NCBI GenBank assembly: GCA_030836185.1
Contig: JAURQH010000050.1
Coordinates: 62,001-126,000, forward strand
Length of the DNA stretch: 64,000 nucleotides
Direction: 5' to 3'
DNA from: Planctomycetota bacterium
GTDB taxonomy: Bacteria; Planctomycetota; Planctomycetia; Planctomycetales; Planctomycetaceae
The notes beneath the pieces are model-generated. The model was not told the DNA's origin and made no database searches. It saw only the letters and a program-made list of their open reading frames with translations. Positions within the stretch are counted from its first letter, which is position 1; the number at the start of each line of letters is the position of its first letter. A program made the translations under genes and the position numbers. This document shows positions 1-64,000 of the stretch, one piece after another.

Positions 1-1272
1 TGTTGTTGCAATTGCCGCATCAATGAAGTTTCGGTCATTCTGAGTCGTAATTTGAATGACAGTAAAATCAGCCAAAGTCCCAACCACGCTATTAGCAGCA
101 AAGGAGCAATTGAAATCGAGTGGACCGGGCTGAATCACAAGATCTCCCACATTGGCTCGCCCCTGATCTCCCAACACATGTGAATTACTCAGAATAAATT
201 TTTGATAACTATCGAGAGTATCTTCGAGGCGACATCCCAGCGTTCCGGTCGCACAAGCGTTGATATCTCGATTCCAGCCAGAAACACCGATCGGAATCGG
301 TCGTTCAAAGACACGTTTCGGGTCGTCAAAACAGTTTCCAGATTCAGGATGAACAGGAAATCCAACCGAACCGAGTGGACCATATGCTCGTACCATGTCC
401 TGAACCAACACTTGGACAGGGACGCCATCCAATTGATTGGGGACCAGCTTTTTCTGAGCAAAGTTCTGGACAAATACTGTCACACCTGCACTACCATCGA
501 GCGCCCAACCAGCTCCCACCGCGTGCACACCTTCTACTCCAAACAGTTTATCCGTCCATTCATTTTTGACGGCGGTTGCTTTGGCGACTTCTTCCTCAGT
601 CGGCACACGAGGCCGCGGAGTGAAGTGGCCACCGCGTGCAGCGGGAGCTCTATTCTCATCAGCGGCAACCGGTTCACCAGCCGCAATGGGATCGGGTTCT
701 GGCTGAATGCTGCTGGTCTCGGAACCTGCTTGATTATCACTCGCGCGAACTCCTCGCATCGGGAACGGCAATCCTGCCTGCTGTTGGCCTTTAGTTTCTG
801 TTTGTGCGATCTTGGATTCTGCTTGAGTGCGTAACTCAAAAACCTTGGCAGTGAGTTCAAACTTGTCGATCGGATCAGACTTCGGCTTCACCAAAGTCTC
901 GAAACGAATCCCTTTACAAGAGAGTGACTGATTAGCCCTCAGAGTTTGCCCCGGCTTCAGAACGGTCAGGAATACCTTGCCGTCTTTCGAAAATCGACCG
1001 TCATGCTTTTTGAGGACAAAACTGTCAACGCCAGTTTTCTCAATCGTTAACAGCAATGGTCCCTGCAGTGGCTCAGCAGACTGATTTTTAAGCGTCAGGT
1101 CCAAACGATATTCGTCGCCACGAGACTCTCGCAGAGGAGCATGATCAATCTGAAGTCGTCCTGTCACTTCTTTTCCACGGTGAAACTCTGGCTCGTCAGC
1201 AAAAGTCGTGCTGACAAGAGCGAGCATCAATCCGAGTGTACTGGCAGAACGCATGATTCTGAGATCAGACAT
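1..1272 (-). CDS. NAL1-like trypsin-fold serine protease, secreted (3' end outside window)
   Basis: An open frame runs from a start near 1272 to the left edge without a stop, giving 424 visible residues. The N-terminus has a hydrophobic export signal (LGLMLALVSTTFA). A domain of about 200 residues follows, then a low-complexity linker. From about residue 260 the pattern resembles bacterial NAL1-like proteases: a VTVFVQNFAQKKLVPNQLDGVPVQV-type segment, ATGTLGCRLE, then ILSNSHVLGDQG with the probable catalytic His near residue 365 (family form SNNHVL). NVGDLVIQPGPLD and NFIDAAIA follow, matching the part that carries the catalytic Asp. The Ser lies outside the window. In-frame ATGs at 1299, 1272 and 1254 are all possible; none has a clear ribosome site, and 1254 would leave a minimal signal peptide. 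The frame was read directly from the sequence; family assignment is from motif memory. Confidence 0.75.
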   Translation of the reverse strand, partial: MSDLRIMRSASTLGLMLALVSTTFADEPEFHRGKEVTGRLQIDHAPLRESRGDEYRLDLTLKNQSAEPLQGPLLLTIEKTGVDSFVLKKHDGRFSKDGKVFLTVLKPGQTLRANQSLSCKGIRFETLVKPKSDPIDKFELTAKVFELRTQAESKIAQTETKGQQQAGLPFPMRGVRASDNQAGSETSSIQPEPDPIAAGEPVAADENRAPAARGGHFTPRPRVPTEEEVAKATAVKNEWTDKLFGVEGVHAVGAGWALDGSAGVTVFVQNFAQKKLVPNQLDGVPVQVLVQDMVRAYGPLGSVGFPVHPESGNCFDDPKRVFERPIPIGVSGWNRDINACATGTLGCRLEDTLDSYQKFILSNSHVLGDQGRANVGDLVIQPGPLDFNCSFAANSVVGTLADFTVIQITTQNDRNFIDAAIATT

Positions 1273-1581
1273 ATCGATATCCACAATATAAAGAAGCATG
1301 AACGACTACGGGTAAAACCCACAAAACAGGTAACTTGGCTAATATACTCTATCTGCTTTACAAATACCCTGACACCGCATCGGATGTCAACTATTTTCAC
1401 TGTGAAGCACACAGCAAGTGGAATTTTCCGATTTTAGGAATTATACCACCTGACTGGAGGGCTCGTTTTCTACATGATTCCTGGTATTCGGACTTTGCGA
1501 ATCGGAAATCCCATCGTGCATAAAAAAGCCCCTGCAAACGCAGAGGCTAGAAACATTCAACGGTCTTCACAGCCTCAAATA
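1273..1581. other. intergenic stretch with one terminator
   Basis: About 300 bases without a convincing gene. It contains the leftward terminator at 1522-1548 and, by position, the promoter of the NAL1-like gene. I see no clear -35/-10 pair. Confidence 0.5.
1522..1548 (-). terminator. intrinsic terminator of the GGQ-rich protein gene
   Basis: On the minus strand AGCCTCTGC and GCAGGGGCT form a 9-bp stem with one G-U pair and a GTTT-type loop, followed by a run of six T. It lies about 35 bases after the stop of the gene at 1582-2511. Confidence 0.85.
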
Positions 1582-2511
1582 TTATTGCCGAAAGCTTTCC
1601 CGACTGTAATAAGGATCGACTTCTTCTTTCTTCCCGGCCTCTTCGGCAGTACGCCGATCATCAGCCTGCTTTTTGGCAAATACAAGAAGTCTTTGAGCGG
1701 TCACCAGATCACTTTGAGTGAAGTAAGAAGTTGTACGACCACCGAAATGAGCTTCTTGTTTGGCGGCCATCTGCTGGAAGCTTAAACCATCAGTCAGGTA
1801 CCAAGCAGCCGCTTGAGCAGCACGCTCGGAAACTTGTCCGGTACCAACGATACTTAAGAGTTCGTACAACGTGTCATTTTTGATCACTTTTTCGGCAGGA
1901 ACCAACGTGTATTTCATGGTTTTGGTAGGAGATTTTTTGCCATGTTCCAGGCAGACACTATTCAGGTTCAAACGGACACGATGCTGAGGAGGAACAGAGA
2001 AAAATCCACCGCCTCCACCTTGTTGACCGAAACCACCACCTTGGCCACCTTGTTGACCACCTTGTTGGCCACCTTGACCGCCACCAACGCCTTGGTTTTG
2101 TCCGCCCTGCTGTCCACCTTGCTGTCCACCTTGCTGACCAAAACCACCTTGACCACCTTGACCACCACCACCGAATTGCTTCAGGTTTTGGACGGCCACA
2201 ATTGTACGAGGAAGTTTGACAGAAACTGGTTTGTCAGATTTGTTCTCGACAAAGATGTATCCGTGATGCTCGTTATGAGGCACGACGAAGGCATCAATAT
2301 CGCCTTCTTCCATCGCCTCAAACAGTTCCACTTTTTCGACCGTAGGATCGAAGCTGGGACGAAGAATGGTTCTAACCCGAGTTGGCTTTCCGTCACGGCT
2401 CTCTTTGTCCGCAGATGTTTCGGCCGCATTCACACTGACAGAAACGATCAGTCCGGCACTGAATACGACGGAAAGTGCCGTCAAAATGTGTCTCGTTTTG
2501 GGAAAACTCAT
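1582..2511 (-). CDS. secreted Gly/Gln-rich repeat protein of unknown function
   Basis: 309 residues. A hydrophobic export signal covers about residues 8-29 (LTALSVVFSAGLIVSVSVNA). Residues 50-110 form a compact segment (VPHNEHHGYIFVENKSDKPV) of the kind seen in beta domains. Residues about 113-172 are almost only Gly and Gln, in GGQ and QQGG units. The C-terminal 130 residues are normal sequence with helices (RAAQAAAWYLTDGLSF) and a charged tail. The GGQ tract is likely a flexible linker between two exported domains. Ribosome site AAAGGA sits 9 bases before the ATG, and a leader hairpin precedes it at 2528-2545. I do not recognise the family; similar exported proteins are common in planctomycetes. 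Confidence 0.8.
   Translation of the reverse strand: MSFPKTRHILTALSVVFSAGLIVSVSVNAAETSADKESRDGKPTRVRTILRPSFDPTVEKVELFEAMEEGDIDAFVVPHNEHHGYIFVENKSDKPVSVKLPRTIVAVQNLKQFGGGGQGGQGGFGQQGGQQGGQQGGQNQGVGGGQGGQQGGQQGGQGGGFGQQGGGGGFFSVPPQHRVRLNLNSVCLEHGKKSPTKTMKYTLVPAEKVIKNDTLYELLSIVGTGQVSERAAQAAAWYLTDGLSFQQMAAKQEAHFGGRTTSYFTQSDLVTAQRLLVFAKKQADDRRTAEEAGKKEEVDPYYSRESFRQ
2010..2172 (-). repeat. in-frame tandem GGQ-coding repeat
   Basis: Short direct repeats built on the unit ccaccttgttgacc (plus strand) occur about ten times with variants. They encode the Gly/Gln tract of the gene at 1582-2511. Such a tract could change length by replication slippage in whole codons. Confidence 0.8.
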
Positions 2512-3106
2512 AGTCTGTGGTCCTTTCGTGAGGGCGAAGCCTCACTCATTCGCTTCGAGTCTACTTGTTCGGAATATTTGGAAAGACGCGAGAATTCACG
2601 TTTTAAACCGAATCCAAAATAGATTGCTAAATGTGCAGTGCCTCTCAGTTCCCTGAAATGCTCTATCAATCATATCGCACATGCTCGCATACTCACAACA
2701 AAAAGTTTACTAACTTGCGTAGTTTTTGCACCTGATCATTAGCAATGCCCCTACCTTAACCGTTACAGATGGAACACTTCAGACAGATCTGAGCGGATCG
2801 AGTTCTTAATTGGTCCGAAATATCGTTCATTCTCGTGAGGGCGAACCAAATTCGCGAATCTCCGTCCGTGGTAGTTTTGGAAATCTGGGGTGTTTTTTCA
2901 GTATCTACAGGTAAACTCCTGTGTCGGGTGCATTTTTTGATGTCTCAATAGAGATTTACCAAGATCTTTGACGATAACATCCCTTGGAGTCACCACGACT
3001 TAGAGCATATGCGACAAAAACATTGCCCCTGGTCGTCAGCTCTGAAGGTGGATTTTTCCGAATCCACCAATCTCGAAACACCCTCCCATCAAATGCACCC
3101 ACGACG
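2512..3106. other. divergent intergenic region
   Basis: Nearly 600 bases between two divergent exported-protein genes with no supportable ORF. It holds a leader hairpin at 2528-2545, a second exact copy of TCGTGAGGGCGAA at 2833-2845 (first at 2526-2538), and a 10-bp palindrome ATTCGCGAAT at 2850-2859. The promoters of both flanking genes must lie here, but I could not fix their positions. Confidence 0.5.
2528..2545 (-). promoter_or_regulatory. 5' leader hairpin before ribosome site
   Basis: On the minus strand GTGAGG-CTTCGC-CCTCAC forms a hairpin ending right before the GAAAGGA ribosome site and ATG of the GGQ-rich gene. A very similar arrangement precedes the ORF starting at 31664. Confidence 0.5.
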
Positions 3107-3856
3107 ATGAACTCTTTGATCTTAAAACGCCTGAGACTCTCCCCCACAGTCCTTCTGATGCTGGCTCTTGTAATGAGTCTTCCCGGTTGTACTTTGCGAA
3201 GTACTCTTTCGGCATGGAAACAAACTCCAAAGACTCAGAGTTTCCAAGTCAATTATGTGATGCAGAATGCCTCCCGGGAGTTGGATCCTTGGTCTTCATT
3301 CTCGGAGCAGGGACTTCAAGCGGCAAGTTGGTCATCAGGCAATTTCACCAGTGCCACGACCCCAAAACCGGTCGAGTTGAAAATTGAGTTCCCTCATCCC
3401 ACCGCCAACACCGAGACCGCTTTGGTGACATTGTCCATTTTTTCTCAACCATTCCCTTCGGAAGAATTCCAACCACAAAAATCACGACGCTGGATGTCCC
3501 GCTTTTGGCCCAGAAAGTCCACAAGCCGAGGGGATACTATTCGCCCTATTCCTGATGAAGTGCTGACGCTGGAATTGTCTCAAGAAGAGTTTGAACAATT
3601 GATGAGTGAATTAGATCGGGAAAAGTATCTGGACGAAAACTCAAAAGAGCTTCCTTCGCAAGTACCGGCATCACTTACGATTTTTCGTGACGAACATGAA
3701 ATCCGCAGTAACCGGGAAGTTGCTCCTCAGTTGAATGAACTGATTCGTAAAACTTACCAGCATGGAACCCAAATTCTGGGAACACATCATGACGCGGGAC
3801 CAAGTGTGCTACAAACATCTGGTCTATCGGCACCGACGCCACTCATTCTCGAGTAA
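3107..3856 (+). CDS. predicted lipoprotein of unknown function
   Basis: 249 residues from the ATG at 3107. The first 28 residues are a lipoprotein signal: basic start (KRLRL), hydrophobic core, lipobox LPGC with the lipidated Cys at position 28. The upstream in-frame ATG at 2984 would add 41 residues without export character and bury the signal, so I reject it. The mature part shows TLELSQEEFEQLMSELDREK and a basic patch SRRWMSRFWPRKSTSRG. No enzyme motif is visible. It ends 7 bases from the convergent DAHP synthase gene. Location is probably the outer or inner membrane, facing the periplasm. Family not recognised. Confidence 0.75.
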   Translation: MNSLILKRLRLSPTVLLMLALVMSLPGCTLRSTLSAWKQTPKTQSFQVNYVMQNASRELDPWSSFSEQGLQAASWSSGNFTSATTPKPVELKIEFPHPTANTETALVTLSIFSQPFPSEEFQPQKSRRWMSRFWPRKSTSRGDTIRPIPDEVLTLELSQEEFEQLMSELDREKYLDENSKELPSQVPASLTIFRDEHEIRSNREVAPQLNELIRKTYQHGTQILGTHHDAGPSVLQTSGLSAPTPLILE

Positions 3857-3863
3857 CACGCGA

Positions 3864-4880
3864 TCAGCCGACTCCCACGTTAATCGCAGAAGCAACCCGC
3901 TTGCACAATTCCATCGTTTCCACAAAGGTGTCTGGATCGAGAGATTGCGCACCATCGCTGAGAGCTTCTGAGGGTTCAGGATGTACTTCAACAATTAGGC
4001 CATCGGCTCCCGCTGCGATTGCTGCCGCACACATTGGTGATACGAGAGACGCCTTTCCTGTTCCATGACTGGGATCGATCACAACAGGCAAATGCGTGCG
4101 TTCATGTAGAAAGGGAATAGACGCGAGAGGCAACGTGAACCGAGTGTGAGATTCGAAAGTGCGAACTCCACGTTCACACAGCGCCACTCGCTGATTACCG
4201 GCATCCAAAATATATTCCGCCGCCAATAAGAATTCATCCATCGTTGCCGACATTCCCCGTTTCAGCAGAATCACTTTATCGGTCTCTCCAACAGCCTGGA
4301 GAAGCTGGTAATTCTGCATGTTACGTGCACCAATTTGTAGCACGTCGGCGTAGTTGGCGACCAAAGCGACATCGGAGGGCGTCATAACTTCCGTGACGAC
4401 TGCCAAACCTGTCTCTTCACGGGCGGCTGCAAGAAGTTTCAAACCCTCTTCTTTTAAGCCTTGGAATGCATAGGGACTCGTCCTCGGCTTGAATGCACCT
4501 CCTCGTAAACCGGTGGCACCAGCCGCCTTGACTCGGCGAGCTGATTCCATAATTTGTGTTTCCGACTCAACTGAGCAAGGCCCTGCAATAACTCCCACAT
4601 GACCTCCTCCCAAGGTCAGGTCATGAGTCTTCAGGACCGTCGGTTCGGACTTCGCTTCGAGACTGGCAATTTTGTAGGGAGCCAGAATCGGAACCACTTT
4701 TTCGACTCCCGGTAAACTCGATAGAGTCTCCTGATGGCCGTTTCGTTCATCGCCAATGGCGGCGACAACAGTCCGTTCATCTCCCACAATGACGTTTGAG
4801 CGTAACCCGAGCGAGTCCACTTTATTCACCACAACCGTCACCATTTCCGAGGTGGCTTCTTTTTTGAGCACAACGATCAT
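3864..4880 (-). CDS. aroF: 3-deoxy-7-phosphoheptulonate (DAHP) synthase, N-terminally regulated type
   Basis: 338 residues from the ATG at 4880; a TTG four codons upstream (4892) is a less likely start. The enzyme joins phosphoenolpyruvate and erythrose 4-phosphate, the first step of the shikimate pathway. Residues 1-70 form the small ferredoxin-like regulatory domain (MIVVLKKEAT, VVAAIGDE) known from feedback-inhibited type I-beta enzymes such as that of Thermotoga. The barrel shows GPCSVES, LRGGAFKPRTSPYAFQG, QIGARNMQN, LLKRGMSAT, VIDPSHGTG and EVHPEP, which include the metal-binding Cys, His and Glu. The upstream region 4904-5120 looks like an aromatic amino acid attenuator, so both transcription and enzyme activity may be controlled by end products. 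The symbol is generic; aroG or aroA might be used elsewhere. Confidence 0.95.
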   Translation of the reverse strand: MIVVLKKEATSEMVTVVVNKVDSLGLRSNVIVGDERTVVAAIGDERNGHQETLSSLPGVEKVVPILAPYKIASLEAKSEPTVLKTHDLTLGGGHVGVIAGPCSVESETQIMESARRVKAAGATGLRGGAFKPRTSPYAFQGLKEEGLKLLAAAREETGLAVVTEVMTPSDVALVANYADVLQIGARNMQNYQLLQAVGETDKVILLKRGMSATMDEFLLAAEYILDAGNQRVALCERGVRTFESHTRFTLPLASIPFLHERTHLPVVIDPSHGTGKASLVSPMCAAAIAAGADGLIVEVHPEPSEALSDGAQSLDPDTFVETMELCKRVASAINVGVG

Positions 4881-4903
4881 ATTTGTTACCAATCTGAATT
4901 CAT

Positions 4904-4966
4904 AAAAAAACCCCAGAAACCATCACCGGTTTCAGGGGAGTTATATCATGTCACTGTCCTGAAACC
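4904..4966 (-). promoter_or_regulatory. candidate transcription attenuator of DAHP synthase
   Basis: Three minus-strand segments are mutually complementary. A (4966-4958) is GGTTTCAGG, B (4938-4928) is CCCCTGAAACC, C (4921-4911) is GGTTTCTGGGG. A pairs perfectly with B over 9 bp (antiterminator). B pairs with C over 11 bp with one mismatch, a 6-base loop and seven T at 4910-4904 (terminator). The two stems exclude each other. Segment A begins one base after the stop codon of the leader ORF. The terminator's T run ends 23 bases before the aroF ATG, too close for another promoter between them. I did not find a fourth segment pairing with A. Confidence 0.75.
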
Positions 4967-4967
4967 A

Positions 4968-5060
4968 TTATTCCATGGAATACCAACCGAAATAGAAAAA
5001 CCCTGCAAAACCGAATTCCGGTTGCGAGAGAATCCATTTGTACAAAGTTGATAAGGCCAT
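4968..5060 (-). CDS. putative aromatic leader peptide of the aroF attenuator
   Basis: 30 codons, ATG at 5060 to TAA at 4968. The peptide starts MALSTLYKWILSQ and ends FGFAGFFYFGWYSME: five Phe, two Tyr and one Trp lie in these last 15 residues, with Tyr7 and Trp9 earlier. The stop is one base before antiterminator segment A. A ribosome reaching the stop would cover A and let the terminator form; a ribosome stalled in the FFYF stretch, about 25 or more bases before A, would leave A free. There is no clear Shine-Dalgarno site before the ATG. The function is inferred from position and composition; a small independent membrane peptide is the main alternative. Confidence 0.65.
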   Translation of the reverse strand: MALSTLYKWILSQPEFGFAGFFYFGWYSME

Positions 5061-5093
5061 GAAGTTCACAATCAATTCAGGGAGATAAGGCAA

Positions 5094-5120
5094 GTATTAC
5101 AGTTCGAACTTGAGCGTCAA
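5094..5120 (-). promoter_or_regulatory. candidate promoter of aroF leader
   Basis: TTGACG (5120-5115) and TAATAC (5099-5094) lie 15 bases apart, a slightly short spacing. It sits just after the stop of the preceding gene and would start transcription near 5087, about 27 bases before the leader ATG, giving a leader of about 180 bases up to the terminator. Confidence 0.5.
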
Positions 5121-5124
5121 TGCT

Positions 5125-5964
5125 TCAGAAATCACTTTGACCCCAATGAACCGTTTCAGGTTCGCTTAATTTGCGAATTCGGATGGAATCGATGGCTCCC
5201 GTTGTCTGAAATGTCGAAAGCCCCAAGGGACATGAGAGTTCCACATCGGGCCGAATCGAAATTTGTGTCCCTTCGATGTCTTCATCGATAATTCGCTCTC
5301 CATCAATCCAGGCAAGAATTCGCTGATCAAGAACCATCAAACGAATTTTGTAAAACTCTCCCTGATTGAACAAGCGAAACGTGGTGGTGTTATTCTCGGA
5401 AGCATCCATTGTATCGAGACTCGATAGGCCGCAAACTCCACCTCCCCACCCCCCCAGAATCAAACTGCAATACGATTCTTTCACCGGGAAGGTGAGACCA
5501 CTGAAAAAATCGGTCCCATCCACTCGAGCCGCTTTGAGTTCCACTTCGTAATTGGATTTTGGTATCTCAGTTTTTCCCGTATAAGTCACTCCGGTCAGAT
5601 AGGCTCCCAATTCCATCACAATTTGTCCGTCTCGGATAGCAACGTCACCTTCACCGCCATACTTGGTCGACTCCCAATTCTGCATCGTTTTCTGATCGAA
5701 CAGACTGACCCATTGAGGTTCAGGAAACGGCGTAGGGCGTTCGGCCTTCAAGGCGGGAACATCAGCAGGTCCAACCAAAGAAACCAATTCGATTTCGTGC
5801 TGATGACTCTGAGTTTCTGTGGCCTGATCGTCGCTAAGCGCGGCCGAGGAATCACTCCCCTGAAAGATCACCCCCCCTGCGATCAAGAGAGTCGCGCAAG
5901 CAAACAGACTTGCAAACAGGCCATGGGAATCGTTTTTTGCAGATTGACGGTCGTCTAAAGTCAT
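5125..5964 (-). CDS. exported DUF1080-like (3-keto-disaccharide hydrolase-like) protein
   Basis: 279 residues from the ATG at 5964; an in-frame TTG at 5994 is less likely. A membrane-spanning or signal segment lies near residues 17-35 (LFASLFACATLLIAGGVIF). From about residue 80 a single jelly-roll domain follows: WVSLFDQKTMQNWE, an opening typical of DUF1080, then GDVAIRDGQIVMELG, SNYEVELKAARVDG, FYKIRLMVLDQRILAWIDGERI and a closing GLSTFQTTGAIDSIRIRKL. Members are common in planctomycetes and thought to act on sugars or bind carbohydrates; no catalytic residues can be assigned here. The candidate aroF promoter begins right after its stop. Confidence 0.75.
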   Translation of the reverse strand: MTLDDRQSAKNDSHGLFASLFACATLLIAGGVIFQGSDSSAALSDDQATETQSHQHEIELVSLVGPADVPALKAERPTPFPEPQWVSLFDQKTMQNWESTKYGGEGDVAIRDGQIVMELGAYLTGVTYTGKTEIPKSNYEVELKAARVDGTDFFSGLTFPVKESYCSLILGGWGGGVCGLSSLDTMDASENNTTTFRLFNQGEFYKIRLMVLDQRILAWIDGERIIDEDIEGTQISIRPDVELSCPLGLSTFQTTGAIDSIRIRKLSEPETVHWGQSDF

Positions 5965-6341
5965 TAAAGTTCGTTTCAAAATGAGGTCTATCAAAACTCA
6001 GAACAGAATGTCTTTCTTCATGCTACAAATGGAATCTCTCCAGATGTATCAGAAAATCATCAAAACTCAGTTTTTCAGCGGGCCATTAACTCTTAAAACC
6101 GGCGAAACAGAGCAGGCTTACGTCAGAATCAGACGAAAATCTCAGAAAACCGGGGGCATCGGGGATTCCCTGACGTATTGTCATGTTGGTTGTGTGTAAA
6201 CCGGACGAGGGAAACGTCTGATTTCTCAGCAGCATCTCATTCAATGCATGGTTATAATGTGAACAGAGTTCCCCCTCATCTCTACCGGTTCCGAATGCCT
6301 CATGTCTTGAGATCCCGGAAGTCACATTCCGATAAAAGTTC
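5965..6341. other. divergent intergenic region, nothing recognised
   Basis: About 375 bases between the leftward DUF1080-like gene and the rightward diguanylate cyclase. I see no tRNA, terminator, clear promoter or supportable small ORF. Confidence 0.5.
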
Positions 6342-8054
6342 ATGAACCCGATAGACTCCTTCATCTTGTTGGCCGCTCATAACGGTTATCTTGTGGCATT
6401 GATGCTCATCTGCCTGATGCAGTATCTGTTGCATGCTGATCGCATGGAACGACTGCGCAAAAAGATGGCGGCGGACTCTCGCAAACTCTTGGGTTTGCAA
6501 AACGAGGTTTCTTCATTGCAAAAAGACCGTGCTCAAATACGGTTTGAACACCAGATTTTCGAAGAGTTCGTTGCGCAATCAAACTTTGATGAAGCGATGA
6601 AATTACTTCTCACCCGATTCATCCCTCGGCCTGCCAAAGGGTTTGGAGCGTGGCTCGAAAAACGGGACGATGTTTTCATCTGGTCACATTTTCGAGGGCT
6701 CTCTTCACAAGAACTCCTTTCGATCCCGCTCTCCAAAGACTGGTTTCGCGAATTTGATCACCGTGAGTTTCAGATTCTTGATGAATCGGATGTCAAACAC
6801 TCCTTCCTTTACAACTACATTCCATCGGCAGACCGTCGGCGTTTGAAACAATTGTTCGTTTTTCCCGTGCGCCACAATCACGAAATTACCGGGTTGTTGA
6901 TTACCACATCGCTTTATCCGGCAGGCATGGCATTGGAACGCAGGCTCTCTCTTGCCTTGAGAATCCTCAACGGCTTAGAGGGCCACTTCCATCACTCTCA
7001 AGAACTTCGACTCCAGCAAAACCAACTGAAAACGACCCGCGAAGTCCTCGAACTTCGCAATATTTCAGATTCCCATAGCAGTTCGGTACGAGAACTGGTT
7101 GATCAATATTTGAGTTGTTTGATTCGCCAGATTGGAATGGATCGTGCCTTCATCGCATTTTCGAGGGAAGAGCATTACCGAGAAGTCCGCAGCATTCAAA
7201 GAGTCGGTATCAAGCCGAACGACCAGCAACGTGAGTCCTGGGACACGGACGAAAAGCATCTGATCAAAATTGCCGCTCATCGTGGACAAAGCATGGTGTT
7301 AGATCCCGATGAACTCGATATCTATGGACTTTCCGAGCCACTCAGGCACGTCATCATCATTCCTCTCACTCCGCGTGAAGGAAGTTACGGCATGATGTGC
7401 CTGATGCGACATCAAACGAAGCCACTCTCTGAAGCCGAACGTCGGCATACCGAATGGGCGGGCGAGTATCTCAGCGAAATTTTACGACGCACACTCGACC
7501 AGGCAACGATGGAAATGCTGGCAACATGCGACTCCTTAACAGGGCTTTTGAATCGTCGCATGTTCGAAGAGAAGTTGGATAGTGAATTGGCCAAAGCTGA
7601 ATCACGGTCAAACTCCTGCTCGCTACTCATGATCGATCTCGACCATTTCAAATCGATCAACGACACTTTCGGACATCAAATGGGAGACGAAGTCCTGCGA
7701 CGTGTTGCCGAAGTCCTCAAAAAGACTCTTGAGGACGCGGAGGAAGTTCCCAAAGTATTGGTGGCTAGATACGGCGGCGAAGAAATGACCGCCATTCTCC
7801 CCAGGCTGGGGACACAGGAAGCCGCACGTGTCGCCGAGAGCGTTCGCAGCAATATTGAATCATTGGAGTTGGAGTTTCGGGGAATCGCTTGCCCCGTCAC
7901 TTCGAGCATCGGAGTTGCGACATACCCCGACCAAGCGACTCGGGCGGAAGAAGTCATCGAGCACGCTGACAAAGCGCTCTACCGGGCCAAAGCGAATGGG
8001 AGGAATCAAGTCTGCTTGTTTTCTCCGGGCGGAGATATCTTACAGGAGAAGTAA
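6342..8054 (+). CDS. membrane diguanylate cyclase with GAF-like sensor region
   Basis: 570 residues. An N-terminal membrane helix (FILLAAHNGYLVALMLICLM, about residues 7-27) leads into a coiled coil (ERLRKKMAADSRKLLGLQNEV). Residues about 60-210 and 235-375 look like two GAF-type sensor modules; the second contains VRELVDQYLSCLIRQIGMD. The GGDEF domain starts at CDSLTGLLNRRMFEEKL (about residue 395), continues with MIDLDHFKSINDTFGHQMGD and has the active-site loop RYGGEEM near residue 478, where the usual final Phe is Met. It should make cyclic di-GMP from GTP at the inner membrane. No EF-hand, EAL or obvious RxxD inhibitory site is seen. The ligand of the sensor modules is unknown. Confidence 0.92.
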   Translation: MNPIDSFILLAAHNGYLVALMLICLMQYLLHADRMERLRKKMAADSRKLLGLQNEVSSLQKDRAQIRFEHQIFEEFVAQSNFDEAMKLLLTRFIPRPAKGFGAWLEKRDDVFIWSHFRGLSSQELLSIPLSKDWFREFDHREFQILDESDVKHSFLYNYIPSADRRRLKQLFVFPVRHNHEITGLLITTSLYPAGMALERRLSLALRILNGLEGHFHHSQELRLQQNQLKTTREVLELRNISDSHSSSVRELVDQYLSCLIRQIGMDRAFIAFSREEHYREVRSIQRVGIKPNDQQRESWDTDEKHLIKIAAHRGQSMVLDPDELDIYGLSEPLRHVIIIPLTPREGSYGMMCLMRHQTKPLSEAERRHTEWAGEYLSEILRRTLDQATMEMLATCDSLTGLLNRRMFEEKLDSELAKAESRSNSCSLLMIDLDHFKSINDTFGHQMGDEVLRRVAEVLKKTLEDAEEVPKVLVARYGGEEMTAILPRLGTQEAARVAESVRSNIESLELEFRGIACPVTSSIGVATYPDQATRAEEVIEHADKALYRAKANGRNQVCLFSPGGDILQEK

Positions 8055-8087
8055 GGACAGGACATACCAGTTCATCTCCAAAAACGT

Positions 8088-9599
8088 TCAGGAGACGATG
8101 CTGTCGAGTTCCGTCGAATCCTGATGAGCGTGCTGGAGTGCTAAATGCACTTCCTTGCGGAGATCACGAAGCGTGATCGGAGAGAGCAATACCCGGCTAC
8201 TGGATGTCTTTTTCAATCGAGATTTAAGCTCATTTTGCTCTTTGGACAAAACCGCCACCACGGCTAATGGGCTTTGCTTCGAATGGTCAGAAGCAACACT
8301 GAATGCATTCACAATGTCTTCATCAATCGATTCTCCGAAGAAGACAATGCAGTCGGGGACATTGTTTGATTTTAAGCGGTTCAATGCTCGGGAAGTATCA
8401 CCGACCATCAAGGGGCGAAACCCACGCTTCGAGAGATACTCGCGTAAAACATTTTGATGCTTGACTCGATGTTCCACACACAAAACAGTCGGCAACTTCT
8501 GTTCTAAATCGGTTGGCTGAGCATGTGAGATTGTCGAGCCCGAACTTTGTTCGAACGAAGTCTCCTCAGTAGCAGGAGAGGCTTGGCCTTCCTCTAAACT
8601 TGGGATGAGCTGTTGAAGCGAGCAAATCAGTTCGTCGGCTGATTGATACCGACCTTCGGGCGCAAAACTGAGGAGACGACTGATGACACCATGCACTGCC
8701 TGCGGAACATGAGGGGCGACTTGTTCGATGGGGCGGATATTTCGATACCGGGAGACCTGTTTACGCTCCATGATATCGTTGGTTCTCGAATACGGAGGCT
8801 GGCCCGACAGCAGTTCGTACAGTATTACTCCCAGGAAAAACAGGTCACTACGAGGATCATTCTGGGAGGCACCGGTCGATTTCTCGATCGTCGCATATTC
8901 GACGGCACGCTGATGATGACTTTCATCGTCTGACCCCGCCAACCCAAAGTCGACTAACTTCGGCACACCCTTACTGCTCATCAAGACGTTCGTTAATTTG
9001 AGATCGCGATGCGTGAAGCCCATGGCCAATGCCGCTTTTAAGCCTTCGGCAATTCCCAAAGCATATTGCATGGTCTCAAGCGCGGAGAGTTGCTGACGAA
9101 TCTGGATAAAGTCCCGCAGATTCCCTCCCTCAACAAACTCCATCACCAGATAATGAATGTCACCGCTCGGACAGGACTTGGTGCCGTGATCATAAATAGG
9201 CACAATATTCTCGTGCATTAAAGTCATGCCGAGTTGAGCTTCGCGATGGAAGTCCTCAATGTGCTTCCGCTCTTGAGCCCAACGAGACCTCAAGACTTTC
9301 ACTCCGACCATGTGGCCATCTTCCAAGGCGCCTGCGCGAAAAACGCGTGCAAAACTTCCCGATGCATTCTGGTACATCAGCTTGAAGTTACCAAGAACAA
9401 GTTCGTCCCATTCATTCTTCTTGATGCGACTCGCCTGCCACGTGGTGAGCAAATTGCGAGATTCCAAATTATTCAGCAAGTCGTCGGCAGAGCTTGCAGC
9501 GCCACCTAACTGTCGAAGTGACTGATCCAGCTCCACTTGTTGTATCAAGCGTTCTTGGACGAGACGATCACCGATTTGGATAAGGTCGTTGTGGGCCAT
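8088..9599 (-). CDS. Ser/Thr protein kinase fused to a degenerate receiver domain
   Basis: 503 residues from the ATG at 9599, which has GGTGA 8 bases upstream; the frame is open further upstream but without domain content. Residues 1-65 form a helical N-terminus (QVELDQSLRQLGG). The kinase domain shows a glycine loop (GSFARVFRA), the Lys strand VGVKVL, HRDLKLTNVLMSSKG near residue 196 and DFG near 215, so it should be catalytically active. After a Ser-rich linker, residues 370-490 fold like a response-regulator receiver (LPTVLCVEHRVKHQNVLREYL), but the acidic pocket is lost: VEH replaces the usual DD pair, VFFGES occupies the phospho-Asp strand, and LLSP replaces the K-P motif. The receiver is probably a protein-interaction module. 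No membrane segment is seen. Confidence 0.9.
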   Translation of the reverse strand: MAHNDLIQIGDRLVQERLIQQVELDQSLRQLGGAASSADDLLNNLESRNLLTTWQASRIKKNEWDELVLGNFKLMYQNASGSFARVFRAGALEDGHMVGVKVLRSRWAQERKHIEDFHREAQLGMTLMHENIVPIYDHGTKSCPSGDIHYLVMEFVEGGNLRDFIQIRQQLSALETMQYALGIAEGLKAALAMGFTHRDLKLTNVLMSSKGVPKLVDFGLAGSDDESHHQRAVEYATIEKSTGASQNDPRSDLFFLGVILYELLSGQPPYSRTNDIMERKQVSRYRNIRPIEQVAPHVPQAVHGVISRLLSFAPEGRYQSADELICSLQQLIPSLEEGQASPATEETSFEQSSGSTISHAQPTDLEQKLPTVLCVEHRVKHQNVLREYLSKRGFRPLMVGDTSRALNRLKSNNVPDCIVFFGESIDEDIVNAFSVASDHSKQSPLAVVAVLSKEQNELKSRLKKTSSSRVLLSPITLRDLRKEVHLALQHAHQDSTELDSIVS

Positions 9600-9813
9600 G
9601 AAGTAATTCACCATCAGCACCGAAAAACTGGTGCTAACCGTGCCTGAATAAAATATTTGAGTCCGTAATGAATATGGACAATCAAAAAATGAAGACCTCA
9701 ATCGAAACTATAAGCGACCGAGTAGGTGGAAGTCGGAGAAAAGGCCCGAATATTTTCCAATAATTCACACAGATCTGCCTATATCCTCATTGTTTCGCCA
9801 ACCCAGAGAATCT

Positions 9814-10977
9814 TCAATGGATGATCTCCCCATAACAGATTTCTCCCTGAGCAATTGTACTTATCAGTCGGATTGTAACGTCGGTTTCACCCCTTGCCAA
9901 GCAGATTAAATCCGCTCTTTTCCCGACCTCGAGAGTGATCTCCTCGTCAGAAAAGTGGTGAGCCACCTGATTTCCGGCCATATCGCAAGCGGATTTCAAA
10001 CCAATTTCTGGTATTTGAGAAGCCCAGCGAACGCAATCTAATGTGGAAGCTCCCGATCCCGCCAGATATTGGCGCTGTCCCGCAACAACAACTCGTCCAT
10101 CCTCCAATACTTCCACGTCCAAATCCGGTTCGTGATAAAGACCGGGAGGACATCCCGCCAACCCCGAGGCATCACAAGTGATGATACAGTTTTCTGTCCC
10201 TTTCACTCGCACCATGCATTTGACAACGCTTGCGGGGAGATGATGACCATCCGTGATCAACCCAGCAGTAAGTCCGTCGTTAGCCAATTGCTCCCAGATA
10301 TAGTTGGGGTGTCGCCTGATGGTTCCATGTGCTCCATTTCCCAAATGGGTACTCATTGTCGCTCCGGCATCGACGGCACGTTTAATGTCGTCCGGCTCGG
10401 CGGCAGTGTGCCCGAGAGAGATGGTAATTCCAGCTTCCACAGCTCTACGAATAAATTCGATGGCACCTTCCGTTTCTGGAGCAATCGTCACCAAACGGAT
10501 ACGTCCACCACTCGCCTCCTGCCAACCCTGAAACTCATCCCAGTTGGCAGGTCGTATGTGCTCTTTCGGATGAGCGCCTCGTGGACCGTCCTCTCCCGAG
10601 AGATACGGCCCTTCCAGATGACATCCTGCCACCAGTTGGTCTGCCCATTTTTCCTGCTCGCACGCTTTGCGAATTTGTTCAAAGCCGTGAAGCAGATTTT
10701 CGTTGGAGTTGGTAATCAATGTCGGAAACATCCGTGTGACCCCAAACGAAAAATGAGGCTTCAACACGGAGAGAACTTTTTCAGGAGTCAAATCGGACTG
10801 ACCAAACCAGATGCCACCATGACCGTTAATCTGCAAATCATAAAATGCGGGAGCCACGATTGGTAAGGCGGCGAAAGATCCATCATCTTGAAGAGGTGTG
10901 ACGGCTGCGATTCGTTCTCCCTCGATCCGAATTCGCACAGGTTCGTTGTTGTCGTAACGTCTGGCGTTGAATTCCAT
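9814..10977 (-). CDS. nagA: N-acetylglucosamine-6-phosphate deacetylase
   Basis: 387 residues, the usual length. It removes acetate from GlcNAc-6-phosphate in amino sugar recycling or use. Amidohydrolase features are in order: PAFYDLQINGHGGIWF, GCHLEGPYLSGEDGPRGAHP with the metal-binding Glu, SLGHTAA, STHLGNGAHGTIRRHPN and CDASGLAGCPPG, where the conserved Asp lies in a TCDAS rather than TDA context. A C-terminal GKRADLICL segment returns to the small beta domain. It stands alone: nagB or a transporter is not next to it. The gene lies between the kinase and the DUF11 protein, all leftward. Confidence 0.93.
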   Translation of the reverse strand: MEFNARRYDNNEPVRIRIEGERIAAVTPLQDDGSFAALPIVAPAFYDLQINGHGGIWFGQSDLTPEKVLSVLKPHFSFGVTRMFPTLITNSNENLLHGFEQIRKACEQEKWADQLVAGCHLEGPYLSGEDGPRGAHPKEHIRPANWDEFQGWQEASGGRIRLVTIAPETEGAIEFIRRAVEAGITISLGHTAAEPDDIKRAVDAGATMSTHLGNGAHGTIRRHPNYIWEQLANDGLTAGLITDGHHLPASVVKCMVRVKGTENCIITCDASGLAGCPPGLYHEPDLDVEVLEDGRVVVAGQRQYLAGSGASTLDCVRWASQIPEIGLKSACDMAGNQVAHHFSDEEITLEVGKRADLICLARGETDVTIRLISTIAQGEICYGEIIH

Positions 10978-11050
10978 AACTGATCCCGTTGGTGAAACAA
11001 ATCTGTCTCTTCCAGCATACTCTCACCACAGAACGACTCAACCACACGAC

Positions 11051-11083
11051 AAAAAAAAACACCTCGTGTCAAAACACGAAGTG
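11051..11083 (-). terminator. intrinsic terminator of the DUF11 protein gene
   Basis: Minus-strand CACTTCGTGT and ACACGAGGTG form a 10-bp stem with one G-U pair around a TTTG loop, followed by nine T. It is 30 bases past the stop at 11114. Confidence 0.9.
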
Positions 11084-11113
11084 CTTACCTGTCAATGAAT
11101 TGTTACGAACTGA

Positions 11114-14100
11114 TTACTGTCGAGAATGGACATCGATGGCTGATGCTTTGACAAGTGGCCGAACCATTTCTCGGGACTTCACGGAAACAGCAACTTCCGC
11201 CGGAGACGCAGCCGCCGCTTTCAATTCTAACTCGATGATTTCGGTCTTTCCGGGTGGTAGTGCGTTTAATGTCTCGAAGACCACCTCACGGCCTTCGACT
11301 CGAAAACGAGTCTCCCCGCCGACTGTCAGCAATTCCATTGTAGGTGGAATGGTGGCACGCAGTTCGACAGATTGTGCGGAAGCATTTCCTCGATTTGTCG
11401 CTTCAATCCGCATCTTGACGATATCTCCCATCAAAATGGGTTCTTCAACTTGAGTCATTTCCAGACCGATCGAAGCGTAGGAACGAACCTGGGTATGAGA
11501 GACCAACTGAATTTCGCCACCCTGGTTTTCTAACACGCGGACCAGAGTCTCGCCGTGTCCTGCTTGTGTCGGGATCATCCGGGCTTGCAATTGAACCGTT
11601 TGTCCCGGAGCAATCTGATTGATGCGCCAATGAATCTCTCGGCTGGAGGCATGATATTGGCCCCCTTGTCCAGCTTGCTGAAATTGCATTCCTGCGGGCA
11701 ACTTTTCCACGACGATGGCATCATTGACCACTTCATTAGAAGTATTGGAAACATCGTTCTGATAGATTGCGGCACGTCCAATAAATCGCTCCTGCGGACC
11801 GCGTCGTTTGACCGTCAAGCGATTACCGGCGGCATTGAGAATTGATTTTTGCTTCAGACTAAGTCCACCTTCAGCCGTCACGACCGCTTCATTAACATGA
11901 CGGCCAGCTTTCAACACTTTGAGTTGTAGAGTCTCAGAGAGTTTCTGACCCGGACCTAAATCTCCCAACGGGTTCTCCAAATCGTCACCAGCGGGATGGT
12001 GCATACCAGCGGGGATGATGTCACGCAGGACAATCCCTGTGACAGTATCCGTTCCATGATTTTCAATCGTGAATGTGCAATCGACAATCTCACCAACCTT
12101 GGCATCGGTAGGAATTTTCATATCAAACGTCACCTGCGGATGTTCGACAAGGGTCTCCGCTCCCACTTCGGCAACAAAGTTCACTGTGGCCACACTTCCC
12201 AATGGTCCCGGTTCTACGGGAACAATCCGCACTGCAATTTTTTGTTCCTGCCCCGGCTCGATACGCCCCAAAGACCAAACTAATCGTCGCCCCACTAATT
12301 CCGCCTGAGGAATTGTTCCGGTAAGATTCGATCCTTTCGGAATCTGATCCTGAACGGTCACTTCATTCGCGGCCACATCGCCTGCATTTTTCACCACAAT
12401 TGTGTAAACAAATGGCTTGTTGAGGAGTGCTTTGGAAGGAGCCTGTTTGGTGATCTCCAAGTGGGGAAGTTTCATTTCCCGCGGAGTATCAGGCTTAACC
12501 ACGCCATCGCCCTGCAACTCGGTTAACGACGGAACTTCACCTTTGAGGCTGTCTTCTGCAGGAGATCGTGCCTCTTGATTCTCTTCTGGCAATACTGCCG
12601 GAGGTTCATCAAACGCAGGAAGTGGTTCTGGTCGTGTCTCTAACTCTGGTTCACGTGGTAATGGCTCACGTGGAACTGGCTGGAGCTGAATGTCTTTCGC
12701 GTTGTTCTTTAACTTTTCTTCGAGCATTGGAAAATCGTCAATGGGGGGAAGTGTCTCTACTTTGTTCTTGTCATTGGGCTTGGGAGACTCATCGAAAGCA
12801 GGAAAGGCATCAGGCTCAATCGTTGGCTTCGACTCTGATTTGATTGCAGGGCGATCAAGAGGGTCCAGTTCGGGAAATGCATCCAATGGTTGTTTAAGAG
12901 GTTCTGCGCTCGGCTGCTTGGTTTTTGCAGTGTCGAGTTCAGGAAAGCCGGTCAAAGGTGGTTCCTCTTCCAATATGATCAAGGGAGAGGACGATTCAAG
13001 GGGTTTCTTTTTCATCTCGGTTTTTGCAGGTTCCAACTCTCCTGGAAACGCGGAAATCGCGTCCAAACCTTTCTTAGGTTCAGCGGGGAAGTCTTCTCCG
13101 AAGGGGTCACTCGAAGGCTGGGGAGTTTCCATGTTCTTAGCGGGTGTCGCCTTTGGTTGAGGCGTTGAGTCAAAAGACGGAAAATCACCAAATGGATCTT
13201 CGCTCGGTGTTGGGACGGGTGTTGTCGTTGATTTAACAGGCTGCTTGTCCACACCGGGAAACTCAGGGAACGGATCCTCTTTGACTTCTGGAACTGGCGA
13301 CTTCGTTAACGCGGGCCGTTTCGAATCCTTCAAGACAGGTTTTTCTTCGCTGAACGGAGCGAAAGGATCATCCGCAGAGAAGGGAGCAGGATCAGCCTTC
13401 TCATCGGCTTCTTTTTTGATAGGAGACTTTTCATTTTCCTCCGACAGTCCGGGAAATGCGTCGTCTTTGGGGGCAGGTTTCACGGGAGTCGTTTTTGAGG
13501 GTGTCACCGACTCACCAAAAGGATCAAACTCTTTCAGAGGGCCTGACTTTTCAACGGGTTTGGGAGTGTCGATGACTTTCTCACCAAACGGATCATCGGC
13601 TGAGAACGGGTCCGCTTCTGTTTTTGATTTAAGAGTTTCAGCAGGCGTTGTTTTTGACTCAACCGGTTCGACATCTTCCGCAAACGGATCATCATTGGCC
13701 ACGAGCCGAATTGTGCCGGGCTGATTGATCGACGAATTTGCGGTCTCCAAAATCGCCGGAGTCGTAGAGACTTCCGAGGAATCGCGAAAATCAATGCTGG
13801 CAGGTTCTGAAGAAGATGCCTCAGGGAAAAAAGCCTCTGTGACAACCGTTGTCGAAGAGTTCTTAGTCTTGGCGAACATTTCATTCTGGTCAGTCGTCAC
13901 CGGAGCCGGTTCCCACTGGTCTACCGATGCGGCAATCTTGCCCGGAAATTCTATATTCGGTTTCTCAGTAGAGACGTGCTGGCTGACAGAACCGTCAGCC
14001 CCAAGAGTCAAAGCCTCTGCATTTTCATCGACAGTTTTTACAAGAGATTGAGGCTCTGTAAGCTTCCCTTGTGCCAGATAAAGCACGTAAAAACCGGCAG

Positions 14101-14143
14101 ACATCACGCCGACAAGAGAAACTAATCGAAATAACGCACCCAT
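11114..14143 (-). CDS. membrane-anchored DUF11 (conserved repeat) protein with long D-x-F motif region
   Basis: 1009 residues. An N-terminal membrane helix (LVSLVGVMSAGFYVLYLAQG) serves as anchor or uncleaved signal. Residues about 140-540 are acidic and Pro-rich, with many short motifs of the form D-[PAD]-F-[PG]: eight exact DPF triplets (such as ADDPFGE and EDPFPEF) plus DAFP and DDFP variants. From about residue 550 to the end come several DUF11/CARDB-type beta domains (KALLNKPFVYTIVVKNAGDV, IVDCTFTIENHGTDTVTG, IVKMRIEATNRGNASAQ), known from surface and cell-wall proteins. The first half is probably disordered and the second a chain of Ig-like modules in the periplasm or outside. No enzyme motif is present. 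It has its own terminator at 11051-11083. Confidence 0.85.
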   Translation of the reverse strand: MGALFRLVSLVGVMSAGFYVLYLAQGKLTEPQSLVKTVDENAEALTLGADGSVSQHVSTEKPNIEFPGKIAASVDQWEPAPVTTDQNEMFAKTKNSSTTVVTEAFFPEASSSEPASIDFRDSSEVSTTPAILETANSSINQPGTIRLVANDDPFAEDVEPVESKTTPAETLKSKTEADPFSADDPFGEKVIDTPKPVEKSGPLKEFDPFGESVTPSKTTPVKPAPKDDAFPGLSEENEKSPIKKEADEKADPAPFSADDPFAPFSEEKPVLKDSKRPALTKSPVPEVKEDPFPEFPGVDKQPVKSTTTPVPTPSEDPFGDFPSFDSTPQPKATPAKNMETPQPSSDPFGEDFPAEPKKGLDAISAFPGELEPAKTEMKKKPLESSSPLIILEEEPPLTGFPELDTAKTKQPSAEPLKQPLDAFPELDPLDRPAIKSESKPTIEPDAFPAFDESPKPNDKNKVETLPPIDDFPMLEEKLKNNAKDIQLQPVPREPLPREPELETRPEPLPAFDEPPAVLPEENQEARSPAEDSLKGEVPSLTELQGDGVVKPDTPREMKLPHLEITKQAPSKALLNKPFVYTIVVKNAGDVAANEVTVQDQIPKGSNLTGTIPQAELVGRRLVWSLGRIEPGQEQKIAVRIVPVEPGPLGSVATVNFVAEVGAETLVEHPQVTFDMKIPTDAKVGEIVDCTFTIENHGTDTVTGIVLRDIIPAGMHHPAGDDLENPLGDLGPGQKLSETLQLKVLKAGRHVNEAVVTAEGGLSLKQKSILNAAGNRLTVKRRGPQERFIGRAAIYQNDVSNTSNEVVNDAIVVEKLPAGMQFQQAGQGGQYHASSREIHWRINQIAPGQTVQLQARMIPTQAGHGETLVRVLENQGGEIQLVSHTQVRSYASIGLEMTQVEEPILMGDIVKMRIEATNRGNASAQSVELRATIPPTMELLTVGGETRFRVEGREVVFETLNALPPGKTEIIELELKAAAASPAEVAVSVKSREMVRPLVKASAIDVHSRQ

Positions 14144-14434
14144 GGGAGTCCTTTCCCAATTGACTGATAAGACACCTAATTTTCAACATAGAAAACGGAA
14201 CACAATTCACCGAACTCTATGAAGTGCGGGAAAACTATCAAAATTACAAAGATACGGGAACCCCGACCCATCGAAAATTTCATCTGAGATCGAGCCGAGA
14301 GATCCTCACTTGACGAGTTCCATAAATTCTGCAAGAACTCCACTCCTCCATGTTACCGGCTCTTGGTGACAACAGCCTCACATCTGGCCGTTCCGGCTAT
14401 AAAACTCACTTCCGATTACAATCAGGACGACGCC

Positions 14435-16642
14435 ATGACTGCTGTCCGCTGTCTGACACTCGGGCTTTTGACCACTCTGTCTTTGACAGGTTGCGCACAA
14501 TTTCAATTGTCTGAATGGGTCCCCGAAACGGAATATAACCCGTTGGTCTATTCACGCGAGACTTTTCGTGAAGACCCGTACGAGTCAGAACAACTGACCA
14601 TTCAACGCTTTATGAATGCGATGGAGCTCCAACAACTCGACGCCGTCCGCCTCACGTCCACTCCACGGTTCAAACAGTATGCCTTGCGACATCCCGATTC
14701 CTACAATGATCTGGAACTTCTGAAGATCCCCACAGGTGAAGTTGAAGTTCTCGAAATTGACCAAGTCTCGGACGAACAGAAACGTGTGAAAGTCGCCATT
14801 GGCGAAAACAAACAAAAGCTCACCTTCGTCATTGGGTTTGATGCCGATCAAAACGAATGGCTAGTCGACGACATGTTCATGAAACAGAAAAAAGACGGCG
14901 TCATTGCCGTGCGTTCGGTTTCAGACCAAATGCAGCTTTTGGTGACTGTGCGGGAATTCATGGAATCTGCCCAGCAAGGCGACCGTGAAACATTACTCAC
15001 ACAAACTTCTGTTGAATTTAGAGACCTGCTTGCTGATATCCCGGAGCAATCCTTTGAAAAAATGCGAATGAAGATTGCCGGCGATAAACCTATGAAGTCG
15101 CTACAGCCTCAAGCCCAAATGGACGAAACGAAAGCCATCGTCAAAATTCATCGACTGAGTGGTCAAATCATGATGACTTTGGTGACCGAAGAGAAAACCT
15201 GGAAAGTTGATGATGTCGCGATTGAGTCACGAGAAGATCAATATCACATTCCCTCGTTGCGGCGCACAGCAGCCGTCATGAAAACTGCTCTCGATTTTGT
15301 AAAAGCCTATCAAGCACAAGACAAACAGGCATTGGAAACCGTGTCCGAGACTCGATTCTTCAAGTATGTGCTGAAAGATGCTGACCTGACATCTTTCCCA
15401 CTTCCTCTTCAGGAAATGCTCGATCAGGATTATCGCATCAAAGCCTCGGGAAATATCGCCACGATTGTGATTCCCGTGGGTAATGATGTCGTCACAATCG
15501 ATCTCGATCAGGGAGACTCGTTTGACGTCGAGGAGAGAACTACCGTTCGAAATTACAAAGTCACCGAAGTGACTCATTTCGACGCGGCCAACCAACAACA
15601 GCGACAATTGTCTTCCGTCTTCACATCACAAGCAACGCTAAAAGCCTTTATCACCGCATTGGAAAGCCGCAATCTTGATATTCTGGGACGCTTGTCGACT
15701 CCAGAATTCAACAAGCTGGTATGGAACCGTCTCGACAAAGACTCAGTCATGACAGTCCCCATTGAAGGAATCGGAAACGGAGAAACCAAACTCATCTGGT
15801 CGAATTACCAAGGTGGTTTGACGGAGTTCCGAATCATGCAAGGCGAGTATGTTGTGACCTATCAAATTCGCGACTGGAACGGCGAGCAACTGGTCGATGA
15901 TATTCTTGTCAGCCTCCCCAATCGCCCACAATCACTGAAAAACACGCTTGCTCTCACGATCCCGTTGCATCAATTCTCCACAGGCGTTGCGGCTGACGAT
16001 CTTGTTCAAGTCCAGCGGTCTGTGAGCGGAGACTTTAACCGACTCGTCTGGAAACACCTCTCTGCAATGCCCCCCATTGCCAAAAACACCATGGCTTATT
16101 ACCGGCAACAACTTGCCAAAGTTCAAATACGCGGCAAAGAAGCCGAACTTCAGCTAGGCAACCAACATCGCGGAGCAGTGGTCAAATTGATTCAGGAACA
16201 TGAACAGTGGGTGATCGAGGATATCATCCTGCAATCCCCCGAGACGCAATTGCAAACCGCAGAATTAAAACAGATGATGCGAATGCAGGTTGCAGGAGGG
16301 ACTCTTTACGATCAAACACTTCCGCAGCGACAGCCTCTGTTTGTTGATCAAAGCCACGATCAGACCGGCGGCATTCAAAACAGTGGCATTCAGCAAATTG
16401 GTTACGAAACGCTAGCCCAACCGGTAAGACAACCAGCAAGCTCACCGTATTATCAAACGCCACCCACTGAGTTACCCCTCGATCAACTGCCGAAGTTGCA
16501 GGTTCCCACACCAAAACCGAGCAGCCAAAGCTCTGACTCTCAAACCATCACCGCTCCGTCCGAAGCGATACCCGCGTTTGGAAAACTTCCGCATCAACGT
16601 TCGAAACGTATCAGCCCGATGGCTCCAATCTGGAAACAGTAG
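14435..16642 (+). CDS. large lipoprotein with five repeated domains
   Basis: 735 residues from the ATG at 14435, with AGGA 7 bases upstream. The lipobox LTGC places the lipidated Cys at residue 20; the longer in-frame start at 14363 lacks a ribosome site and hides the signal. The body holds five similar units of about 110 residues starting near 59, 172, 283, 402 and 510. Each begins with a helix such as FMNAMELQQLDAVRLTSTPRF, FMESAQQGDRETLLTQTSVEF or FITALESRNLDILGRLSTPEF and ends with beta strands closing on W-x-VDD. The layout recalls NTF2-like (cone-fold) domains, an inference. The last 130 residues are Gln/Pro-rich. It ends 2 bases from the convergent phosphofructokinase gene. Function unknown. 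Confidence 0.8.
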   Translation: MTAVRCLTLGLLTTLSLTGCAQFQLSEWVPETEYNPLVYSRETFREDPYESEQLTIQRFMNAMELQQLDAVRLTSTPRFKQYALRHPDSYNDLELLKIPTGEVEVLEIDQVSDEQKRVKVAIGENKQKLTFVIGFDADQNEWLVDDMFMKQKKDGVIAVRSVSDQMQLLVTVREFMESAQQGDRETLLTQTSVEFRDLLADIPEQSFEKMRMKIAGDKPMKSLQPQAQMDETKAIVKIHRLSGQIMMTLVTEEKTWKVDDVAIESREDQYHIPSLRRTAAVMKTALDFVKAYQAQDKQALETVSETRFFKYVLKDADLTSFPLPLQEMLDQDYRIKASGNIATIVIPVGNDVVTIDLDQGDSFDVEERTTVRNYKVTEVTHFDAANQQQRQLSSVFTSQATLKAFITALESRNLDILGRLSTPEFNKLVWNRLDKDSVMTVPIEGIGNGETKLIWSNYQGGLTEFRIMQGEYVVTYQIRDWNGEQLVDDILVSLPNRPQSLKNTLALTIPLHQFSTGVAADDLVQVQRSVSGDFNRLVWKHLSAMPPIAKNTMAYYRQQLAKVQIRGKEAELQLGNQHRGAVVKLIQEHEQWVIEDIILQSPETQLQTAELKQMMRMQVAGGTLYDQTLPQRQPLFVDQSHDQTGGIQNSGIQQIGYETLAQPVRQPASSPYYQTPPTELPLDQLPKLQVPTPKPSSQSSDSQTITAPSEAIPAFGKLPHQRSKRISPMAPIWKQ

Positions 16643-16644
16643 GA

Positions 16645-18027
16645 CTATTTGAGTTCTTCGATTCGCTTTTGAATATCGACATTCACGCTTTGATACCTTT
16701 GCAGCAGATTTGACCGGGCAAATGTGTGACTGCGCTGATACTCAAAATCTTCCTGACCAATTGCGTTCGTGAAAATTCTGGTCAAAAATTCCATCCCTTG
16801 TAAAGAGGGCTGAAATCGCTCTTGATCGTAGAAGCTGTGATGCACCATGCGTGGGTGAATGATTCCCCAGCGGTCTCGCAATTTGTTAGCAGAAAACGCA
16901 CTGGTAAAGAAATCTCGCTCTTCCGACCATTGCAGCGTGGCAATATGATTATTTAAGCCGTCTTTGATCATCTCGACGGCTTTGCCACCCAATTGAGCGG
17001 CATAGAATCGGTCGAAACGGATGGGATGTCCTCCCCGCTGAGTATGTCCGACACGACGTGTGAATATCGCTTCTGATGCGGTGCTGTGACGCATGCGAGA
17101 TCGGAAAAAATCGTCTCCCAGTTCACGCATCAGCAATTGACGTAATGCTTCAGCCGTTTCTCCATAAATCGGGTTACCCGCAGGGTCGAACTGTTCCAAG
17201 CTGCGTCCGAGTTCTTCACCATCTTCGTTTAATAGCCCTTCCCCCACGGCGATGACGACATGTTTTTGCAGGTCGTAGATTTCACGAATCCGCTGCTTCA
17301 GTCGTTCCAGATTCAGAGGAACTTCGGGAATGAGTATGATATCGGGTTGCCCGTAAGCCGAACCGAGTGAAATATAGCCGGACTGTCGTCCCATCACTTC
17401 GACAATTCCGATACGACGATGACTTTCGGCGGTGGTACGAATTCGCTGGAGACCTTGCGTCACAACATATACTGACGTGGCATAACCGGGAGTGGCGTAG
17501 TTGATAACCTCCGGCAGCTCAAAGGTTTTACGACTCTCACGACGAGTATAGACCAGATCGGAACCGCTACCATTTTCTTCCTGTAACCAGTCATTCGGTT
17601 CGTCGATATAGTTAAGCCCCAGGTCATTATCAATCGTTTTGGGAGCCAAGACGCAAGGAAAGAACTCCGACAACGGCTGCATTCCGTTGATCGTCCCATC
17701 GCCGCCAATGCAGATCAGGCCATCGAGCCCTAGTTTCTCCAGCCGTCCAGAAACGGCTTTCATCAACTCTGTCTGTTCGGGATCGATGTAAGTTCGGGAA
17801 GCCCCTAACAATGTCCCCCCTCGCATCGGGTCTAATTCAGGGATCGATTGAAAAAGTGGGTTCAGTCGCACATGGGGGACATCCTCTCGCAGGATCCCCT
17901 CAAACCCTTTGACAATCCCGACCATCTCGATTTCGAGTTGAGACGCTCGTTCGACGGCACCGTAGATTGTGGCGTTCAATGCGGGAGTGTCACCGCCGGC
18001 GGTCAATATTCCAACACGCATGGTCAT
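16645..18027 (-). CDS. pfkA: 6-phosphofructokinase (GGDGT / PKTIDND type)
   Basis: 460 residues starting at the ATG at 18027, 11 bases after GAGGAG; the ATG at 18021 is the alternative. It phosphorylates fructose 6-phosphate in glycolysis. Motifs in order: RVGILTAGGDTPALNA (nucleotide loop), GGTLLGASR, CIGGDGTINGM, PKTIDNDLGLN, GYATSVYVV, EVMGRQSGYI, PEVPL and GHTQRGGHPIRFDR. The first site is GGDGT (Gly as in ATP-dependent enzymes), while PKTIDND has Lys as in PPi-dependent ones. This mixed group includes ATP-dependent actinobacterial enzymes, so ATP is the likelier donor but not proven. It is longer than E. coli PfkA (320 residues). Confidence 0.9.
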   Translation of the reverse strand: MTMRVGILTAGGDTPALNATIYGAVERASQLEIEMVGIVKGFEGILREDVPHVRLNPLFQSIPELDPMRGGTLLGASRTYIDPEQTELMKAVSGRLEKLGLDGLICIGGDGTINGMQPLSEFFPCVLAPKTIDNDLGLNYIDEPNDWLQEENGSGSDLVYTRRESRKTFELPEVINYATPGYATSVYVVTQGLQRIRTTAESHRRIGIVEVMGRQSGYISLGSAYGQPDIILIPEVPLNLERLKQRIREIYDLQKHVVIAVGEGLLNEDGEELGRSLEQFDPAGNPIYGETAEALRQLLMRELGDDFFRSRMRHSTASEAIFTRRVGHTQRGGHPIRFDRFYAAQLGGKAVEMIKDGLNNHIATLQWSEERDFFTSAFSANKLRDRWGIIHPRMVHHSFYDQERFQPSLQGMEFLTRIFTNAIGQEDFEYQRSHTFARSNLLQRYQSVNVDIQKRIEELK

Positions 18028-18182
18028 CGCTTTCAATTCTCCTCGTCAGACAGGTTGAACACTTCAAGTCTATGACGGGCGCTTCCAGAACAAGCCGGAA
18101 GCGTGGGGTTGAGCTAATACGGGATCTTCAATATACAAAACAGAAGATCTTTCGCAGCCGTCGGAAGACAAGAAACTACAAA

Positions 18183-18211
18183 TTGACAGCAGATGACAAA
18201 AAATCGATTAT
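18183..18211 (+). promoter_or_regulatory. candidate promoter of the HtrA gene
   Basis: TTGACA (18183-18188) and GATTAT (18206-18211) are spaced by 17 bases, upstream of the ATG at 18255. The -35 box is the sigma-70 consensus. Confidence 0.55.
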
Positions 18212-18254
18212 TGATTACATACAATCACATCAAATCATGTAAGGAGAGCGACTG

Positions 18255-19427
18255 ATGAAACTCTCAATCGCCTGCTTTTTCGCCGCTATCCTCGGTAGCC
18301 TGTTCACACTTTGGATGACAGGTCCTGATCGATTCTCAACCGCATCAGCCCAACAGTCAGGGCCAAAACTACCAAGACTCGACTTACCCTCAACACCACG
18401 CCGCATCCCGGCTCCTCTGGATCGTGATCATCTTTCAGAAGAAGAAGCGATCAACGTCGCCATCTACGAAACGTGTAACAAGTCGGTGGTTCATATCACC
18501 AGCCGCGGTGTTGAGGTGGATAACTTCTTCTTTGCCGAGGTGCGAGAAGGTGATGGCTCGGGAGCCGTTCTCGATAGCAGCGGACATATTTTAACAAACT
18601 TCCATGTGATTGAAGGAGCGCGCGAAGTACGAGTCGGGTTGTATGACGGTAGTAGCTTTCCCGCCTCATTGGTGGGAGCCGACCCGATCAGCGACGTGGC
18701 GATCTTAAAAATTGAAGCACCGCGGGCGTTACTCTTCCCTGTCATTCTGGGAGACATGTCGGAACTTCAGGTCGGTATGCGAGTCTTTGCCATTGGGAAT
18801 CCTTTTGGACTTGAACGCACGATGGCTACCGGAATTATTTCCTCACTCAACCGAACTCTCCCACTTCGCGGCAATCGAACCGTTCGCAGCATCATTCAGA
18901 TCGATGCGTCCGTGAATCCCGGCAACTCGGGAGGCCCATTACTCGATTCCAAGGGGCGTCTCATCGGCATCACGACTGCCATTGCCTCGCGGACCGGTCA
19001 GTCGGCGGGTGTCGGATTTGCGATTCCCGTGAATCTCGTCACCCGAATTCTGAACGACCTGTTGCAGTTTGGACGGGTGATTCGTCCCGAGAGTGGCATT
19101 CAAAAAGTTTACGAAACCGAAGAAGGATTATTAGTGGCATCGCTCACCGAAGGTGGACCGGCTGAACAAGCCGGTTTGCGAGGCCCGCGCGTTGCCCGTG
19201 AACGACGTGGACCGTTTGTCATCCAAAAAGTCGATCGCCTGGCCGCCGACCGAATTATCGGCGTTGACGGAAGCCCCGTCGAAACCGCCGATGATTTAAT
19301 GTCCTACCTGGATGGAAAGCGACCCGGTGAGCGAGTTGTCTTGAAAGTGGTTCGCGACAAAACAAAGATTGACTTGCCAATCGTGCTTGGCGGTGACGAT
19401 CCCCGAAGAGGCCGATTACCCGAGTAA
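18255..19427 (+). CDS. HtrA/DegP-type serine protease with one PDZ domain
   Basis: 390 residues. AAGGAG lies 8 bases before the ATG. An export signal or membrane helix spans residues 4-22 (SIACFFAAILGSLFTLWMT). The trypsin-like domain has all three catalytic residues: His in LTNFHVIEGA, Asp in DPISDVAILKI and Ser in NPGNSGGPLLDSKG. A single PDZ domain follows from about residue 285 (GLLVASLTEGGPAEQAGL, RIIGVDGSPVETADDL). It should degrade or refold damaged proteins in the periplasm. One PDZ resembles DegS-like or planctomycete forms rather than DegP with two. A consensus promoter precedes it. It ends 4 bases from the convergent heme protein gene. Confidence 0.93.
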   Translation: MKLSIACFFAAILGSLFTLWMTGPDRFSTASAQQSGPKLPRLDLPSTPRRIPAPLDRDHLSEEEAINVAIYETCNKSVVHITSRGVEVDNFFFAEVREGDGSGAVLDSSGHILTNFHVIEGAREVRVGLYDGSSFPASLVGADPISDVAILKIEAPRALLFPVILGDMSELQVGMRVFAIGNPFGLERTMATGIISSLNRTLPLRGNRTVRSIIQIDASVNPGNSGGPLLDSKGRLIGITTAIASRTGQSAGVGFAIPVNLVTRILNDLLQFGRVIRPESGIQKVYETEEGLLVASLTEGGPAEQAGLRGPRVARERRGPFVIQKVDRLAADRIIGVDGSPVETADDLMSYLDGKRPGERVVLKVVRDKTKIDLPIVLGGDDPRRGRLPE

Positions 19428-19431
19428 AATC

Positions 19432-22400
19432 TCACTTCAACGTCTGCAAGTAAGCAATCAGATCGGCCAATTGTTCCGGTGTCAGGTTGTTGATAATCCC
19501 TTTCGGCATCATTGAAGTCGGTTGTTTGACCCGTTCGTCGATGTCGTCCTGGATTAGTTCGACCGATAAGCCATCCGTTTTACGCAGAGTCAATGTTTCT
19601 GCCGATTCGCTCACAACAAACCCGGTGACCACCTTGCCGTCATCTGTGACAAACGTGTAAGTATCGAAGCCTTGTGCGATTTTGGCATCGGGTTTCAGAA
19701 TCGATTCTACCAATTCGGTCGGTTTGTAGCGTTTGCCGATATCGACGAGATGTGGTCCTTTGGGTTGTTGTCCGTTGGCATAGGTGTGACACGCGACGCA
19801 CGATTGCTGACGGAACAATTTGGCCCCGTTCTCAGGATCACCTTTTATGCCGAGTGTGCGATTTAATGCCTTGTCAAAGGCGATGTTGGCCAGAATGTTA
19901 GGGTCGTTCTTATCGACTTTGGGAATCTTGATCGCAACTTCCGGCTCGCGCTTCATCACATCGGCGATGCGGTCGGCTCCGGGAAGCCCGTCGATTTTCA
20001 CGACGTGCTTGGCGAGTTGCTCCAGAATATGTTGAACGGTCGCTTTGTCAAAATCGGTCACCGCCACACGAATCGTGGCCTCGATCTTTTGAGTGCCGGC
20101 CCACGGCTGACGATCATAATACGGTCCGGTTGTATCGGGACGAGTCCCCCACCAGCCACCGGTATAATCGGCTTCGTGATGATAGAGACGAATGAGAGTC
20201 GTGAATAACTCACGTCGTAACTGCGAATCATACGTCTTACTGAGCGTCTTTAGTAAACTCTCAACGGCAGCCTCATCGTGCATCCCTTTCAATGCCCATA
20301 AGGCACCTTCCTGATACGGACCGGGAATCGCTTTCAGGCAAGCTTCATAGGCATTCAATGTTCGTAAAGTTTGAACGGCGAGATGTGGCAAGACACGACC
20401 GGCATCAGCCTGGTTCCAGAGTGGTTCTTCGGTCGGAAGTGTTGATCCCTCGGCTCGAATCGTAAGCGGTAATATCGCTTCTGCGACATCGCTATTTCCC
20501 AAACGCCCGAGGCTGATCAATGCTTGTGCCTGAATGCGTGGATCGTCACTCTTCAAAGCGTCGACATACGGCTCAACCGGAACCGTTTTTAGTTCTGATG
20601 TCCGATCCGTTAATGCACGTAACGCGTATTCTCGAGCCTGTGGATTTTTCACCAACTGCAACAGTTGTTCTTGAGCATCGGCACCTTCTAACTGCTTGAG
20701 AGTAAATATCGCCGCGACGACTCCGGCGGGCGATGTTTTCGGATTCTTGGCCAATTCGGCTAACTGCCCCGAAATCATATCAGTTGGTTTTCGACGAAGG
20801 ATTTCTCGTTGAGCGTGTAAACGGTGTTTGGCACTCGGCGCATCCAACATCTTGATCAATTCACCATCGCTTAATTCGGATATAACTGGAAACGGCTTGG
20901 CAAGAAAATCAATCGGCGTGACTTGTGCCACGAAACCAACATTCGGGCCGTCGTAATTAAATTTCCCATTCTTCCAACTGGAGATATACATCCGCCCGCT
21001 GCCATCGACATCAACATCGGTCGGACGAGGAATTTTCACAAACGGTTTTTCGTTCGGTGCGAAGGTTGGCCCGTCCGTAGGAAGATTGTGCAGATAAACT
21101 TCGCTGCGTCCCCAGTCGCAGGTGTAAAGAGCTTCATTGTAAGGAGCCGGCCAACGATCATCGTGGAAGAACATCACACCACAGCCTGAGCCTCCCCCGT
21201 AATTCGCGAGCGGAGGCATAATTTCTTCACTGAAGTTCTTATACAAAGATGGATAGCCATAGTTGGCGGTTTGCATGATGTGCGAAACACGAATGTCCCA
21301 GCCACCGCCGTCGTTGGTGTTGTCGCGTGTGAACAGATTCAAATACGGATCGACGGCAATGTCGACAATGTTGCGTAGCCCCCAACAATAATACTCCATA
21401 TCGGTTCCGTCAGGGCGAACACGGACAACTCCACCACCACGACGCGCGAGCACTTTTCCATCTGTTCCCTTCGCTTCCGTGAAACCAAAATCTCCCACGG
21501 CAATATAAATCCAACCGTCAATCCCCATACGGATACCGTTTGTGGTGTGATCGGCTCCTCGTTTATTCACTTCTTCGGTACTGATTCCGGTGATCAAAGT
21601 CTCTTCACGATCTGCGGTTCCGTCGAGATCATCGTCGTGAAAGACTGACATAAACGGAGGATGTAAAACCCATAGCGAGCCATTGTCATAGACGAGCCCG
21701 CGGGGATGGTCCAGCTTGGCGAAGACATTGATTTTATCAGCCTGACCATCACCATCGGTATCAAGACAACGCAAGACTTTCCCACGTCCTGACTCTTTCC
21801 CCAACGAGCCTTGTTCATCGACTCCCACAAATAATTCCCCGGTGGCGGCAGCCGTGAGACAGGCGGGGTAATTCACTTCAGGAGGCGTCCCGAACAACGT
21901 CGCTTGAAAACCATCAGGCACTTTGACATCAGCCAAGGTTCCCGACCGCATGTTGGGTTTCTTGGGATTTTTCGGAAGTTTTGGGAGTGCTTTGTCGGAC
22001 GCTTCAAATTCCCAGAAGCTGGCGAACGTATTACGAGAGGAACCCAGGAATGTCACTTTGAGATAGCGTGTCGCGGGTGCATCGACTTTATGAGCATTAT
22101 ACGGAGACCGTTTGCTGTTCTCACTTTGATCCACCAACACACTCCAGGTTTTTGCATCAGAAGAACCTTCAATCTTGTACTGATAGGCGGCGTTGGTGAA
22201 CTCCCAGTGGATCCGCAAATTCTTGAGGTGCGTCGGTTCTTTCAGATCGACCTGCCACCATTCGTTTTTGGCAGGACCGTTGGCGCACCAGCGTGTCTGT
22301 AAGTCACCATCAACGGCGTTTTTGGCAAAATTGTTCTTGCCGGTCTCCTCGCTGCTGGCTGTTGCTACTTTTCGAAACGCCAGATTTCCTTTGGTCGGAA

Positions 22401-23256
22401 TCTTCTGACCGAATTCGGCAATCGGTTTCAGATTGAGTGGGGCATTCGCCAACGCCATGATCTCGGCATCCGCTTTTTCATCAGTGGCATGAAAATGTTT
22501 TTCAGGATCACGACCAGCCGCCCACAAGATGCCACGAGTCAGCATGTCCAGATAACGTGGCTCGACCATTGTTTCGTTGTAATGGCCGACTGTTGTGCAA
22601 AAGACGCGTGTGTTCTCTTTGTACTGGTTCGTCCAAATGCAGGTTTGCGGTTCGTTGTCTTTTTGGCGACGAGCTTGTGCCAAAGGGGTCGCTGATGGCC
22701 ACAGTTTGACGGTGTGATAGAGTTCCCCTTTCGGAACTTCCCAACTGTCTCCGAATGCAGACATCACGGGATGATCGCTTTTTTGATTTTCGATCTTGTA
22801 AGCATAGTGAGGCCCGTGGCCGGGTGATTGCACGCCGACAAATTCAAACCAGTCGTCTGTCCCGGTTCGATAACAGTGCATCGCACAGTGAATCAGAACG
22901 GCGGGAGTCCCTTCTTTGTGAGGCTTCAAGATTCGGTCGACAAACTCTTTGTCTTTCACATGCGCGAAACATTCGTTGTGAATGATCACGTCAAAACCAT
23001 CGGCCCAATTGGGATCCTCGTAGAGAGGAATCTTCGTATCAGTGGTGCTGCCTCCCTGATGCACGATGGTCCAGACAATATCGGCTCGGGCGGCGGTTCC
23101 TTTGGCGATAATCTGTTTTTGTCGCGCGTAATCGTGACAGCATCCCCCCGTAACAAGTAAAGCTCGTAACGGGCGATCACCAGCGTCAACTTGTAAGTGG
23201 TCACTTGACGCAAATGAGAATGCGACGATCAGAAAAGCAAGTAAGATTCGGGGCAT
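19432..23256 (-). CDS. giant exported ThuA / F5-8C / dehydrogenase / HEAT / cytochrome c fusion
   Basis: 1274 residues from the ATG at 23256; the frame is open to 23346, but that part overlaps the tRNA terminator. Signal peptide: LLAFLIVAFSFASS. Residues about 25-270 are a ThuA-like domain (RALLVTGGCCHDYARQKQI). About 290-430 resembles a discoidin F5/8-C carbohydrate-binding module (KNAVDGDLQTRWCANGPAKN). About 445-800 is the planctomycete membrane-bound dehydrogenase beta propeller (CLDTDGDGQADKINVFAKLD, WDIRVSHIMQTANYGYPSLY). About 800-1120 has HEAT-like helices. The end carries one heme c site SCVACHTY and a DDGKVVTGFVVSESAETLTL segment typical of this heme-binding family. It probably oxidises a sugar or polyol outside the cytoplasm and passes electrons to its heme; the substrate is unknown. 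Confidence 0.9.
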   Translation of the reverse strand: MPRILLAFLIVAFSFASSDHLQVDAGDRPLRALLVTGGCCHDYARQKQIIAKGTAARADIVWTIVHQGGSTTDTKIPLYEDPNWADGFDVIIHNECFAHVKDKEFVDRILKPHKEGTPAVLIHCAMHCYRTGTDDWFEFVGVQSPGHGPHYAYKIENQKSDHPVMSAFGDSWEVPKGELYHTVKLWPSATPLAQARRQKDNEPQTCIWTNQYKENTRVFCTTVGHYNETMVEPRYLDMLTRGILWAAGRDPEKHFHATDEKADAEIMALANAPLNLKPIAEFGQKIPTKGNLAFRKVATASSEETGKNNFAKNAVDGDLQTRWCANGPAKNEWWQVDLKEPTHLKNLRIHWEFTNAAYQYKIEGSSDAKTWSVLVDQSENSKRSPYNAHKVDAPATRYLKVTFLGSSRNTFASFWEFEASDKALPKLPKNPKKPNMRSGTLADVKVPDGFQATLFGTPPEVNYPACLTAAATGELFVGVDEQGSLGKESGRGKVLRCLDTDGDGQADKINVFAKLDHPRGLVYDNGSLWVLHPPFMSVFHDDDLDGTADREETLITGISTEEVNKRGADHTTNGIRMGIDGWIYIAVGDFGFTEAKGTDGKVLARRGGGVVRVRPDGTDMEYYCWGLRNIVDIAVDPYLNLFTRDNTNDGGGWDIRVSHIMQTANYGYPSLYKNFSEEIMPPLANYGGGSGCGVMFFHDDRWPAPYNEALYTCDWGRSEVYLHNLPTDGPTFAPNEKPFVKIPRPTDVDVDGSGRMYISSWKNGKFNYDGPNVGFVAQVTPIDFLAKPFPVISELSDGELIKMLDAPSAKHRLHAQREILRRKPTDMISGQLAELAKNPKTSPAGVVAAIFTLKQLEGADAQEQLLQLVKNPQAREYALRALTDRTSELKTVPVEPYVDALKSDDPRIQAQALISLGRLGNSDVAEAILPLTIRAEGSTLPTEEPLWNQADAGRVLPHLAVQTLRTLNAYEACLKAIPGPYQEGALWALKGMHDEAAVESLLKTLSKTYDSQLRRELFTTLIRLYHHEADYTGGWWGTRPDTTGPYYDRQPWAGTQKIEATIRVAVTDFDKATVQHILEQLAKHVVKIDGLPGADRIADVMKREPEVAIKIPKVDKNDPNILANIAFDKALNRTLGIKGDPENGAKLFRQQSCVACHTYANGQQPKGPHLVDIGKRYKPTELVESILKPDAKIAQGFDTYTFVTDDGKVVTGFVVSESAETLTLRKTDGLSVELIQDDIDERVKQPTSMMPKGIINNLTPEQLADLIAYLQTLK

Positions 23257-23298
23257 GGCGTATTCACAAGTCAAAGGAAAGAAGAGTATCGCAAACAT

Positions 23299-23327
23299 AA
23301 AAAAAGCGGCTCCCGGAGAAGCCGCTA
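23299..23327 (-). terminator. terminator after tRNA-Val
   Basis: Minus-strand AGCGGCT and AGCCGCT form a stem around TCTCCGGG, followed by seven T. It lies 22 bases past the 3' end of tRNA-Val and before the start of the giant heme protein. Confidence 0.85.
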
Positions 23328-23348
23328 AAGTCCACAAGCGGAACAAAA

Positions 23349-23422
23349 TGGGCGTAGCAGGATTTGAACCTGCGACCTTTCGGATGTGAACCGAACGCTC
23401 TAACCAACTGAGCCATACGCCC
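23349..23422 (-). tRNA. tRNA-Val (anticodon CAC)
   Basis: 74 bases fold as a standard cloverleaf: acceptor GGGCGTA with TACGCCC, D arm GCTC/GAGC, anticodon stem TTCGG/CCGAA with loop TTCACAT (anticodon CAC), and T arm GCAGG-TTCAAAT-CCTGC. The discriminator is A and CCA is not encoded. TTGCCT with a weak TAAAAA box 17 bases further lies upstream. Confidence 0.95.
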
Positions 23423-23512
23423 TCACCAGCAAGTCCTTTTTACTCGATCTTCCTCAAACAGGCAAGTTGCCGACCTGTTCAGAATGATACTCTCGGTGCG
23501 ATTAGAAAAGCG

Positions 23513-23547
23513 AAAAAGCCCTCAGTTCGCTAAGAAGTCAGGGCTTT
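23513..23547 (-). terminator. terminator after tRNA-Thr
   Basis: Minus-strand AAAGCCCT and AGGGCTTT form an 8-bp stem with a 17-base loop, ending in a short T run. It is 16 bases after tRNA-Thr. Confidence 0.7.
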
Positions 23548-23562
23548 GAAACTCGCATCAAG

Positions 23563-23635
23563 AGCCGCCGAGAGGACTTGAACCTCCGACCCATGCTTTA
23601 CGAAAGCATTGCTCTGCCAACTGAGCTACGGCGGC
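23563..23635 (-). tRNA. tRNA-Thr (anticodon CGT)
   Basis: 73 bases with acceptor GCCGCCG/CGGCGGC, D arm GCTC/GAGC, anticodon stem ATGCT/AGCAT with loop TTCGTAA (anticodon CGT), and T arm GGAGG-TTCAAGT-CCTCT (one G-U pair). Discriminator T; CCA not encoded. A promoter-like pair lies just upstream at 23646-23673. Confidence 0.95.
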
Positions 23636-23645
23636 GTGTGCGAAA

Positions 23646-23673
23646 ATGATAACAAATCTGCCGTCACAGGCAA
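23646..23673 (-). promoter_or_regulatory. candidate promoter of tRNA-Thr
   Basis: TTGCCT (23673-23668) and TATCAT (23651-23646) are 16 bases apart, placing the transcription start a few bases before the tRNA 5' end at 23635. Confidence 0.5.
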
Positions 23674-23784
23674 CAGAGTGGATGCCTCCTGAAATCAGAC
23701 ATTCTCTTTTGTAATCGGGCTCGACGACGAGAGATTTGGGACTCGTCGGAAGAAACCAATCTCGCAGGGGCGACTCTGACTCCA

Positions 23785-24156
23785 TCATTCCGAAGAGGGC
23801 GGATTGCGGAAGCAGTATTTCGTATAGCAGACCCGAAAAGTCAGCATCACGATAAAAGATACGACAACCGATGAAACGAAAAACGGCACCATTTTCATCG
23901 GGTTTGTCTGCGGGAAGTCGTGATACGCCCAGACACCCAAGGCAGACAGAATCAGCACCACTGGATTCAACCACTCAAATCGATACCAGGGATGATAGAT
24001 CTTGCAATGAGGACAAAGAAACCAGTATTTGACGTCCGATCGAATCTTCTGCTGGCTGGCAGAATTACGGCGAGAATATTTCTTTCGTTGAGATTCCCAT
24101 TGATCGACCGTTTCGCGGCAATAGGGACACCATTTTTCTTTCGGTTGTCGGCTCAT
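23785..24156 (-). CDS. small zinc-ribbon membrane protein
   Basis: 123 residues. The N-terminal half has two CxxC knuckles, CPYC near residue 10 and CPHC near residue 48, which together could hold one zinc ion. A basic linker (SQRKKYSRRN) lies between them. The C-terminal half has two membrane helices (NPVVLILSALGVWAYHDF and MVPFFVSSVVVSFIVMLTF). The zinc ribbon is expected in the cytoplasm. It is divergent from the DUF2784 gene and not in an operon with it. Family not recognised. Confidence 0.75.
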   Translation of the reverse strand: MSRQPKEKWCPYCRETVDQWESQRKKYSRRNSASQQKIRSDVKYWFLCPHCKIYHPWYRFEWLNPVVLILSALGVWAYHDFPQTNPMKMVPFFVSSVVVSFIVMLTFRVCYTKYCFRNPPSSE

Positions 24157-24321
24157 GATCTTTAAGTTCTTTCACAAGACTCTCGCGGAGCAAGCACGTT
24201 AATCCTCTGTGATCCACGAATAGAAATCAACATTTCTTTTGATCAACCAGAATCAGGGAATAAATCGTCCGCTCACAGTCTCCTGAAGATAAGGCCTCTC
24301 TTCAAGACAAAGTGGGATCTC

Positions 24322-24702
24322 ATGCTCTACCGTATTGCCGCCGACGCACTGGTCGCCTTCCATTTCGGCTTCATCTGCTTTGTGATTCTGGGCGGATTGT
24401 TGGCCATTCGCTGGAATTGGGTGATCCTGTTGCACTTCCCCGCCGTTATTTGGGGCATGCTGATTGAATTCTGCAACCTGTATTGCCCTTTAACGCCGTG
24501 GGAGAACAGTTTGCGTGAGGCGGCAGGCCAAAGTGGGTATGAAGGTGGCTTCATCGAGCATTACCTGCTCGCGGTCATGTACCCGGAAGGATTGACGCGA
24601 AACGTACAAATTGTGTTGGGATTGATTGTTCTGACCATTAACCTGAGCGTGTATGCTTGGTTGATTATGAGACGCATCAGGACCAGTTCCGCAAAGGAGT
24701 GA
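24322..24702 (+). CDS. DUF2784 membrane protein
   Basis: 126 residues with three membrane helices: AFHFGFICFVILGGLLAI, WVILLHFPAVIWGMLIEF and VQIVLGLIVLTINLSVYAWLI. The signature of DUF2784 is clear: CNLYCPLTPWENSLREAAGQSGY followed by GGFIEHYLLAVMYPEGLTR. The function of this family is not known to me. Its stop is 2 bases before the GTG start of the next gene, so the two are probably co-translated. Confidence 0.85.
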   Translation: MLYRIAADALVAFHFGFICFVILGGLLAIRWNWVILLHFPAVIWGMLIEFCNLYCPLTPWENSLREAAGQSGYEGGFIEHYLLAVMYPEGLTRNVQIVLGLIVLTINLSVYAWLIMRRIRTSSAKE

Positions 24703-24704
24703 TT

Positions 24705-25130
24705 GTGGATTCCGAACTTATCATTGTACTAATCGCGTTCTCTATCATGTTCCTCTTCGTCTCATTCATAGCAACCCGAATGGGTTGGTCGGACGTTGCT
24801 GAACTATATCGATGCGATCAGAAGCCGGAAGGCAGGTACCATCGGTATCGATCTGGAGGATTCGGCCTAAGCAGTTACAGCAATTGTTTGACGATTGGGA
24901 TTTGCGAACAAGGCTTCTATTTATCGCTGACACTCCCTTTCATGTTCTTTCACCCTCCCCTGTTAATCCCCTGGGATCAATTCCATAGCACACGGAAGAA
25001 AAACTTTCTCCTGTTTCACCGCACGCAAACATACATTGGCATACCCACTATTGCCCAACTCAATCTACCAGCGTTCGTCTATGACGAATTGATTGAACGA
25101 GAAACGCAGATTGAAATTATTAAAGAGTAA
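24705..25130 (+). CDS. small membrane protein of unknown function
   Basis: 141 residues from a GTG at 24705, preceded by AAGGAG 5 bases upstream; that ribosome site decides the start over the in-frame TTG at 24657, which lies inside the DUF2784 gene. One membrane helix occupies residues 4-24 (LIIVLIAFSIMFLFVSFIAT). The rest is a soluble domain with GFYLSLTLPFMFFHPPLLIPWDQF, which looks like a PH-like small beta domain (inference). It forms a two-gene unit with the DUF2784 gene. Confidence 0.75.
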   Translation: MDSELIIVLIAFSIMFLFVSFIATRMGWSDVAELYRCDQKPEGRYHRYRSGGFGLSSYSNCLTIGICEQGFYLSLTLPFMFFHPPLLIPWDQFHSTRKKNFLLFHRTQTYIGIPTIAQLNLPAFVYDELIERETQIEIIKE

Positions 25131-25176
25131 GGCCGTTCGGGGGCTTCTGCTTCGCAGAGCGCCCACCTCCGTCCGC

Positions 25177-26187
25177 TCACGCCGTTTTGGGAGCGAGTTT
25201 TGTGATCCGCAGGATGCTATCGGAATGAGTTGTGGCGACTTGAATGCCGTCAGGATGCAGATCCATATCGCGAGCATGTTTCGGCAATTTGAACTGATGA
25301 ATTTCTTTGGTCGCGGTGGGCGACCAGAAATGCAGTAACCCGCCACCCGTCCCACCGGAGACCGCCATCACCGTGGTGTCATCAATAAAAAGCTGCCGCC
25401 AGATGACGCTCCGAATTTTCTCTGCGACGCACGATTGCAACAACTTTTGTGACTCCCAATCGAACATCAGATCGAGCGGCTCGTGGACCGAACCGAGAGG
25501 GTTGGAAGCTTTGTGGAGTCCACCGGCTGCCAGATATTTTCCGTCGGGTGAGACGGCAATCGCTCGGACACCGCCAAAGTCAACCTTTTGCCCGGTATTG
25601 TAAGAGTGCAACGGTTTGCAATCGAACTCGCGAGTGACGGCTTGTTTTGAGACATCCCACTGTTTGAGTGACGCCATGATGTCGCCGGAGAGCAGAACAT
25701 TCGAATCAGTGGGATGAAACCGGACGCAGTAAATATGTCGTTCATGGCCGTGAAGTTCGCCGAGCGGTGTGCCGTCCTGAATGTTCCACAATTGAATGAC
25801 TTTATCGTTACCGGCTGAGGCGAGAGTCTTTCCATCCGGGCTGACCGCCAGCGAGCGGATCCACCCGTGATGAGCGTCAATCGTACGGACCGGTTTCGGC
25901 TCTGCCGATGCCGTCTCCCACCAAATCAATCGACCGTCACCACCGGCTGTCACTGTCCAGTTTCCGTCGAGACTGTGTTCGATGGCAAACACCCAACTTT
26001 CGTGAGCGATCAACGGAGTTTTCACTTCATCGGAGAAGGCCCAGCGCTGGATCGAATTGTCCTCGGCACTGGCGAAAACATATCGCCCCAATGGATCAAT
26101 CCGACATTCAATCAGTGGACGATCATGCTTCCATTGATGAGTCACATGCGCCTGTTTGATGTCGCGACCAACGGGAGTGTCAAGCAT
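25177..26187 (-). CDS. WD40-repeat protein
   Basis: 336 residues from the ATG at 26187, one base after the stop of the DUF1501 gene; the frame is open to 26397 but that part only overlaps the DUF1501 gene. Six or seven WD-type blades are visible: CRIDPLGRYVFASAEDNSIQRW, AIEHSLDGNWTVTAGGDGRLIWW, LAVSPDGKTLASAGNDKVIQLW, VRFHPTDSNVLLSGDIMASLKQW, IAVSPDGKYLAAGGLHK and a last one closing at DLHPDGIQVATTHSDSILRI. It forms one beta propeller, likely a binding scaffold. No signal peptide is present. It is the third gene of the DUF1549/1553 - DUF1501 operon. Confidence 0.9.
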   Translation of the reverse strand: MLDTPVGRDIKQAHVTHQWKHDRPLIECRIDPLGRYVFASAEDNSIQRWAFSDEVKTPLIAHESWVFAIEHSLDGNWTVTAGGDGRLIWWETASAEPKPVRTIDAHHGWIRSLAVSPDGKTLASAGNDKVIQLWNIQDGTPLGELHGHERHIYCVRFHPTDSNVLLSGDIMASLKQWDVSKQAVTREFDCKPLHSYNTGQKVDFGGVRAIAVSPDGKYLAAGGLHKASNPLGSVHEPLDLMFDWESQKLLQSCVAEKIRSVIWRQLFIDDTTVMAVSGGTGGGLLHFWSPTATKEIHQFKLPKHARDMDLHPDGIQVATTHSDSILRITKLAPKTA

Positions 26188-26188
26188 T

Positions 26189-27478
26189 TCACACCAGAAT
26201 CTCTTTGATGGCGTGACCTTCTGGGTCGGCTCGCAGCATATCGCGACCACCGATATCAAAGCTGCCGGTTGGATCGACACCAACAGCCGACAGATAAGTG
26301 TGGAACAGATGCCGATGATCGATTTCACCATCGACGACCTTCGTGCCATTCTCGTTCGTCGCACCAAAGGACGCACCGTTTGTGACGCCACAACCACCTA
26401 AAGCGACCGACCAGGCGTTCCCCCAGTGATCGCGACCGTAACGGTCGTTGATGCGAGGCGTGCGACCAAATTCGGACAACACGACAATCAATGTCGATTC
26501 CAACATGCCGCGATCTGCGAGATCACCGACGAACGTCGCGAACGGGGAGTCGAACTCTTCCAATTGTTCGAGATGGAAGTTGAAGTTTTCGTTGTGAGTG
26601 TCATAGTTCGAGTGAGAGACCTGCACGAAGCTGATGTTGTTTTCTAACAAGCGACGAGCCAGCAAACAGTGGCGCCCGAAATCGTGCGATCCATAGCGAG
26701 CGGTGTCTTTCTCGGACTCTTTCGTAATATCGAAGATGTCCCGCTGCCTCATCAACTGCTCGGCTTGTTCGTAGCTATAGGTGAAGGCATCGGTCATGGC
26801 AGTTCGACGGCGTTCCAGAAAACCGGTATTCGCGAACTGACGGAACTGATTCCGTTGTTCGTCGCCCGCAGCGGTCACCGTTTTTGGTAATGTTGTGTTT
26901 TGCGGAGGCTTACCACCATCGAGCGAGATGCTGGCGTATTTGGGTCCGAGATAAGCTGAATCGTTACCGCGACCACCACTTCCACCCGGCGTGATGCGAA
27001 TATGTCCCGGGAGAGAAGTTTGCGGGGGATTGAGCGTTTTGGCAGCGACGGCACCAATTTCAGGATAATCTGCAGCCGGCGTTTGAGCACGACCGGTCAG
27101 CATCATGTATCGACCTTTGCCGTGATCTCCGTTCTTCGTGTTGACACTGCGGACGAGACAAAGATTGTGCATCTGTTTGGCGGTATGAGGCAAAGTGTCG
27201 GCAATGTGAATACCGGGGACGCTGGTCGCAATGGCTCGTGTGGGGCCACCGGTATCGGTTCCCGGTTTCGGATCCCAACTTTCTAACTGGCTTAATCCAC
27301 CGTGCATGTTGAAGACGACGATCCGCTTTTGATCGCGATTCAATTTCGCATAGGCTTGCGGAGCGGTGAAGGCTCCTAACCCTCCTACGACAGCAGTCGC
27401 ACCGGTCAACATGCCACCCAGAAATGATCGACGGGCAAATTGATGTTCGTTGTTTTTGCAGTTGTAGTTGATAGCCAT
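26189..27478 (-). CDS. DUF1501 protein with Tat signal
   Basis: 429 residues. Twin-arginine signal RRSFLGGMLTGATAVVGGLGAF at residues 16-37. The body matches DUF1501, an alkaline-phosphatase-superfamily-like family nearly always next to DUF1549/DUF1553 proteins in planctomycetes: VVFNMHGGLSQLESWDPKP, HIADTLPHTAKQMHNLCLVRS, MMLTGRAQTPA, GHIRITPGGSGG, GRHCLLARRLLENNISFVQV, LIVVLSEFGRTPRIN, GRDHWGNAWSVALGGCGV and HLFHTYLSAVGVDP. It should be exported folded. AGGGA, 6 bases before the ATG, is the ribosome site and lies inside a small hairpin (27485-27498). Confidence 0.93.
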   Translation of the reverse strand: MAINYNCKNNEHQFARRSFLGGMLTGATAVVGGLGAFTAPQAYAKLNRDQKRIVVFNMHGGLSQLESWDPKPGTDTGGPTRAIATSVPGIHIADTLPHTAKQMHNLCLVRSVNTKNGDHGKGRYMMLTGRAQTPAADYPEIGAVAAKTLNPPQTSLPGHIRITPGGSGGRGNDSAYLGPKYASISLDGGKPPQNTTLPKTVTAAGDEQRNQFRQFANTGFLERRRTAMTDAFTYSYEQAEQLMRQRDIFDITKESEKDTARYGSHDFGRHCLLARRLLENNISFVQVSHSNYDTHNENFNFHLEQLEEFDSPFATFVGDLADRGMLESTLIVVLSEFGRTPRINDRYGRDHWGNAWSVALGGCGVTNGASFGATNENGTKVVDGEIDHRHLFHTYLSAVGVDPTGSFDIGGRDMLRADPEGHAIKEILV

Positions 27479-27484
27479 GTTTCA

Positions 27485-27498
27485 TCCCTTTCGAGGGA
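27485..27498 (-). promoter_or_regulatory. hairpin holding the DUF1501 ribosome binding site
   Basis: Minus-strand TCCCT-CGAA-AGGGA forms a 5-bp hairpin. Its right arm AGGGA is the best ribosome site for the ATG at 27478. It lies between the DUF1549/1553 stop and the DUF1501 start and may lower the translation of the second gene. Confidence 0.4.
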
Positions 27499-27505
27499 AG
27501 GTTTT

Positions 27506-30376
27506 TTAATGATTGAATCGAAATTCAGCCGAGTTCAGCAATGCCCAAGCAATCTCAACGATGCAGGCTTGCTTCTCTTCGGGGCGTGATTTGATGTAAT
27601 CGACGACCGCTTTGGTTTCTGCGACTGTCGGCTGTCGTGTTAAGTAGGTCAGATAAAGATCTTGGATACCAGCAACGAGGTCTTCGTTTTGTAGCATGCG
27701 ATGTGTAACATTGCCGGTCGCCGGGCCGACCCAGCCGATGATCGATCCGCCATTTGCGGCGAACAACGCCTGATCGACGGTAGCAAAATAATCGTATTGG
27801 TTTTGACCATCGCCGGCTCCGTAAACAGCGACAAACGACCCAACACTCCCCTTCAACTTCTCGTACATCAATTGCTCAACGGCCACTTCACGGGCTGCGA
27901 GTTTGGCCGGGTCTTTTTTGTCCTCTTCCGAAAGAGGTGTCTTTTTCTCAATCTCCGCGCGGGCAATTCCCATGTAACGCTGGCGGACTCCCGTCACCTC
28001 TAACACCGACCAGGCAAATTGTTCCGGCATCAACGGCTTTAATGGAGCCACCGCAAACTGCGACGCCCAATCTTCTGTTAACTTCGCCTGCATCGCGTTG
28101 GAGGCGTCACGGGTTGAGTTGGCTTCTGCTTCAGCCTCTTTAACGGCTTGAGTCATCTGAGTTCTGAGATCGGTCCGTTTTTTCATTTCGGCTTCAACGG
28201 TCGCGAACTCTTGCTTCATCGCTTCGTACTTGGGTTGAAGCTCCTTGAGGGAGACCTGCATCTCGGCGGACATCTTCTCTGCTGCCGTCAGTTGCAACTG
28301 ATAGTTCTCCGCTTTCACTTCGTAAAAGCTGACCAATTGAGTCAGTTCATCGTCCGCTGGCATTGAGGCGACGGCATCCGCCATATTTTGACGGGCCGCT
28401 TTCAGTGTGGCGACCGCAGTGGGCAACTTATCCATATCGGCTTCTGCAGAGGCCAGTTTCTGCGTGGTTTGCTGATATTGATTGGAAACGGTCTGCCATG
28501 CTTTCTGTTTAGTTTGAAACTCGACCGTGTATTGTTCGACAGCCTGCATCGCTTCTCGTTGTTGAGCAATGGCTTGCTGATGTTTTTCGGAAGCGGCTAT
28601 CGCCGTCGTCTCTGCTGGACCATAAGAAACAAAATGTTTTATCGATTCCAGTTGAGCCGTCAATCGATTGAGTTCATTCCAATGGTCGAGTGAATTATGT
28701 CGGGCTTTGGCGGCTTCTGCCTGCTTCGCGAGTGCGATCTGTTCCAATGGTGCAATCCGAGTCCGTATTTCGTCGATCACTTTCCACGATGCGTGAAGTT
28801 CCTCGCGAGGTTTCACCAGCGCGGCTTCTTTGTCGGTGACTGCTTTTCGTAAGGGCGTAGCTTTCTTTTCGACGGCAGCGATTTTTGCTTTGATGGGAGC
28901 GAGTGCTTTGGTCAACTCGTCATCGGTTTTGAGCAATGCCAATGCACTATCAGCCGGCTTGGTAATCGTTTCGTATTTGGCGATCAGATCGAGTTGCGGT
29001 TGCAACTTGGCTTTCGCAGCGGTGAGTGCTTTTTCTGCCGCTTCATAAGGTTTATACAGCTCGGCAGTCTTCTTGCGTGCGGCACGCAATTCGGTTTTGA
29101 CCGGTTCGAGGGCTTGCTTTGCTTCGTACCAGGCACTCATCGTCTCTTCGTACGATGCCGCTGCTTCTTCGGTCCGTGTTTTTAAGGCGACCAACTCTGC
29201 TTCAATCGTTGGCAGTTTTTCCGCAGACTGTTGCGACTTGGCAACTAATTCCGCCGGCAGATCAATGGAGCGTTGATAAGTCTTCGACAAAGCAATCTCA
29301 CGCACAAATGCTTTCATGTCAAACTTCAGACGGGCCATTTCTTCACCCAACAACTTCATCAACGCCGGATGCGAGGGAGGATTGGCAGTGTGATGCAAGT
29401 CAATCGGCTCGACCAGTCCGCGTCCCATCATGTGAGCCCATAATCGATTCGCAATGTTCTCGTTGAAGGCTCTGTTGTCGCCAATGCTCACCAGTTCGGC
29501 CAATTTTTGGCGACGGGAATACTTCAGCACGGGGCGAACGGTTTTATCCGGTTTGATCTTGTATTCATCTCCCGAATAAAACTTCGGTTCAGCGATGGGA
29601 GGTCCACCCGGAAGTTTGGGAGCAGTCTCGTCTTCGGAATCGGGAATGAAGACCGATTCGAATTTCGCTTCACTTCCCGCTTTCTCCGCGTAGTACGTTT
29701 TTTTGTCGGGAGCTTTGAATTCATACCCGCCAGCGAGAAATGAATAGAGGCCGTGGTAGTCCGACTGTTTGTAATCATCGATGATGGGATGATCGTGACA
29801 CTGCGCACACTGAAAATCGCGACCGAAGAAAATTCGAGCGACATCGCGAGTCAGCAAATTAGGTTCGCTGCCTCTGTCCAGATAAAATCGGACGGGGGCT
29901 CGGTTCTTCAAATCGACACCGTCTGCCCCGAGAATCTCTCGCGCCAATTCGTTCCACGGTTTATTTTGTTGGACAGACTTATGCAGCCACGGCAGCCATT
30001 CTTCCTGTTTGACATGCTGGTTACGCCGACGCTCCATCAGCATGATGTCCAACGAGGTTGTGAAGTGACGGACATACTCGTTGGAACTGAGTAATTGATC
30101 GACGAGTTTCACACGTTTGTCGGGACTCCCATCTGCGAGAAAGACATTGAGTTCTTCAATGGTCGGAGGCATGCCAATCAGATCGATGGAGACTCGACGG
30201 ATAAACTCGTGATCGTTGATGATCTCGGCTTGCGGTGCTTTTGTGGATTGATCGATCAACTGATCAATCCGAACATGCAACGGTTCTTCAGCGGAGACTG
30301 TCACGATAGAAGACAGAACGAGAACTGTCATCAATCCATGCAAAAATGCAGTTGTGATCGAAGTTGGGCGGGACAT
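27506..30376 (-). CDS. DUF1549/DUF1553 cytochrome-like protein with long coiled-coil insert
   Basis: 956 residues from the ATG at 30376, with GAGG 7 bases upstream, chosen because the export signal (FLHGLMTVLVLSSIVTVSA) follows at once; the in-frame start at 30445 would put 23 residues before it. DUF1549 occupies about residues 30-240 (RIDQLIDQSTKAPQ, FIRRVSIDLIGMPPT, LLSSNEYVRHFT) with one heme c site CAQCH in DFQCAQCHDHPIIDDYKQSDY. DUF1553 starts near 295 (RRQKLAELVSIGDNRAF, NRLWAHMMGRGLVEP) and resumes near 765 (PLMPEQFAWSVLEVTG). Between, about residues 380-760, lies a heptad-rich insert with several long helices (AYKPYEAAEKALTAAKAKL-like). First gene of a three-gene operon. Confidence 0.92.
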   Translation of the reverse strand: MSRPTSITTAFLHGLMTVLVLSSIVTVSAEEPLHVRIDQLIDQSTKAPQAEIINDHEFIRRVSIDLIGMPPTIEELNVFLADGSPDKRVKLVDQLLSSNEYVRHFTTSLDIMLMERRRNQHVKQEEWLPWLHKSVQQNKPWNELAREILGADGVDLKNRAPVRFYLDRGSEPNLLTRDVARIFFGRDFQCAQCHDHPIIDDYKQSDYHGLYSFLAGGYEFKAPDKKTYYAEKAGSEAKFESVFIPDSEDETAPKLPGGPPIAEPKFYSGDEYKIKPDKTVRPVLKYSRRQKLAELVSIGDNRAFNENIANRLWAHMMGRGLVEPIDLHHTANPPSHPALMKLLGEEMARLKFDMKAFVREIALSKTYQRSIDLPAELVAKSQQSAEKLPTIEAELVALKTRTEEAAASYEETMSAWYEAKQALEPVKTELRAARKKTAELYKPYEAAEKALTAAKAKLQPQLDLIAKYETITKPADSALALLKTDDELTKALAPIKAKIAAVEKKATPLRKAVTDKEAALVKPREELHASWKVIDEIRTRIAPLEQIALAKQAEAAKARHNSLDHWNELNRLTAQLESIKHFVSYGPAETTAIAASEKHQQAIAQQREAMQAVEQYTVEFQTKQKAWQTVSNQYQQTTQKLASAEADMDKLPTAVATLKAARQNMADAVASMPADDELTQLVSFYEVKAENYQLQLTAAEKMSAEMQVSLKELQPKYEAMKQEFATVEAEMKKRTDLRTQMTQAVKEAEAEANSTRDASNAMQAKLTEDWASQFAVAPLKPLMPEQFAWSVLEVTGVRQRYMGIARAEIEKKTPLSEEDKKDPAKLAAREVAVEQLMYEKLKGSVGSFVAVYGAGDGQNQYDYFATVDQALFAANGGSIIGWVGPATGNVTHRMLQNEDLVAGIQDLYLTYLTRQPTVAETKAVVDYIKSRPEEKQACIVEIAWALLNSAEFRFNH

Positions 30377-30681
30377 TTCTAAGCCTCGGGGTCGGGGGAG
30401 GCGGATACTAAGGTGGGCCAGCATCATGCCGGTAAATTCAGTCATGCATCGAGCGGGCGGGATAACGCATTCCTAGGTGTTTATATAATACTGAGTCGGT
30501 CTTTCGCTGGTCAAGATGAACCTGGATCATCTGTGAAATTGGACCAAAATCGTAATTCGTCCCGATTACGGCGGATTTTCCAGCAAATAGTGAGGATTGT
30601 GGCGATTTTACGAGATACAGAAGAACGCTGAAGAGAGCCAAAAATGTCATCCCAACGCGTCATACCAGAGCTAATTTAGTC
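30377..30681. other. intergenic region with the operon promoter
   Basis: About 300 bases. It carries the candidate promoter at 30485-30514 and otherwise nothing I can support. Confidence 0.5.
30485..30514 (-). promoter_or_regulatory. candidate promoter of the DUF1549/1553 - DUF1501 - WD40 operon
   Basis: TTGACC (30514-30509) and TATTAT (30490-30485) lie 18 bases apart, giving a start near 30478, about 100 bases before the ATG at 30376. Confidence 0.55.
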
Positions 30682-31194
30682 CTATTTTGCAGGAGTGACT
30701 TTGGACTCTTTCAAATTGAGGAGAAAACGTGAGCCGGTTGGTGTTCCCTCGATAGAGATTCTCCACTCCCCTTTGATCGCGTCTTTGTCGCGAAGTCCTT
30801 GGAACTCACAAGGGACGACAAATTGATTTCCCCAGGAGAGAATCTCATCCGCGGTGAAACTGACTTCTTCCCCCAAATGGTTGCCTTGTAAATTCAACTT
30901 GGTGTTGTTGAGAGACGGGATCTCCCTCGTTCCTTGAACACTGTGATCACTCATCAGGTTCCAGTTGAGGGAGACACGCTCACGGTTCCGACTGTTCTTG
31001 GTGGAATAAATATAGCCGCTGCAAGATTGCTCTTCTGTCACCACAACGATTTCAGTCACTCCGTTCCCAGCAGAACCTGTTGTCGATTCGAGTGGAGTGC
31101 CTTGATCGACCTCCATTGTTCCTGCGGATGAGGTAACCGGATCCTGTCCCGGGTTTTGATCATTCGACTCTGAAACCGGATTGGAAACACCCTC
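30682..31194 (-). pseudogene. 5'-truncated gene, probable lipoprotein remnant
   Basis: The frame is open from a stop at 31197-31195 to the TAA at 30682, and protein-like sequence (NPVSESNDQNPGQDPVTSSAG) continues upstream of the first ATG at 31116, without any start codon or signal peptide in that part. This is what a lipoprotein looks like just after its lipidated Cys, with the head missing. From the ATG, 144 residues remain: VTEEQSCSGYIYSTKNSR, LNWNLMSDHSVQG, FVVPCEFQGLRDKDAIKGEW, ending FLLNLKESKVTPAK, likely a beta-rich domain. The missing head ends where the sulfatase remnant on the other strand also lacks its head (about 31175-31190). It could still be translated from 31116, but would stay cytoplasmic. 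Confidence 0.6.
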
Positions 31195-31603
31195 TCAGCT
31201 GCAAGGCATATCATTGCGCCCACTTCTCGACCATCCCGAACGCCTCGGCAAGAAGAAGTTTGCGTATAGCGTCGTCACGCGCGGAGAGGAACTTGGTCAC
31301 GCCTTACGGAATCAACGCTGGAGATACGCGAAATGGCCGAATGGAGAAGAGCTCTATAATCTGACCAACGATCCGGGCGAACGTCGTAATCTTGCCGAGA
31401 AGCCGCATGTGGTCGAGCGCTTACAAGACTTCCGTAAGTTGCTCGCCGACACCCCTCTTCATCAAGATACTTCTGATCATCGAGGGGAAGTGGCGTTTGT
31501 AAAATTTCTACGAACGATTCCAGTTCGTTCAGAAGATGATCGAGAGCAGGCTGCTCTTCAGGTGTCGCCTCTCCCTTTTCCTCATATTCCGCGAGGCGCA
31601 TGA
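31178..31603 (+). pseudogene. C-terminal remnant of a sulfatase
   Basis: The frame encodes GLETPSQLQGISLRPLLDHP, FAYSVVTRGEELGHALRN, QRWRYAKWPNGEELYNLTND, PGERRNLAEKPHVVERLQDF and RKLLAD: the last 100 residues of an arylsulfatase-family protein, where the chain is normally preceded by about 350 residues with the catalytic Cys site. None of that is present, and a stop lies at 31157-31159. After about 31470 the frame becomes antisense to the ORF that starts at 31664, so the true sulfatase end was probably also lost or lies near there. It begins at the same point where the remnant at 30682-31194 loses its head. Confidence 0.75.
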
Positions 31604-31664
31604 GAAGCGCATTGGCCTCATGGTCATTTTGTGCAGTCAATGGATGTGATTTTTGGTGAGTCAT
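31275..31664 (-). pseudogene. 3'-truncated helical protein downstream of the sigma factor remnant
   Basis: The start is well formed: ATG at 31664, AAGG 8 bases upstream and a leader hairpin before it. The first 50 residues (MTHQKSHPLTAQNDHEANAL, LMRLAEYEEKGEATPEEQP, ALDHLLNELESFVE) look like a real helical protein. From about residue 65 on, the frame is the reverse strand of the sulfatase remnant (ARPHAASRQDYDVRPDRWS), so the original 3' part is missing. As the gene just after an ECF sigma factor on the same strand it may once have encoded its partner (anti-sigma factor or kinase), which is speculation. A short protein might still be made. Confidence 0.55.
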
Positions 31665-31677
31665 AATTAAGCCTTTT

Positions 31678-31710
31678 GTGAGAGCGATCGCCGAAGCAAA
31701 ACGCCCTCAC
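31678..31710 (-). promoter_or_regulatory. 5' leader hairpin before the ORF at 31664
   Basis: Minus-strand GTGAGGGCG (31710-31702) pairs with CGCTCTCAC (31686-31678) over 9 bp with one G-U pair; the loop contains GCTTCGGC, itself a small UUCG hairpin. AAAAGG and the ATG follow. The layout resembles 2528-2545. Confidence 0.55.
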
Positions 31711-31841
31711 TCCCAGAGAATCAAAATGTGTTAGCCAAAAACGAAAGAAACGGATCGCAACAGCGATCTTTGAGGCACCGCGAGGAGAGAAAGGTGCCTA
31801 TTGAGAAACGACTTACGACAATTATCAAATCAAAGAAAAAG

Positions 31842-32446
31842 TTAGAGACTTCCGACTTCTTCTTTCAAACGCTGAAGCACTCGAAACTTCGCATGACGGA
31901 CGGCGACAGATGACATTCCCAGCTCCTGGGCGACTTCTTTCGATGTACAGTTCTCAATCGATGTTCGCCAGAAGGCAGTCCAGGTGGAGGTCGAAAAATC
32001 ATCCCGAATCACTTCCAATGCTCGCGAGACAACAAGTGCTTTGCTTGCTGGCGCTTGCCAAGGTTTGAAGGGTCAGTGTCATCACGACTTTTGCTCGCCT
32101 CTTGATCGGCGGGCAACTCAATCAGTTCGTCGTATGCCTGACTTCCACCGGGGGCCTGTAACATAACCGGATTGTTTCCCGTCATTTTATGAATCTGATT
32201 CCGGGTGACCGTCCATAGCCAACCGCGAAAACTTTCTGGTTGGAACGTTTGGATGTACTGAAAAACGCGTGTAAAGACATCTTGAACCAGATCTCCGGCA
32301 TCTTGCTGGCTGAGTCCTTGTCGTCGTCCCCATGTGTACACGAGAGGTGTGTAAATGTGGGTAAAGCGTTCCCAAGCTTGAGGGTCGTTCTGCTTGATCC
32401 GATTGATCAAACTTGTTGAGGTTGACCATGTACCGCTAGTTGCCAT
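31842..32446 (-). pseudogene. ECF RNA polymerase sigma factor, frameshifted
   Basis: From the ATG at 32446 region 2 is intact: LINRIKQNDPQAWERFTHIY, VYTWGRRQGLSQQDAGDLVQDVF, FRGWLWTVTRNQIHKMTG. This frame ends in a TGA at 32009-32011 after QAKHLLSREHWK. Region 4 continues intact in the neighbouring frame: ALVVSRALEVIRDDFSTSTW, TAFWRTSIENCTSKEVAQEL, GMSSVAVRHAKFRVLQRLKE, ending at TAA 31842. A shift of one base back near 32030-32060 joins them, so one base has probably been lost. No slippery heptamer lies there, which argues against programmed frameshifting; a sequencing error remains possible. The family is the planctomycete type whose region 4 has a TW-AFWRT motif. As read, it cannot bind -35 boxes. 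Confidence 0.85.
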
Positions 32447-32566
32447 GGCTGTCTGTGCCACCGAAAGAACAGAATCCGAATATTTGCAAATACGAATTCA
32501 AATCGTACCCCTTCCAGCGATTTCGTCCAAGAGAGAATCTCAGCGGGCTCGAATCCTCTTATTCAT

Positions 32567-34234
32567 TCAACGCTGATCGCGAAGAAACTGATCACCATCC
32601 AAAATTTCAATCTGAGAGCCGTTATAGAGGTCAAAGACCTGCAAGCCGGCTTCAAGCTCTCGCTTGGATTGGAGGTCACCAAACAAATAGATTGTCTTCA
32701 CATTCTTCGGAAACGCTTCATAATCATCTTGAGAAACAGACATTTTCAAGAGCGTTTCGACAGTCGCCTTCGAACCCCGATACCCTTCAATGTCTTCGAC
32801 GTTTGTGAGTTCGTCGATATCGACCTCAACTCCCAAATAGCCCACACGAACTTGATCCGTAAACCGACGCGGTCCCTCTGCATTCAAAACTCTCAACAAT
32901 TTCAGAAGCTCGGTCTTAAACTCGGCCTCCCTGGAAACCGCATTATGGAAAAACATCGTCGTATGAGTGTTTGGAGTTTGAAACTTGATAGCAGGGTCCG
33001 CCATTGCTTCAATCAATTGCTCATAGTCCTTTTGCAGATGGATCATTTTTTGTCGTTGCCCTGATTCGCTACGAACCAAAAGAATGAACGTCATTCCTTG
33101 CGGAGACCCCAGATGACCATCTGGCGTGATCGCCTTAAACTGGCCGCGATGATCGGCTGCAATCAACTGCAACAAATCGTTTTGTGGATAGCCAATACAG
33201 GTTGTGTGGACGACGGTCTTCGCTTGATTGTAAATCTCGCAAACCTCTCGAGATTGTGCCGGGATAACGCCATCGGTCAGGAAGTAGAGAACATCAGGAC
33301 GCAGATCAAGTGCGAACGCCAAAGACTCCATAGGCTCAGTTCCACCGATTGCACCAATTGTGTCCAACCATTGCTTTGTTTTTTGTCGATTGTTGCGCGT
33401 TGCTGATCGCAATCCCACAAAATTACCTTGCTCAACCATCGGACGATTTCCATCGTTGTAAAGCACAACGCAGTACGACTGATCTTCTTTCATGACATGG
33501 ATCGCTGATAGAAGTTCTTCTCGGGCTTTATCCCAACGTGTCATCACTCGCAAAGTTCCCGGGTTTCGTGGATCGGGTTCACGAAACTCTGCCTGCATAC
33601 TCCCCGAGATATCAACCACAAAGACGAACGAGTTTCCTTGAGAGCGTGTTCCGAAAAATCCAACCCCGCCATCTCCCACTCCTTGGGACGTTCCGCCTTG
33701 GCCAAAATTCATCGTGGTGGAATTTTGATAGGCGGGATTATCGAAGGAGAGATCCTGCAGCTCACGGCTGACTTGAAATTCAATCGGTAACATCGGTTCA
33801 AGACCGCCAGCACTTCCCAGCCCGCCAAGCCCTTGGGTCATGGAAGATTGGATGGAATCGTGCCAGTTGAATTTTTGCACCTGATAGACAATCAGAGCGG
33901 TTGCCAACAGGAAGATTCCATGAACAAAAAGAGAAACCCCATAACCGGCCATCCAACGTCTCAAACGACTCGGTGGTTTATCTGACACAAAGTCTGAATC
34001 AGAAATTGAAAGCTGAAACAAATGCTCGGAGACAGACTCCTCTTCTGAATCCGCCTCGGCGAAGACCAAGCTAGAAGAGGTCGAGCTCATCGCATCTTGA
34101 GATGCCACTTCATTCGGACGCCAACAACGGGGACAGCGGGCCGGAATGGAGTTCTGCTCAACACAAAAACCACAGTATCCGCACTCAAAAGAGGTTTTGA
34201 GCTGTTCCGATGGGGTGCCGGACACTGACGACAT
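32567..34234 (-). CDS. von Willebrand A domain membrane protein with N-terminal zinc ribbon
   Basis: 555 residues from the ATG at 34234 (GGAAA 7 bases upstream); the frame is open to 34441 but that part has no domain. Residues 18-37 form a zinc ribbon C-x2-C...C-x2-C (CGYCGFC, CPRC). A membrane helix follows near 98-120 (VSLFVHGIFLLATALIVYQV). A Gly-rich linker leads to a VWA domain from about residue 195, with intact metal site DISGSM, FVFVVDISGSM at its start, then SYCVVLYNDGN, IGGTEPMESLAFALDLRPDV and LYFLTDGVIP. The C-terminal 170 residues (VRVGYLGVEVDIDELTNVED) are not recognised. The VWA part should face the periplasm and bind a partner protein. Neighbour of the broken sigma factor gene. 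Confidence 0.88.
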   Translation of the reverse strand: MSSVSGTPSEQLKTSFECGYCGFCVEQNSIPARCPRCWRPNEVASQDAMSSTSSSLVFAEADSEEESVSEHLFQLSISDSDFVSDKPPSRLRRWMAGYGVSLFVHGIFLLATALIVYQVQKFNWHDSIQSSMTQGLGGLGSAGGLEPMLPIEFQVSRELQDLSFDNPAYQNSTTMNFGQGGTSQGVGDGGVGFFGTRSQGNSFVFVVDISGSMQAEFREPDPRNPGTLRVMTRWDKAREELLSAIHVMKEDQSYCVVLYNDGNRPMVEQGNFVGLRSATRNNRQKTKQWLDTIGAIGGTEPMESLAFALDLRPDVLYFLTDGVIPAQSREVCEIYNQAKTVVHTTCIGYPQNDLLQLIAADHRGQFKAITPDGHLGSPQGMTFILLVRSESGQRQKMIHLQKDYEQLIEAMADPAIKFQTPNTHTTMFFHNAVSREAEFKTELLKLLRVLNAEGPRRFTDQVRVGYLGVEVDIDELTNVEDIEGYRGSKATVETLLKMSVSQDDYEAFPKNVKTIYLFGDLQSKRELEAGLQVFDLYNGSQIEILDGDQFLRDQR

Positions 34235-34457
34235 AACGAACTTTCCAGAAGTGGAACGGCCCGCTCCGCTTCCATTATACGCATCCGCGATAAGAGGAAA
34301 AGCCAATAATTCTGATGAACCGCCACTCCCAATATACAAGGGTGTACGTGTGAGAGCGAGACTTTTCAACTCAAGAAACCACGATTTGAATGACTTTCGA
34401 GAGTCAGGGATGGTTTCATTCTTCAAATCATCAAGAGCCAAAAGAGTCGGTCAGAAC

Positions 34458-35543
34458 TCAATTTCGAGAGCGATTATCACCCAAACCGACTTTGGAAGAG
34501 ACTGCTTCGGGGAATCGAGGGGGTACTGAAGATTCCATTATGTCTCGCACGATTGGAAGGAGCATCTCTGTCATTTCTTGATGACCAATCTCGTTCAAAT
34601 GCAAGCGGTCGCAAGCATAGTATGGTGGAGGCTCGGGCAGTTGTTGAAAATCAGATTTCAAATCCGTGAAATGGATTTGTGGATAGCGAGAAACAATTTC
34701 GGCAACTTGTTCATGGCTATGCTGAACTTTCTTGGGATACTTTTCAAACGAATTCGCAAAGATCGGTAACACAACCACACAAACAGCAAATCGATGTTCC
34801 TGTTGAAGCTCAGCAAGTTGTCGCATCCCACGCTCAACCGGACACTCTCCCTCAAGCTGCGTGCGCCGGTACTCCATTTCAAAATGGCTAGGTTGAGCAA
34901 ACAATCGGTGGTGAACAAAAAAAGCAAGACGGGAGTTTTGAACAACATGGTCAGAGATCGTTCGAGAACTGAAGAGTTGATCCCGTGACTCCTTCTCCTT
35001 AATTCTAAAAAAAGAACCACCCATACGAAAATCGTTGAGGCATACGGTAAGTAAAACGAGATCCGGTTGGTACTTCAATCCTTTTGTTCGAAGAGTTTCG
35101 ACTTCCTGAACCGTCTGATACCCCGTAACGCCCATGTTGAAAATCTCATAGTGGACAGGGTTGTTTGAGTTGTTATTGAGCCTCTTTTCCAACAGGTAAG
35201 TAAATCGATCATCATTGTTTTTTACCCCATTACCTGCTGTCGTGGAGTCACCAATGCAAATGATTCGACGAGTCCCCGAAGCCTTAACTAATCCGTGTTC
35301 GCGATCTCTCAATCCCTCAAAATTGAAATAACTATTGTCGAGATTTCCAGTCCCCTTACTTTTCGTTTTTGGACGATAGTCGTAAACAAGAATCGGGTTT
35401 TCAGAAGCCCTGATATCGTCGACTCTAATAGGTGCCAACGGATGTGGCGGAGGATCGAGAACTCTAATGCCGACTTCAGCGACAAAGAGCGAAAACATTA
35501 CGCTGGCGAAAGCCAAACCAATTTTTTTGTAGCACTTTTTCAT
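34458..35543 (-). CDS. membrane-anchored SGNH/GDSL hydrolase
   Basis: 361 residues from the ATG at 35543; the frame is open upstream to 35714, but that part overlaps the end of the glycosyltransferase gene and has no export signal. One N-terminal membrane helix (GLAFASVMFSLFVAEVGIRV). SGNH blocks: IICIGDSTTAGNGV near residue 97 with the nucleophile Ser, FNMGVTGYQTVQEVE with the Gly, LLTVCLNDFRMG with the Asn and CDRLHLNEIGHQEM with the Asp/His pair. Such enzymes remove or add acetyl groups on polysaccharides. It lies 77 bases downstream of a GT-C glycosyltransferase on the same strand, which suggests a role in glycan assembly. Confidence 0.85.
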   Translation of the reverse strand: MKKCYKKIGLAFASVMFSLFVAEVGIRVLDPPPHPLAPIRVDDIRASENPILVYDYRPKTKSKGTGNLDNSYFNFEGLRDREHGLVKASGTRRIICIGDSTTAGNGVKNNDDRFTYLLEKRLNNNSNNPVHYEIFNMGVTGYQTVQEVETLRTKGLKYQPDLVLLTVCLNDFRMGGSFFRIKEKESRDQLFSSRTISDHVVQNSRLAFFVHHRLFAQPSHFEMEYRRTQLEGECPVERGMRQLAELQQEHRFAVCVVVLPIFANSFEKYPKKVQHSHEQVAEIVSRYPQIHFTDLKSDFQQLPEPPPYYACDRLHLNEIGHQEMTEMLLPIVRDIMESSVPPRFPEAVSSKVGLGDNRSRN

Positions 35544-35619
35544 TGTATCAACGAGAGATGGAAACGTAAATTTTTCTGACCAATCCAGAGTGAATTTGTA
35601 GTGCCAAACCAGAATTAGG

Positions 35620-37302
35620 TCAATGGGTTTGACTTTTGAGCGGGGAAGCCATCTCAATCTGAGAGTAGAACGACGGCGTATTAGGCGATAACACCGCTTC
35701 ATCCATTTCTTCAAACGTCAGCAACCAAAATTGTCGGTCGGAATAATAATCCAGGACTCTTTGATTCTGTTGAGGGCTCATGCACCGGGACCAGACAATC
35801 CTCGATGAATCAATGTCTGCGTGATTATAAACCCATTCTTTGTGTACATTGTGATCCTCGGCATAATGAACGAACACAACATGCTGTCCTGGAATGTTCT
35901 GGAGTTGAGTGACCAGTTGGGAGCGTTCGCTAAAGTCTTGCCCCTTCTGCCATGCTGGCATGAATTGAAAGAGCACAAACATACAACCGATCCCCCAGAC
36001 CATCATTCTGCCGACAACTTTTCTCCCCGGATTCCAAACTCGTAAATTGTCCAATCCGATCACCTGAAAGAGGGTCATCGGTGCTGTCAAAGGTGCCGCG
36101 TAGTGGGGAAACAAATAGATAATTTGAGTCACTGCCAACCCCACCGCGAGACAACAGCCCAGACAGACAATCAACCAGCGATCTCGGTAGTGTCGTACGC
36201 ACAACAGTAACGGCACAAGCGACGCAGGCCCAACAAAGAATCGCAAAAAGTTAAGGAGTTTTGTGATTAGCTCTCTGTTCCAACCGAAATTGACTGAAAA
36301 CGCCTGATAATTGGTACGCTCCCAAGAGTGATAATACTTCTGAAATGCATCGTGACGATACTCGGGAATCGGCTCGCCATCACTCTGAAAGAAAAAGGTG
36401 GGGTTTGCCGCGTACTGATCGTTATGAAGCTGATAAGGCATCTTCCAAGGATCACCAGTCACCTGGTAATTAAAATAGACCTGCCAACTGAGAGCCATCA
36501 TCGGGATCACAATACACGCCCCAGATAATCTCAAACACTGCTTGAGCGAAAACGCATTCGAAGAAACGAGAGCAATCATCAACACACTTGTCGCCACTAG
36601 AAAAAAGACAAAGCCTTCATAGGACCGGGAAAGAGCCAGAATTGAAAGCCCCAGACCAAAGATCATTCCATCTTGCCAGCGTTGTTGGGAAATCAATCGA
36701 CGTAAAGCACCCAACAAGAGAGCACCTCCCATTGCCGCAACGGCTCCTCCCCAATAGGAGTTCCCCCAATATCCAGGCGTCAAACGCAGGGTCATGATCA
36801 TCGCACCGAATAACGCCCATCGTACGGGAACCCAGGCTTGTAACATCCAACAAACCGCGGCACTCGCCAATGCCATGCTGATCCAGACACCGAACACAGG
36901 ATGTCCACCAACCCGAATTCCCAATGCAAGAAACAGAGATTGCCCGGGAGGATACTTGGACATGTACGAGGGTGTCTGCAGTAGATGAAAACTCTCGAAA
37001 TGTTCCCAGAGCGGATGTGTCTCATTCGTCAATCGACCATCGGCAAACGTCTCTGCAGCGAGAAGGTAACAGAACTCATCGTGGACCGAAGGTTCGGGAT
37101 AGTCCCCCCAAATCAAGGTTGGTAAGTGCAAGCTGAGACTCACCACACCGACTGCCACGATCGACCAATTTCGATGTGCAGCAAATTGATGAAACTTGCG
37201 CGACATTGATCGAACGAAAATATTCCGATTGATGCGGTCTGGCAGGAACCAGACGACTGCAAACAGAATCAGAATGCCGACGAGCTCGAAGCCGATAATC
37301 AT
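35620..37302 (-). CDS. GT-C fold membrane glycosyltransferase (family 39-like)
   Basis: 560 residues with about ten membrane helices, starting with LVGILILFAVVWFLPD. The first outer loop carries PEPSVHDEFCYLLAAETFAD, where Asp-Glu is in the place of the catalytic acid of GT-C enzymes (ArnT, PMT and planctomycete homologues), followed by LQTPSYMSKYPPGQSLFLAL, a metal/donor-site segment common in this group. Later helices include FGAMIMTLRLTPGYWGNSYW and LLLGALRRLI. The soluble C-terminal part (VVFVHYAEDHNVHKEWVYNH, RIVWSRCMSPQQN) faces the periplasm. It should transfer a sugar from a polyprenyl phosphate donor; the acceptor is unknown. It precedes the SGNH hydrolase gene. Confidence 0.85.
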   Translation of the reverse strand: MIIGFELVGILILFAVVWFLPDRINRNIFVRSMSRKFHQFAAHRNWSIVAVGVVSLSLHLPTLIWGDYPEPSVHDEFCYLLAAETFADGRLTNETHPLWEHFESFHLLQTPSYMSKYPPGQSLFLALGIRVGGHPVFGVWISMALASAAVCWMLQAWVPVRWALFGAMIMTLRLTPGYWGNSYWGGAVAAMGGALLLGALRRLISQQRWQDGMIFGLGLSILALSRSYEGFVFFLVATSVLMIALVSSNAFSLKQCLRLSGACIVIPMMALSWQVYFNYQVTGDPWKMPYQLHNDQYAANPTFFFQSDGEPIPEYRHDAFQKYYHSWERTNYQAFSVNFGWNRELITKLLNFLRFFVGPASLVPLLLCVRHYRDRWLIVCLGCCLAVGLAVTQIIYLFPHYAAPLTAPMTLFQVIGLDNLRVWNPGRKVVGRMMVWGIGCMFVLFQFMPAWQKGQDFSERSQLVTQLQNIPGQHVVFVHYAEDHNVHKEWVYNHADIDSSRIVWSRCMSPQQNQRVLDYYSDRQFWLLTFEEMDEAVLSPNTPSFYSQIEMASPLKSQTH

Positions 37303-37501
37303 AAAGCGAGAATCTTAGCACTGAGAGAATATTGAGACACATGAACACATCGGAAAGATAGAACATTCCGTGCAAATTGGTCAACGCAATTCCAACTCTG
37401 CAAACCTGTGAAAAGGAAGAAATACGCAAACGGATATTGTGTGACATACGGTGCGAGAGAGGCAATTGTCTGCCTTCACAGATTCACCAACGCAAGAAAA
37501 A

Positions 37502-37575
37502 TACACCCGGAGGGATTCGAACCCCCAACCCTCGGTTCCGAAGACCGATGCGCTATCCAGTTGCGCCACGGGTGC
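37502..37575 (-). tRNA. tRNA-Arg (anticodon TCG)
   Basis: 74 bases: acceptor GCACCCG with CGGGTGT (first pair G-U), D arm GCGC/GCGC, anticodon stem TCGGT/ACCGA with loop CTTCGGA (anticodon TCG), T arm TGGGGG-TTCGAAT-CCCTC region. Discriminator A; CCA not encoded. Reads CGA and probably other CGN codons. Confidence 0.93.
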
Positions 37576-37730
37576 ATGAGGTGAAAATTAAGTCAATTTC
37601 ACCAGAAAGCAGTTTAACACGTTCTGTAGGTCAGGGAAACCGAAAACGGCTCTCCATTTGACCAGTGATTGAGACACCAAAGAAATTGCTTAGGTTCGAG
37701 AGATTTTACAGAGTCTACCGGCACTCGCTC

Positions 37731-38201
37731 TCAGACAGGCACATATTGATCGCTCAGACGCGATACCGCGTCTTCAGGATTCATATTGAACAGTGCCCGG
37801 CCACCTGTCCCCCAAGCGCCTTCCTTGTAATGGAAGACCGCCGCACATTCTCGGAGCAGACCAACCGCCTCCACTTCTTCCATATCTCCTCCTTCAACCG
37901 CCTCGAAACTGACATTCACGGCTGCGAATGCCGTCAGCAAACCGGTTTGTGCATCCCGGGCGAAAGTGACTGTTTCCTGCCAATCACATTCCACCCAAAC
38001 TAAATCTCGAGGTTTCCCAAGCTGTCTGGCCATGTCAAAGAACTTTGCTTCCAGAGTTTCGCGTTGATGCCGAAATTGTTCCCGAGCCTGTTGTTCTTCC
38101 CGTTGATAAGCCCACCGACGAAGTGGTTGATTTAGGCACGCAGCAAGGAAAAAGAGACCAACGAGAATGCCGATAATCCAATAAGCGATGATGAGGAACA
38201 T
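37731..38201 (-). CDS. small membrane-anchored protein of unknown function
   Basis: 156 residues from the ATG at 38201; the open frame upstream to 38264 lacks signal character. A membrane helix occupies residues 1-24 (MFLIIAYWIIGILVGLFFLA), followed by a charged helix (REEQQAREQFRHQRETLEAK) and a compact domain: KPRDLVWVECDWQETVTFAR, TAFAAVNVSFEAVEGGD, GGRALFNMNPEDAVSRLSDQ. The domain faces the cytoplasm if the helix is N-out. Family not recognised. It is divergent from the endonuclease IV gene. Confidence 0.75.
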   Translation of the reverse strand: MFLIIAYWIIGILVGLFFLAACLNQPLRRWAYQREEQQAREQFRHQRETLEAKFFDMARQLGKPRDLVWVECDWQETVTFARDAQTGLLTAFAAVNVSFEAVEGGDMEEVEAVGLLRECAAVFHYKEGAWGTGGRALFNMNPEDAVSRLSDQYVPV

Positions 38202-38425
38202 GGTGGTCTTAAAACTGGACGCGGAAAATGTTGATCTCACTGGGGTGTGAGCCAACGGTGACACCTCAATAAGACTGGAAGTACAATTCTTCTGATATCG
38301 TAGGCAGCAGAGAGGAATTCCGCGACTCTGCGTGTGAGAATCCCTGAAATTTTCCAGCTCACTGAGAATGACTTGTGAGCAGGAAACCTAACGTCAATAC
38401 TGTAAGACAGCCCGACGGGCGAGTT

Positions 38426-38439
38426 TGATTGATCAATCA
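38426..38439. promoter_or_regulatory. 14-bp perfect palindrome upstream of nfo
   Basis: TGATTGATCAATCA is its own reverse complement, 24 bases before the nfo ATG, in the divergent intergenic region. It could be an operator of a dimeric repressor; no regulator gene is next to it. Confidence 0.35.
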
Positions 38440-38462
38440 TGCGGAAATAAGGATTCGTCGCA

Positions 38463-39335
38463 ATGCCATTACTGGGAGCCCACATGTCGATTGCTGGCGG
38501 CTATTACAAAGCCGTCGAAGCTGCTGCCAGGTTCGATATGGATTGCGTTCAGATTTTCACCAAGAATAACAATCAATGGCGAGCCAAACCCATTTCCGAT
38601 GAGGACGTGAGGTTGTTTCGGGAAGCGATGGACGAAACTGGTGTCCAGAAACCGTGTGCTCATGCCAGCTATTTGATCAATCTGGCAAGTCCCAAGGATG
38701 AACTGTGGGAAAAATCGATTGACTCATTTGTCATCGAGCTGGAACGGGCTGAACAGTTTGGATTGCTGGGGGTTGTGCTCCATCCGGGAAGCTATGTCAG
38801 TTCATCACCGGAAGAAGGTCTCGCAAGAATTGTTGCCGCCTTGGACGAAATCCATCGTCGAGCACCGGGACTTTCAACCCAAACATGGTTGGAAACAACT
38901 GCGGGGCAAGGGACAAATCTTGGCTATCAGTTTGAGGAATTACAGTACCTGCTGGAAAATGTGAAGGAGGCAGAACGATTGGGCGTGTGCCTCGATACCT
39001 GCCACATTTTTGCGGCCGGCTATGCGATGAACACCAAAGCCGAATATGAGGCGACGTTCAAAAAACTGGATTCGACCATCGGCCTAGATCATTTGAAAGG
39101 CTTTCACCTCAATGATAGCAAAAAGGAATTTGGAAGCCGGGTCGACCGACACGAACACATCGGAGAAGGTTTTCTGGGTATTGAACCGTTTCAACATCTA
39201 TTGAATGACAAGCGATTCGCCAATCACCCGATGTATCTGGAAACTCCGAAGGAACAGGATGATCGTGAGATGGATCCTGTGAACCTTAAAACACTTCGCG
39301 CGCTGTTGAAATCTGCTCCCGTTCGCAAAAAATAG
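38463..39335 (+). CDS. nfo: endonuclease IV (apurinic/apyrimidinic site repair)
   Basis: 290 residues, close to E. coli Nfo (285). It cuts DNA 5' of abasic sites. The three-zinc site can be followed: GAHMSIAGG (His), LHPGSY (His), LETTAGQGTNLG (Glu), GVCLDTCHIFAAGYAM (Asp, His), KGFHLNDSKKEFGSRVDRHEHIGEG (His, Asp, His) and LETP near the end (Glu). AAGGA 10 bases before the ATG serves as ribosome site. It stands alone between divergent and co-directional genes. A perfect palindrome lies just upstream. Confidence 0.95.
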   Translation: MPLLGAHMSIAGGYYKAVEAAARFDMDCVQIFTKNNNQWRAKPISDEDVRLFREAMDETGVQKPCAHASYLINLASPKDELWEKSIDSFVIELERAEQFGLLGVVLHPGSYVSSSPEEGLARIVAALDEIHRRAPGLSTQTWLETTAGQGTNLGYQFEELQYLLENVKEAERLGVCLDTCHIFAAGYAMNTKAEYEATFKKLDSTIGLDHLKGFHLNDSKKEFGSRVDRHEHIGEGFLGIEPFQHLLNDKRFANHPMYLETPKEQDDREMDPVNLKTLRALLKSAPVRKK

Positions 39336-39582
39336 ATCACCTCAGCTACGGTATTTCCCCTCAGTGAATACTCTTCGAGGAACACCTGACCGTCAAAGTC
39401 TGCCCAGCTTACCGGAAAAGAACGGATTTTCGATCTGTTTTGCAAATCGGTTGGAACAAGCCGAATGTGGCTAATAGTTATAACCGGACCGGTCGATGCA
39501 AACGATGAGAGAGTATCACAGACAATCTCGGGACTGTGTGCGCCTTCTCTTAAAGCATCATTCAAAGAGAGAGAGATTCAAG

Positions 39583-41583
39583 ATGTTGATCTCCACAGAC
39601 ATTCGCAAAAAACTGACAGTCCTCGCCATCGGTAGCAGCTTACTTGCAGGCTGCTCTTCCGGGCCTGAAATGCGATTCACTCGTTTTTGGCCAGGCGGTG
39701 ACAAACCACAGTCCGCGGCAAACGACGAAGCTTTGGCCGAGAAATGGCGAGATCGACTTGCTGCCAGCGATTCATCCGCCGAGAACGAGCCTAAAAGCTC
39801 GAACGATGTCTTTGCGATTGCCAAGTCTGAACAGGAAGCGGAAGAGTCTCGCAGTAGTCGCTTCAACATCTTCCGTCGTTTTAGTCGAAAAAATAAAGAA
39901 GAAGAGATTGTTGAATCGACTTCCGAAGGATCTCCAGAATCACAGCAACAAAGATTGCTACTTGAACGCCGCATTGCAGAACTGGAAGCCGAGCAGCGTG
40001 CATTGTCTGACAATCGCGCGGCGGCCCGTGAGTCCAGGTTCCGGTCTGCATCACAAACTAATGAGTTAAACGATCCGTTTCTTGCCGCCTCAAGAATGGC
40101 TGACCAAACAGTCGGTCAACCAGCTCCCTCGCCACAAGCGAAAGACGCAACGCTTCCCGACTGGGCAAAACTGCAGCAAGAAACCGCATCCGCGCCTCAG
40201 GCTCCTGTAAAAGAGACAATCGCCCAGAATTCAGGTAATCAATTTGCTCCCGGTTTCGAGGACACTCTTCGAGATTTGCAGGCATCTGCTGCTCAGGATT
40301 TCGAGGAAGATGCGGAAGAGTTCGAAGAAGAAATGGAAGAACAAGCGGAACTTGCTGCCGCGAAACGTGCTCCTTCCATGCCGTTTGAAAACACAATCAA
40401 CGCAGCTCCTGCTGCCGAAACTCGGGTTGTAAAAAATCCGTTTGCGGACTTCGAAAGAGAAACGCCCGTCGCCAAACCCGCTCCACAATCGGTGGTTTCT
40501 AACGAGCCAAAACTGGACGCTCCGATTACGGAAGAAGGCAGTAATCACCCCTTAGCTGGGCATAATTCTGCCGCAGAACAACAGCAGGCGTGGGCTCGAT
40601 TAGAAGTGCAACAGTTGATGAAACGATCACGAATTCAGGCCCGCGCCGGCCAGTTCCAGGACGCTTTGGCAACTGCTGTTTCAGCCGAACAACTGGCGAA
40701 CAGTGCCAATGTTGAGTTTGCTTTGCGTGATCAGACTCCGGCACAATTGGTCAGCCTGATCAGAATGAAGACCGCCGAAACGACAAATATTGCCTCGACG
40801 AATCAACCGGGGATGCCCTCAGGTCGAGCCAACATCAATATTCAACCGGCTCCTGCCACCGGGGTTGCCAACCGATCACAAGTTGATACGGACTCACCGC
40901 TACCTCAATGGCCGGGACGTGATGTTGCGACACAACCACAGCAAGTCGCTCAGGCTCCCGCAACGGCCGTCACAGTGCAACGTGCAAGCACTCCGTCTAT
41001 CGACAAGCAATTCAAAACGGCTGAGTTTCTTAATCCACGACCATCGCAAGTCACTTCACCGGGAACAACCTCGGAAGCTCGTGACTGGCATTCAACCAAT
41101 CAAAAACCACGGTCACAGGGTGGTTTTATGCAAGTCACTCGATCACCACGCCAAAATAACAACGTACAAACTCGACTAATCAGTTCCTCTCACATCTATT
41201 CTCCAGAAAACCTGCAATGGACCAAGCTCGACGCTTCATTGGCAACGATCAGCGGAAGCGATCCAGTGCCGATGCCGGCCCCGAGCGAGAATCCTGTAGA
41301 GCGACCTGTTTTTGCTGAAGAACAGAATCATGAAGTCGCTGCGGCTGAGGACATCTTTGCAGGGTTTGATGACGCTGAAATGATGGACACAACACTCGAA
41401 TCAGATGCACCATTGCATAATTCCGCCCCGACAGCACCCGCTGAAGAGGGGGCGACAAATGAGGCCTCTGTGACCATCATGGGTATCCCTCTGCATAAAC
41501 TGGCATTATTCGGCCTTGCAGGTCTGATCCTGATGGCGGCCATCTATCATCGTCGTCGAACATTAATGATTCACGATGTCTAA
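39583..41583 (+). CDS. lipoprotein with coiled-coil and C-terminal membrane helix
   Basis: 666 residues from the ATG at 39583, preceded by AGAGAGAGAG; the frame is open to 39496, but that part lacks an export signal. Lipobox LLAGC puts the lipidated Cys at residue 24. Residues 130-175 form a coiled coil (RRIAELEAEQRALSDNRAAAR). The middle is Ala/Pro/Gln-rich and acidic (EEDAEEFEEEMEEQ-like). A helical segment near 350-410 (LEVQQLMKRSRIQARAGQFQ, DALATAVSAEQLANSANV) looks like one TPR-like pair. The last 25 residues hold a hydrophobic helix (LALFGLAGLILMAAIYH) followed by RRR. Having both a lipid anchor and a C-terminal membrane helix is unusual and suggests it bridges membranes or that one of the two is not used. 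Family not recognised. Confidence 0.75.
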   Translation: MLISTDIRKKLTVLAIGSSLLAGCSSGPEMRFTRFWPGGDKPQSAANDEALAEKWRDRLAASDSSAENEPKSSNDVFAIAKSEQEAEESRSSRFNIFRRFSRKNKEEEIVESTSEGSPESQQQRLLLERRIAELEAEQRALSDNRAAARESRFRSASQTNELNDPFLAASRMADQTVGQPAPSPQAKDATLPDWAKLQQETASAPQAPVKETIAQNSGNQFAPGFEDTLRDLQASAAQDFEEDAEEFEEEMEEQAELAAAKRAPSMPFENTINAAPAAETRVVKNPFADFERETPVAKPAPQSVVSNEPKLDAPITEEGSNHPLAGHNSAAEQQQAWARLEVQQLMKRSRIQARAGQFQDALATAVSAEQLANSANVEFALRDQTPAQLVSLIRMKTAETTNIASTNQPGMPSGRANINIQPAPATGVANRSQVDTDSPLPQWPGRDVATQPQQVAQAPATAVTVQRASTPSIDKQFKTAEFLNPRPSQVTSPGTTSEARDWHSTNQKPRSQGGFMQVTRSPRQNNNVQTRLISSSHIYSPENLQWTKLDASLATISGSDPVPMPAPSENPVERPVFAEEQNHEVAAAEDIFAGFDDAEMMDTTLESDAPLHNSAPTAPAEEGATNEASVTIMGIPLHKLALFGLAGLILMAAIYHRRRTLMIHDV

Positions 41584-41955
41584 TTTAAGCGAAACATCAT
41601 CACAAAGAATCCTCGGACGACCCAAGTCGCTCCGGGGATTTTGTCTAGGTGAAGTCATGTTACCAAACCTGCAAGATACTAAACGCATGACCGGTTCGGA
41701 TTAAGTAATTTGGCCACACAGGACAAACTCTGTCGAACCCGTAAAATAAATCGGTCTCTCAAGCCTAACATGCTCGACATTCTGTTCTTCATATCTCGTT
41801 CGACTTGACTTGGTTTGGCATTCAGAAACATCGGGAAACATCCGATTTCTTTTAAGAGGCCCAGCGAAACATCTCATGATGTGATAGGGGCATTCGAGCC
41901 TTATTCATTCGGATAAAGCAACAGGAAATTCACTCGGGCTCAGGGAACTGACCGT
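41584..41955. other. intergenic stretch
   Basis: About 370 bases between two rightward genes. It holds the terminator at 41608-41642 and, by position, the promoter of the exporter gene. No supportable ORF. Confidence 0.5.
41608..41642 (+). terminator. intrinsic terminator of the lipoprotein gene
   Basis: AATCCTCGG and CCGGGGATT form a 9-bp stem with one G-U pair and an inner CGAC/GTCG extension, followed by four T. It is 25 bases after the stop at 41583. Confidence 0.75.
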
Positions 41956-44157
41956 ATGTGGTCACAGTTTTATCGTACTCATAGCCGCAAATTGATGTGG
42001 TTTTTGGTGATCACGTTCCCAATTCTGTACATCGAATCAAATTCGATGCCTTCGAATAATGATATTGAAACCTGGTTGCCCGATAACCAGGAAGTCCGCG
42101 AGGACTACGATCGCTTTAAACTCGACTTCGGTGCTGAAGAGATCATCATCGTCGCATTGCCGTCGGCAATGGAAGAGTCGGGATTGGTGGATGCTTTGGC
42201 AAAGCGAATCACCGGGCTACCTGGGGTCGCGGAATGCTACTCACCCCGACAACTTGCCTCCGCGATGACAGATATGGAAATCGCCCCTGATGAGATCGAT
42301 CAACGGCTGCGAGGTCTTTGTCTCTCAAAAGACGGAACAATGCTCGCTTTGATGACAATTCTGTCAGCAGAAGGGACGGCCAATCGAGCACAACTCGTCG
42401 AGGATTTACGCGGCGAACTCGCTTACTGTCAGCTAGAAGATGATGAATACCACCTTGCTGGTGCGCCAATCATTGTGACCGAACTGGATCGTCTTGGCGG
42501 ACAGGATGAAGCCGCAAAGTTTTTCATGTTGACCATGTTGATCAGTCTCTTTTTATTGTACTACACACTGAAAGACTGGAAGCTGACTTTCGGGATTTTG
42601 GGACAAACCCTGTGGGCCATTGAATTGAGTGGGGCTATTATTAAATGGTCGGGAGGAGAAGCCAACTTCATTCTTGGTGCGTTGTCGATCATGGTCATGG
42701 TCTTCACATTGGCAGCCTCGATTCATCTCACTCACTACTTCCGACACTGCCACGGCGAGGATCGTTTGGATCAAGCCCTCAGGATGGCCTGGAAACCATG
42801 TTTTCTGGCTATGTTGACCACTGCCATTGGACTGGCATCATTGATGGTGAGTGAAATGGCGCCTGTTCGACAATTCGGATTTGGGGCCGCATTAGGGGCG
42901 ATTGTGTCACTGCTGGTTGGCTTTGGAGTCACGCCAGCTATGTTGACTCTCTATCCACTCCCGGATGAAGTCGATCAAGGTCATGATTATCGATTGTCCC
43001 GCTTCGCATTTTGGGTGGTCGATCATTCCCGATCAGTTGTTGTCGCTACGCTCGTTTTAATTGTTGCTTGTGGCGTCGGCTTAAAAACGCTGAACTCTCG
43101 CATCAATGCGTTAGACTTCCTTCCGCAGGAAGGAAAAGTGATCCAAGACACCAAGTTGCTGGAAGAAAAGTTCGCCAGCACTTCATCTATCGAAGCAGTC
43201 GTCGACTTCGGTGGATTAAAGATGCCGTTTGCCGACAAGTTGTCTCATATCCAAAACGTCTGTACGACCCTTGAAGATCATCCATCCATCGAATACGCGG
43301 TTTCAGCGGCAACATTTCTCCCTAAGCAATTGCCAACGGATGCCTTTGAAGCAGCCGCCCTGCTCAATCGTGCTCAGCAGTCACAAGGTGATAGTGGTTT
43401 CATATCACGCGGAAATCGATTGTGGCGAATTTCGGCAAGATTCGCAGAGAACCTGGAACAATCTGACAAACAAACAATCGACGAACTGGTTGCAGCCACC
43501 GAAAGCGATATTCCCATTCGTTTCACCGGTATGGAAATTCTTCTCGAGCATGCTCAGAAGCAAATTTTTACAGGGTTTTGGGAGAGCTTTGCCACTGCAT
43601 TTTTAATCATCACCACGGTGATGGTGATTTCGCTGAGATCACTCAAAGCCGGCCTGATTGCCATGATTCCCAACCTGACCCCCGTTTGCATTGTATTCGG
43701 CCTATTAGGCTGGTTGGGAGTTCCGGTAGAAATTGGAACCATGATGACAGGTAGCATCGCACTCGGCCTCGCCGTGGATGGTACTTTTCATTATCTGGTA
43801 CGGTACAAAGATGCCTGTGAATCGGGAGATTGCTCCACGCGTGCTGCTCGTCGAGCTTTACTGCTGACAGGGGGAGCGATCTTGAATGCTTCCGTCATTA
43901 CAGCCGTCGGAATGACCGCGTTGGGGCTGAGCAGTTTCGCACCAACGGCTCGATTTGGGTTTATGATGACCGCATTGATGCTGGCGGCAGTCGTGGGTGA
44001 CTTAATTCTTCTCCCTGCATTGTTGAGCCTACGAACTCAAAAACGTGGTACCAAGAGCCAGGACAAACCCGATTTGCGAGGTCCGCACGCTCCGATGCAT
44101 GCCGCTACTAAGACTCATTCTCCGCGGGCACAAGAGATTCGTCGCAAAGCAGGATAA
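41956..44157 (+). CDS. RND-superfamily (MMPL-type) exporter
   Basis: 733 residues with about 12 membrane helices in two halves of equal design: helix 1 near residue 12-30, a periplasmic loop, five helices; then helix 7 (SVVVATLVLIVACGVGLKTL), a second loop and five helices. The first loop begins SNNDIETWLPDNQEVREDYD. Helix-4 regions contain LGALSIMVMVFTLAASIHLTHYF and GSIALGLAVDGTFHYLVRY, the usual place of the proton-relay Asp in MMPL/HAE-2/3 proteins. It lacks the docking loops of AcrB and would work without an outer membrane partner, moving lipids, hopanoids or another hydrophobic compound. Substrate unknown. No adaptor gene is adjacent. Confidence 0.9.
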   Translation: MWSQFYRTHSRKLMWFLVITFPILYIESNSMPSNNDIETWLPDNQEVREDYDRFKLDFGAEEIIIVALPSAMEESGLVDALAKRITGLPGVAECYSPRQLASAMTDMEIAPDEIDQRLRGLCLSKDGTMLALMTILSAEGTANRAQLVEDLRGELAYCQLEDDEYHLAGAPIIVTELDRLGGQDEAAKFFMLTMLISLFLLYYTLKDWKLTFGILGQTLWAIELSGAIIKWSGGEANFILGALSIMVMVFTLAASIHLTHYFRHCHGEDRLDQALRMAWKPCFLAMLTTAIGLASLMVSEMAPVRQFGFGAALGAIVSLLVGFGVTPAMLTLYPLPDEVDQGHDYRLSRFAFWVVDHSRSVVVATLVLIVACGVGLKTLNSRINALDFLPQEGKVIQDTKLLEEKFASTSSIEAVVDFGGLKMPFADKLSHIQNVCTTLEDHPSIEYAVSAATFLPKQLPTDAFEAAALLNRAQQSQGDSGFISRGNRLWRISARFAENLEQSDKQTIDELVAATESDIPIRFTGMEILLEHAQKQIFTGFWESFATAFLIITTVMVISLRSLKAGLIAMIPNLTPVCIVFGLLGWLGVPVEIGTMMTGSIALGLAVDGTFHYLVRYKDACESGDCSTRAARRALLLTGGAILNASVITAVGMTALGLSSFAPTARFGFMMTALMLAAVVGDLILLPALLSLRTQKRGTKSQDKPDLRGPHAPMHAATKTHSPRAQEIRRKAG

Positions 44158-44179
44158 AAAGCGAAAGCTTCTTGCCGGT

Positions 44180-44845
44180 TTAACGACAACTGCTCAAATG
44201 AGGATCTACGACGTTGGTCCATACTTTGTAACCATCGTCATTCAAGTGCAATCCGTCTTTGGCGAAGAGCCCCGGCTTCGGGGTTCCATCGACTCCCAAC
44301 ATCGGAGTGGCAATATCCAAATAGGTGAGTCGAGGATCTGTCTTGCAGTATTCGGCAATACGCTGATTGGCATCAGACATTTTGGGATACATATCCCAAC
44401 GCTTAATGCTCGGCTTGATGGCGATGTACATGATCTTTGTGGCGGGAAGTTGAGCGTGGACCCGTTTCTGAAAGGTCATGAAGTCTTTGGCAACAATTTC
44501 AGCCGACTTCCCGGCAGCAATGTCGTTATCACCGGCGTACATCAACACAACTTCAGGTTTGTGTTTGAGTACCAGTTGATCAACGTAGGCAATCGAGTCG
44601 GCAATCTGCGAACCGCCAAAGCCTCGATTGATGTATTTTTTCTCAGGGAATGATTCTTCAAGATCCCATAGGCGGATACTCGAACTTCCCACAAAGAGGA
44701 CACCCTGCTGAGGTGGAGGAGAGGCCTGGTCCTGCTCCTCGAATTTTTTGATCGCAGGCCCCCATTTTGCGGACGGGTTTTCAGCCATGACGAAAGGAGG
44801 TGAGACAAATCCGAGCAGCGCAGCAGAAATCAGCAAACAACGCAT
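44180..44845 (-). CDS. secreted SGNH/GDSL esterase-like hydrolase
   Basis: 221 residues. Signal peptide LLISAALLGFVSPPFVMA. SGNH blocks: VLFVGSSSIRLWDLEES (nucleophile Ser in GSSS), NRGFGGSQIADS (Gly), VLMYAGDNDIAAGKS (Asn) and LFAKDGLHLNDDGYKVW (Asp and His). A small exported esterase acting on acetylated glycans or similar substrates is most likely. It is convergent to the exporter (22 bases between stops). It is not closely similar to the SGNH enzyme at 34458-35543. Confidence 0.88.
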   Translation of the reverse strand: MRCLLISAALLGFVSPPFVMAENPSAKWGPAIKKFEEQDQASPPPQQGVLFVGSSSIRLWDLEESFPEKKYINRGFGGSQIADSIAYVDQLVLKHKPEVVLMYAGDNDIAAGKSAEIVAKDFMTFQKRVHAQLPATKIMYIAIKPSIKRWDMYPKMSDANQRIAEYCKTDPRLTYLDIATPMLGVDGTPKPGLFAKDGLHLNDDGYKVWTNVVDPHLSSCR

Positions 44846-44893
44846 GAAAACCTCACCTATGAATGAGAGGTAAAAGTCGATGGAGACTTAGAT

Positions 44894-45061
44894 TCAGCTT
44901 TCGCTCAGCACAGTGAACGGGCTGATACGAGAAACCTTTTCTTGCAGCTCTTGCCGTTCAGGCTCTGTTTTCGCAGCCGCAAACAGCTTGCGATACTTCT
45001 TTAATTTCTCTTTACGCTTCCGCTTTTGAGCGAGTTCGCGATCTTTGTGTCGGCGTCCCAT
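44894..45061 (-). CDS. conserved 55-residue basic protein (DUF6800-like)
   Basis: 55 residues from the ATG at 45061; the longer open frame (to 45184) has no coding character and overlaps the terminator at 45183. The sequence is very basic at first (MGRRHKDRELAQKRKRKEKL, KKYRKLFAAAKTEPERQELQ) and ends with KVSRISPFTVLSES. It should be one or two helices and could bind nucleic acid. I recall very similar small proteins in many planctomycetes; the DUF number is from memory. Function unknown. Confidence 0.7.
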   Translation of the reverse strand: MGRRHKDRELAQKRKRKEKLKKYRKLFAAAKTEPERQELQEKVSRISPFTVLSES

Positions 45062-45182
45062 AATGATCTCAACTATCGTGAATATTGTCTTCTGAATACT
45101 AAATCCAACAATATATAGGGTAACACGCGTCTCGAAGCCGGTCAATTCAACGGAGAAAGCAGAATGACCGCGAAATGGACAC

Positions 45183-45217
45183 AAAAAAACGGGCCGACAC
45201 CATTTGCCGACCCGTTT
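45183..45217 (-). terminator. terminator of the MocA-type oxidoreductase gene
   Basis: Minus-strand AAAACGGGTCGGC pairs with GTCGGCCCGTTTT with one or two imperfect pairs and an AAATGGT loop, followed by seven T. The symmetric A/T flanks could make it work in both directions. Confidence 0.85.
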
Positions 45218-45243
45218 TGTCGTTTCAACGTCCGAATTCGGAG

Positions 45244-46566
45244 TTACATCACTTTCATACCAGTTCCGGGAGTCGGAATCGGATAGAGTCCGTTTTCATC
45301 CGGCAGTGTTGGAGGAGCCGCATCCCAAGAGAGTTCTTTCGGGAAGAGACTGAGGTCCGAATTGAGGGCTTGTTCCCAAGTCACTGTTTGACCGGAATAA
45401 GTCGCAAACCGCCCCATGATGGCGGTCATTGTGCTCTTGGCACCATATTCACCTTCGTTGTAGGGGACATCGTTCCGAATCGCAGCAAACAAATCGTCGT
45501 GCTCGGTTTGGTATGGGTTGTTCTTTTCACCACGATAACGCCACTTCTCGTCACCAGATGTGTAAGAACTGGCGCTGATGTCGGCAGTTCCTTTGGATCC
45601 GTGAGCGTGTTCACTCACACTATTCCAACAACGTGGCATGTGACGACATTGGCTGAACATTTTCGCGCCGTTGGCATATGTGAACTCGACAGCATGGTGA
45701 TCGAAAATCTCACCATACTTCTTGTCGGTACGATATAGACGACCGCCCATTCCATTTGCGGTCATTGGGAAATCGTCCATCAACCAGTTACAGACATCAA
45801 TATTATGAATGTGCTGTTCGTTGATGTGATCACCACACAACCAGTTGTAGTAGTACCAGTTGCGTAATTGGTATTCCATTTCGCCACTGACTTCTTCCCG
45901 CGTTTTGCGAGGATCCCAAACTCCGGCGTTATTCCAGTAACAACGCATTGCAACAATGTCACCAATCGCGCCATCTTTCAGTCGCTTCATTGTTTCCATG
46001 TAAGTGTTTTGGTGATGGCGTTGAAGACCGACACCGACCTTCAGATTCTTTTGCTTGGCAATTTGAACATTTTCGAGCACCTTACGAACACCCGGTGCAT
46101 CGGTGGCCACCGGTTTTTCCATAAAGACGTTCTTACCGGCAGCGACTGCCGCTTCAAACATAATGGGACGGAACCCGGGAGGAGTCGCCAAAATGACAAG
46201 ATCGATATCGCTTGCCATCATCTGCTGAAACGATTCCAGACCAATGAACTTGTGATCGGCATCAACACCAACTCGCTCAGGAGTTTTTGAAAGCTGCTTT
46301 TGGATTCGGCTTAAACTATTTTCCAACTGATCTGGAAACGCATCGGCCATGGCAACCAGTTTCACTGGACCTGCTGTCGAGAGTGCTTGAGTAGCGGCAC
46401 CGGTTCCACGGCCTCCACAACCAATCAATCCCACTTTGACCGTCTCATCGCCCTGAGCATACGCGCCTGATGGCGTCGCCAAGTGTCCAAGGACGGTGGC
46501 ACCAACCGCAGCCGCGGTCGATTGTTTGATAAAATCCCGCCGATCAGCGGTGTTCTTGTCACTCAT
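45244..46566 (-). CDS. exported Gfo/Idh/MocA family oxidoreductase
   Basis: 440 residues. Tat-like signal RRDFIKQSTAAAVGATVLGHLA at residues 9-30. NAD(P)-binding Rossmann domain: VKVGLIGCGGRGTGAATQAL, LVAMADAFPDQLENSLS, DIDLVILATPPGFRPIMFEA, AAGKNVFMEKPVATDAPGVR with the conserved EKP Lys. The C-terminal domain (KVGVGLQRHHQNTYMETMKR, GDIVAMRCYWNNAGVWDPR, GDHINEQHIHNIDVCNWLM) carries the family GGHVxDxxHHxxD-like region with the catalytic His. This exported subgroup is abundant in planctomycetes and presumed to oxidise sugars; cofactor is bound before export. Own terminator at 45183-45217. Confidence 0.93.
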   Translation of the reverse strand: MSDKNTADRRDFIKQSTAAAVGATVLGHLATPSGAYAQGDETVKVGLIGCGGRGTGAATQALSTAGPVKLVAMADAFPDQLENSLSRIQKQLSKTPERVGVDADHKFIGLESFQQMMASDIDLVILATPPGFRPIMFEAAVAAGKNVFMEKPVATDAPGVRKVLENVQIAKQKNLKVGVGLQRHHQNTYMETMKRLKDGAIGDIVAMRCYWNNAGVWDPRKTREEVSGEMEYQLRNWYYYNWLCGDHINEQHIHNIDVCNWLMDDFPMTANGMGGRLYRTDKKYGEIFDHHAVEFTYANGAKMFSQCRHMPRCWNSVSEHAHGSKGTADISASSYTSGDEKWRYRGEKNNPYQTEHDDLFAAIRNDVPYNEGEYGAKSTMTAIMGRFATYSGQTVTWEQALNSDLSLFPKELSWDAAPPTLPDENGLYPIPTPGTGMKVM

Positions 46567-46716
46567 TAGTTTCTCCCGTGTGTGAAAGTGTTGACCTGAA
46601 AGGCAGGCCTAAAAACAATCTGAACCGATCCTGCACGAGCACGCGCAGGTGGTTGATTCTCAATAACAATGCGACTCAGAAACCAGTGTGAAGGATCAGA
46701 ACCGCAGAGTCAATTA

Positions 46717-47781
46717 TTACTTATTCCCACCATCAGCGGTGATCTTTGAAGTCCTGGCCCCTTCAGGAATGATTGGGCCAAGCTTTTTCGCCTCAATCTC
46801 TTTCGCAGTGGGAACTTTCAGAGGTCTCACAACGCGAAATCCCAAAAATTGTGCATCGGTATGATACCACACACTTTTCGGTAATTGGGGATCCTGAATT
46901 TTCCAATCTTCGTTGGAAGCGCGACGAGCGGCGGAACGTAACATTTCTGGATCGTCATCCCAAGAGCCGCCCCGCACACAACGAGGGTAAAGTTCGCCTA
47001 CGACAAACAGTGGGTTTGATGTCATCTTTTTATCAACAATCTGTTGATAGGCATCTTCGTGATATTGATCGAGGCACCATTCGGCCACATTGCCGTGCAT
47101 ATCGTACAAACCCCAAGGATTGGGTTTTTTCAAACCGACCTGCTTGTAGGCATCGTCTGCGTTGTCAAAGAACCAAGCATACTCTTCCAATTTCTCGGGA
47201 TCATCGCCGAAGGAGTAAGCGGTTGTTGTTCCCGCGCGGCACGCATATTCCCATTCCGCTTCGGTCGGCAGACGATAATAGTCTCCCGTTTTGGCAGAGA
47301 GCCATTTGCAATACATTTTGGCTGCCAATTGAGTCATACTGATTGCCGGAAACTGATCGCGTCCCATATTGAAAGTCATATCGGTATATGGCTTGGTCGG
47401 TCGGGTGACAGCATCCGAATTCTTCTCTTGATCGTTCGTTCCCATCTTTAGCCGCAAACGGTCTTCGTACTCCAGAGAAAACATCCAAAGTTCGTACTGA
47501 TTCCAAGTGACCTCGGTTGTTCCCATCCAGAATGGGGCAATCTTTACTTTCACCTGCGGTCCTTCATCGTCTCCACGGTCAGCTTCAGATTCTGCACTTC
47601 CGAGCATAAATTCGCCGCCTGGAATGGGAACCATATCGAATGAAATATCAGTTCCACGGACTTTTTGACTGTATGGCTTCATCTCGACATCTTCAGCATG
47701 GGCGGCAACACCACCAACGAGTAAGATGGAAAGTGACAACAGTGTCGACAGGTTCAGAGTGTTCCAATCTGGATATTTCAA
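46717..47781 (-). CDS. SUMF1/FGE-domain protein without the formylglycine-generating Cys pair
   Basis: 354 residues starting at a TTG at 47781, with AGGAG 8 bases upstream; no in-frame ATG is compatible with the signal peptide (LSTLLSLSILLVGGVAAHA). The SUMF1 fold is complete: MVPIPGGEFMLGSAESEADR, WMGTTEVTWNQYELWM, RLPTEAEWEYACRAGTTTAY, NPWGLYDMHGNVAEWCLDQY, CVRGGSWDDDPEMLRSAARR. In true formylglycine-generating enzymes the last segment carries two Cys close together; here it reads RSAARRASNEDW, so it is probably not a sulfatase-activating enzyme but one of the many SUMF1-like binding or other catalytic forms. Its start codon shares one base with the divergent apbE start. Confidence 0.88.
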   Translation of the reverse strand: MKYPDWNTLNLSTLLSLSILLVGGVAAHAEDVEMKPYSQKVRGTDISFDMVPIPGGEFMLGSAESEADRGDDEGPQVKVKIAPFWMGTTEVTWNQYELWMFSLEYEDRLRLKMGTNDQEKNSDAVTRPTKPYTDMTFNMGRDQFPAISMTQLAAKMYCKWLSAKTGDYYRLPTEAEWEYACRAGTTTAYSFGDDPEKLEEYAWFFDNADDAYKQVGLKKPNPWGLYDMHGNVAEWCLDQYHEDAYQQIVDKKMTSNPLFVVGELYPRCVRGGSWDDDPEMLRSAARRASNEDWKIQDPQLPKSVWYHTDAQFLGFRVVRPLKVPTAKEIEAKKLGPIIPEGARTSKITADGGNK

Positions 47782-48827
47782 TGCAGAGTCTCCTGAAATT
47801 ATTGTTTTGTCTCGCTACGGGCGGGATGATCTTGGTGGGAGGCGACGCCATCGCTCAGTCCTCGTCCACGACAAAAACATTGCTACGTTTTGAGCGGACA
47901 GAGGCACAAATGGGCGTCCCTTTTCGTATTGTAGTATACGCGACCGATCAGTCGGCAGCAAACAAAGCCCTCGATATGGCTTATCAACGAATCAAAGAGT
48001 TGAACGATATTTACAGTGATTATGACCCAAATAGCGAACTTTCCCGGTTATCACGGTCCTCCGGGCGGAAAACACCTGTCCCCGTCAGTCATGAACTCCT
48101 CGATATCCTCCAGGTTTCTGACGAAATCTCTCGACAGTCAAATGGCGCGTTTGACGTGTCGGTCGGCCCTTATGTCCGCCTCTGGCGCCGTACTCGACGA
48201 CAGAAACAGCTTCCCGACTCTGATCGTATGGAAGCCGCTCGAAACTCCGTCGGATATCAATTCATTGAAGTAAATCCCAAACAACAGACGATTGGATTGC
48301 TCCGAGAAAACATGCGGCTCGATTTAGGTGGGATCGCCAAAGGTTACGCAGCCGATGAAGCAATGAAAGTGCTACAAGAACACGGGATCAATTCTGCACT
48401 CATTGATGCCTCGGGAGATTTGCTCGTGAGTGAACCTCCCCCAAACACATCTGCCTGGACCATTGGCATCGCCGCATTGAAGACTCCCGAGGGAGAACCG
48501 ACACAGTTTTTGAAAATCTCCAATGTCGCCGTTGCCACATCGGGAGATGCGTATCAATTCGTCGAAATTGATGGCACCCGGTATTCCCACATCGTGAATC
48601 CGAAAACGGGCATGGGACTGACGACTCACAGTAGCGTCACGGTTGTCGCACCGACAGCCACTTTAGCCGATGCGTGGGCCTCAGCGGTCTCAGTAATGGG
48701 ACCAAAGACAGGATTGCGAGTCATCGCGAGTCAGCCGAAGATCTCTGCACTGGTGCTGACGCTTGAGGAAGAAAATGCAATCTCAGTCCGCTCGTGCGAC
48801 TTTCCTAAGACGGTTGACGGAGAATAA
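47781..48827 (+). CDS. apbE: FAD:protein FMN transferase
   Basis: 348 residues from the ATG at 47781, which follows at once on the TTG start of the divergent SUMF1-domain gene; a longer in-frame start at 47640 would lie wholly antisense to that gene. Export signal KLLFCLATGGMILVGGDAIA. ApbE motifs: MGVPFRIVVYA, NDIYSDYDPNSELSRLS, FDVSVGPYVRLWR, LDLGGIAKGYAADEAM, ALIDASGDLLV, VATSGDAYQF and HIVNPKTGMGL (usual form HIIDP-TG). It attaches FMN to a Thr of target flavoproteins such as NqrB, NqrC or RnfG, using FAD and Mg. No target gene lies in the window. Confidence 0.9.
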   Translation: MQSLLKLLFCLATGGMILVGGDAIAQSSSTTKTLLRFERTEAQMGVPFRIVVYATDQSAANKALDMAYQRIKELNDIYSDYDPNSELSRLSRSSGRKTPVPVSHELLDILQVSDEISRQSNGAFDVSVGPYVRLWRRTRRQKQLPDSDRMEAARNSVGYQFIEVNPKQQTIGLLRENMRLDLGGIAKGYAADEAMKVLQEHGINSALIDASGDLLVSEPPPNTSAWTIGIAALKTPEGEPTQFLKISNVAVATSGDAYQFVEIDGTRYSHIVNPKTGMGLTTHSSVTVVAPTATLADAWASAVSVMGPKTGLRVIASQPKISALVLTLEEENAISVRSCDFPKTVDGE

Positions 48828-48857
48828 GGCGGACTCTCATCCTCTCCTCATTTGAAA

Positions 48858-49925
48858 TCATGTCGGATAGCCGTATTTGGCCAGCGAAAGCCCCCACTCT
48901 GATTGGAGAATTTGTGTTTGCTGGCGGCCAATTTCCAAAATCTTCTCCTCGACCTCAGAGTCAAATTGTGGCGCCATCGGCGGCCCCGTTGACGAGTCGA
49001 CCATACCATTCAGTCCCAGCATTTTCGTCCGCGTTCGAGAAGAACTAAAGCGATACTTCAATTTTGGCAAAACGGAGTTCTCTAACTGTTTGAGTCGATC
49101 GATTGGTCTTTCTGTCCAACGTCTGTTTGTGGACTGATTCTCTGACAGTCGAAATGTTTCTTCGGAATTGATTCCCAGGAATTCAGATAACTCCCCAAAA
49201 AAACCTTCTGCATCAGACTTCAATTGCTCAAAGACAACAATCTTCACCCGATCTTTCCCAAAGCAATTCGTCTAAGTGCGGGCGAATTCCCCCACTCGCA
49301 ACATTCGCTCCAAAGGGTGTGCTTGATGATCGAATGATAACTTGGCCCATTCGTTTACATCAAAATATCGAGGAGCTGGCCCAACATACTTTTTCAACTC
49401 TCGTCCGCTGGCCACATTGTGAGATTTCAGCATTTGAAAGTATTGCGATTTTGTGAAGTTAAGAGGCTCTCGAATTGTGATCAGAATTCGGCAATCTCCA
49501 AACACAACATGCAACAGCTCTGCAAAGTTCTCGCTCTTCTCTTGAGAGAGTTCGCAAATCGCTTCCTGAGAGTAAATCGAAATTTTCCCAGCACCGTTAG
49601 AGGCCTCAATTTGTCGCCGTAATTCCGAAATATCTACCGCCGATAACTGAGGCTGGATGCCAAGAGTTTTGCGGAAGCCATATTCTTTTCGCATTCCCAG
49701 TAAATGCTGGTTCAGTTTCTTAGCCGCCGCAAAGGGGTAGTGACCAAACACTCCGCTGCTTTTATACTTCCCCAAGTAATTAACTTCCGAATGACGGGCG
49801 AACAGAAAACGCTGCAATGTCGTCGTGGCAGTTTTTGGCAAGCCGATATGAATACACGGTAACCCGCACGAACTCTCGGCAGATTCACCCGACATTGAGT
49901 GATGATGACTGGCAGGCGTGGTCAT
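48858..49925 (-). pseudogene. sulfotransferase interrupted by one in-frame TAG
   Basis: The first part (49925 to 49272, 217 residues) has the PAPS-binding loop HIGLPKTATTTLQRFLFARH and the 3'-phosphate segment ILITIREPLNFTKSQYFQML. It stops at a TAG at 49274-49272 after GEFART. Exactly in frame the protein goes on: TNCFGKDRVKIVVFEQLKSD, AEGFFGELSEFLGI, and 129 further residues to the TAA/TGA end at 48858, with the C-terminal pattern of sulfotransferases. One base change (TGG or CAG to TAG) explains it. Either the gene is freshly inactivated, or the TAG is read through; or the base is an error. A GTG at 49247 could restart translation but the second half alone lacks the PAPS loop. Confidence 0.8.
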
Positions 49926-50101
49926 AAAGAAATACTTCTCTACAAAAATCAGCGTCGCTTCACCGGGGATCTACAAATTTGCGACTTAAACAGAGGTGAT
50001 TGGGCTCTTCCCGTTATAAATCATTCTGTGAATCGCAGAAATATCAAATTGTCCTGAACGTATCGTCAACATGCTCAATTGCATTCATAGAGGACCAAAT
50101 T

Positions 50102-50836
50102 TCATCGGCTGTAATTCGTGATTTCCTTTAAGTCGAGGGTTCCATTATGAAGAGCGGTTGCCATTAGCACACCGTCAACGCCCGCTTGTTCGAGAGTCTG
50201 CAAGTCCCGAAGATTGCGAATACCACCTCCCGTGATGATCTGTGTGTCCTTCGAGACTTCGCGAATTCCTGTACAAAGTTCGGTCGTCACTGGGCCGGTC
50301 TCCGAACCAACCGCTTCAAGGTCGAGTACGATGAGACGTTTGTAACCACGATTGATCAAACTCACCGCCAGTGACCTGGCATCAACGGCAGAAAGGCCAT
50401 CGATCTTCCCCATCGGTTGACCTTGCTTGAGGTCGAGGCTGAAGATCACTTTCTCGGGACCAAAACGATTCAGAAATTCATCGAGTAACTCGCTACTCGG
50501 ATTCGTTTCCAAGGCGAGAATCACCGCATCAACTCCCGACTCAATCAGATTGTTTGCTTCATCGACCGTTCGGACTCCCGCGTCAACAATGATTCGAAAA
50601 CCAGCCTCTTTCAGATTTGCATAAGCGCGTACATCAATCCGTCGTGATTGCAGTCCGTCCAGATCGGCCAGATAAAATTCCTGGAATCCGAACTCTGCAG
50701 AGAGAGCGGCTGCGACTCCCGCAGGAGAGGTTTCTGTCGTCAAGAGGCTTTTAATCGGACAATAAGAGGCTCTGTTACCGGCAATTCCGTGGACAACGAC
50801 TCCATCCATCAAATCCAAAACAGGCAGAATTTTCAT
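50102..50836 (-). CDS. HisA/HisF-related TIM-barrel protein
   Basis: 244 residues, the size of HisA. ProFAR isomerase-like features: PVLDLMDGVVVHGIAG at the start (HisA catalytic Asp position), FYLADLDGLQ, IIVDAGVRTVDEANNLIESG, VIFSLDLKQGQP (second Asp position), LIVLDLEAVGSETGP and IITGGGIRNLRDL with the phosphate-binding GGI. The sequence differs from true HisA (no VHLVDLDGA region) and resembles the hisA/hisF-like family found in methanogens and in methanopterin-using bacteria, including planctomycetes; a role in that cofactor's pathway is inferred. No his or other C1 gene is adjacent. Confidence 0.8.
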   Translation of the reverse strand: MKILPVLDLMDGVVVHGIAGNRASYCPIKSLLTTETSPAGVAAALSAEFGFQEFYLADLDGLQSRRIDVRAYANLKEAGFRIIVDAGVRTVDEANNLIESGVDAVILALETNPSSELLDEFLNRFGPEKVIFSLDLKQGQPMGKIDGLSAVDARSLAVSLINRGYKRLIVLDLEAVGSETGPVTTELCTGIREVSKDTQIITGGGIRNLRDLQTLEQAGVDGVLMATALHNGTLDLKEITNYSR

Positions 50837-50930
50837 AAGATCATTGCGAGAGGGGAGTCTCGTTTCTGGGGAACGTGTTTGTTAAAATAGTTCAGCTCTA
50901 TGTGATCAATTTTCAACCCATCAAATCATT

Positions 50931-51332
50931 ATGGCCCATTCCAGCACACGAGACACGACTCCTCAACAATCCGAAACAACAGACACCAAGCCGGGAGTGG
51001 TTCGTTGGTGTTATCGCCTCATTGCGTTGTGTAGTGGATTGTTCATTTTCACAATTTTTGTGATGGTGGCGGTCACGATGTCTGATCCGCGGGTGGCTAC
51101 CAACGAATCAATGAAGACATTTTTTGATCGTCGCGGACTTACCATCATCACCATTGAAGTGACGACAATCCTGTCTCTCGTTACGATTGCCTTTCTTGTT
51201 GATCGTCGCGAGAGTTGGAAAAAGTACCAACGCGAGTATGCGGAGTGGGAAGCACGCATGCAAAAGGTTTCTGCGGAGAATACCGCCCAGTCGATAGAGA
51301 ATGCGTCAAAGCCGGGAGAGAACGATGAGTGA
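50931..51332 (+). CDS. two-helix membrane protein coupled to ligA
   Basis: 133 residues. Polar N-terminus of 25 residues, membrane helix LIALCSGLFIFTIFVMVAVTM, a short loop, helix LTIITIEVTTILSLVTIAFLV, then a charged coiled-coil tail (RRESWKKYQREYAEWEARMQ). The stop overlaps the ligA start (ATGAGTGA), so translation of the two is probably coupled. I do not recognise the family; a link to DNA ligation is not implied by its sequence. Confidence 0.75.
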   Translation: MAHSSTRDTTPQQSETTDTKPGVVRWCYRLIALCSGLFIFTIFVMVAVTMSDPRVATNESMKTFFDRRGLTIITIEVTTILSLVTIAFLVDRRESWKKYQREYAEWEARMQKVSAENTAQSIENASKPGENDE

Positions 51333-53343
51333 GAAGATTCGAAAGGAAATCGAATCGCTGCGGGAGAAACTCCGTCGGCACAACCGGCTCTACTACGTCG
51401 AAGCACGCCCTGAAATCACCGACCTGGAGTTCGACCGACGACTCAAACAACTCGAACAACTCGAACAGGAACACCCCGAGTACGATTCTCCCGACAGCCC
51501 CACCCATCAAGTCGGGGGGGATGCAATTGACGGCTTCACATCGGCCCCCCATCGTGAACCGATGCTCTCCATCGACAATGTCTACGATGAAGCGAAACTG
51601 AATGACTTCACCGAACGTGTCGAAAAACTGCTAGATGGTGAATCCCCGCAGTACACAGTCGAATACAAAATCGATGGCGTCGCGGTGGCTCTCATTTACG
51701 AACAGGGAATATTGGCTCAAGCGCTGACTCGCGGCGATGGCCGTATGGGTGACGACATTACTGCCAACGTGCGGACCATTCGTAGTGTGCCACTCAAACT
51801 GATGGTCGACAATCCTCCTGCACGACTTGAAGTCCGAGGAGAAGGCTACATCGCAAATTCGGAGTTCTCCAAACTACGGGCGAAACAGGAAGAACGTGGC
51901 GAGCAACCGTATGCCAACCCTCGCAACACCACTGCCGGATCACTCAAGCTGCTCGATCCCAAGATCTGTGCCGAGCGTAAATTGTCATTTCTGGCTCACG
52001 GAGTTGGGTCAAACGATGGCGTCGAGTTCGAATCGCACCTGCAATACCTGGACTACCTCCAAACCGCCGGCATTCCCGCCACTCCCAACGTCAAAGCCTT
52101 TGATAACATTCACGACGCGACACAATACGCCCACGAATTGGGTGATGCCATCCCCGAACTCGACTTTGAAGTGGACGGCATCGTGATCAAAGTCAATTCG
52201 ACAGCCCAGCGTCAGAAACTCGGCAACACCACCAAAAGTCCTCGCTGGGTCATTGCCTATAAATGGGAAAAGTACGAAGCCGTCACACGAGTCAAAGAAA
52301 TCGAAGTGACGGTTGGTAAATCGGGAACATTGACACCTCTGGCACATCTCGAACCGGTAGAAATCGCCGGCACAACCGTCTCTCGTTCCACTCTGCACAA
52401 CAAAGAGCAAATCGAAAAACTCGATGTCCGTGAAGGAGACTGGGTCGTCGTGGAAAAAGCGGGCAAGATCATTCCGCACGTGTTACGTGTCGAAGAGCAT
52501 CGCCGGGACGGCTCGGAGAAACCGTACAAATTCCCCATGCAATGCCCTGCCTGTCAAACAAACTCTGTGCAAGATGAAGGTGGCGTTTACATTCGTTGCC
52601 CCAATCCGAATTGTCCGGCTCAACTGAAACAAACACTCACATTCTTCGCATCACGCGGTGCGATGGATATCGAAGGTCTAGGTGAAAAGCTCTCAGAACA
52701 ATTGCTCGATGAAGGTTTCGTCACTACCCTGCCCGATATCTATCGATTAAAAGACAAACAAGACGAACTCCTTGAACTCGAACGAATGGCACAGAAGAAA
52801 CTCGACAATCTGCTTGAGGGAATCGAACAATCCAAAAAACAACCGTTGTGGCGATTATTGACAGGTCTCAACATTCGTCACGTCGGAGCACGCAATGCCC
52901 AAATCCTCTCGGAGAAGTTCGGCGAAATGGACGTGATCCAGAAACAGTCCGCCGAAGAAATTGCCGACGTTGATGAAATCGGTCCCATCATCGCCGATTC
53001 TGTCTATCAATTTCTGCACAGCGATTATGGTTCTCGACTCATCGAAGACCTGCGAACCCTCGGCCTCGACTTCGGAGAACCCATTACGGAAGAACCTTCA
53101 ACCAAAGAGGGATTCCTCGATGGTAAGACACTTGTCGTCACGGGGACTCTCAAGCGATTCACTCGCGATGACATTCACGAGATGATTCGCAATCATGGCG
53201 GCAAACCCACGGGGAGTGTCTCGAAAAAGACCGCTTATCTCGTCGTCGGGGAAGATGCAGGATCCAAGTTGAGTAAGGCTGAGTCCCTTGGAGTCGAGAC
53301 GATCAGTGAGGATGAGTTTCTGGAAATGATTGGCGAAGATTGA
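51325..53343 (+). CDS. ligA: NAD-dependent DNA ligase
   Basis: 672 residues from the ATG at 51325 (GGGAGAG upstream), the usual length. Domain order: Ia (IRKEIESLREKLRRHNRLYY with the NMN-binding Tyr pair), adenylation domain with the active Lys in EYKIDGVAVALIYEQG near residue 115, TRGDGRMGDDITAN, VRGEGY, ANPRNTTAGSLKLLD, VDGIVIKV, RWVIAYKW; OB fold (VTVGKSGTLTPLAHLEPVEI); four-Cys zinc finger (CPAC, then CPNPNC, near residues 407-430); helix-hairpin-helix region (LLTGLNIRHVGARNAQILSE) and BRCT domain from about 590 (LDGKTLVVTGTLKRFTRDDI). It seals nicks in replication and repair. Confidence 0.97.
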   Translation: MSEKIRKEIESLREKLRRHNRLYYVEARPEITDLEFDRRLKQLEQLEQEHPEYDSPDSPTHQVGGDAIDGFTSAPHREPMLSIDNVYDEAKLNDFTERVEKLLDGESPQYTVEYKIDGVAVALIYEQGILAQALTRGDGRMGDDITANVRTIRSVPLKLMVDNPPARLEVRGEGYIANSEFSKLRAKQEERGEQPYANPRNTTAGSLKLLDPKICAERKLSFLAHGVGSNDGVEFESHLQYLDYLQTAGIPATPNVKAFDNIHDATQYAHELGDAIPELDFEVDGIVIKVNSTAQRQKLGNTTKSPRWVIAYKWEKYEAVTRVKEIEVTVGKSGTLTPLAHLEPVEIAGTTVSRSTLHNKEQIEKLDVREGDWVVVEKAGKIIPHVLRVEEHRRDGSEKPYKFPMQCPACQTNSVQDEGGVYIRCPNPNCPAQLKQTLTFFASRGAMDIEGLGEKLSEQLLDEGFVTTLPDIYRLKDKQDELLELERMAQKKLDNLLEGIEQSKKQPLWRLLTGLNIRHVGARNAQILSEKFGEMDVIQKQSAEEIADVDEIGPIIADSVYQFLHSDYGSRLIEDLRTLGLDFGEPITEEPSTKEGFLDGKTLVVTGTLKRFTRDDIHEMIRNHGGKPTGSVSKKTAYLVVGEDAGSKLSKAESLGVETISEDEFLEMIGED

Positions 53344-53439
53344 AACTTCGTCTGTAAATTTGTTGCGCTCGCAACAAGTGCAGTTTTCACTCTTACGACC
53401 AATTCTGTTTCCGAACACTCAACCGCCGTTTTAAGATTT

Positions 53440-53493
53440 GAAGATTCGGAAATTCGGGAACACACCTTGACCGAATCTTGATTCCGAATCTTC
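53440..53493. repeat. 12-bp inverted repeat downstream of ligA
   Basis: GAAGATTCGGAA (53440-53451) and TTCCGAATCTTC (53482-53493) are perfect inverted copies 30 bases apart, and a further CCGAATCT lies inside at 53471-53478. No T run follows, so it is not a typical terminator; it could still fold at the ligA mRNA end or be a protein site. Confidence 0.5.
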
Positions 53494-53632
53494 CATACTC
53501 TTGAGCAACTTATTGTCATCGTTCGTCTTGCGTTGATCTGGAATGCCCCCAAAAGAATTTACCGACTTTGGAAACAGGAAGGGTTAAAAGAGCCGAGAAA
53601 GTCGAATAAACGCCGTAGGCTGTGCGATTCCC

Positions 53633-53962
53633 ATGCGGGCATTCCACTATGTTTGTATTACGCCCTTCCATGCGGCGTCTTTAATTATTTTATTCCAGTA
53701 TTTATTACTCCAACGATATGAGAAGTGCGGTAGACCAACAATATCGACTTTAGCGATTCGTGTACTTGCGATCTGTCTTGCAGTCATCGTCGCGACGTTT
53801 TCAGGGCCTTTTTCTCGTTCCGCTCAAGCCATTACACCGTGGGGTTATTTGTGGTGTTTGTACTCTTATCAATGGTGTATTGATGATTGCGAAGAGAACC
53901 ACATATATGATCCCTTCTGTCGTCACTATTGTGTGAATAAAAAAGAAAGATGCTTGGATTGA
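53633..53962 (+). CDS. small secreted six-cysteine peptide
   Basis: 109 residues if started at the ATG at 53633; no later ATG, GTG or TTG fits, so the start is uncertain. A signal-like segment lies near residues 42-66 (VLAICLAVIVATFSGPF, then SRSAQA), after which about 43 residues remain. They carry six Cys in the pattern C-x6-C-x3-C-x9-C-x3-C-x6-C, which reads the same in both directions, with two CxxxC pairs (CIDDC and CRHYC) as in helical hairpin miniproteins. The last mature stretch is VNKKERCLD. It lies alone between ligA and the nitrilase. Coding is supported by the signal-plus-Cys layout only. Confidence 0.55.
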   Translation: MRAFHYVCITPFHAASLIILFQYLLLQRYEKCGRPTISTLAIRVLAICLAVIVATFSGPFSRSAQAITPWGYLWCLYSYQWCIDDCEENHIYDPFCRHYCVNKKERCLD

Positions 53963-54130
53963 TTTGTGTCTTTTCTTCCTGTAACCCATACTGTCATTGA
54001 CTGGACTGCGCACAAAGATGGTCCATCATTATGACGGGTTGGGTTAGGTAAGGATGAAAGTAGATCAGTCGGGTTTGTGCTCTCCAATTTATCCCAGCCA
54101 ACTCTTTTCCATAACGCAGGAGTTGTCTCG

Positions 54131-55513
54131 ATGCGATTGGTTTCTTTCCTTTCTGTTTCTGTCGCGCTTAACTTGGTTGGATTCGGAATGCTGTCTGCCG
54201 AGGAACAACCCGTCAATGCGGTGAATAACTCACCCGGATGGACGGCACACTCGCCGAGAGACGAGATTCGTCCAGAGTTTTCGTCCACACCCGCCGACAA
54301 AAACAACTCCTCGGGCACGTTGACGATTACAGCCGATGATCGTGAAGGTCTCGTCGGTGTTTGGAAAACGACAATGCCCGTTGATGGAGGCAATTGGTAT
54401 CGCTTCACCGCACAACAATTGACCAAGAATGTGAATCATCCTCGTCGCACTGCCGTCGTACGTTTGCTCTGGCAAGACAAGGACGGCAATAAAGCGATTC
54501 GTGACGAGCCGACATACTCATCCTATCGTCCGGGTACTAATCCCCGTGCTGAACCGGAGTTTGTCCCGCCCGGAAAAGTACAACCAAATGGTTGGGAACA
54601 CCTTGATCATATCTACCACGTCCCCACTTCTGCATCTCAAGTATTGGTGGAACTGAATTATCGTTGGGAAGCGAACGGACGGGTGACTTGGCGGAATGTA
54701 CAACTGGCTCCGGCTGAAGCTCCCAAGCCACGCAACGTCAAATTGGCAACCGTGCATCATCGTCCTGCTGGTGGTGAGACCAACCTGGAAAAGTGTCAGC
54801 AGTTCGCCCCCATGATCTCCGAGGCGGCACAACAAAAAGTAGACTTGATTGTCTTACCCGAAACTCTCACCTATTACGGCCGTAAATCGACTTATGCCGA
54901 CTGTGCAGAATCTGTCCCCGGTCCATCAACCAAATACTTTGGGAAGCTCGCAAAACAGCATAACATGTACATCGTGGCGGGATTGTTAGAACGGGACGGG
55001 CACTTGGTCTATAACGTGGCCGCGCTCGTCGGACCTGATGGCAAGTTGGTTGGCAAATATCGGAAAGTCACTCTGCCACGCGGAGAAATCGAAGGAGGCA
55101 TCACGCCGGGCAAAGAATACCCGGTGTTTGAGACCCGCTTTGGTAAGGTGGGCATGATGATTTGTTATGACGGCTTCTTCCCTGAAGTGGCCCGCGAACT
55201 TTCCAACAACGGTGCCGAAGTCATCGCCTGGCCAGTTTGGGGATGCAATCCGATGTTGGGTGAGGCTCGCGCTTGTGAAAATCATATCTATGTGATTAGT
55301 AGCACTTACACCGATGTCTCATCGGACTGGATGATTTCTGCCGTCTATGGACACGATGGAAAGCCTCTGGCACAAGCCACCGATTGGGGATCGATTGCCG
55401 TTCATGAAGTCGACTTGAATAAACCACTCTACTGGCATTCATTGGGTGATTTTCATGCCCAGATTGATCGCCATCGTCCGGTTGTGCCGGGAGACGCTGA
55501 TGCTCGTAAATAA
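54131..55513 (+). CDS. exported carbon-nitrogen hydrolase (nitrilase family) with N-terminal beta domain
   Basis: 460 residues from the ATG at 54131 (CAGGAG 8 bases upstream); the in-frame start at 54077 lacks a ribosome site. Export signal FLSVSVALNLVGFGMLSA. Residues about 40-195 form a beta-sandwich, carbohydrate-binding-like domain (WYRFTAQQLTKNVNHPRR, AVVRLLWQDKDGNKAI). The nitrilase domain starts near 200 (VKLATVHHRP) and has the full Glu-Lys-Cys triad: LIVLPETLTYYG, KYRKVTLPRGE and GMMICYDGFFPEVAREL. It should hydrolyse an amide or nitrile outside the cytoplasm. Its end overlaps the start of the ceramidase-like gene by 14 bases. Confidence 0.9.
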   Translation: MRLVSFLSVSVALNLVGFGMLSAEEQPVNAVNNSPGWTAHSPRDEIRPEFSSTPADKNNSSGTLTITADDREGLVGVWKTTMPVDGGNWYRFTAQQLTKNVNHPRRTAVVRLLWQDKDGNKAIRDEPTYSSYRPGTNPRAEPEFVPPGKVQPNGWEHLDHIYHVPTSASQVLVELNYRWEANGRVTWRNVQLAPAEAPKPRNVKLATVHHRPAGGETNLEKCQQFAPMISEAAQQKVDLIVLPETLTYYGRKSTYADCAESVPGPSTKYFGKLAKQHNMYIVAGLLERDGHLVYNVAALVGPDGKLVGKYRKVTLPRGEIEGGITPGKEYPVFETRFGKVGMMICYDGFFPEVARELSNNGAEVIAWPVWGCNPMLGEARACENHIYVISSTYTDVSSDWMISAVYGHDGKPLAQATDWGSIAVHEVDLNKPLYWHSLGDFHAQIDRHRPVVPGDADARK

Positions 55514-56897
55514 GCTCATCTTGTCAAATACTTATTTGATCACCGTCTGCCTTAGTCTCGTTCTGGTTGTCTTTGAAATTGATCATGCAAACGGGGCCGA
55601 CTATCAAATTGCGACCTTTGCCGCCGATGTGACAATTCCCATCGGCCACCGCTGTATGGGGATTCTGCCGACGAAAGCGAAAGAAATTCTCGATCCGCTC
55701 GAAGCCCGCGGGTTCGTGCTCACCGGGCCAGATCAGCCGGTTGTTTTGGTGGCCGTCGATTGGTGTGAAATTCGTAACGGTGCTTACGATCAATGGCGTG
55801 ATACGATTGCCGAAGCTGCCGGGACAACGCGTGAGCGAGTGCTGGTTTGTTCGCTGCATCAGCACGATGCGCCTGTCTGTGATCAAGAAGCTCAGTTGCT
55901 GCTCGACAATGTAGGGATGCAAAAGGAATTATACGACCCCGCATTTCATGCCAAGTGTCTACAGCGAATCTCGGCAGCCGTCTCTGATGCAATGACTGAA
56001 ACAACTCCCGTCACGCACATTGGTTTGGGACAGGCCAGGGTCGAAAAAATTGCTTCCAGCCGGCGGGTTGTTAGGGAAGATGGAACGATCACCTACAATC
56101 GATATTCAGCATCGGGAGGAAATGAGTTTCATGCCGCTGCCCCTGATGGCCCCATTGATCCCGCGTTGAAAACGATTACATTTTTCCATGGAGATCAGCC
56201 AGTTGCAATGTTGCACAGTTACGCCGTTCACCCTATGAGTTTCTACGGTCGAGGAGGTGTTAGCTCGGATTTTGTGGGTTTGGCACGCCGGAGAATGCAA
56301 CGGGAGCATCCCCGTACATTTCAAATTTATGTCTCCGGTTGCAGCGGAGATGTGACTGCCGGTAAATACAACGATGCGACTCCTGCCTCTCGGCAACAAC
56401 TGACGCAGCGATTGTTTCAGGCGATGGAGACGAGTTGGGGAAACACCAAACGAGTGCCTCTCGAACAAACCACATTCCAGAACAGCACATACGATTTACC
56501 CTTCCATGAAGCGGAAGAATTTCGTGCTGAGAATCTCAACAAAGTCCTGCATGACAAATCGGCCAAGGAAGGAGACCGGATTCTGGCCGCCATGAGTCTT
56601 AGCAGTTTGCAACGAAAAACACGCAAACAGCCATTGGAACTTCCGTGTCTCGACTTGGGAGCGGCTCAAATCGTTTTGTTTCCGGGGGAAGCATTCGTCG
56701 GTTATCAATTGATGGCTCAAAAGATGCGTCCCGACTCGTTTGTGATGTCGATTGGATATGGCGAATGCTGGCCCGGATATATTCCGACCAAGAAGGCCTT
56801 TGATGAAAATTTTAATCACGATTGGCGCTGGGTCGGTCACGGCTCGGAGAAGATTCTTAAACAAGCCATGCAAGAGGTCCTGTTACCGGCGGAGTAA
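55500..56897 (+). CDS. neutral ceramidase-like amidase domain protein
   Basis: 465 residues from the ATG at 55500 (GGGAG 6 bases upstream), inside the end of the nitrilase gene, so translation is coupled. Export helix YLITVCLSLVLVVFEI. The N-terminal part resembles neutral/alkaline ceramidases: ADVTIPIGHRCMGI, VVLVAVDWCEIRNGAYD, RVLVCSLHQHDAPVCDQE (zinc-binding HxH region, HTHS in ceramidases), MLHSYAVHPMSFYGRGGVSS and DFVGLARRRMQREHP, then SGCSGDVTAGKYNDA. Full ceramidases are about 700 residues, and the C-terminal Ig-like domain is lacking here. It may cut an amide of a lipid, glycan or peptide. Its stop is directly adjacent to the stop of the convergent pump gene. Confidence 0.85.
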   Translation: MLVNKLILSNTYLITVCLSLVLVVFEIDHANGADYQIATFAADVTIPIGHRCMGILPTKAKEILDPLEARGFVLTGPDQPVVLVAVDWCEIRNGAYDQWRDTIAEAAGTTRERVLVCSLHQHDAPVCDQEAQLLLDNVGMQKELYDPAFHAKCLQRISAAVSDAMTETTPVTHIGLGQARVEKIASSRRVVREDGTITYNRYSASGGNEFHAAAPDGPIDPALKTITFFHGDQPVAMLHSYAVHPMSFYGRGGVSSDFVGLARRRMQREHPRTFQIYVSGCSGDVTAGKYNDATPASRQQLTQRLFQAMETSWGNTKRVPLEQTTFQNSTYDLPFHEAEEFRAENLNKVLHDKSAKEGDRILAAMSLSSLQRKTRKQPLELPCLDLGAAQIVLFPGEAFVGYQLMAQKMRPDSFVMSIGYGECWPGYIPTKKAFDENFNHDWRWVGHGSEKILKQAMQEVLLPAE

Positions 56898-59800
56898 TTA
56901 AGTATTCATAACGACTGACTGTCCAGTGATTGCTTCTTCTTGGGGAGACTGTTCGGGTTCCGCATGATGCCTCAAAGTGATATGTGCATAGATTGAGTAA
57001 AATGTCGGGACCATGTACAACACCATGATGGTTGCCGACAGCAATCCGAAGGCCAGGCTGACCGCCATGGGGATCAAGATCTGAGCCTGGAACGATTTTT
57101 CCAGTAACAGAGGAATCAATCCTGCGACGGTGGTGACTGAAGTCAATAAGATGGGTCGCAGCCGTCGTCGTCCTGCATCCAGCAATGCTTCTTCGAGTTC
57201 CAAACCGTCATTGATACGATGATTGATAAAATCGACCAACACGATGGAGTCGTTCACCACCACACCGGTTAAGGCAACCAGTCCAAACATGCTGAACATC
57301 GTCAGTGGTAAGCCGAGTGCCCAATGCCCGAGGATTGCTCCCACAAAACCAAACGGAATGATGGCCATAATGATGGCGGGTTGCATGTAAGATTTGAACT
57401 CAAACGTCAAGAGAGCAAACATGCAGATCATGGCAATTCCCAGTCCAATGACGAGGCTCATCATCGACTCCTGTGTTTGTTCCTGTTGTCCTTCCCATAA
57501 AACAGTGACTCCCGGATAATCTTTAAGTAATCCCGGAACGAACTTGTCTTGCAATGTTTGTACAACCTGCCGGGCGTTTGTTTTTGAGTCATCCACATCA
57601 GCGGAAATTGTGATGGAACGGAGCTGGTCAACGCGATTGATCTCCGACGGCGAGCGAGTCACAGTCACTTCGGCCAATTCGGTCAGCGGACGTTCGCTAC
57701 CATCTTCGAGTCGCACGCGGATGTTTTCAAAGTCTTTCAATGATCGCCGGTCTTCCGCCGGGTAGCGGACCATTAATTTGACTTCGTGCCGGCCTCTTTG
57801 CAGACGCATCACTTCCTGACCAAAGTAAGACGCACGAACTGTTTCGGCAAGGTCGGCTAATGAGACTCCGAGGGTGCGAGCTTCCTCTTTAATTTTGAGT
57901 TGGTATTCCCATTTGCCGGGGACCGAGTCGTCTGAAATGTCGAAAACTCCTGGAAACTCTCCCAGCTTGTCTTTGCATTTTTCGACCGCTTCGGTCAGAT
58001 CGTCAAATTGATCAGAGGGAGAGAGCATTTTGAACTCAATAGGGGTTCCTCCCGGGCCTTGAGCTTTGCTTCCGAAACTGAGAGAGTCGGCACCGGCAAT
58101 CGGTCCGACCTTGTCTCGCCAGCGTGCAATGATTTCATCGCTTTTGATGGGACGTTCTGCAGGGTCAATCAGTTCAACATCAACGCTGCCGACGTGTCCT
58201 CCCTGAGCCGCTCCGCTTCGTCCCGGCATGGCTTGCTGTTGTGAGTAGCCAACACTGTTTCGCACTACTTTGACAAGCTCGGAAGTATAGCCTTCATTCC
58301 GATATTTCTTTTTGATCTCTGCTTCGTATTCCTCAATGACTTCATCAAGTCCTGACTTGATCCGTGCTGTGGCCGCTTCGGTGACGTTGGCGGGGGTTCC
58401 GTTCGGGAAACTGACATTGGCAACAATCTGCTTACTGTCCAGTTTGGGGAAGACGATAAACGAGACACTCGAATTTCGCACCGCCAGGGTCAAGATGATG
58501 ATGGAGATTCCGAGACTGACACTCAGTGCGGCATTGCGAATGCTGAATTTTAGACTCGGCAGATAGACGTTGTTGATCATCCAATCGAGTCCCAGACTGG
58601 TTTTCCCACGTAGGTATCCGAATAGCTTGCCAAGGGCTAAGACTGGATAAAGAGCGAGGCCGGAGAGCTTCATGAGCAATACTAAAATCAATCCGAAACT
58701 TTGGGCCGATTGTGAGTTCCAATTTTTGCGGACTTCGTTCAGGCGTTCAGGGATTGTTTGGTGTGGCACGTGTGCCAGATGACACGGAAGGATAAAGATG
58801 CTCTCCAATAACGAGATGACCAACATTGCAATCATAGCCAGCGGCATACAGGCAATAAATTTCCCCATCACTCCCGTGACGAAAAATAAAGGCATAAACG
58901 TCATGACAGTCGTGGCAATCGAAGTCATGACGGAAGGGATCACCTCAGCCGCACCATCAATGGCGGCAGTGACAATATTTTTACCCATGCTGCGATGGGA
59001 GGAGATGTTTTCCCCCAAGACAATGGCATCGTCAACAACAATCCCCAATGCCATCATGAAGGCGAACATGGTCAACATATTCAATGTCTGGCCAGCGGCC
59101 AGGAGAACTCCACACGCACCAAGAATTGAAATGGGAATACCCAATGCGACCCAACACGCCAGGCGAGTATCAAGAAACAACGCAAGTACGATGAGAACCA
59201 GGATGAGCCCTTGCATGCCGTTACGAGTGAGCAGATCCATGCGGTCTTGGACATCGACCGATTGGTCTCCCCAATAGACAATGTCGTATCCCGCAGGCAG
59301 TCTTGATTTTTTCTCTTCAACATATTGTCGAACCGCACGACAAATGACCAGCAAATCTTCATCGGCTGTTCGTTCAACCGAGACTACTTGCCCCGGTTTT
59401 CCGTTGAGGCGAGTGGTCGAAGTGATGTCAGCAAAACCATCTTGGACGATACCGAGATCACCCACTGTGAGAAATCCACCGTTTTCGGTGGTGACCAGCG
59501 GGATTTGCGCAATTTGATCACCAATGACGACTTTGTTGTCACCTTTGACGAGAATATCCTGAGTGGGTGTTTTGATAGTACCGCCGGGAAGTTCCATGTT
59601 TTGTCGGGCGATGATATTGCTGACAGCTTGCAGCGAAAGCCCATATTCACGGAGCGTCTGCTCGGGGATTTCGACATCGATTTGGAAGTTTTTGGCGGCA
59701 GAGATTTTAGGTTGAGAAACTTCTTTCAATGCACGTAACTCGTCACGGACTTCCTCGGCCAAATTGCGTAATGCCAGTTCTTGCTCCAGAGATTGTGAGG

Positions 59801-60242
59801 CTCCTTCCGGGCCGATGACGCCAACTTTAATGACGGCTTCTCGAAATGTGATTTGCGTGATTTCGGGATCTTCGGCCAGTCGCGGAAATGTGGAGATGCG
59901 ATCAACTTCCGAACGCACTTCGCTCAGAACTTTTTGTGGGTCAACGGTTGTTTCGAGTTCGAGAACCAAACTGCCCGCGTTTTCTGCCGCGATGGAAGTT
60001 TGCTTTTTGATACCATCCAGAGAGGCCACCGATTCTTCCAGCTTCTGACAGATTCCCTCTTCCACTTCTTCCGGGCTTGCACCGGGGTAAGGAACTGAAA
60101 TTAATAGAATTTCGAGCTCGAATTCGGGGAACACTTCACGATTCATTAGGCCAGCAGACATCACACCGACAGCCAAGATACCGACAAGAATCGTGTTCAT
60201 CGCTGGAGTGTTGTCGATGGACCAACGCAGGATCGACTTCAT
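56898..60242 (-). CDS. RND efflux pump permease (AcrB/HAE-1 type)
   Basis: 1114 residues, 12 membrane helices in two repeats. Start region MKSILRWSIDNTPAMNTILV; first periplasmic loop with YPGASPEEVEEGICQKLEES. Helix-4 region: FAFMMALGIVVDDAIVLGEN with the Asp pair of the proton path; second repeat has FGLVALTGVVVNDSIVLVDF. Also GLPLTMFSMFGLV and LRPILLTSVTTVAGLIPLLL, as in AcrB. It exports a toxic compound using the proton gradient. The ATG overlaps the adaptor stop by four bases (ATGA), the third gene of tetR-adaptor-permease. No outer-membrane channel gene is adjacent. Confidence 0.95.
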   Translation of the reverse strand: MKSILRWSIDNTPAMNTILVGILAVGVMSAGLMNREVFPEFELEILLISVPYPGASPEEVEEGICQKLEESVASLDGIKKQTSIAAENAGSLVLELETTVDPQKVLSEVRSEVDRISTFPRLAEDPEITQITFREAVIKVGVIGPEGASQSLEQELALRNLAEEVRDELRALKEVSQPKISAAKNFQIDVEIPEQTLREYGLSLQAVSNIIARQNMELPGGTIKTPTQDILVKGDNKVVIGDQIAQIPLVTTENGGFLTVGDLGIVQDGFADITSTTRLNGKPGQVVSVERTADEDLLVICRAVRQYVEEKKSRLPAGYDIVYWGDQSVDVQDRMDLLTRNGMQGLILVLIVLALFLDTRLACWVALGIPISILGACGVLLAAGQTLNMLTMFAFMMALGIVVDDAIVLGENISSHRSMGKNIVTAAIDGAAEVIPSVMTSIATTVMTFMPLFFVTGVMGKFIACMPLAMIAMLVISLLESIFILPCHLAHVPHQTIPERLNEVRKNWNSQSAQSFGLILVLLMKLSGLALYPVLALGKLFGYLRGKTSLGLDWMINNVYLPSLKFSIRNAALSVSLGISIIILTLAVRNSSVSFIVFPKLDSKQIVANVSFPNGTPANVTEAATARIKSGLDEVIEEYEAEIKKKYRNEGYTSELVKVVRNSVGYSQQQAMPGRSGAAQGGHVGSVDVELIDPAERPIKSDEIIARWRDKVGPIAGADSLSFGSKAQGPGGTPIEFKMLSPSDQFDDLTEAVEKCKDKLGEFPGVFDISDDSVPGKWEYQLKIKEEARTLGVSLADLAETVRASYFGQEVMRLQRGRHEVKLMVRYPAEDRRSLKDFENIRVRLEDGSERPLTELAEVTVTRSPSEINRVDQLRSITISADVDDSKTNARQVVQTLQDKFVPGLLKDYPGVTVLWEGQQEQTQESMMSLVIGLGIAMICMFALLTFEFKSYMQPAIIMAIIPFGFVGAILGHWALGLPLTMFSMFGLVALTGVVVNDSIVLVDFINHRINDGLELEEALLDAGRRRLRPILLTSVTTVAGLIPLLLEKSFQAQILIPMAVSLAFGLLSATIMVLYMVPTFYSIYAHITLRHHAEPEQSPQEEAITGQSVVMNT

Positions 60243-61642
60243 AGCGATTCCTTCGCATCTGAGTCCTCAGGAGATTTGCGAGCGGGCTGGGCTTTTAGTT
60301 TCATGCCGACTTCTGGCTCGGAAAGTTGGGAAACAATCACTTTGTCACCGGGAAGCAGCGGGCTGTTTTCTTCGTGGATAAGGACACGTCCATTTTGTCG
60401 ATGGACGACTTTGATGATTTCCACTCTGAGCCCGTCTTTTGATGCCAACCAAACGATATTACCGGGGCGAACACCCGTTTCTGGAAGTGACAGTAACGGT
60501 CGTCCTGGAACGACACCCGTAGACATTTTGACAAACATGCCATTCATGAGTGTTCGCGGAGAGCGACTCGTAATTTGCTGCGAATCACTGCTACGGAGAA
60601 ATGTTCGTGGTTCCGGGACTGTAACTCGACAGGGAACCATGCGGGTTTTGGGATCGAGCCCAGTTCCCGCCAGACGCGATATTTTCCCTTTCCATTCATA
60701 AGTCACTCCCGCCAACTCGTAAGCCACGGTCACTTCATTTTCCGGGAGACGATACGCGTCAGCCAAGTTAATATCTGTTAACTCAGGGGGTGGTTCCTCA
60801 GCGGAGTTGGATTGAGGCGATTGAATCAACCAGCCAAATTCTTCCATCTTCAGGTTACTGGAGATCTCAACTTTCGAAGTATCTTCGAGCTGAAACAGAG
60901 CCGTGCCTCGTTGAACGAAGTCATCCTGCTCGACGAAGTCGTCCACAATGAGGCCACTGATGGGGGCTTTCAGAGTGCTCAGGTCAAGATCGCGTTGTGC
61001 CTGGTCGATTTTTGCCTGTGCGATGGCGACTGTTTTTTGATTCTGAAATTTCTGTTTGAGCAACTGGTTCAACTGATTTTCGAGTGTTGTGACCGAGTTC
61101 TGGATCGAAAGATATGTTTTTCGATCCGCTTCGTACTGCGATTGTGTAATCGCTCCTCGCTCGCGAAGATTTTCCGAGCGTTTGACATTCGCTTCTTCCA
61201 GTTTTCGCTGATCTTCGGCAATGTCGATCAGTTTATATGTACTTGTGACCTGCTCGGCAATGACTTCACCGGCCGCTTCGGTTTGTTCCTTTTCCGCCGT
61301 CAACCGGTCTACTTCCAACTGATAAAATCTTTTATCGATCTCCAGCAGCTTGATGCCTTTTTTGACGAAGCTTCCCGCTTGGAGATTTTCGGGTTTCTCA
61401 GTGACTCGACCAGCAATCTCCGCGGAAAGGTTAATCCGGCGGAACGGAATCACTAACCCATCGAAATCAATTTTAATTTTCTCAGTGAATCGTTCGACGG
61501 TTTTGACTTCCACAAGTTCGGCGGGCGTGACGATCCTTTGATCTTGTGGTGGTTTCTGGGGTTGTCCAAAGAGGACGTATCCCAAGACACCGGCAGCGAG
61601 TACCAGAACGGGAGAGATGATTTTCAAAGCTTCGTTTAGCAT
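60239..61642 (-). CDS. RND efflux periplasmic adaptor (membrane fusion protein)
   Basis: 467 residues. N-terminal anchor ISPVLVLAAGVLGYVLFG. First half-lipoyl motif IDFDGLVIPFRRINLSAEIA with GRVTEKPENLQAGSFVKKG, then a long coiled-coil hairpin (YEADRKTYLSIQNSVTTLEN, QLNQLLKQKFQNQKTVAIA) and the second lipoyl half (LKAPISGLIVDDFVEQDDF). Beta-barrel and membrane-proximal domains follow (MVPCRVTVPEPRTF, MNGMFVKMSTGVVPGRPLLS). It links the permease to an outer-membrane channel. It lies 12 bases downstream of the TetR gene. Confidence 0.93.
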   Translation of the reverse strand: MLNEALKIISPVLVLAAGVLGYVLFGQPQKPPQDQRIVTPAELVEVKTVERFTEKIKIDFDGLVIPFRRINLSAEIAGRVTEKPENLQAGSFVKKGIKLLEIDKRFYQLEVDRLTAEKEQTEAAGEVIAEQVTSTYKLIDIAEDQRKLEEANVKRSENLRERGAITQSQYEADRKTYLSIQNSVTTLENQLNQLLKQKFQNQKTVAIAQAKIDQAQRDLDLSTLKAPISGLIVDDFVEQDDFVQRGTALFQLEDTSKVEISSNLKMEEFGWLIQSPQSNSAEEPPPELTDINLADAYRLPENEVTVAYELAGVTYEWKGKISRLAGTGLDPKTRMVPCRVTVPEPRTFLRSSDSQQITSRSPRTLMNGMFVKMSTGVVPGRPLLSLPETGVRPGNIVWLASKDGLRVEIIKVVHRQNGRVLIHEENSPLLPGDKVIVSQLSEPEVGMKLKAQPARKSPEDSDAKESL

Positions 61643-61654
61643 GACATAATCAGT

Positions 61655-62311
61655 TCAAGAAAGACGTCGGGGGTTGGTCATCTGTGGGACAGAATTCTGT
61701 CCCTGTTGAAGCGAGTTGACTGTAAATAGTGTAATGTGTCGGGCGATCTGCTCTGGCTCAAACAAATCGTCCAGCATTTCTGTCGAGACGAGCATTTCGG
61801 TGACAGGTCGATTCATCTTGTAGAAATGCACCTGACCGATGACGCTAAACGCCGCTTGGTGAAGCTCTAGCGGAGAAAGTTCGCGCGGCGTGAGATCAGT
61901 TAGAACAGCTTTGAGCATCTGGAAATGAGGACGGATAAAGTCTTCGACCAGTTCGCGACAAACACCTGTGGGATGAAACATCTCGCGGAATAAGAGCGAA
62001 GTTTGCCAAGACATTTCCGCAGTTCCCAGCAGCCGCTTCGCCATGGTGAGAACAAACGCGTGCAGTCGATCAGTGGGAGTCGAATTTTCGGGAAGATCGG
62101 GCATCGGGAACTGTGTCACTTTTTCGCTGTGTGCGAACATGATCGACTCCCGATACAAATTTTCCTTGTCCTGAAAGTGGTAGTTGACGGCTGCGGTGTT
62201 GACCTCAGCCCGACGACAGATTTCGCGCACGGTGGTTCCTGTCAGTCCGGTTTCAGCAAAGGCTTCGCCGGCCGCAAGCAGGATTCGGTGTCGCGTATCG
62301 TCTTCGGTCAT
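61655..62311 (-). CDS. TetR-family repressor of the pump operon (CerR-type C-terminus)
   Basis: 218 residues. Helix-turn-helix at the N-terminus: RHRILLAAGEAFAETGLTGT, TVREICRRAEVNTAAVNYHF and QDKENLYRESI. The C-terminal part (TAEMSWQTSLLFREMFHPTG, CRELVEDFIRPHFQMLKAVL) matches the ligand-binding domain found in CerR-type regulators. First gene of an operon with the adaptor and permease, so it very likely represses its own operon and is released by a pump substrate. Confidence 0.93.
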   Translation of the reverse strand: MTEDDTRHRILLAAGEAFAETGLTGTTVREICRRAEVNTAAVNYHFQDKENLYRESIMFAHSEKVTQFPMPDLPENSTPTDRLHAFVLTMAKRLLGTAEMSWQTSLLFREMFHPTGVCRELVEDFIRPHFQMLKAVLTDLTPRELSPLELHQAAFSVIGQVHFYKMNRPVTEMLVSTEMLDDLFEPEQIARHITLFTVNSLQQGQNSVPQMTNPRRLS

Positions 62312-62312
62312 C

Positions 62313-62366
62313 AGTGAATCACTCGTTATTCAATCGCCTGATTCAAACACACGTTTCAATCGATTG
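62313..62366 (-). promoter_or_regulatory. possible TetR operator region
   Basis: Just upstream of the tetR ATG lie two short palindromes: AGTGA-A-TCACT at 62313-62323 and CAATCGATTG at 62357-62366, the latter followed by TTGTAT...ATACAA arms 15 bases apart. One of them may be the repressor site. I could not choose between them or place the promoter. Confidence 0.3.
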
Positions 62367-62531
62367 TATGATAGGGCAGTCAAAATACAATAGACATTAT
62401 GGGCCGATCATTCCATTTGGCCACGAAAGAGGAGGCAGAAATCCCTCCAAACCCATTAATATCAACAGGATACGATGTATTAATGTCAGTACAGCAGAGG
62501 TTATGACGCAAGAGTGAGTCTAGCAGCAAGG

Positions 62532-64000
62532 TCACGGAACCTTGTTGTCTGTCCCTTCCAGCTCGTTGAGTGCTCTGTTGAGCACACGAACTGTATATTT
62601 CCCGTCCGCCACAAGTCCCTTTCGATAAGCATTGTTGCGTTTCATTCCCTCAATCGCAGGGCGAGCCTGTTCGTCGATTTCATCAAGGACATTAGCGGCG
62701 TGGACTCTCGCCCACTGACTGCCGTTGTCGAGGACATCGATCAAAACTGGAAGTGCTTCCTCGGGACGCTCCATTCGGCACAAAGCCCGTGCAGCCGCAA
62801 CTCGGACGCTTTCGGATTGATCGTTGATAGCAATATGGACCAATTGTGGTTCCGCTCCGAGTCCCGCTTCTCCCATGTTCCCCAAGCCGATGGCAGCCCA
62901 ATAGCGGAAGGTCGATTCTGGATGTTTGAGCAGAAGATTCATCACACTAAAAGAATCAGGGCCTGCTAATGATGTGGAAGCTGCGAGTCTCAACTGTTCC
63001 ATGAACATCGTTGCGTTGTCTGATTCATTCAGTATCGCCCAGGCTGAACCGAGCTTCTTTTCGCGTGCTTGAATTTCCGCTTCGGGAACAAGCCCAAGAT
63101 CGCGCGTTTCCAGAACCCATTTGAGATGTTGTTCTTTCAAGCGATCCAGAGTCTCTTTGTACTCGGGATCATTAGCGAGGTTGTTCATCTCGTGTGGGTC
63201 ATTTTTTGTGTCGTAAAGCTCTTCAATGGCTTTCTCTGGTTCCAGAAATTTTGCGACTTGTGCCGACGCATTTCCCTGCTTTTGAACTTTTCGTATTTCG
63301 CGCATTGTGGCTCCACTCTCGGGAGTGTTCATGTACTGGTAATACGTCTTGAAGGGTTCGTAATTGCGGATGTACTTATAGCGATGATCGCGTACCGCAC
63401 GAATGATGTCATATCGTTCGTCCATACGGTCTCGAGCACCATACACATACTTTCGCGGCGTGGGACAATTTGATCCCAGAAATGGTTGGCCGTGCATGTG
63501 TTCGGGGATTTCAGCTCCGGCAAGATTGAGGGCTGTTGGCCCCAAGTCAATTAAACTGACAAGTTGATTCGAGACAGACCCCGGCTTTCCCTGATCGCCA
63601 CTTCGATACTTCTCCGGGATGCGGACAATCAGTAGTACGTGCATGCCCGAGTCGTACAGCCAGCGTTTGGCTCTCGGCAATCCGACTCCATGATCGGACC
63701 AGAAGACCACGATTGTGTCATCGGCAAGACCGGCTTCTTCCAGAGTCTTCAAGTGTTGCCCCACCCAGCGGTCAAGAGCCGTGATAATGTCGTAATAACG
63801 CCCCCAGTCTTCCCGAGTTGTTTCAGTATTTGGATAATATGGAGGGAGTGATGCGGCAACGAGATCACGGTCATGTTTTTTGATCCCTTCTGTGACACTT
63901 TTGTATTTAGAATCTCCTGCGATTCCCGATTCATGGCATCCCGTGTAATTGAAGACAGAGAAGAAGGGTTTGTCATCGGGGCAGTTCTTCCAGTGGCCCT
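62532..64000 (-). CDS. sulfatase with HEAT-like C-terminal repeats (5' part outside window)
   Basis: The frame is open from the right edge to the stop at 62532, 489 codons. Visible sulfatase core: FFSVFNYTGCHESGIAGDSK, RYYDIITALDRWVGQHLK, IVVFWSDHGVGLPRAKRWLYDSG-type segment with the metal-binding Asp-His, MHVLLIVRIPEKYRSG, QLVSLIDLGPTALNLAG, DRMDERYDIIRAVRDHRYKY and KNDPHEMNNLANDPE. The catalytic Cys site lies outside. The last 150 residues form helical HEAT-like repeats (STFRYWAAIGLGNMGEAG, SVRVAAARALCRMERPEEAL, WARVHAANVLDEIDEQAR). Such sulfatases desulfate algal polysaccharides or host glycans. A short hairpin CAAGGT/ACCTTG spans the stop. Confidence 0.92.
   Translation of the reverse strand, partial: GHWKNCPDDKPFFSVFNYTGCHESGIAGDSKYKSVTEGIKKHDRDLVAASLPPYYPNTETTREDWGRYYDIITALDRWVGQHLKTLEEAGLADDTIVVFWSDHGVGLPRAKRWLYDSGMHVLLIVRIPEKYRSGDQGKPGSVSNQLVSLIDLGPTALNLAGAEIPEHMHGQPFLGSNCPTPRKYVYGARDRMDERYDIIRAVRDHRYKYIRNYEPFKTYYQYMNTPESGATMREIRKVQKQGNASAQVAKFLEPEKAIEELYDTKNDPHEMNNLANDPEYKETLDRLKEQHLKWVLETRDLGLVPEAEIQAREKKLGSAWAILNESDNATMFMEQLRLAASTSLAGPDSFSVMNLLLKHPESTFRYWAAIGLGNMGEAGLGAEPQLVHIAINDQSESVRVAAARALCRMERPEEALPVLIDVLDNGSQWARVHAANVLDEIDEQARPAIEGMKRNNAYRKGLVADGKYTVRVLNRALNELEGTDNKVP

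Follow-up and report, generated by a model that had tools for sequence, protein, structure and literature searches.

The described systems closest to the one reported here are leader peptides found or predicted ahead of aroF genes in other bacteria. In C. glutamicum, aroF is preceded by the aroR leader with its Phe-Tyr-Phe sequence, which is reported, in the accounts that summarise it, to act when Phe is limiting (PMC4046766; PMC11802643, citing Neshat et al. 2014). A predicted element, uORFC-13-1, lies upstream of aroF in Acholeplasma, with 24 representatives drawn from Acholeplasma and environmental sequences only (PMC8632094), and a table in PMC2659441, citing 1980 E. coli work, lists aroF with an attenuator that senses tRNA-Tyr. 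For a long time nearly all documented leader-peptide systems came from Proteobacteria and Actinobacteria. Apart from a Firmicutes case of its own, a 2010 survey knew of none elsewhere, and it noted that hardly any of the attenuators predicted in Acidobacteria had been assigned a function (PMC2965389). In the open-access literature, outside which most subscription papers lie, we found no published planctomycete or acidobacterial case. The preliminary description of the present locus had taken the element to be undescribed; this stands for planctomycetes in the literature searched, but not for DAHP synthase attenuators as such, since C. glutamicum aroR and Acholeplasma uORFC-13-1 are known.

The DAHP synthase gene aroF in the window (the whole 64,000-nucleotide stretch of planctomycete DNA analysed here) is very probably controlled by a ribosome-mediated transcription attenuator of the classic type. 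The anatomy of this element, its conservation, the covariation of both of its stems, its absence at sibling genes, and the folds predicted for its RNA are all shown here. The attenuator first proposed from the sequence is supported by a leader frame that is conserved among relatives and by antiterminator (A:B) and terminator (B:C) stems that change together.

Anatomy of the aroF leader

The regulated gene occupies positions 3864 to 4880 on the minus strand, as do all the features described below. Its 338-aa product gives PF18152, PF00793, and NF006421 matches in domain searches and a full-length match to the Thermotoga DAHP synthase 1rzm, and is by these matches a type I-beta DAHP synthase with an N-terminal ferredoxin-like regulatory domain. 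Ahead of it lies a leader ORF of 30 codons (5060-4968; MALSTLYKWILSQPEFGFAGFFYFGWYSME), whose last 15 residues, FGFAGFFYFGWYSME, include 5 Phe, 2 Tyr, and 1 Trp. These 8 aromatic residues fall within 12 codons, a density that a short ORF reached in 6 of 5000 dinucleotide shuffles of the window leader, and the cluster is conserved among relatives. The ORF stops at TAA (4970-4968), one base before segment A, which itself begins 12 bases past the last Tyr codon. With the stop placed in this way, a terminating ribosome would cover A, and one stalled at the control codons would not.

Three segments follow the cluster. Segment A (GGTTTCAGG, 4966-4958) is the 5' arm of the antiterminator, segment B (CCCCTGAAACC, 4938-4928) is common to the antiterminator and the terminator, and segment C (GGTTTCTGGGG, 4921-4911) is the 3' arm of the terminator; these assignments draw on sequence and predicted folds for all three, with covariation for A and B and a genus alignment for C. 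A (4966-4958) and part of B (4936-4928) form a perfect 9-bp match. B and C enclose a 6-base loop (GGTGAT) and are followed by a run of seven T (4910-4904) that, read directly from the sequence, completes an intrinsic terminator between the leader ORF and aroF, with 23 bases separating the T run from the aroF ATG (4880). Upstream, TTGACG (5120-5115), a 16-bp spacer, and AATACT (5098-5093) make up a putative promoter spanning 5120-5093, assigned from the sequence together with the conservation of its hexamers: among three members of the genus TTGACG and an nATAnT hexamer are kept and the spacer between them has diverged. No obvious Shine-Dalgarno site precedes the leader ATG in the window.

Most of this anatomy had been noted in the preliminary description, and its 30-codon ORF, stop position, 9-bp A:B pairing, 23-base distance, and lack of a clear ribosome site all agree with the sequence on re-inspection. 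Two of its features held in part. The loop and T run of the B:C hairpin were right, but the 11-bp stem is in fact 10 pairs and one U-U mismatch between CCCCTGAAACC and GGTTTCTGGGG; in the alignment, both same-genus genomes have GGTTTCAGGG(G) at segment C, without the U-U mismatch. For the promoter, TTGACG stands, but the −10 hexamer given as TAATAC is better placed one base away, at AATACT, with a spacer of 16 bp. A, B, C, and the T run all align across the three genus members.

Predicted folds and a model for the switch

Folds were computed on the leader RNA from its predicted start. In the whole free leader RNA the terminator is predicted to form and a 5' segment, CCTGAA (5081-5076), to hold A through TTCAGG (4963-4958). 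A segment pairing with A had earlier been listed as missing, and this one supplies a candidate protector, with the terminator as the default; it is predicted in the window genome (G000) and, of the other two genus members, present as sequence in G002 and weak in G001. If the RNA ends at B, A:B is predicted to form, as it is in the RNA left free beyond a ribosome halted in the Phe run; for the RNA beyond a ribosome at the stop, B:C is predicted. When the RNA is folded from 3 bases before A through the T tract, with no effect of ribosome timing, B:C also forms, which means that a free A need not keep the terminator from winning at equilibrium. Taken alone, A:B and B:C have the same predicted energy (−16.1 kcal/mol each), so the order of synthesis and the position of the ribosome must decide between them, as in the classical model.

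By analogy with the enteric paradigm we infer how the ribosome stalls, that it senses charged tRNA, and which way expression responds, as follows. Transcription would start near 5086 and proceed through the leader ORF with a ribosome translating close behind. If charged tRNA-Phe, tRNA-Tyr, or tRNA-Trp were scarce, the ribosome would stall in FGFAGFFYFGWY, leaving A free to form A:B, which would bar C from B and allow readthrough into aroF. If, on the other hand, all three tRNAs were charged, the ribosome would reach the stop, one base before A, and cover A; B:C would then form and transcription would stop in the T tract. If the leader were not translated at all, the 5' segment could hold A, and the terminator would form in this case too. 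An element of this kind implies transcription-translation coupling at aroF in planctomycetes, a group whose cell organisation has been debated.

Conservation at aroF and controls at other genes

Three sources supplied upstream regions of AroF orthologs: the nearest genomes, genomes of the wider class, and a collection of named genomes. One criterion was applied throughout, under which 12 codons of a short ORF had to include 5 or more F/Y/W and a hairpin and T run had to come after the ORF. Leader and terminator together were found at 67 of 96 distinct Planctomycetia type I-beta aroF loci, compared with 2 of 960 shuffles. The remaining 29 of 96 loci (about 30%) failed; some perhaps did so through the limits on ORF length or distance, and others perhaps truly lack the element. 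The genus alignment and these 67 loci agree in keeping the aromatic-rich frame, the conservation among relatives that had been named at the outset as a check on the leader ORF.

One alternative is that the B:C hairpin merely ends transcription of the upstream gene (5994-5125) and that the aromatic ORF arose by chance. The gene shares the strand of the hairpin and its end, at 5125, is about 190 bases ahead of it, which suits such an arrangement in the window. In relatives, however, it adjoins aroF only in a few cases, yet leader and terminator stand together at the 67 loci just described; the upstream neighbour differs in most relatives, and the terminator thus goes with aroF. Segment A, for which a plain terminator has no need, moreover covaries with B (see below), and we regard this explanation as extremely improbable.

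The aromatic cluster that precedes the terminator mixes its signals. All three of Phe, Tyr, and Trp occur in the cluster in 39 of 44 leaders from dereplicated loci, and the cluster codons of the 44 leaders total 149 Phe, 76 Trp, and 72 Tyr. A mixed signal of this kind fits the common first step of the aromatic pathway. The Trp codon of the cluster has been lost in the nearest relative, so Trp sensing may vary. The position of A relative to the stop also differs: in the genus of the window A is located just past the leader stop, unlike in most relatives, where it lies within the end of the ORF (peptides ending RDFR, GISG, and so on), about 9 bases past the last aromatic codon.

None of the sibling genes examined carries the element. 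By the same criterion, 0 of 30 trpE/pabB loci and 0 of 29 pheA loci pass, and leader and terminator were found together at 0 of 20 additional trpE/pabB copies and 0 of 20 second-paralog aroF (AroF-II) loci. Among the tested genes the element is thus specific to this aroF.

The regulated enzyme is not the only one of its kind in these genomes. In many relatives the type I-beta enzyme is accompanied by a second paralog of the same type with about 50% identity (L214, L216, L221; AroF-II loci L152-L171), which in several genomes lies directly downstream of pheA; at the loci of this paralog examined in relatives, the attenuator was never seen. That aroF might be the sole DAHP synthase of the window genome is ruled out by a second one (L314; G000, contig C93, 91193-92089), which has 356 aa and a type I-alpha-like sequence. 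Upstream of this second gene neither an aromatic leader nor a terminator was found, and the two DAHP synthases of the window genome may be under different regulation.

Covariation of the stems

A swap test covered 44 dereplicated loci. The stretch that follows the aromatic codons scored 20.5 against its own B and 17.4 against the B of other loci (sd 0.39), an own-partner advantage reached in 0 of 20,000 permutations, although permutation removes the effect of shared ancestry only in part. A control region far upstream gave a null result in the same test (2411 of 5000 permutations). As a check on bias, A was also picked from the family consensus alone, without reference to its own B, and the result was again 0 of 20,000 permutations. 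B:C covaries too in swap tests on the relatives' loci. The compensating changes that the preliminary description had proposed looking for are thus present, with A:B and B:C changing together between species: GGACTTC pairs with GAAGTCC in L023 where GGATTTC pairs with GAAATCC in L006, and TGAGGA pairs with TCCTCA in L118.

The two stems are not equally regular. At position 6 of the 9 core positions of A:B, segment A often has C or G opposite the U of B, giving a C-U mismatch or a G-U pair, and this position is paired in 25 of 40 cases in A:B versus 38 of 40 in B:C. Such mispairing would leave the antiterminator as the weaker of the two stems.

A swap test on 17 Isosphaeraceae loci found A:B complementarity not above permutation. 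Isosphaeraceae and near relatives (L042-L068, L080, L081, L138, L148-L150) have a strong terminator and, with a GWWW...F motif, an aromatic leader, and their antiterminator may lie elsewhere.

Covarying stems by themselves would be compatible with any antiterminator switch, including one in which a protein (for example an RNA-binding protein that responds to aromatics) or a small ligand (as in a riboswitch) selects between A:B and B:C and translation of the leader is incidental. What is conserved 5' of A, however, is no RNA domain but an open frame in which Phe, Tyr, and Trp codons are densely clustered and whose stop falls at or just after A. Covariance-model searches of the window stretch and 20 relatives against Rfam likewise returned no family match above the gathering threshold, only sub-threshold chance matches, and we consider selection by a ligand or protein very unlikely. 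Alternatively, the leader peptide itself might sense a free aromatic amino acid and arrest the ribosome, as TnaC does, with no codon-by-codon reading of charged tRNAs. Although nascent peptides rich in aromatic residues could stall ribosomes, only the density of F/Y/W codons immediately before A is conserved here, not the order or spacing of the peptide. Codon-based sensing would be expected to leave such a pattern and sequence-specific arrest would not, which makes a TnaC-like mechanism scarcely credible.

Distribution and history

The element extends beyond Planctomycetia. Among the loci listed from other planctomycete classes it is found ahead of aroF in 10 of 22, a count that excludes three additional matches in the same listing that belong to Planctomycetia, and in Acidobacteriota it is found ahead of aroF in 19 of 30 genomes of one class. 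In both sets A matches its own B better than the B of others (0 of 5000 permutations each). Single occurrences were seen in one Rokubacteria genome, one Myxococcota-assigned genome, and one unassigned genome; the element was absent from the Chloroflexota sequences sampled and from most Rokubacteria sequences.

In the Acidobacteriota class (L239-L267, L234) the element takes a form of its own: its leaders include MRFSRFYFYGGWADH, its A arms include GAGTGG, and the aroF terminators follow the pattern AGCCCACTCG...CGAGTGGGCT.

The leader is strongly clustered on a quick AroF tree, where it requires 16 changes compared with about 36 in shuffles; at least 10 of the 16 changes are forced by well-supported (starred) branches. 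This distribution fits either long inheritance with losses or several gains. We think it probable that the type I-beta DAHP synthase of Planctomycetota and Acidobacteriota, and in single instances that of Rokubacteria and Myxococcota, is controlled by an undescribed attenuator family that senses Phe, Tyr, and Trp alike, that this family has been inherited together with its enzyme for a very long time, and that in planctomycetes aroF is the only tested aromatic-pathway gene so controlled, trpE and pheA being without it.

Comparison with known attenuators

The element described here combines a known kind of mechanism with a type of gene known elsewhere as its target, in phyla for which we found no report. 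It places leader-peptide attenuation at the entry to the aromatic pathway in two such phyla, and it offers targets for reporter studies and an RNA family absent from Rfam.

Like C. glutamicum aroR, as that system has been summarised, it attenuates a DAHP synthase gene by means of a leader peptide whose control codons are aromatic. The two differ in that aroR belongs to an actinobacterium and is described with Phe-Tyr-Phe, whereas the planctomycete leaders also hold Trp in 39 of 44 cases. The C. glutamicum aroF encodes a different DAHP synthase subtype. The Acholeplasma uORFC-13-1 resembles the planctomycete leader as a predicted uORF with one or more Phe codons just before a terminator upstream of aroF, but at least one Phe codon is what is noted there and no mixed Phe/Tyr/Trp cluster is described (PMC8632094).

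With the enteric trp, pheA, pheST, and his attenuators the element shares control codons in a leader ORF, an antiterminator and a terminator that exclude each other, and a protector helix, here a candidate. Leaders with mixed control codons exist for ilv and thr. The enteric trp, pheA, pheST, and his systems, however, each rely on a single kind of control codon and act on a terminal branch or on a tRNA synthetase, whereas the planctomycete element stands at the common first step of the pathway and mixes all three.

Follow-up and report, generated by a model that had tools for sequence, protein, structure and literature searches.

Broken genes at a probable composite rearrangement breakpoint near a tRNA-Arg gene in a planctomycete draft genome

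The DNA considered here, a window of 64,000 nucleotides (G000:C26:62001-126000) from a draft genome of 5.16 Mb in 107 contigs, contains a point at which a leftward gene, hereafter gene A, and a rightward sulfatase fragment meet, both devoid of their 5' parts, with the head of a kinase gene and a frameshifted sigma factor gene following to the right. The genome (G000) was compared with two congeners (G001 and G002; three genomes of the genus in all), of which G002, also a draft, is a metagenome-assembled genome, as G000 may be too. Family-level searches took in 170 genomes, and the search with the sulfatase piece covered 119 relatives. In a literature search, nothing among the titles and the starts of abstracts seemed to concern this locus.

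What remains of gene A (30682-31184, minus strand) is a tail, corresponding to residues 220-388 of a 388-residue protein (169 of the 388 residues), and the protein is encoded intact in the congener G002 (L010:6953-8119, taken from the first ATG of an open frame of 409 residues). In G000, the frame with its end at 30682 extends back without interruption to 31194, where a stop codon (31197-31195) bounds it, and its 5' end possesses no start codon, as was correctly noted in the preliminary description of this DNA. At the DNA level, homology between G000 and G002 covers 3681 bp at 86.8% identity, from window position 27506 to 31184 (equivalent to L010:7611), and it stops there. A protein-level search takes the alignment farther, as far as 31221, but it crosses two stop codons on the way, and the DNA comparison gives no such extension. 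The head of gene A is not matched at the DNA level in either G000 or G001, nor at the protein level in G000, and no part of the gene is matched in G001. With matches in at least two of the 170 family genomes, G000 and G002 (the number of candidate places scored per genome being limited), gene A looks restricted to the genus, and a scan of genome contigs for homologues outside it, made with six short peptide patterns, gave a single record, JAQWSQ010000138.1, which is the G002 contig itself (100% identity). A candidate homologue in G116 (29% over 87 residues, E = 6e-4) was dropped, as it sits in an unrelated-looking frame of 285 residues. The protein is assigned to no Pfam family (E 0.1). Gene A had been characterized as lipoprotein-like and deprived of its signal peptide, a characterization not borne out by the intact G002 protein, which, when read by eye, features several hydrophobic stretches, some of them in the part lost from G000, and no N-terminal lipobox.

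The surviving tail maintains an open frame throughout the 165 codons compared between G000 and G002 (30682-31179), suggesting that the cut may be recent, and an ATG at 31116 could provide a start for a product of 144 residues. Its dN/dS of 0.283 exceeds the values for four other genes in the same pair of genomes (0.089 for the DUF1549-like, 0.036 for the DUF1501-like and 0.078 for the WD40-like gene, and 0.043 for polA), indicative of weaker constraint. Its dS, at 0.300, is about half of that in the same four genes (0.555-0.631), a difference for which the rearrangement proposed below gives no explanation; a later exchange of gene A between the G000 and G002 lineages is one possibility. The neighbor of gene A (27506-30445, minus strand), which we take to be a DUF1549/PSCyt-like gene, is part of the DNA collinear with G002 up to the point of truncation. 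The operon beside gene A (25177-30445) presumably consists of PSCyt/DUF1549-like, DUF1501-like and WD40-like genes, and its upstream neighbor differs in each of the three congeners.

On the other side of this point, a fragment of about 270 bp (31178-31453, plus strand) encodes the C-terminal part of a sulfatase, cut at both ends and devoid of a stop codon of its own. The translation of 31181-31453 matches positions 54-148 of the 154 positions of SGSH_C (PF16347; E = 3.4e-5, below the Pfam cut-off), and the only profiles recognized, SGSH_C and Sulfatase_C, both score below their cut-offs. The closest relative is a sulfatase encoded by G011 (73% identity over 88 residues), in which a Sulfatase domain occupies residues 111-475 of a 581-residue frame. 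While the fragment thus resembles the sulfatases that combine PF00884 with SGSH_C in its C-terminal sequence, it differs from them in lacking the catalytic domain, being a scrap of about 90 codons from which roughly 365 N-terminal residues are missing, close to the 350 or so originally estimated. The 93-residue piece was matched in 99 of the 119 relatives (its own genome included); outside of G000 the best score belongs to G011 (74%), the next best match is at 51%, and matches in G001, in G002 and elsewhere in G000 are no more than 41% identical among the matches listed. All 19 of the relatives given as loci (L034-L052) reside inside open frames of 481-1029 residues, this set leaving aside six further listed rows with frames of 109-375 residues, and gene A is intact in its one homologue; homologues starting at the same residue as either remnant, which would have spoken against the proposed deletion, were not seen among these.

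The missing head of the sulfatase gene was not recovered in G000: the full-length G011 relative gave at least 70 matches there (150 of 172 candidates scored), none of them a head of matching similarity. A 58% match on contig C67 of G000 was rejected, as it represents the tail of a neighboring sulfatase plus a linker, with no such sulfatase behind it, though a degenerate start of the lost sulfatase at that place would go unrecognized. Among the loci collected, one from G011 (C143; L053:3836-6922) carries two sulfatase genes in a single open frame of 1029 residues, followed by a third sulfatase that overlaps this frame in another one.

At the first junction (31175-31184), DNA homologous to gene A ends at 31184, and the sulfatase reading fits from 31175-31178, the overlap being in part an estimate. 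Two divergent genes without their 5' parts at one point had been described here, and this description stands. The sulfatase reading at the junction is the TGL of TGLETPSQLQG, and in the 19 relatives, compared by eye, the position of the window's G-L is occupied by G-L in nine, by G in 14 and by T-G-L in two, including G011, with two of the 19 having another spacing before LQG; residues upstream of TGL in the relatives show no fit to the window. Between 7 and 10 bp thus fit both gene A and the sulfatase, the sulfatase side being judged from relatives rather than from the actual parent, and this overlap hints at a possible joining by microhomology. When the stretch 31040-31700 was used as a DNA query, six of the 170 family genomes gave matches (no more than three candidate places scored per genome): G000 over the whole length, G002 over the gene A part only, and four others over 23-63 bp. 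With the same scoring, a match spanning both this junction and the one described next is present in one of the 170 genomes, G000 itself.

What had been overlooked is a second truncation, at the right end of the sulfatase piece, with a third broken gene starting there. This second junction (about 31440-31453), at which the C-terminus of the sulfatase is joined to the N-terminus of a kinase gene, is a short range in which the ends of the two homologies overlap: the sulfatase fit ends at about 31453, while the G011 protein continues for about 15 more residues to its stop, and the head of a Ser/Thr kinase gene of the type linked to ECF sigma factors occupies 31440-31664 (minus strand). The first 70-75 residues read from 31664 match the N-termini of kinase genes on two contigs of G002 (C161 and C220) and on another contig of G000 (C43), up to a common C-x-x-A motif. 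On C161 of G002, the equivalent segment leads into a Pkinase domain, the gene following a sigma factor gene. The window has no such kinase domain, and its frame continues into the sulfatase fragment, read on the reverse strand. A further match to the kinase head, in G062, contains a stop, looks like chance and was dropped. The ECF sigma factor gene (31838-32461, minus strand) is frameshifted, regions 2 and 4 being encoded out of frame with each other, a defect that could be real or a sequencing error. Pairs of genes for ECF sigma factors and Ser/Thr kinases occur in planctomycetes, and the G002 contig C161 presents one; the locus in G000 resembles these pairs in gene order and in the N-terminal segment of the kinase gene, but it differs in the frameshift and in the loss of the kinase domain. 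The two junctions lie within about 270 bp of each other, and thus one cut-and-join is not enough to account for the locus.

To the right of the first junction, a variable stretch of about 6.3 kb (31185-37500) extends to a gene for tRNA-Arg (TCG; 37501-37576, minus strand), whose 3' end faces it. Besides the broken genes, it contains genes for VWA-like, GDSL-like and membrane proteins, and it has no collinear match in G002: the part 34400-37495 has no match at all there, and 31150-34500 finds only 187 bp of the sigma factor gene, at another place. A 66% match to the VWA gene is located farther along the contig of G001 (C28) that carries the tRNA-Arg counterpart. Collinearity with both congeners begins at 37502, at the tRNA gene, directly beside which G001 carries a gene for a tyrosine recombinase of the Phage_integrase family, and near which G002 carries a fragment of an rve transposase, at a contig end. 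As tRNA genes are hotspots for genomic islands and sites of variability in general, the arrangement is reminiscent of tRNA-linked islands, with variable DNA starting at the 3' side of tRNA-Arg in G000 and a tyrosine recombinase located there in G001. It is unlike them in that no integrase is found in the 6.3 kb of G000 among the products scanned from 31275-37302 (short frames left out), and in that a blastn-short search of the window and the collected loci for a second, att-like copy of the tRNA end recovered nothing beyond the tRNA and the counterparts it has in the two congeners. Repeats searched for in 30300-38000 amount to short imperfect families that look like chance.

The order of the flanking blocks differs between the congeners. 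In G002, a single contig (C68) carries, in window-equivalent coordinates, 54094 to 78324, with polA and a repeat array as its last elements, then gene A, then 31184 to 17164; gene A comes after polA and the array, on their strand, and no sulfatase intervenes. In G000, the order along contig C26 is 17164 to 31184, the variable stretch, 37501 to 53400, 54094 to 78324, and then other genes, so that the gene A block and the polA block, each on one contig in either genome, are inverted relative to each other, and polA is located about 44 kb from the gene A tail, at the distal end of a block whose order is inverted versus G002. The collinear blocks are mostly 85-90% identical, one of 804 bp being at 71%. 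The G002 counterpart of the segment 37502 to 53352 is located on two further contigs (C219 and C19), and its link to C68 is thus presumptive. In G001, one contig (C28) carries 37502 to 48722 followed by 30533 to 25193, in the same relative orientation as in G002 but with another join point, suggesting that the operon has been relocated repeatedly and leaving little ground for assigning a polarity to the change in order.

Right of polA, G000 possesses a dispersed repeat, followed by other genes. The repeat family, in which a conserved core of about 265 bp is followed by variable modules, is represented at L029:13987-14627 and at L010:5670-6590, and in part at 53408-53508 of the window; Rfam recognized only a tRNA in L010 and L029, and the repeat has no Rfam match. 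A query with the repeat, which also contained polA and gene A, gave 67, 35 and 97 matches in G000, G001 and G002, respectively, with 40 candidate places scored per genome. The core was re-found in all 20 of the G000 stretches chosen from the match list (some at contig starts were left out), and in eight of the 20 it is clipped by a contig end within 400 bp. As collinearity beside polA ends at this repeat, a later loss of DNA there is plausible. Next to the partial copy in the window, and close to where the collinear block from 54094 onward has its edge, positions 53510-53580 resemble by eye part of what is presumably an IS3-type transposase.

Taken at face value, these observations are probably best understood as a composite rearrangement breakpoint near tRNA-Arg rather than as one small deletion. 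In the ancestor, gene A would have been intact and located behind polA, as in G002; an intact 388-residue gene is unlikely to arise from a fragment, and the cut in gene A has thus most likely occurred on the G000 side. In the G000 lineage, the DNA would have been broken inside gene A, and the side with its tail and the operon (17164-31184) would have been joined, inverted versus G002, into the middle of a sulfatase gene in a decaying variable region beside tRNA-Arg, perhaps guided by the 7-10 bases that fit both genes. Either earlier or in the same event, the sulfatase gene would have lost its 3' end along with most of a convergent kinase gene, resulting in the second junction, and both heads would have been lost afterward, possibly at the opposite end of the inverted block, beside polA. 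Breakpoints of chromosomal inversions and translocations can cut genes, and the likeness here is that collinearity stops inside a gene and that the flanking blocks are inverted. The locus departs from such breakpoints in that a third broken gene takes part in the join and that a reciprocal junction containing both heads is not found, neither in G000:C26:126001-165800 compared with G002, nor genome-wide with the head of gene A. A clean inversion predicts the head of gene A beside that of the sulfatase to the right of polA, where G000 has the repeat and other genes, and thus we do not claim a clean inversion with two cuts. The most economical account would be an inversion-type rearrangement that cut gene A and left its tail attached to a stretch of sulfatase, kinase and sigma factor genes near tRNA-Arg that was decaying already.

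The preliminary description favored one deletion that removed both heads and a shared promoter from between two divergent neighbors. The heads are indeed missing, the two pieces facing apart from one point, and neither head was recovered in G000 with the scoring given above for the sulfatase. However, comparison with relatives, by which this proposal was to be judged, speaks against its remaining parts, the single deletion, the divergent neighbors and the promoter between them: neither congener has gene A and a sulfatase gene as divergent neighbors, gene A being preceded at its 5' side in G002 by polA, which in G000 lies at the far end of the reordered block, and unmatched in G001; the sulfatase piece has, among the matches listed, only distant ones (41% identity at most) in both; and it is cut on its right side too. 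We thus consider a single deletion unlikely. Doubtful as well, and slightly more so, is an origin of the sulfatase scrap as filler, copied or captured from elsewhere and inserted between gene A and the kinase gene when a break close to a tRNA-linked hotspot was repaired, the sulfatase never having been native there. The scrap is short, both of its ends are cut, the genes on either side of it share a strand, and the sulfatase that precedes its relative in G011 has its best G000 counterpart on another contig, C67, with no such sulfatase behind it now, all of which would suit a capture. On the other hand, a donor copy of high identity is not found in G000 (150 of 172 candidates scored), and the second junction is equally well explained by the loss of DNA between a sulfatase and a kinase gene that were convergent. 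Should capture be the true explanation, the joining of fragments at microhomologies would present one way in which the sulfatase-rich planctomycete genomes shuffle pieces of genes.

The junctions are known from an assembly rather than from reads, and a chimeric contig is conceivable in a draft of 107 contigs in which the dispersed repeat occurs at or near several contig ends, and in which the frameshift in the sigma factor gene could be one more error. We nevertheless regard misassembly as very improbable: the junction is not at a copy of the repeat, several signs of decay are present within 1.3 kb, and the long collinear stretches to the left and to the right correspond to one and the same congener at mostly 85-90% identity, making a mix of organisms unlikely.

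The locus, real in the assembly and unusual in its details, is thus most likely the scar of a composite rearrangement that contains fragments of pseudogenes and is ordinary in kind, a part of common genome decay. In G000, annotation as broken is appropriate for gene A and for the sulfatase and kinase pieces, and probably for the sigma factor gene as well. While the broader interest is small, the locus presents a case in which what looks like a simple deletion is, on comparison with congeners, more probably the mark of a larger reordering close to a tRNA gene. As a separate observation, the two kinase genes of G002 matched by the kinase head look broken as well: in the one on C161 (L056:2107-2952) the match ends at position 138 of the 263 positions of Pkinase, 11 residues before the stop, and in the one on C220 (L009) the frame breaks soon after HRD.
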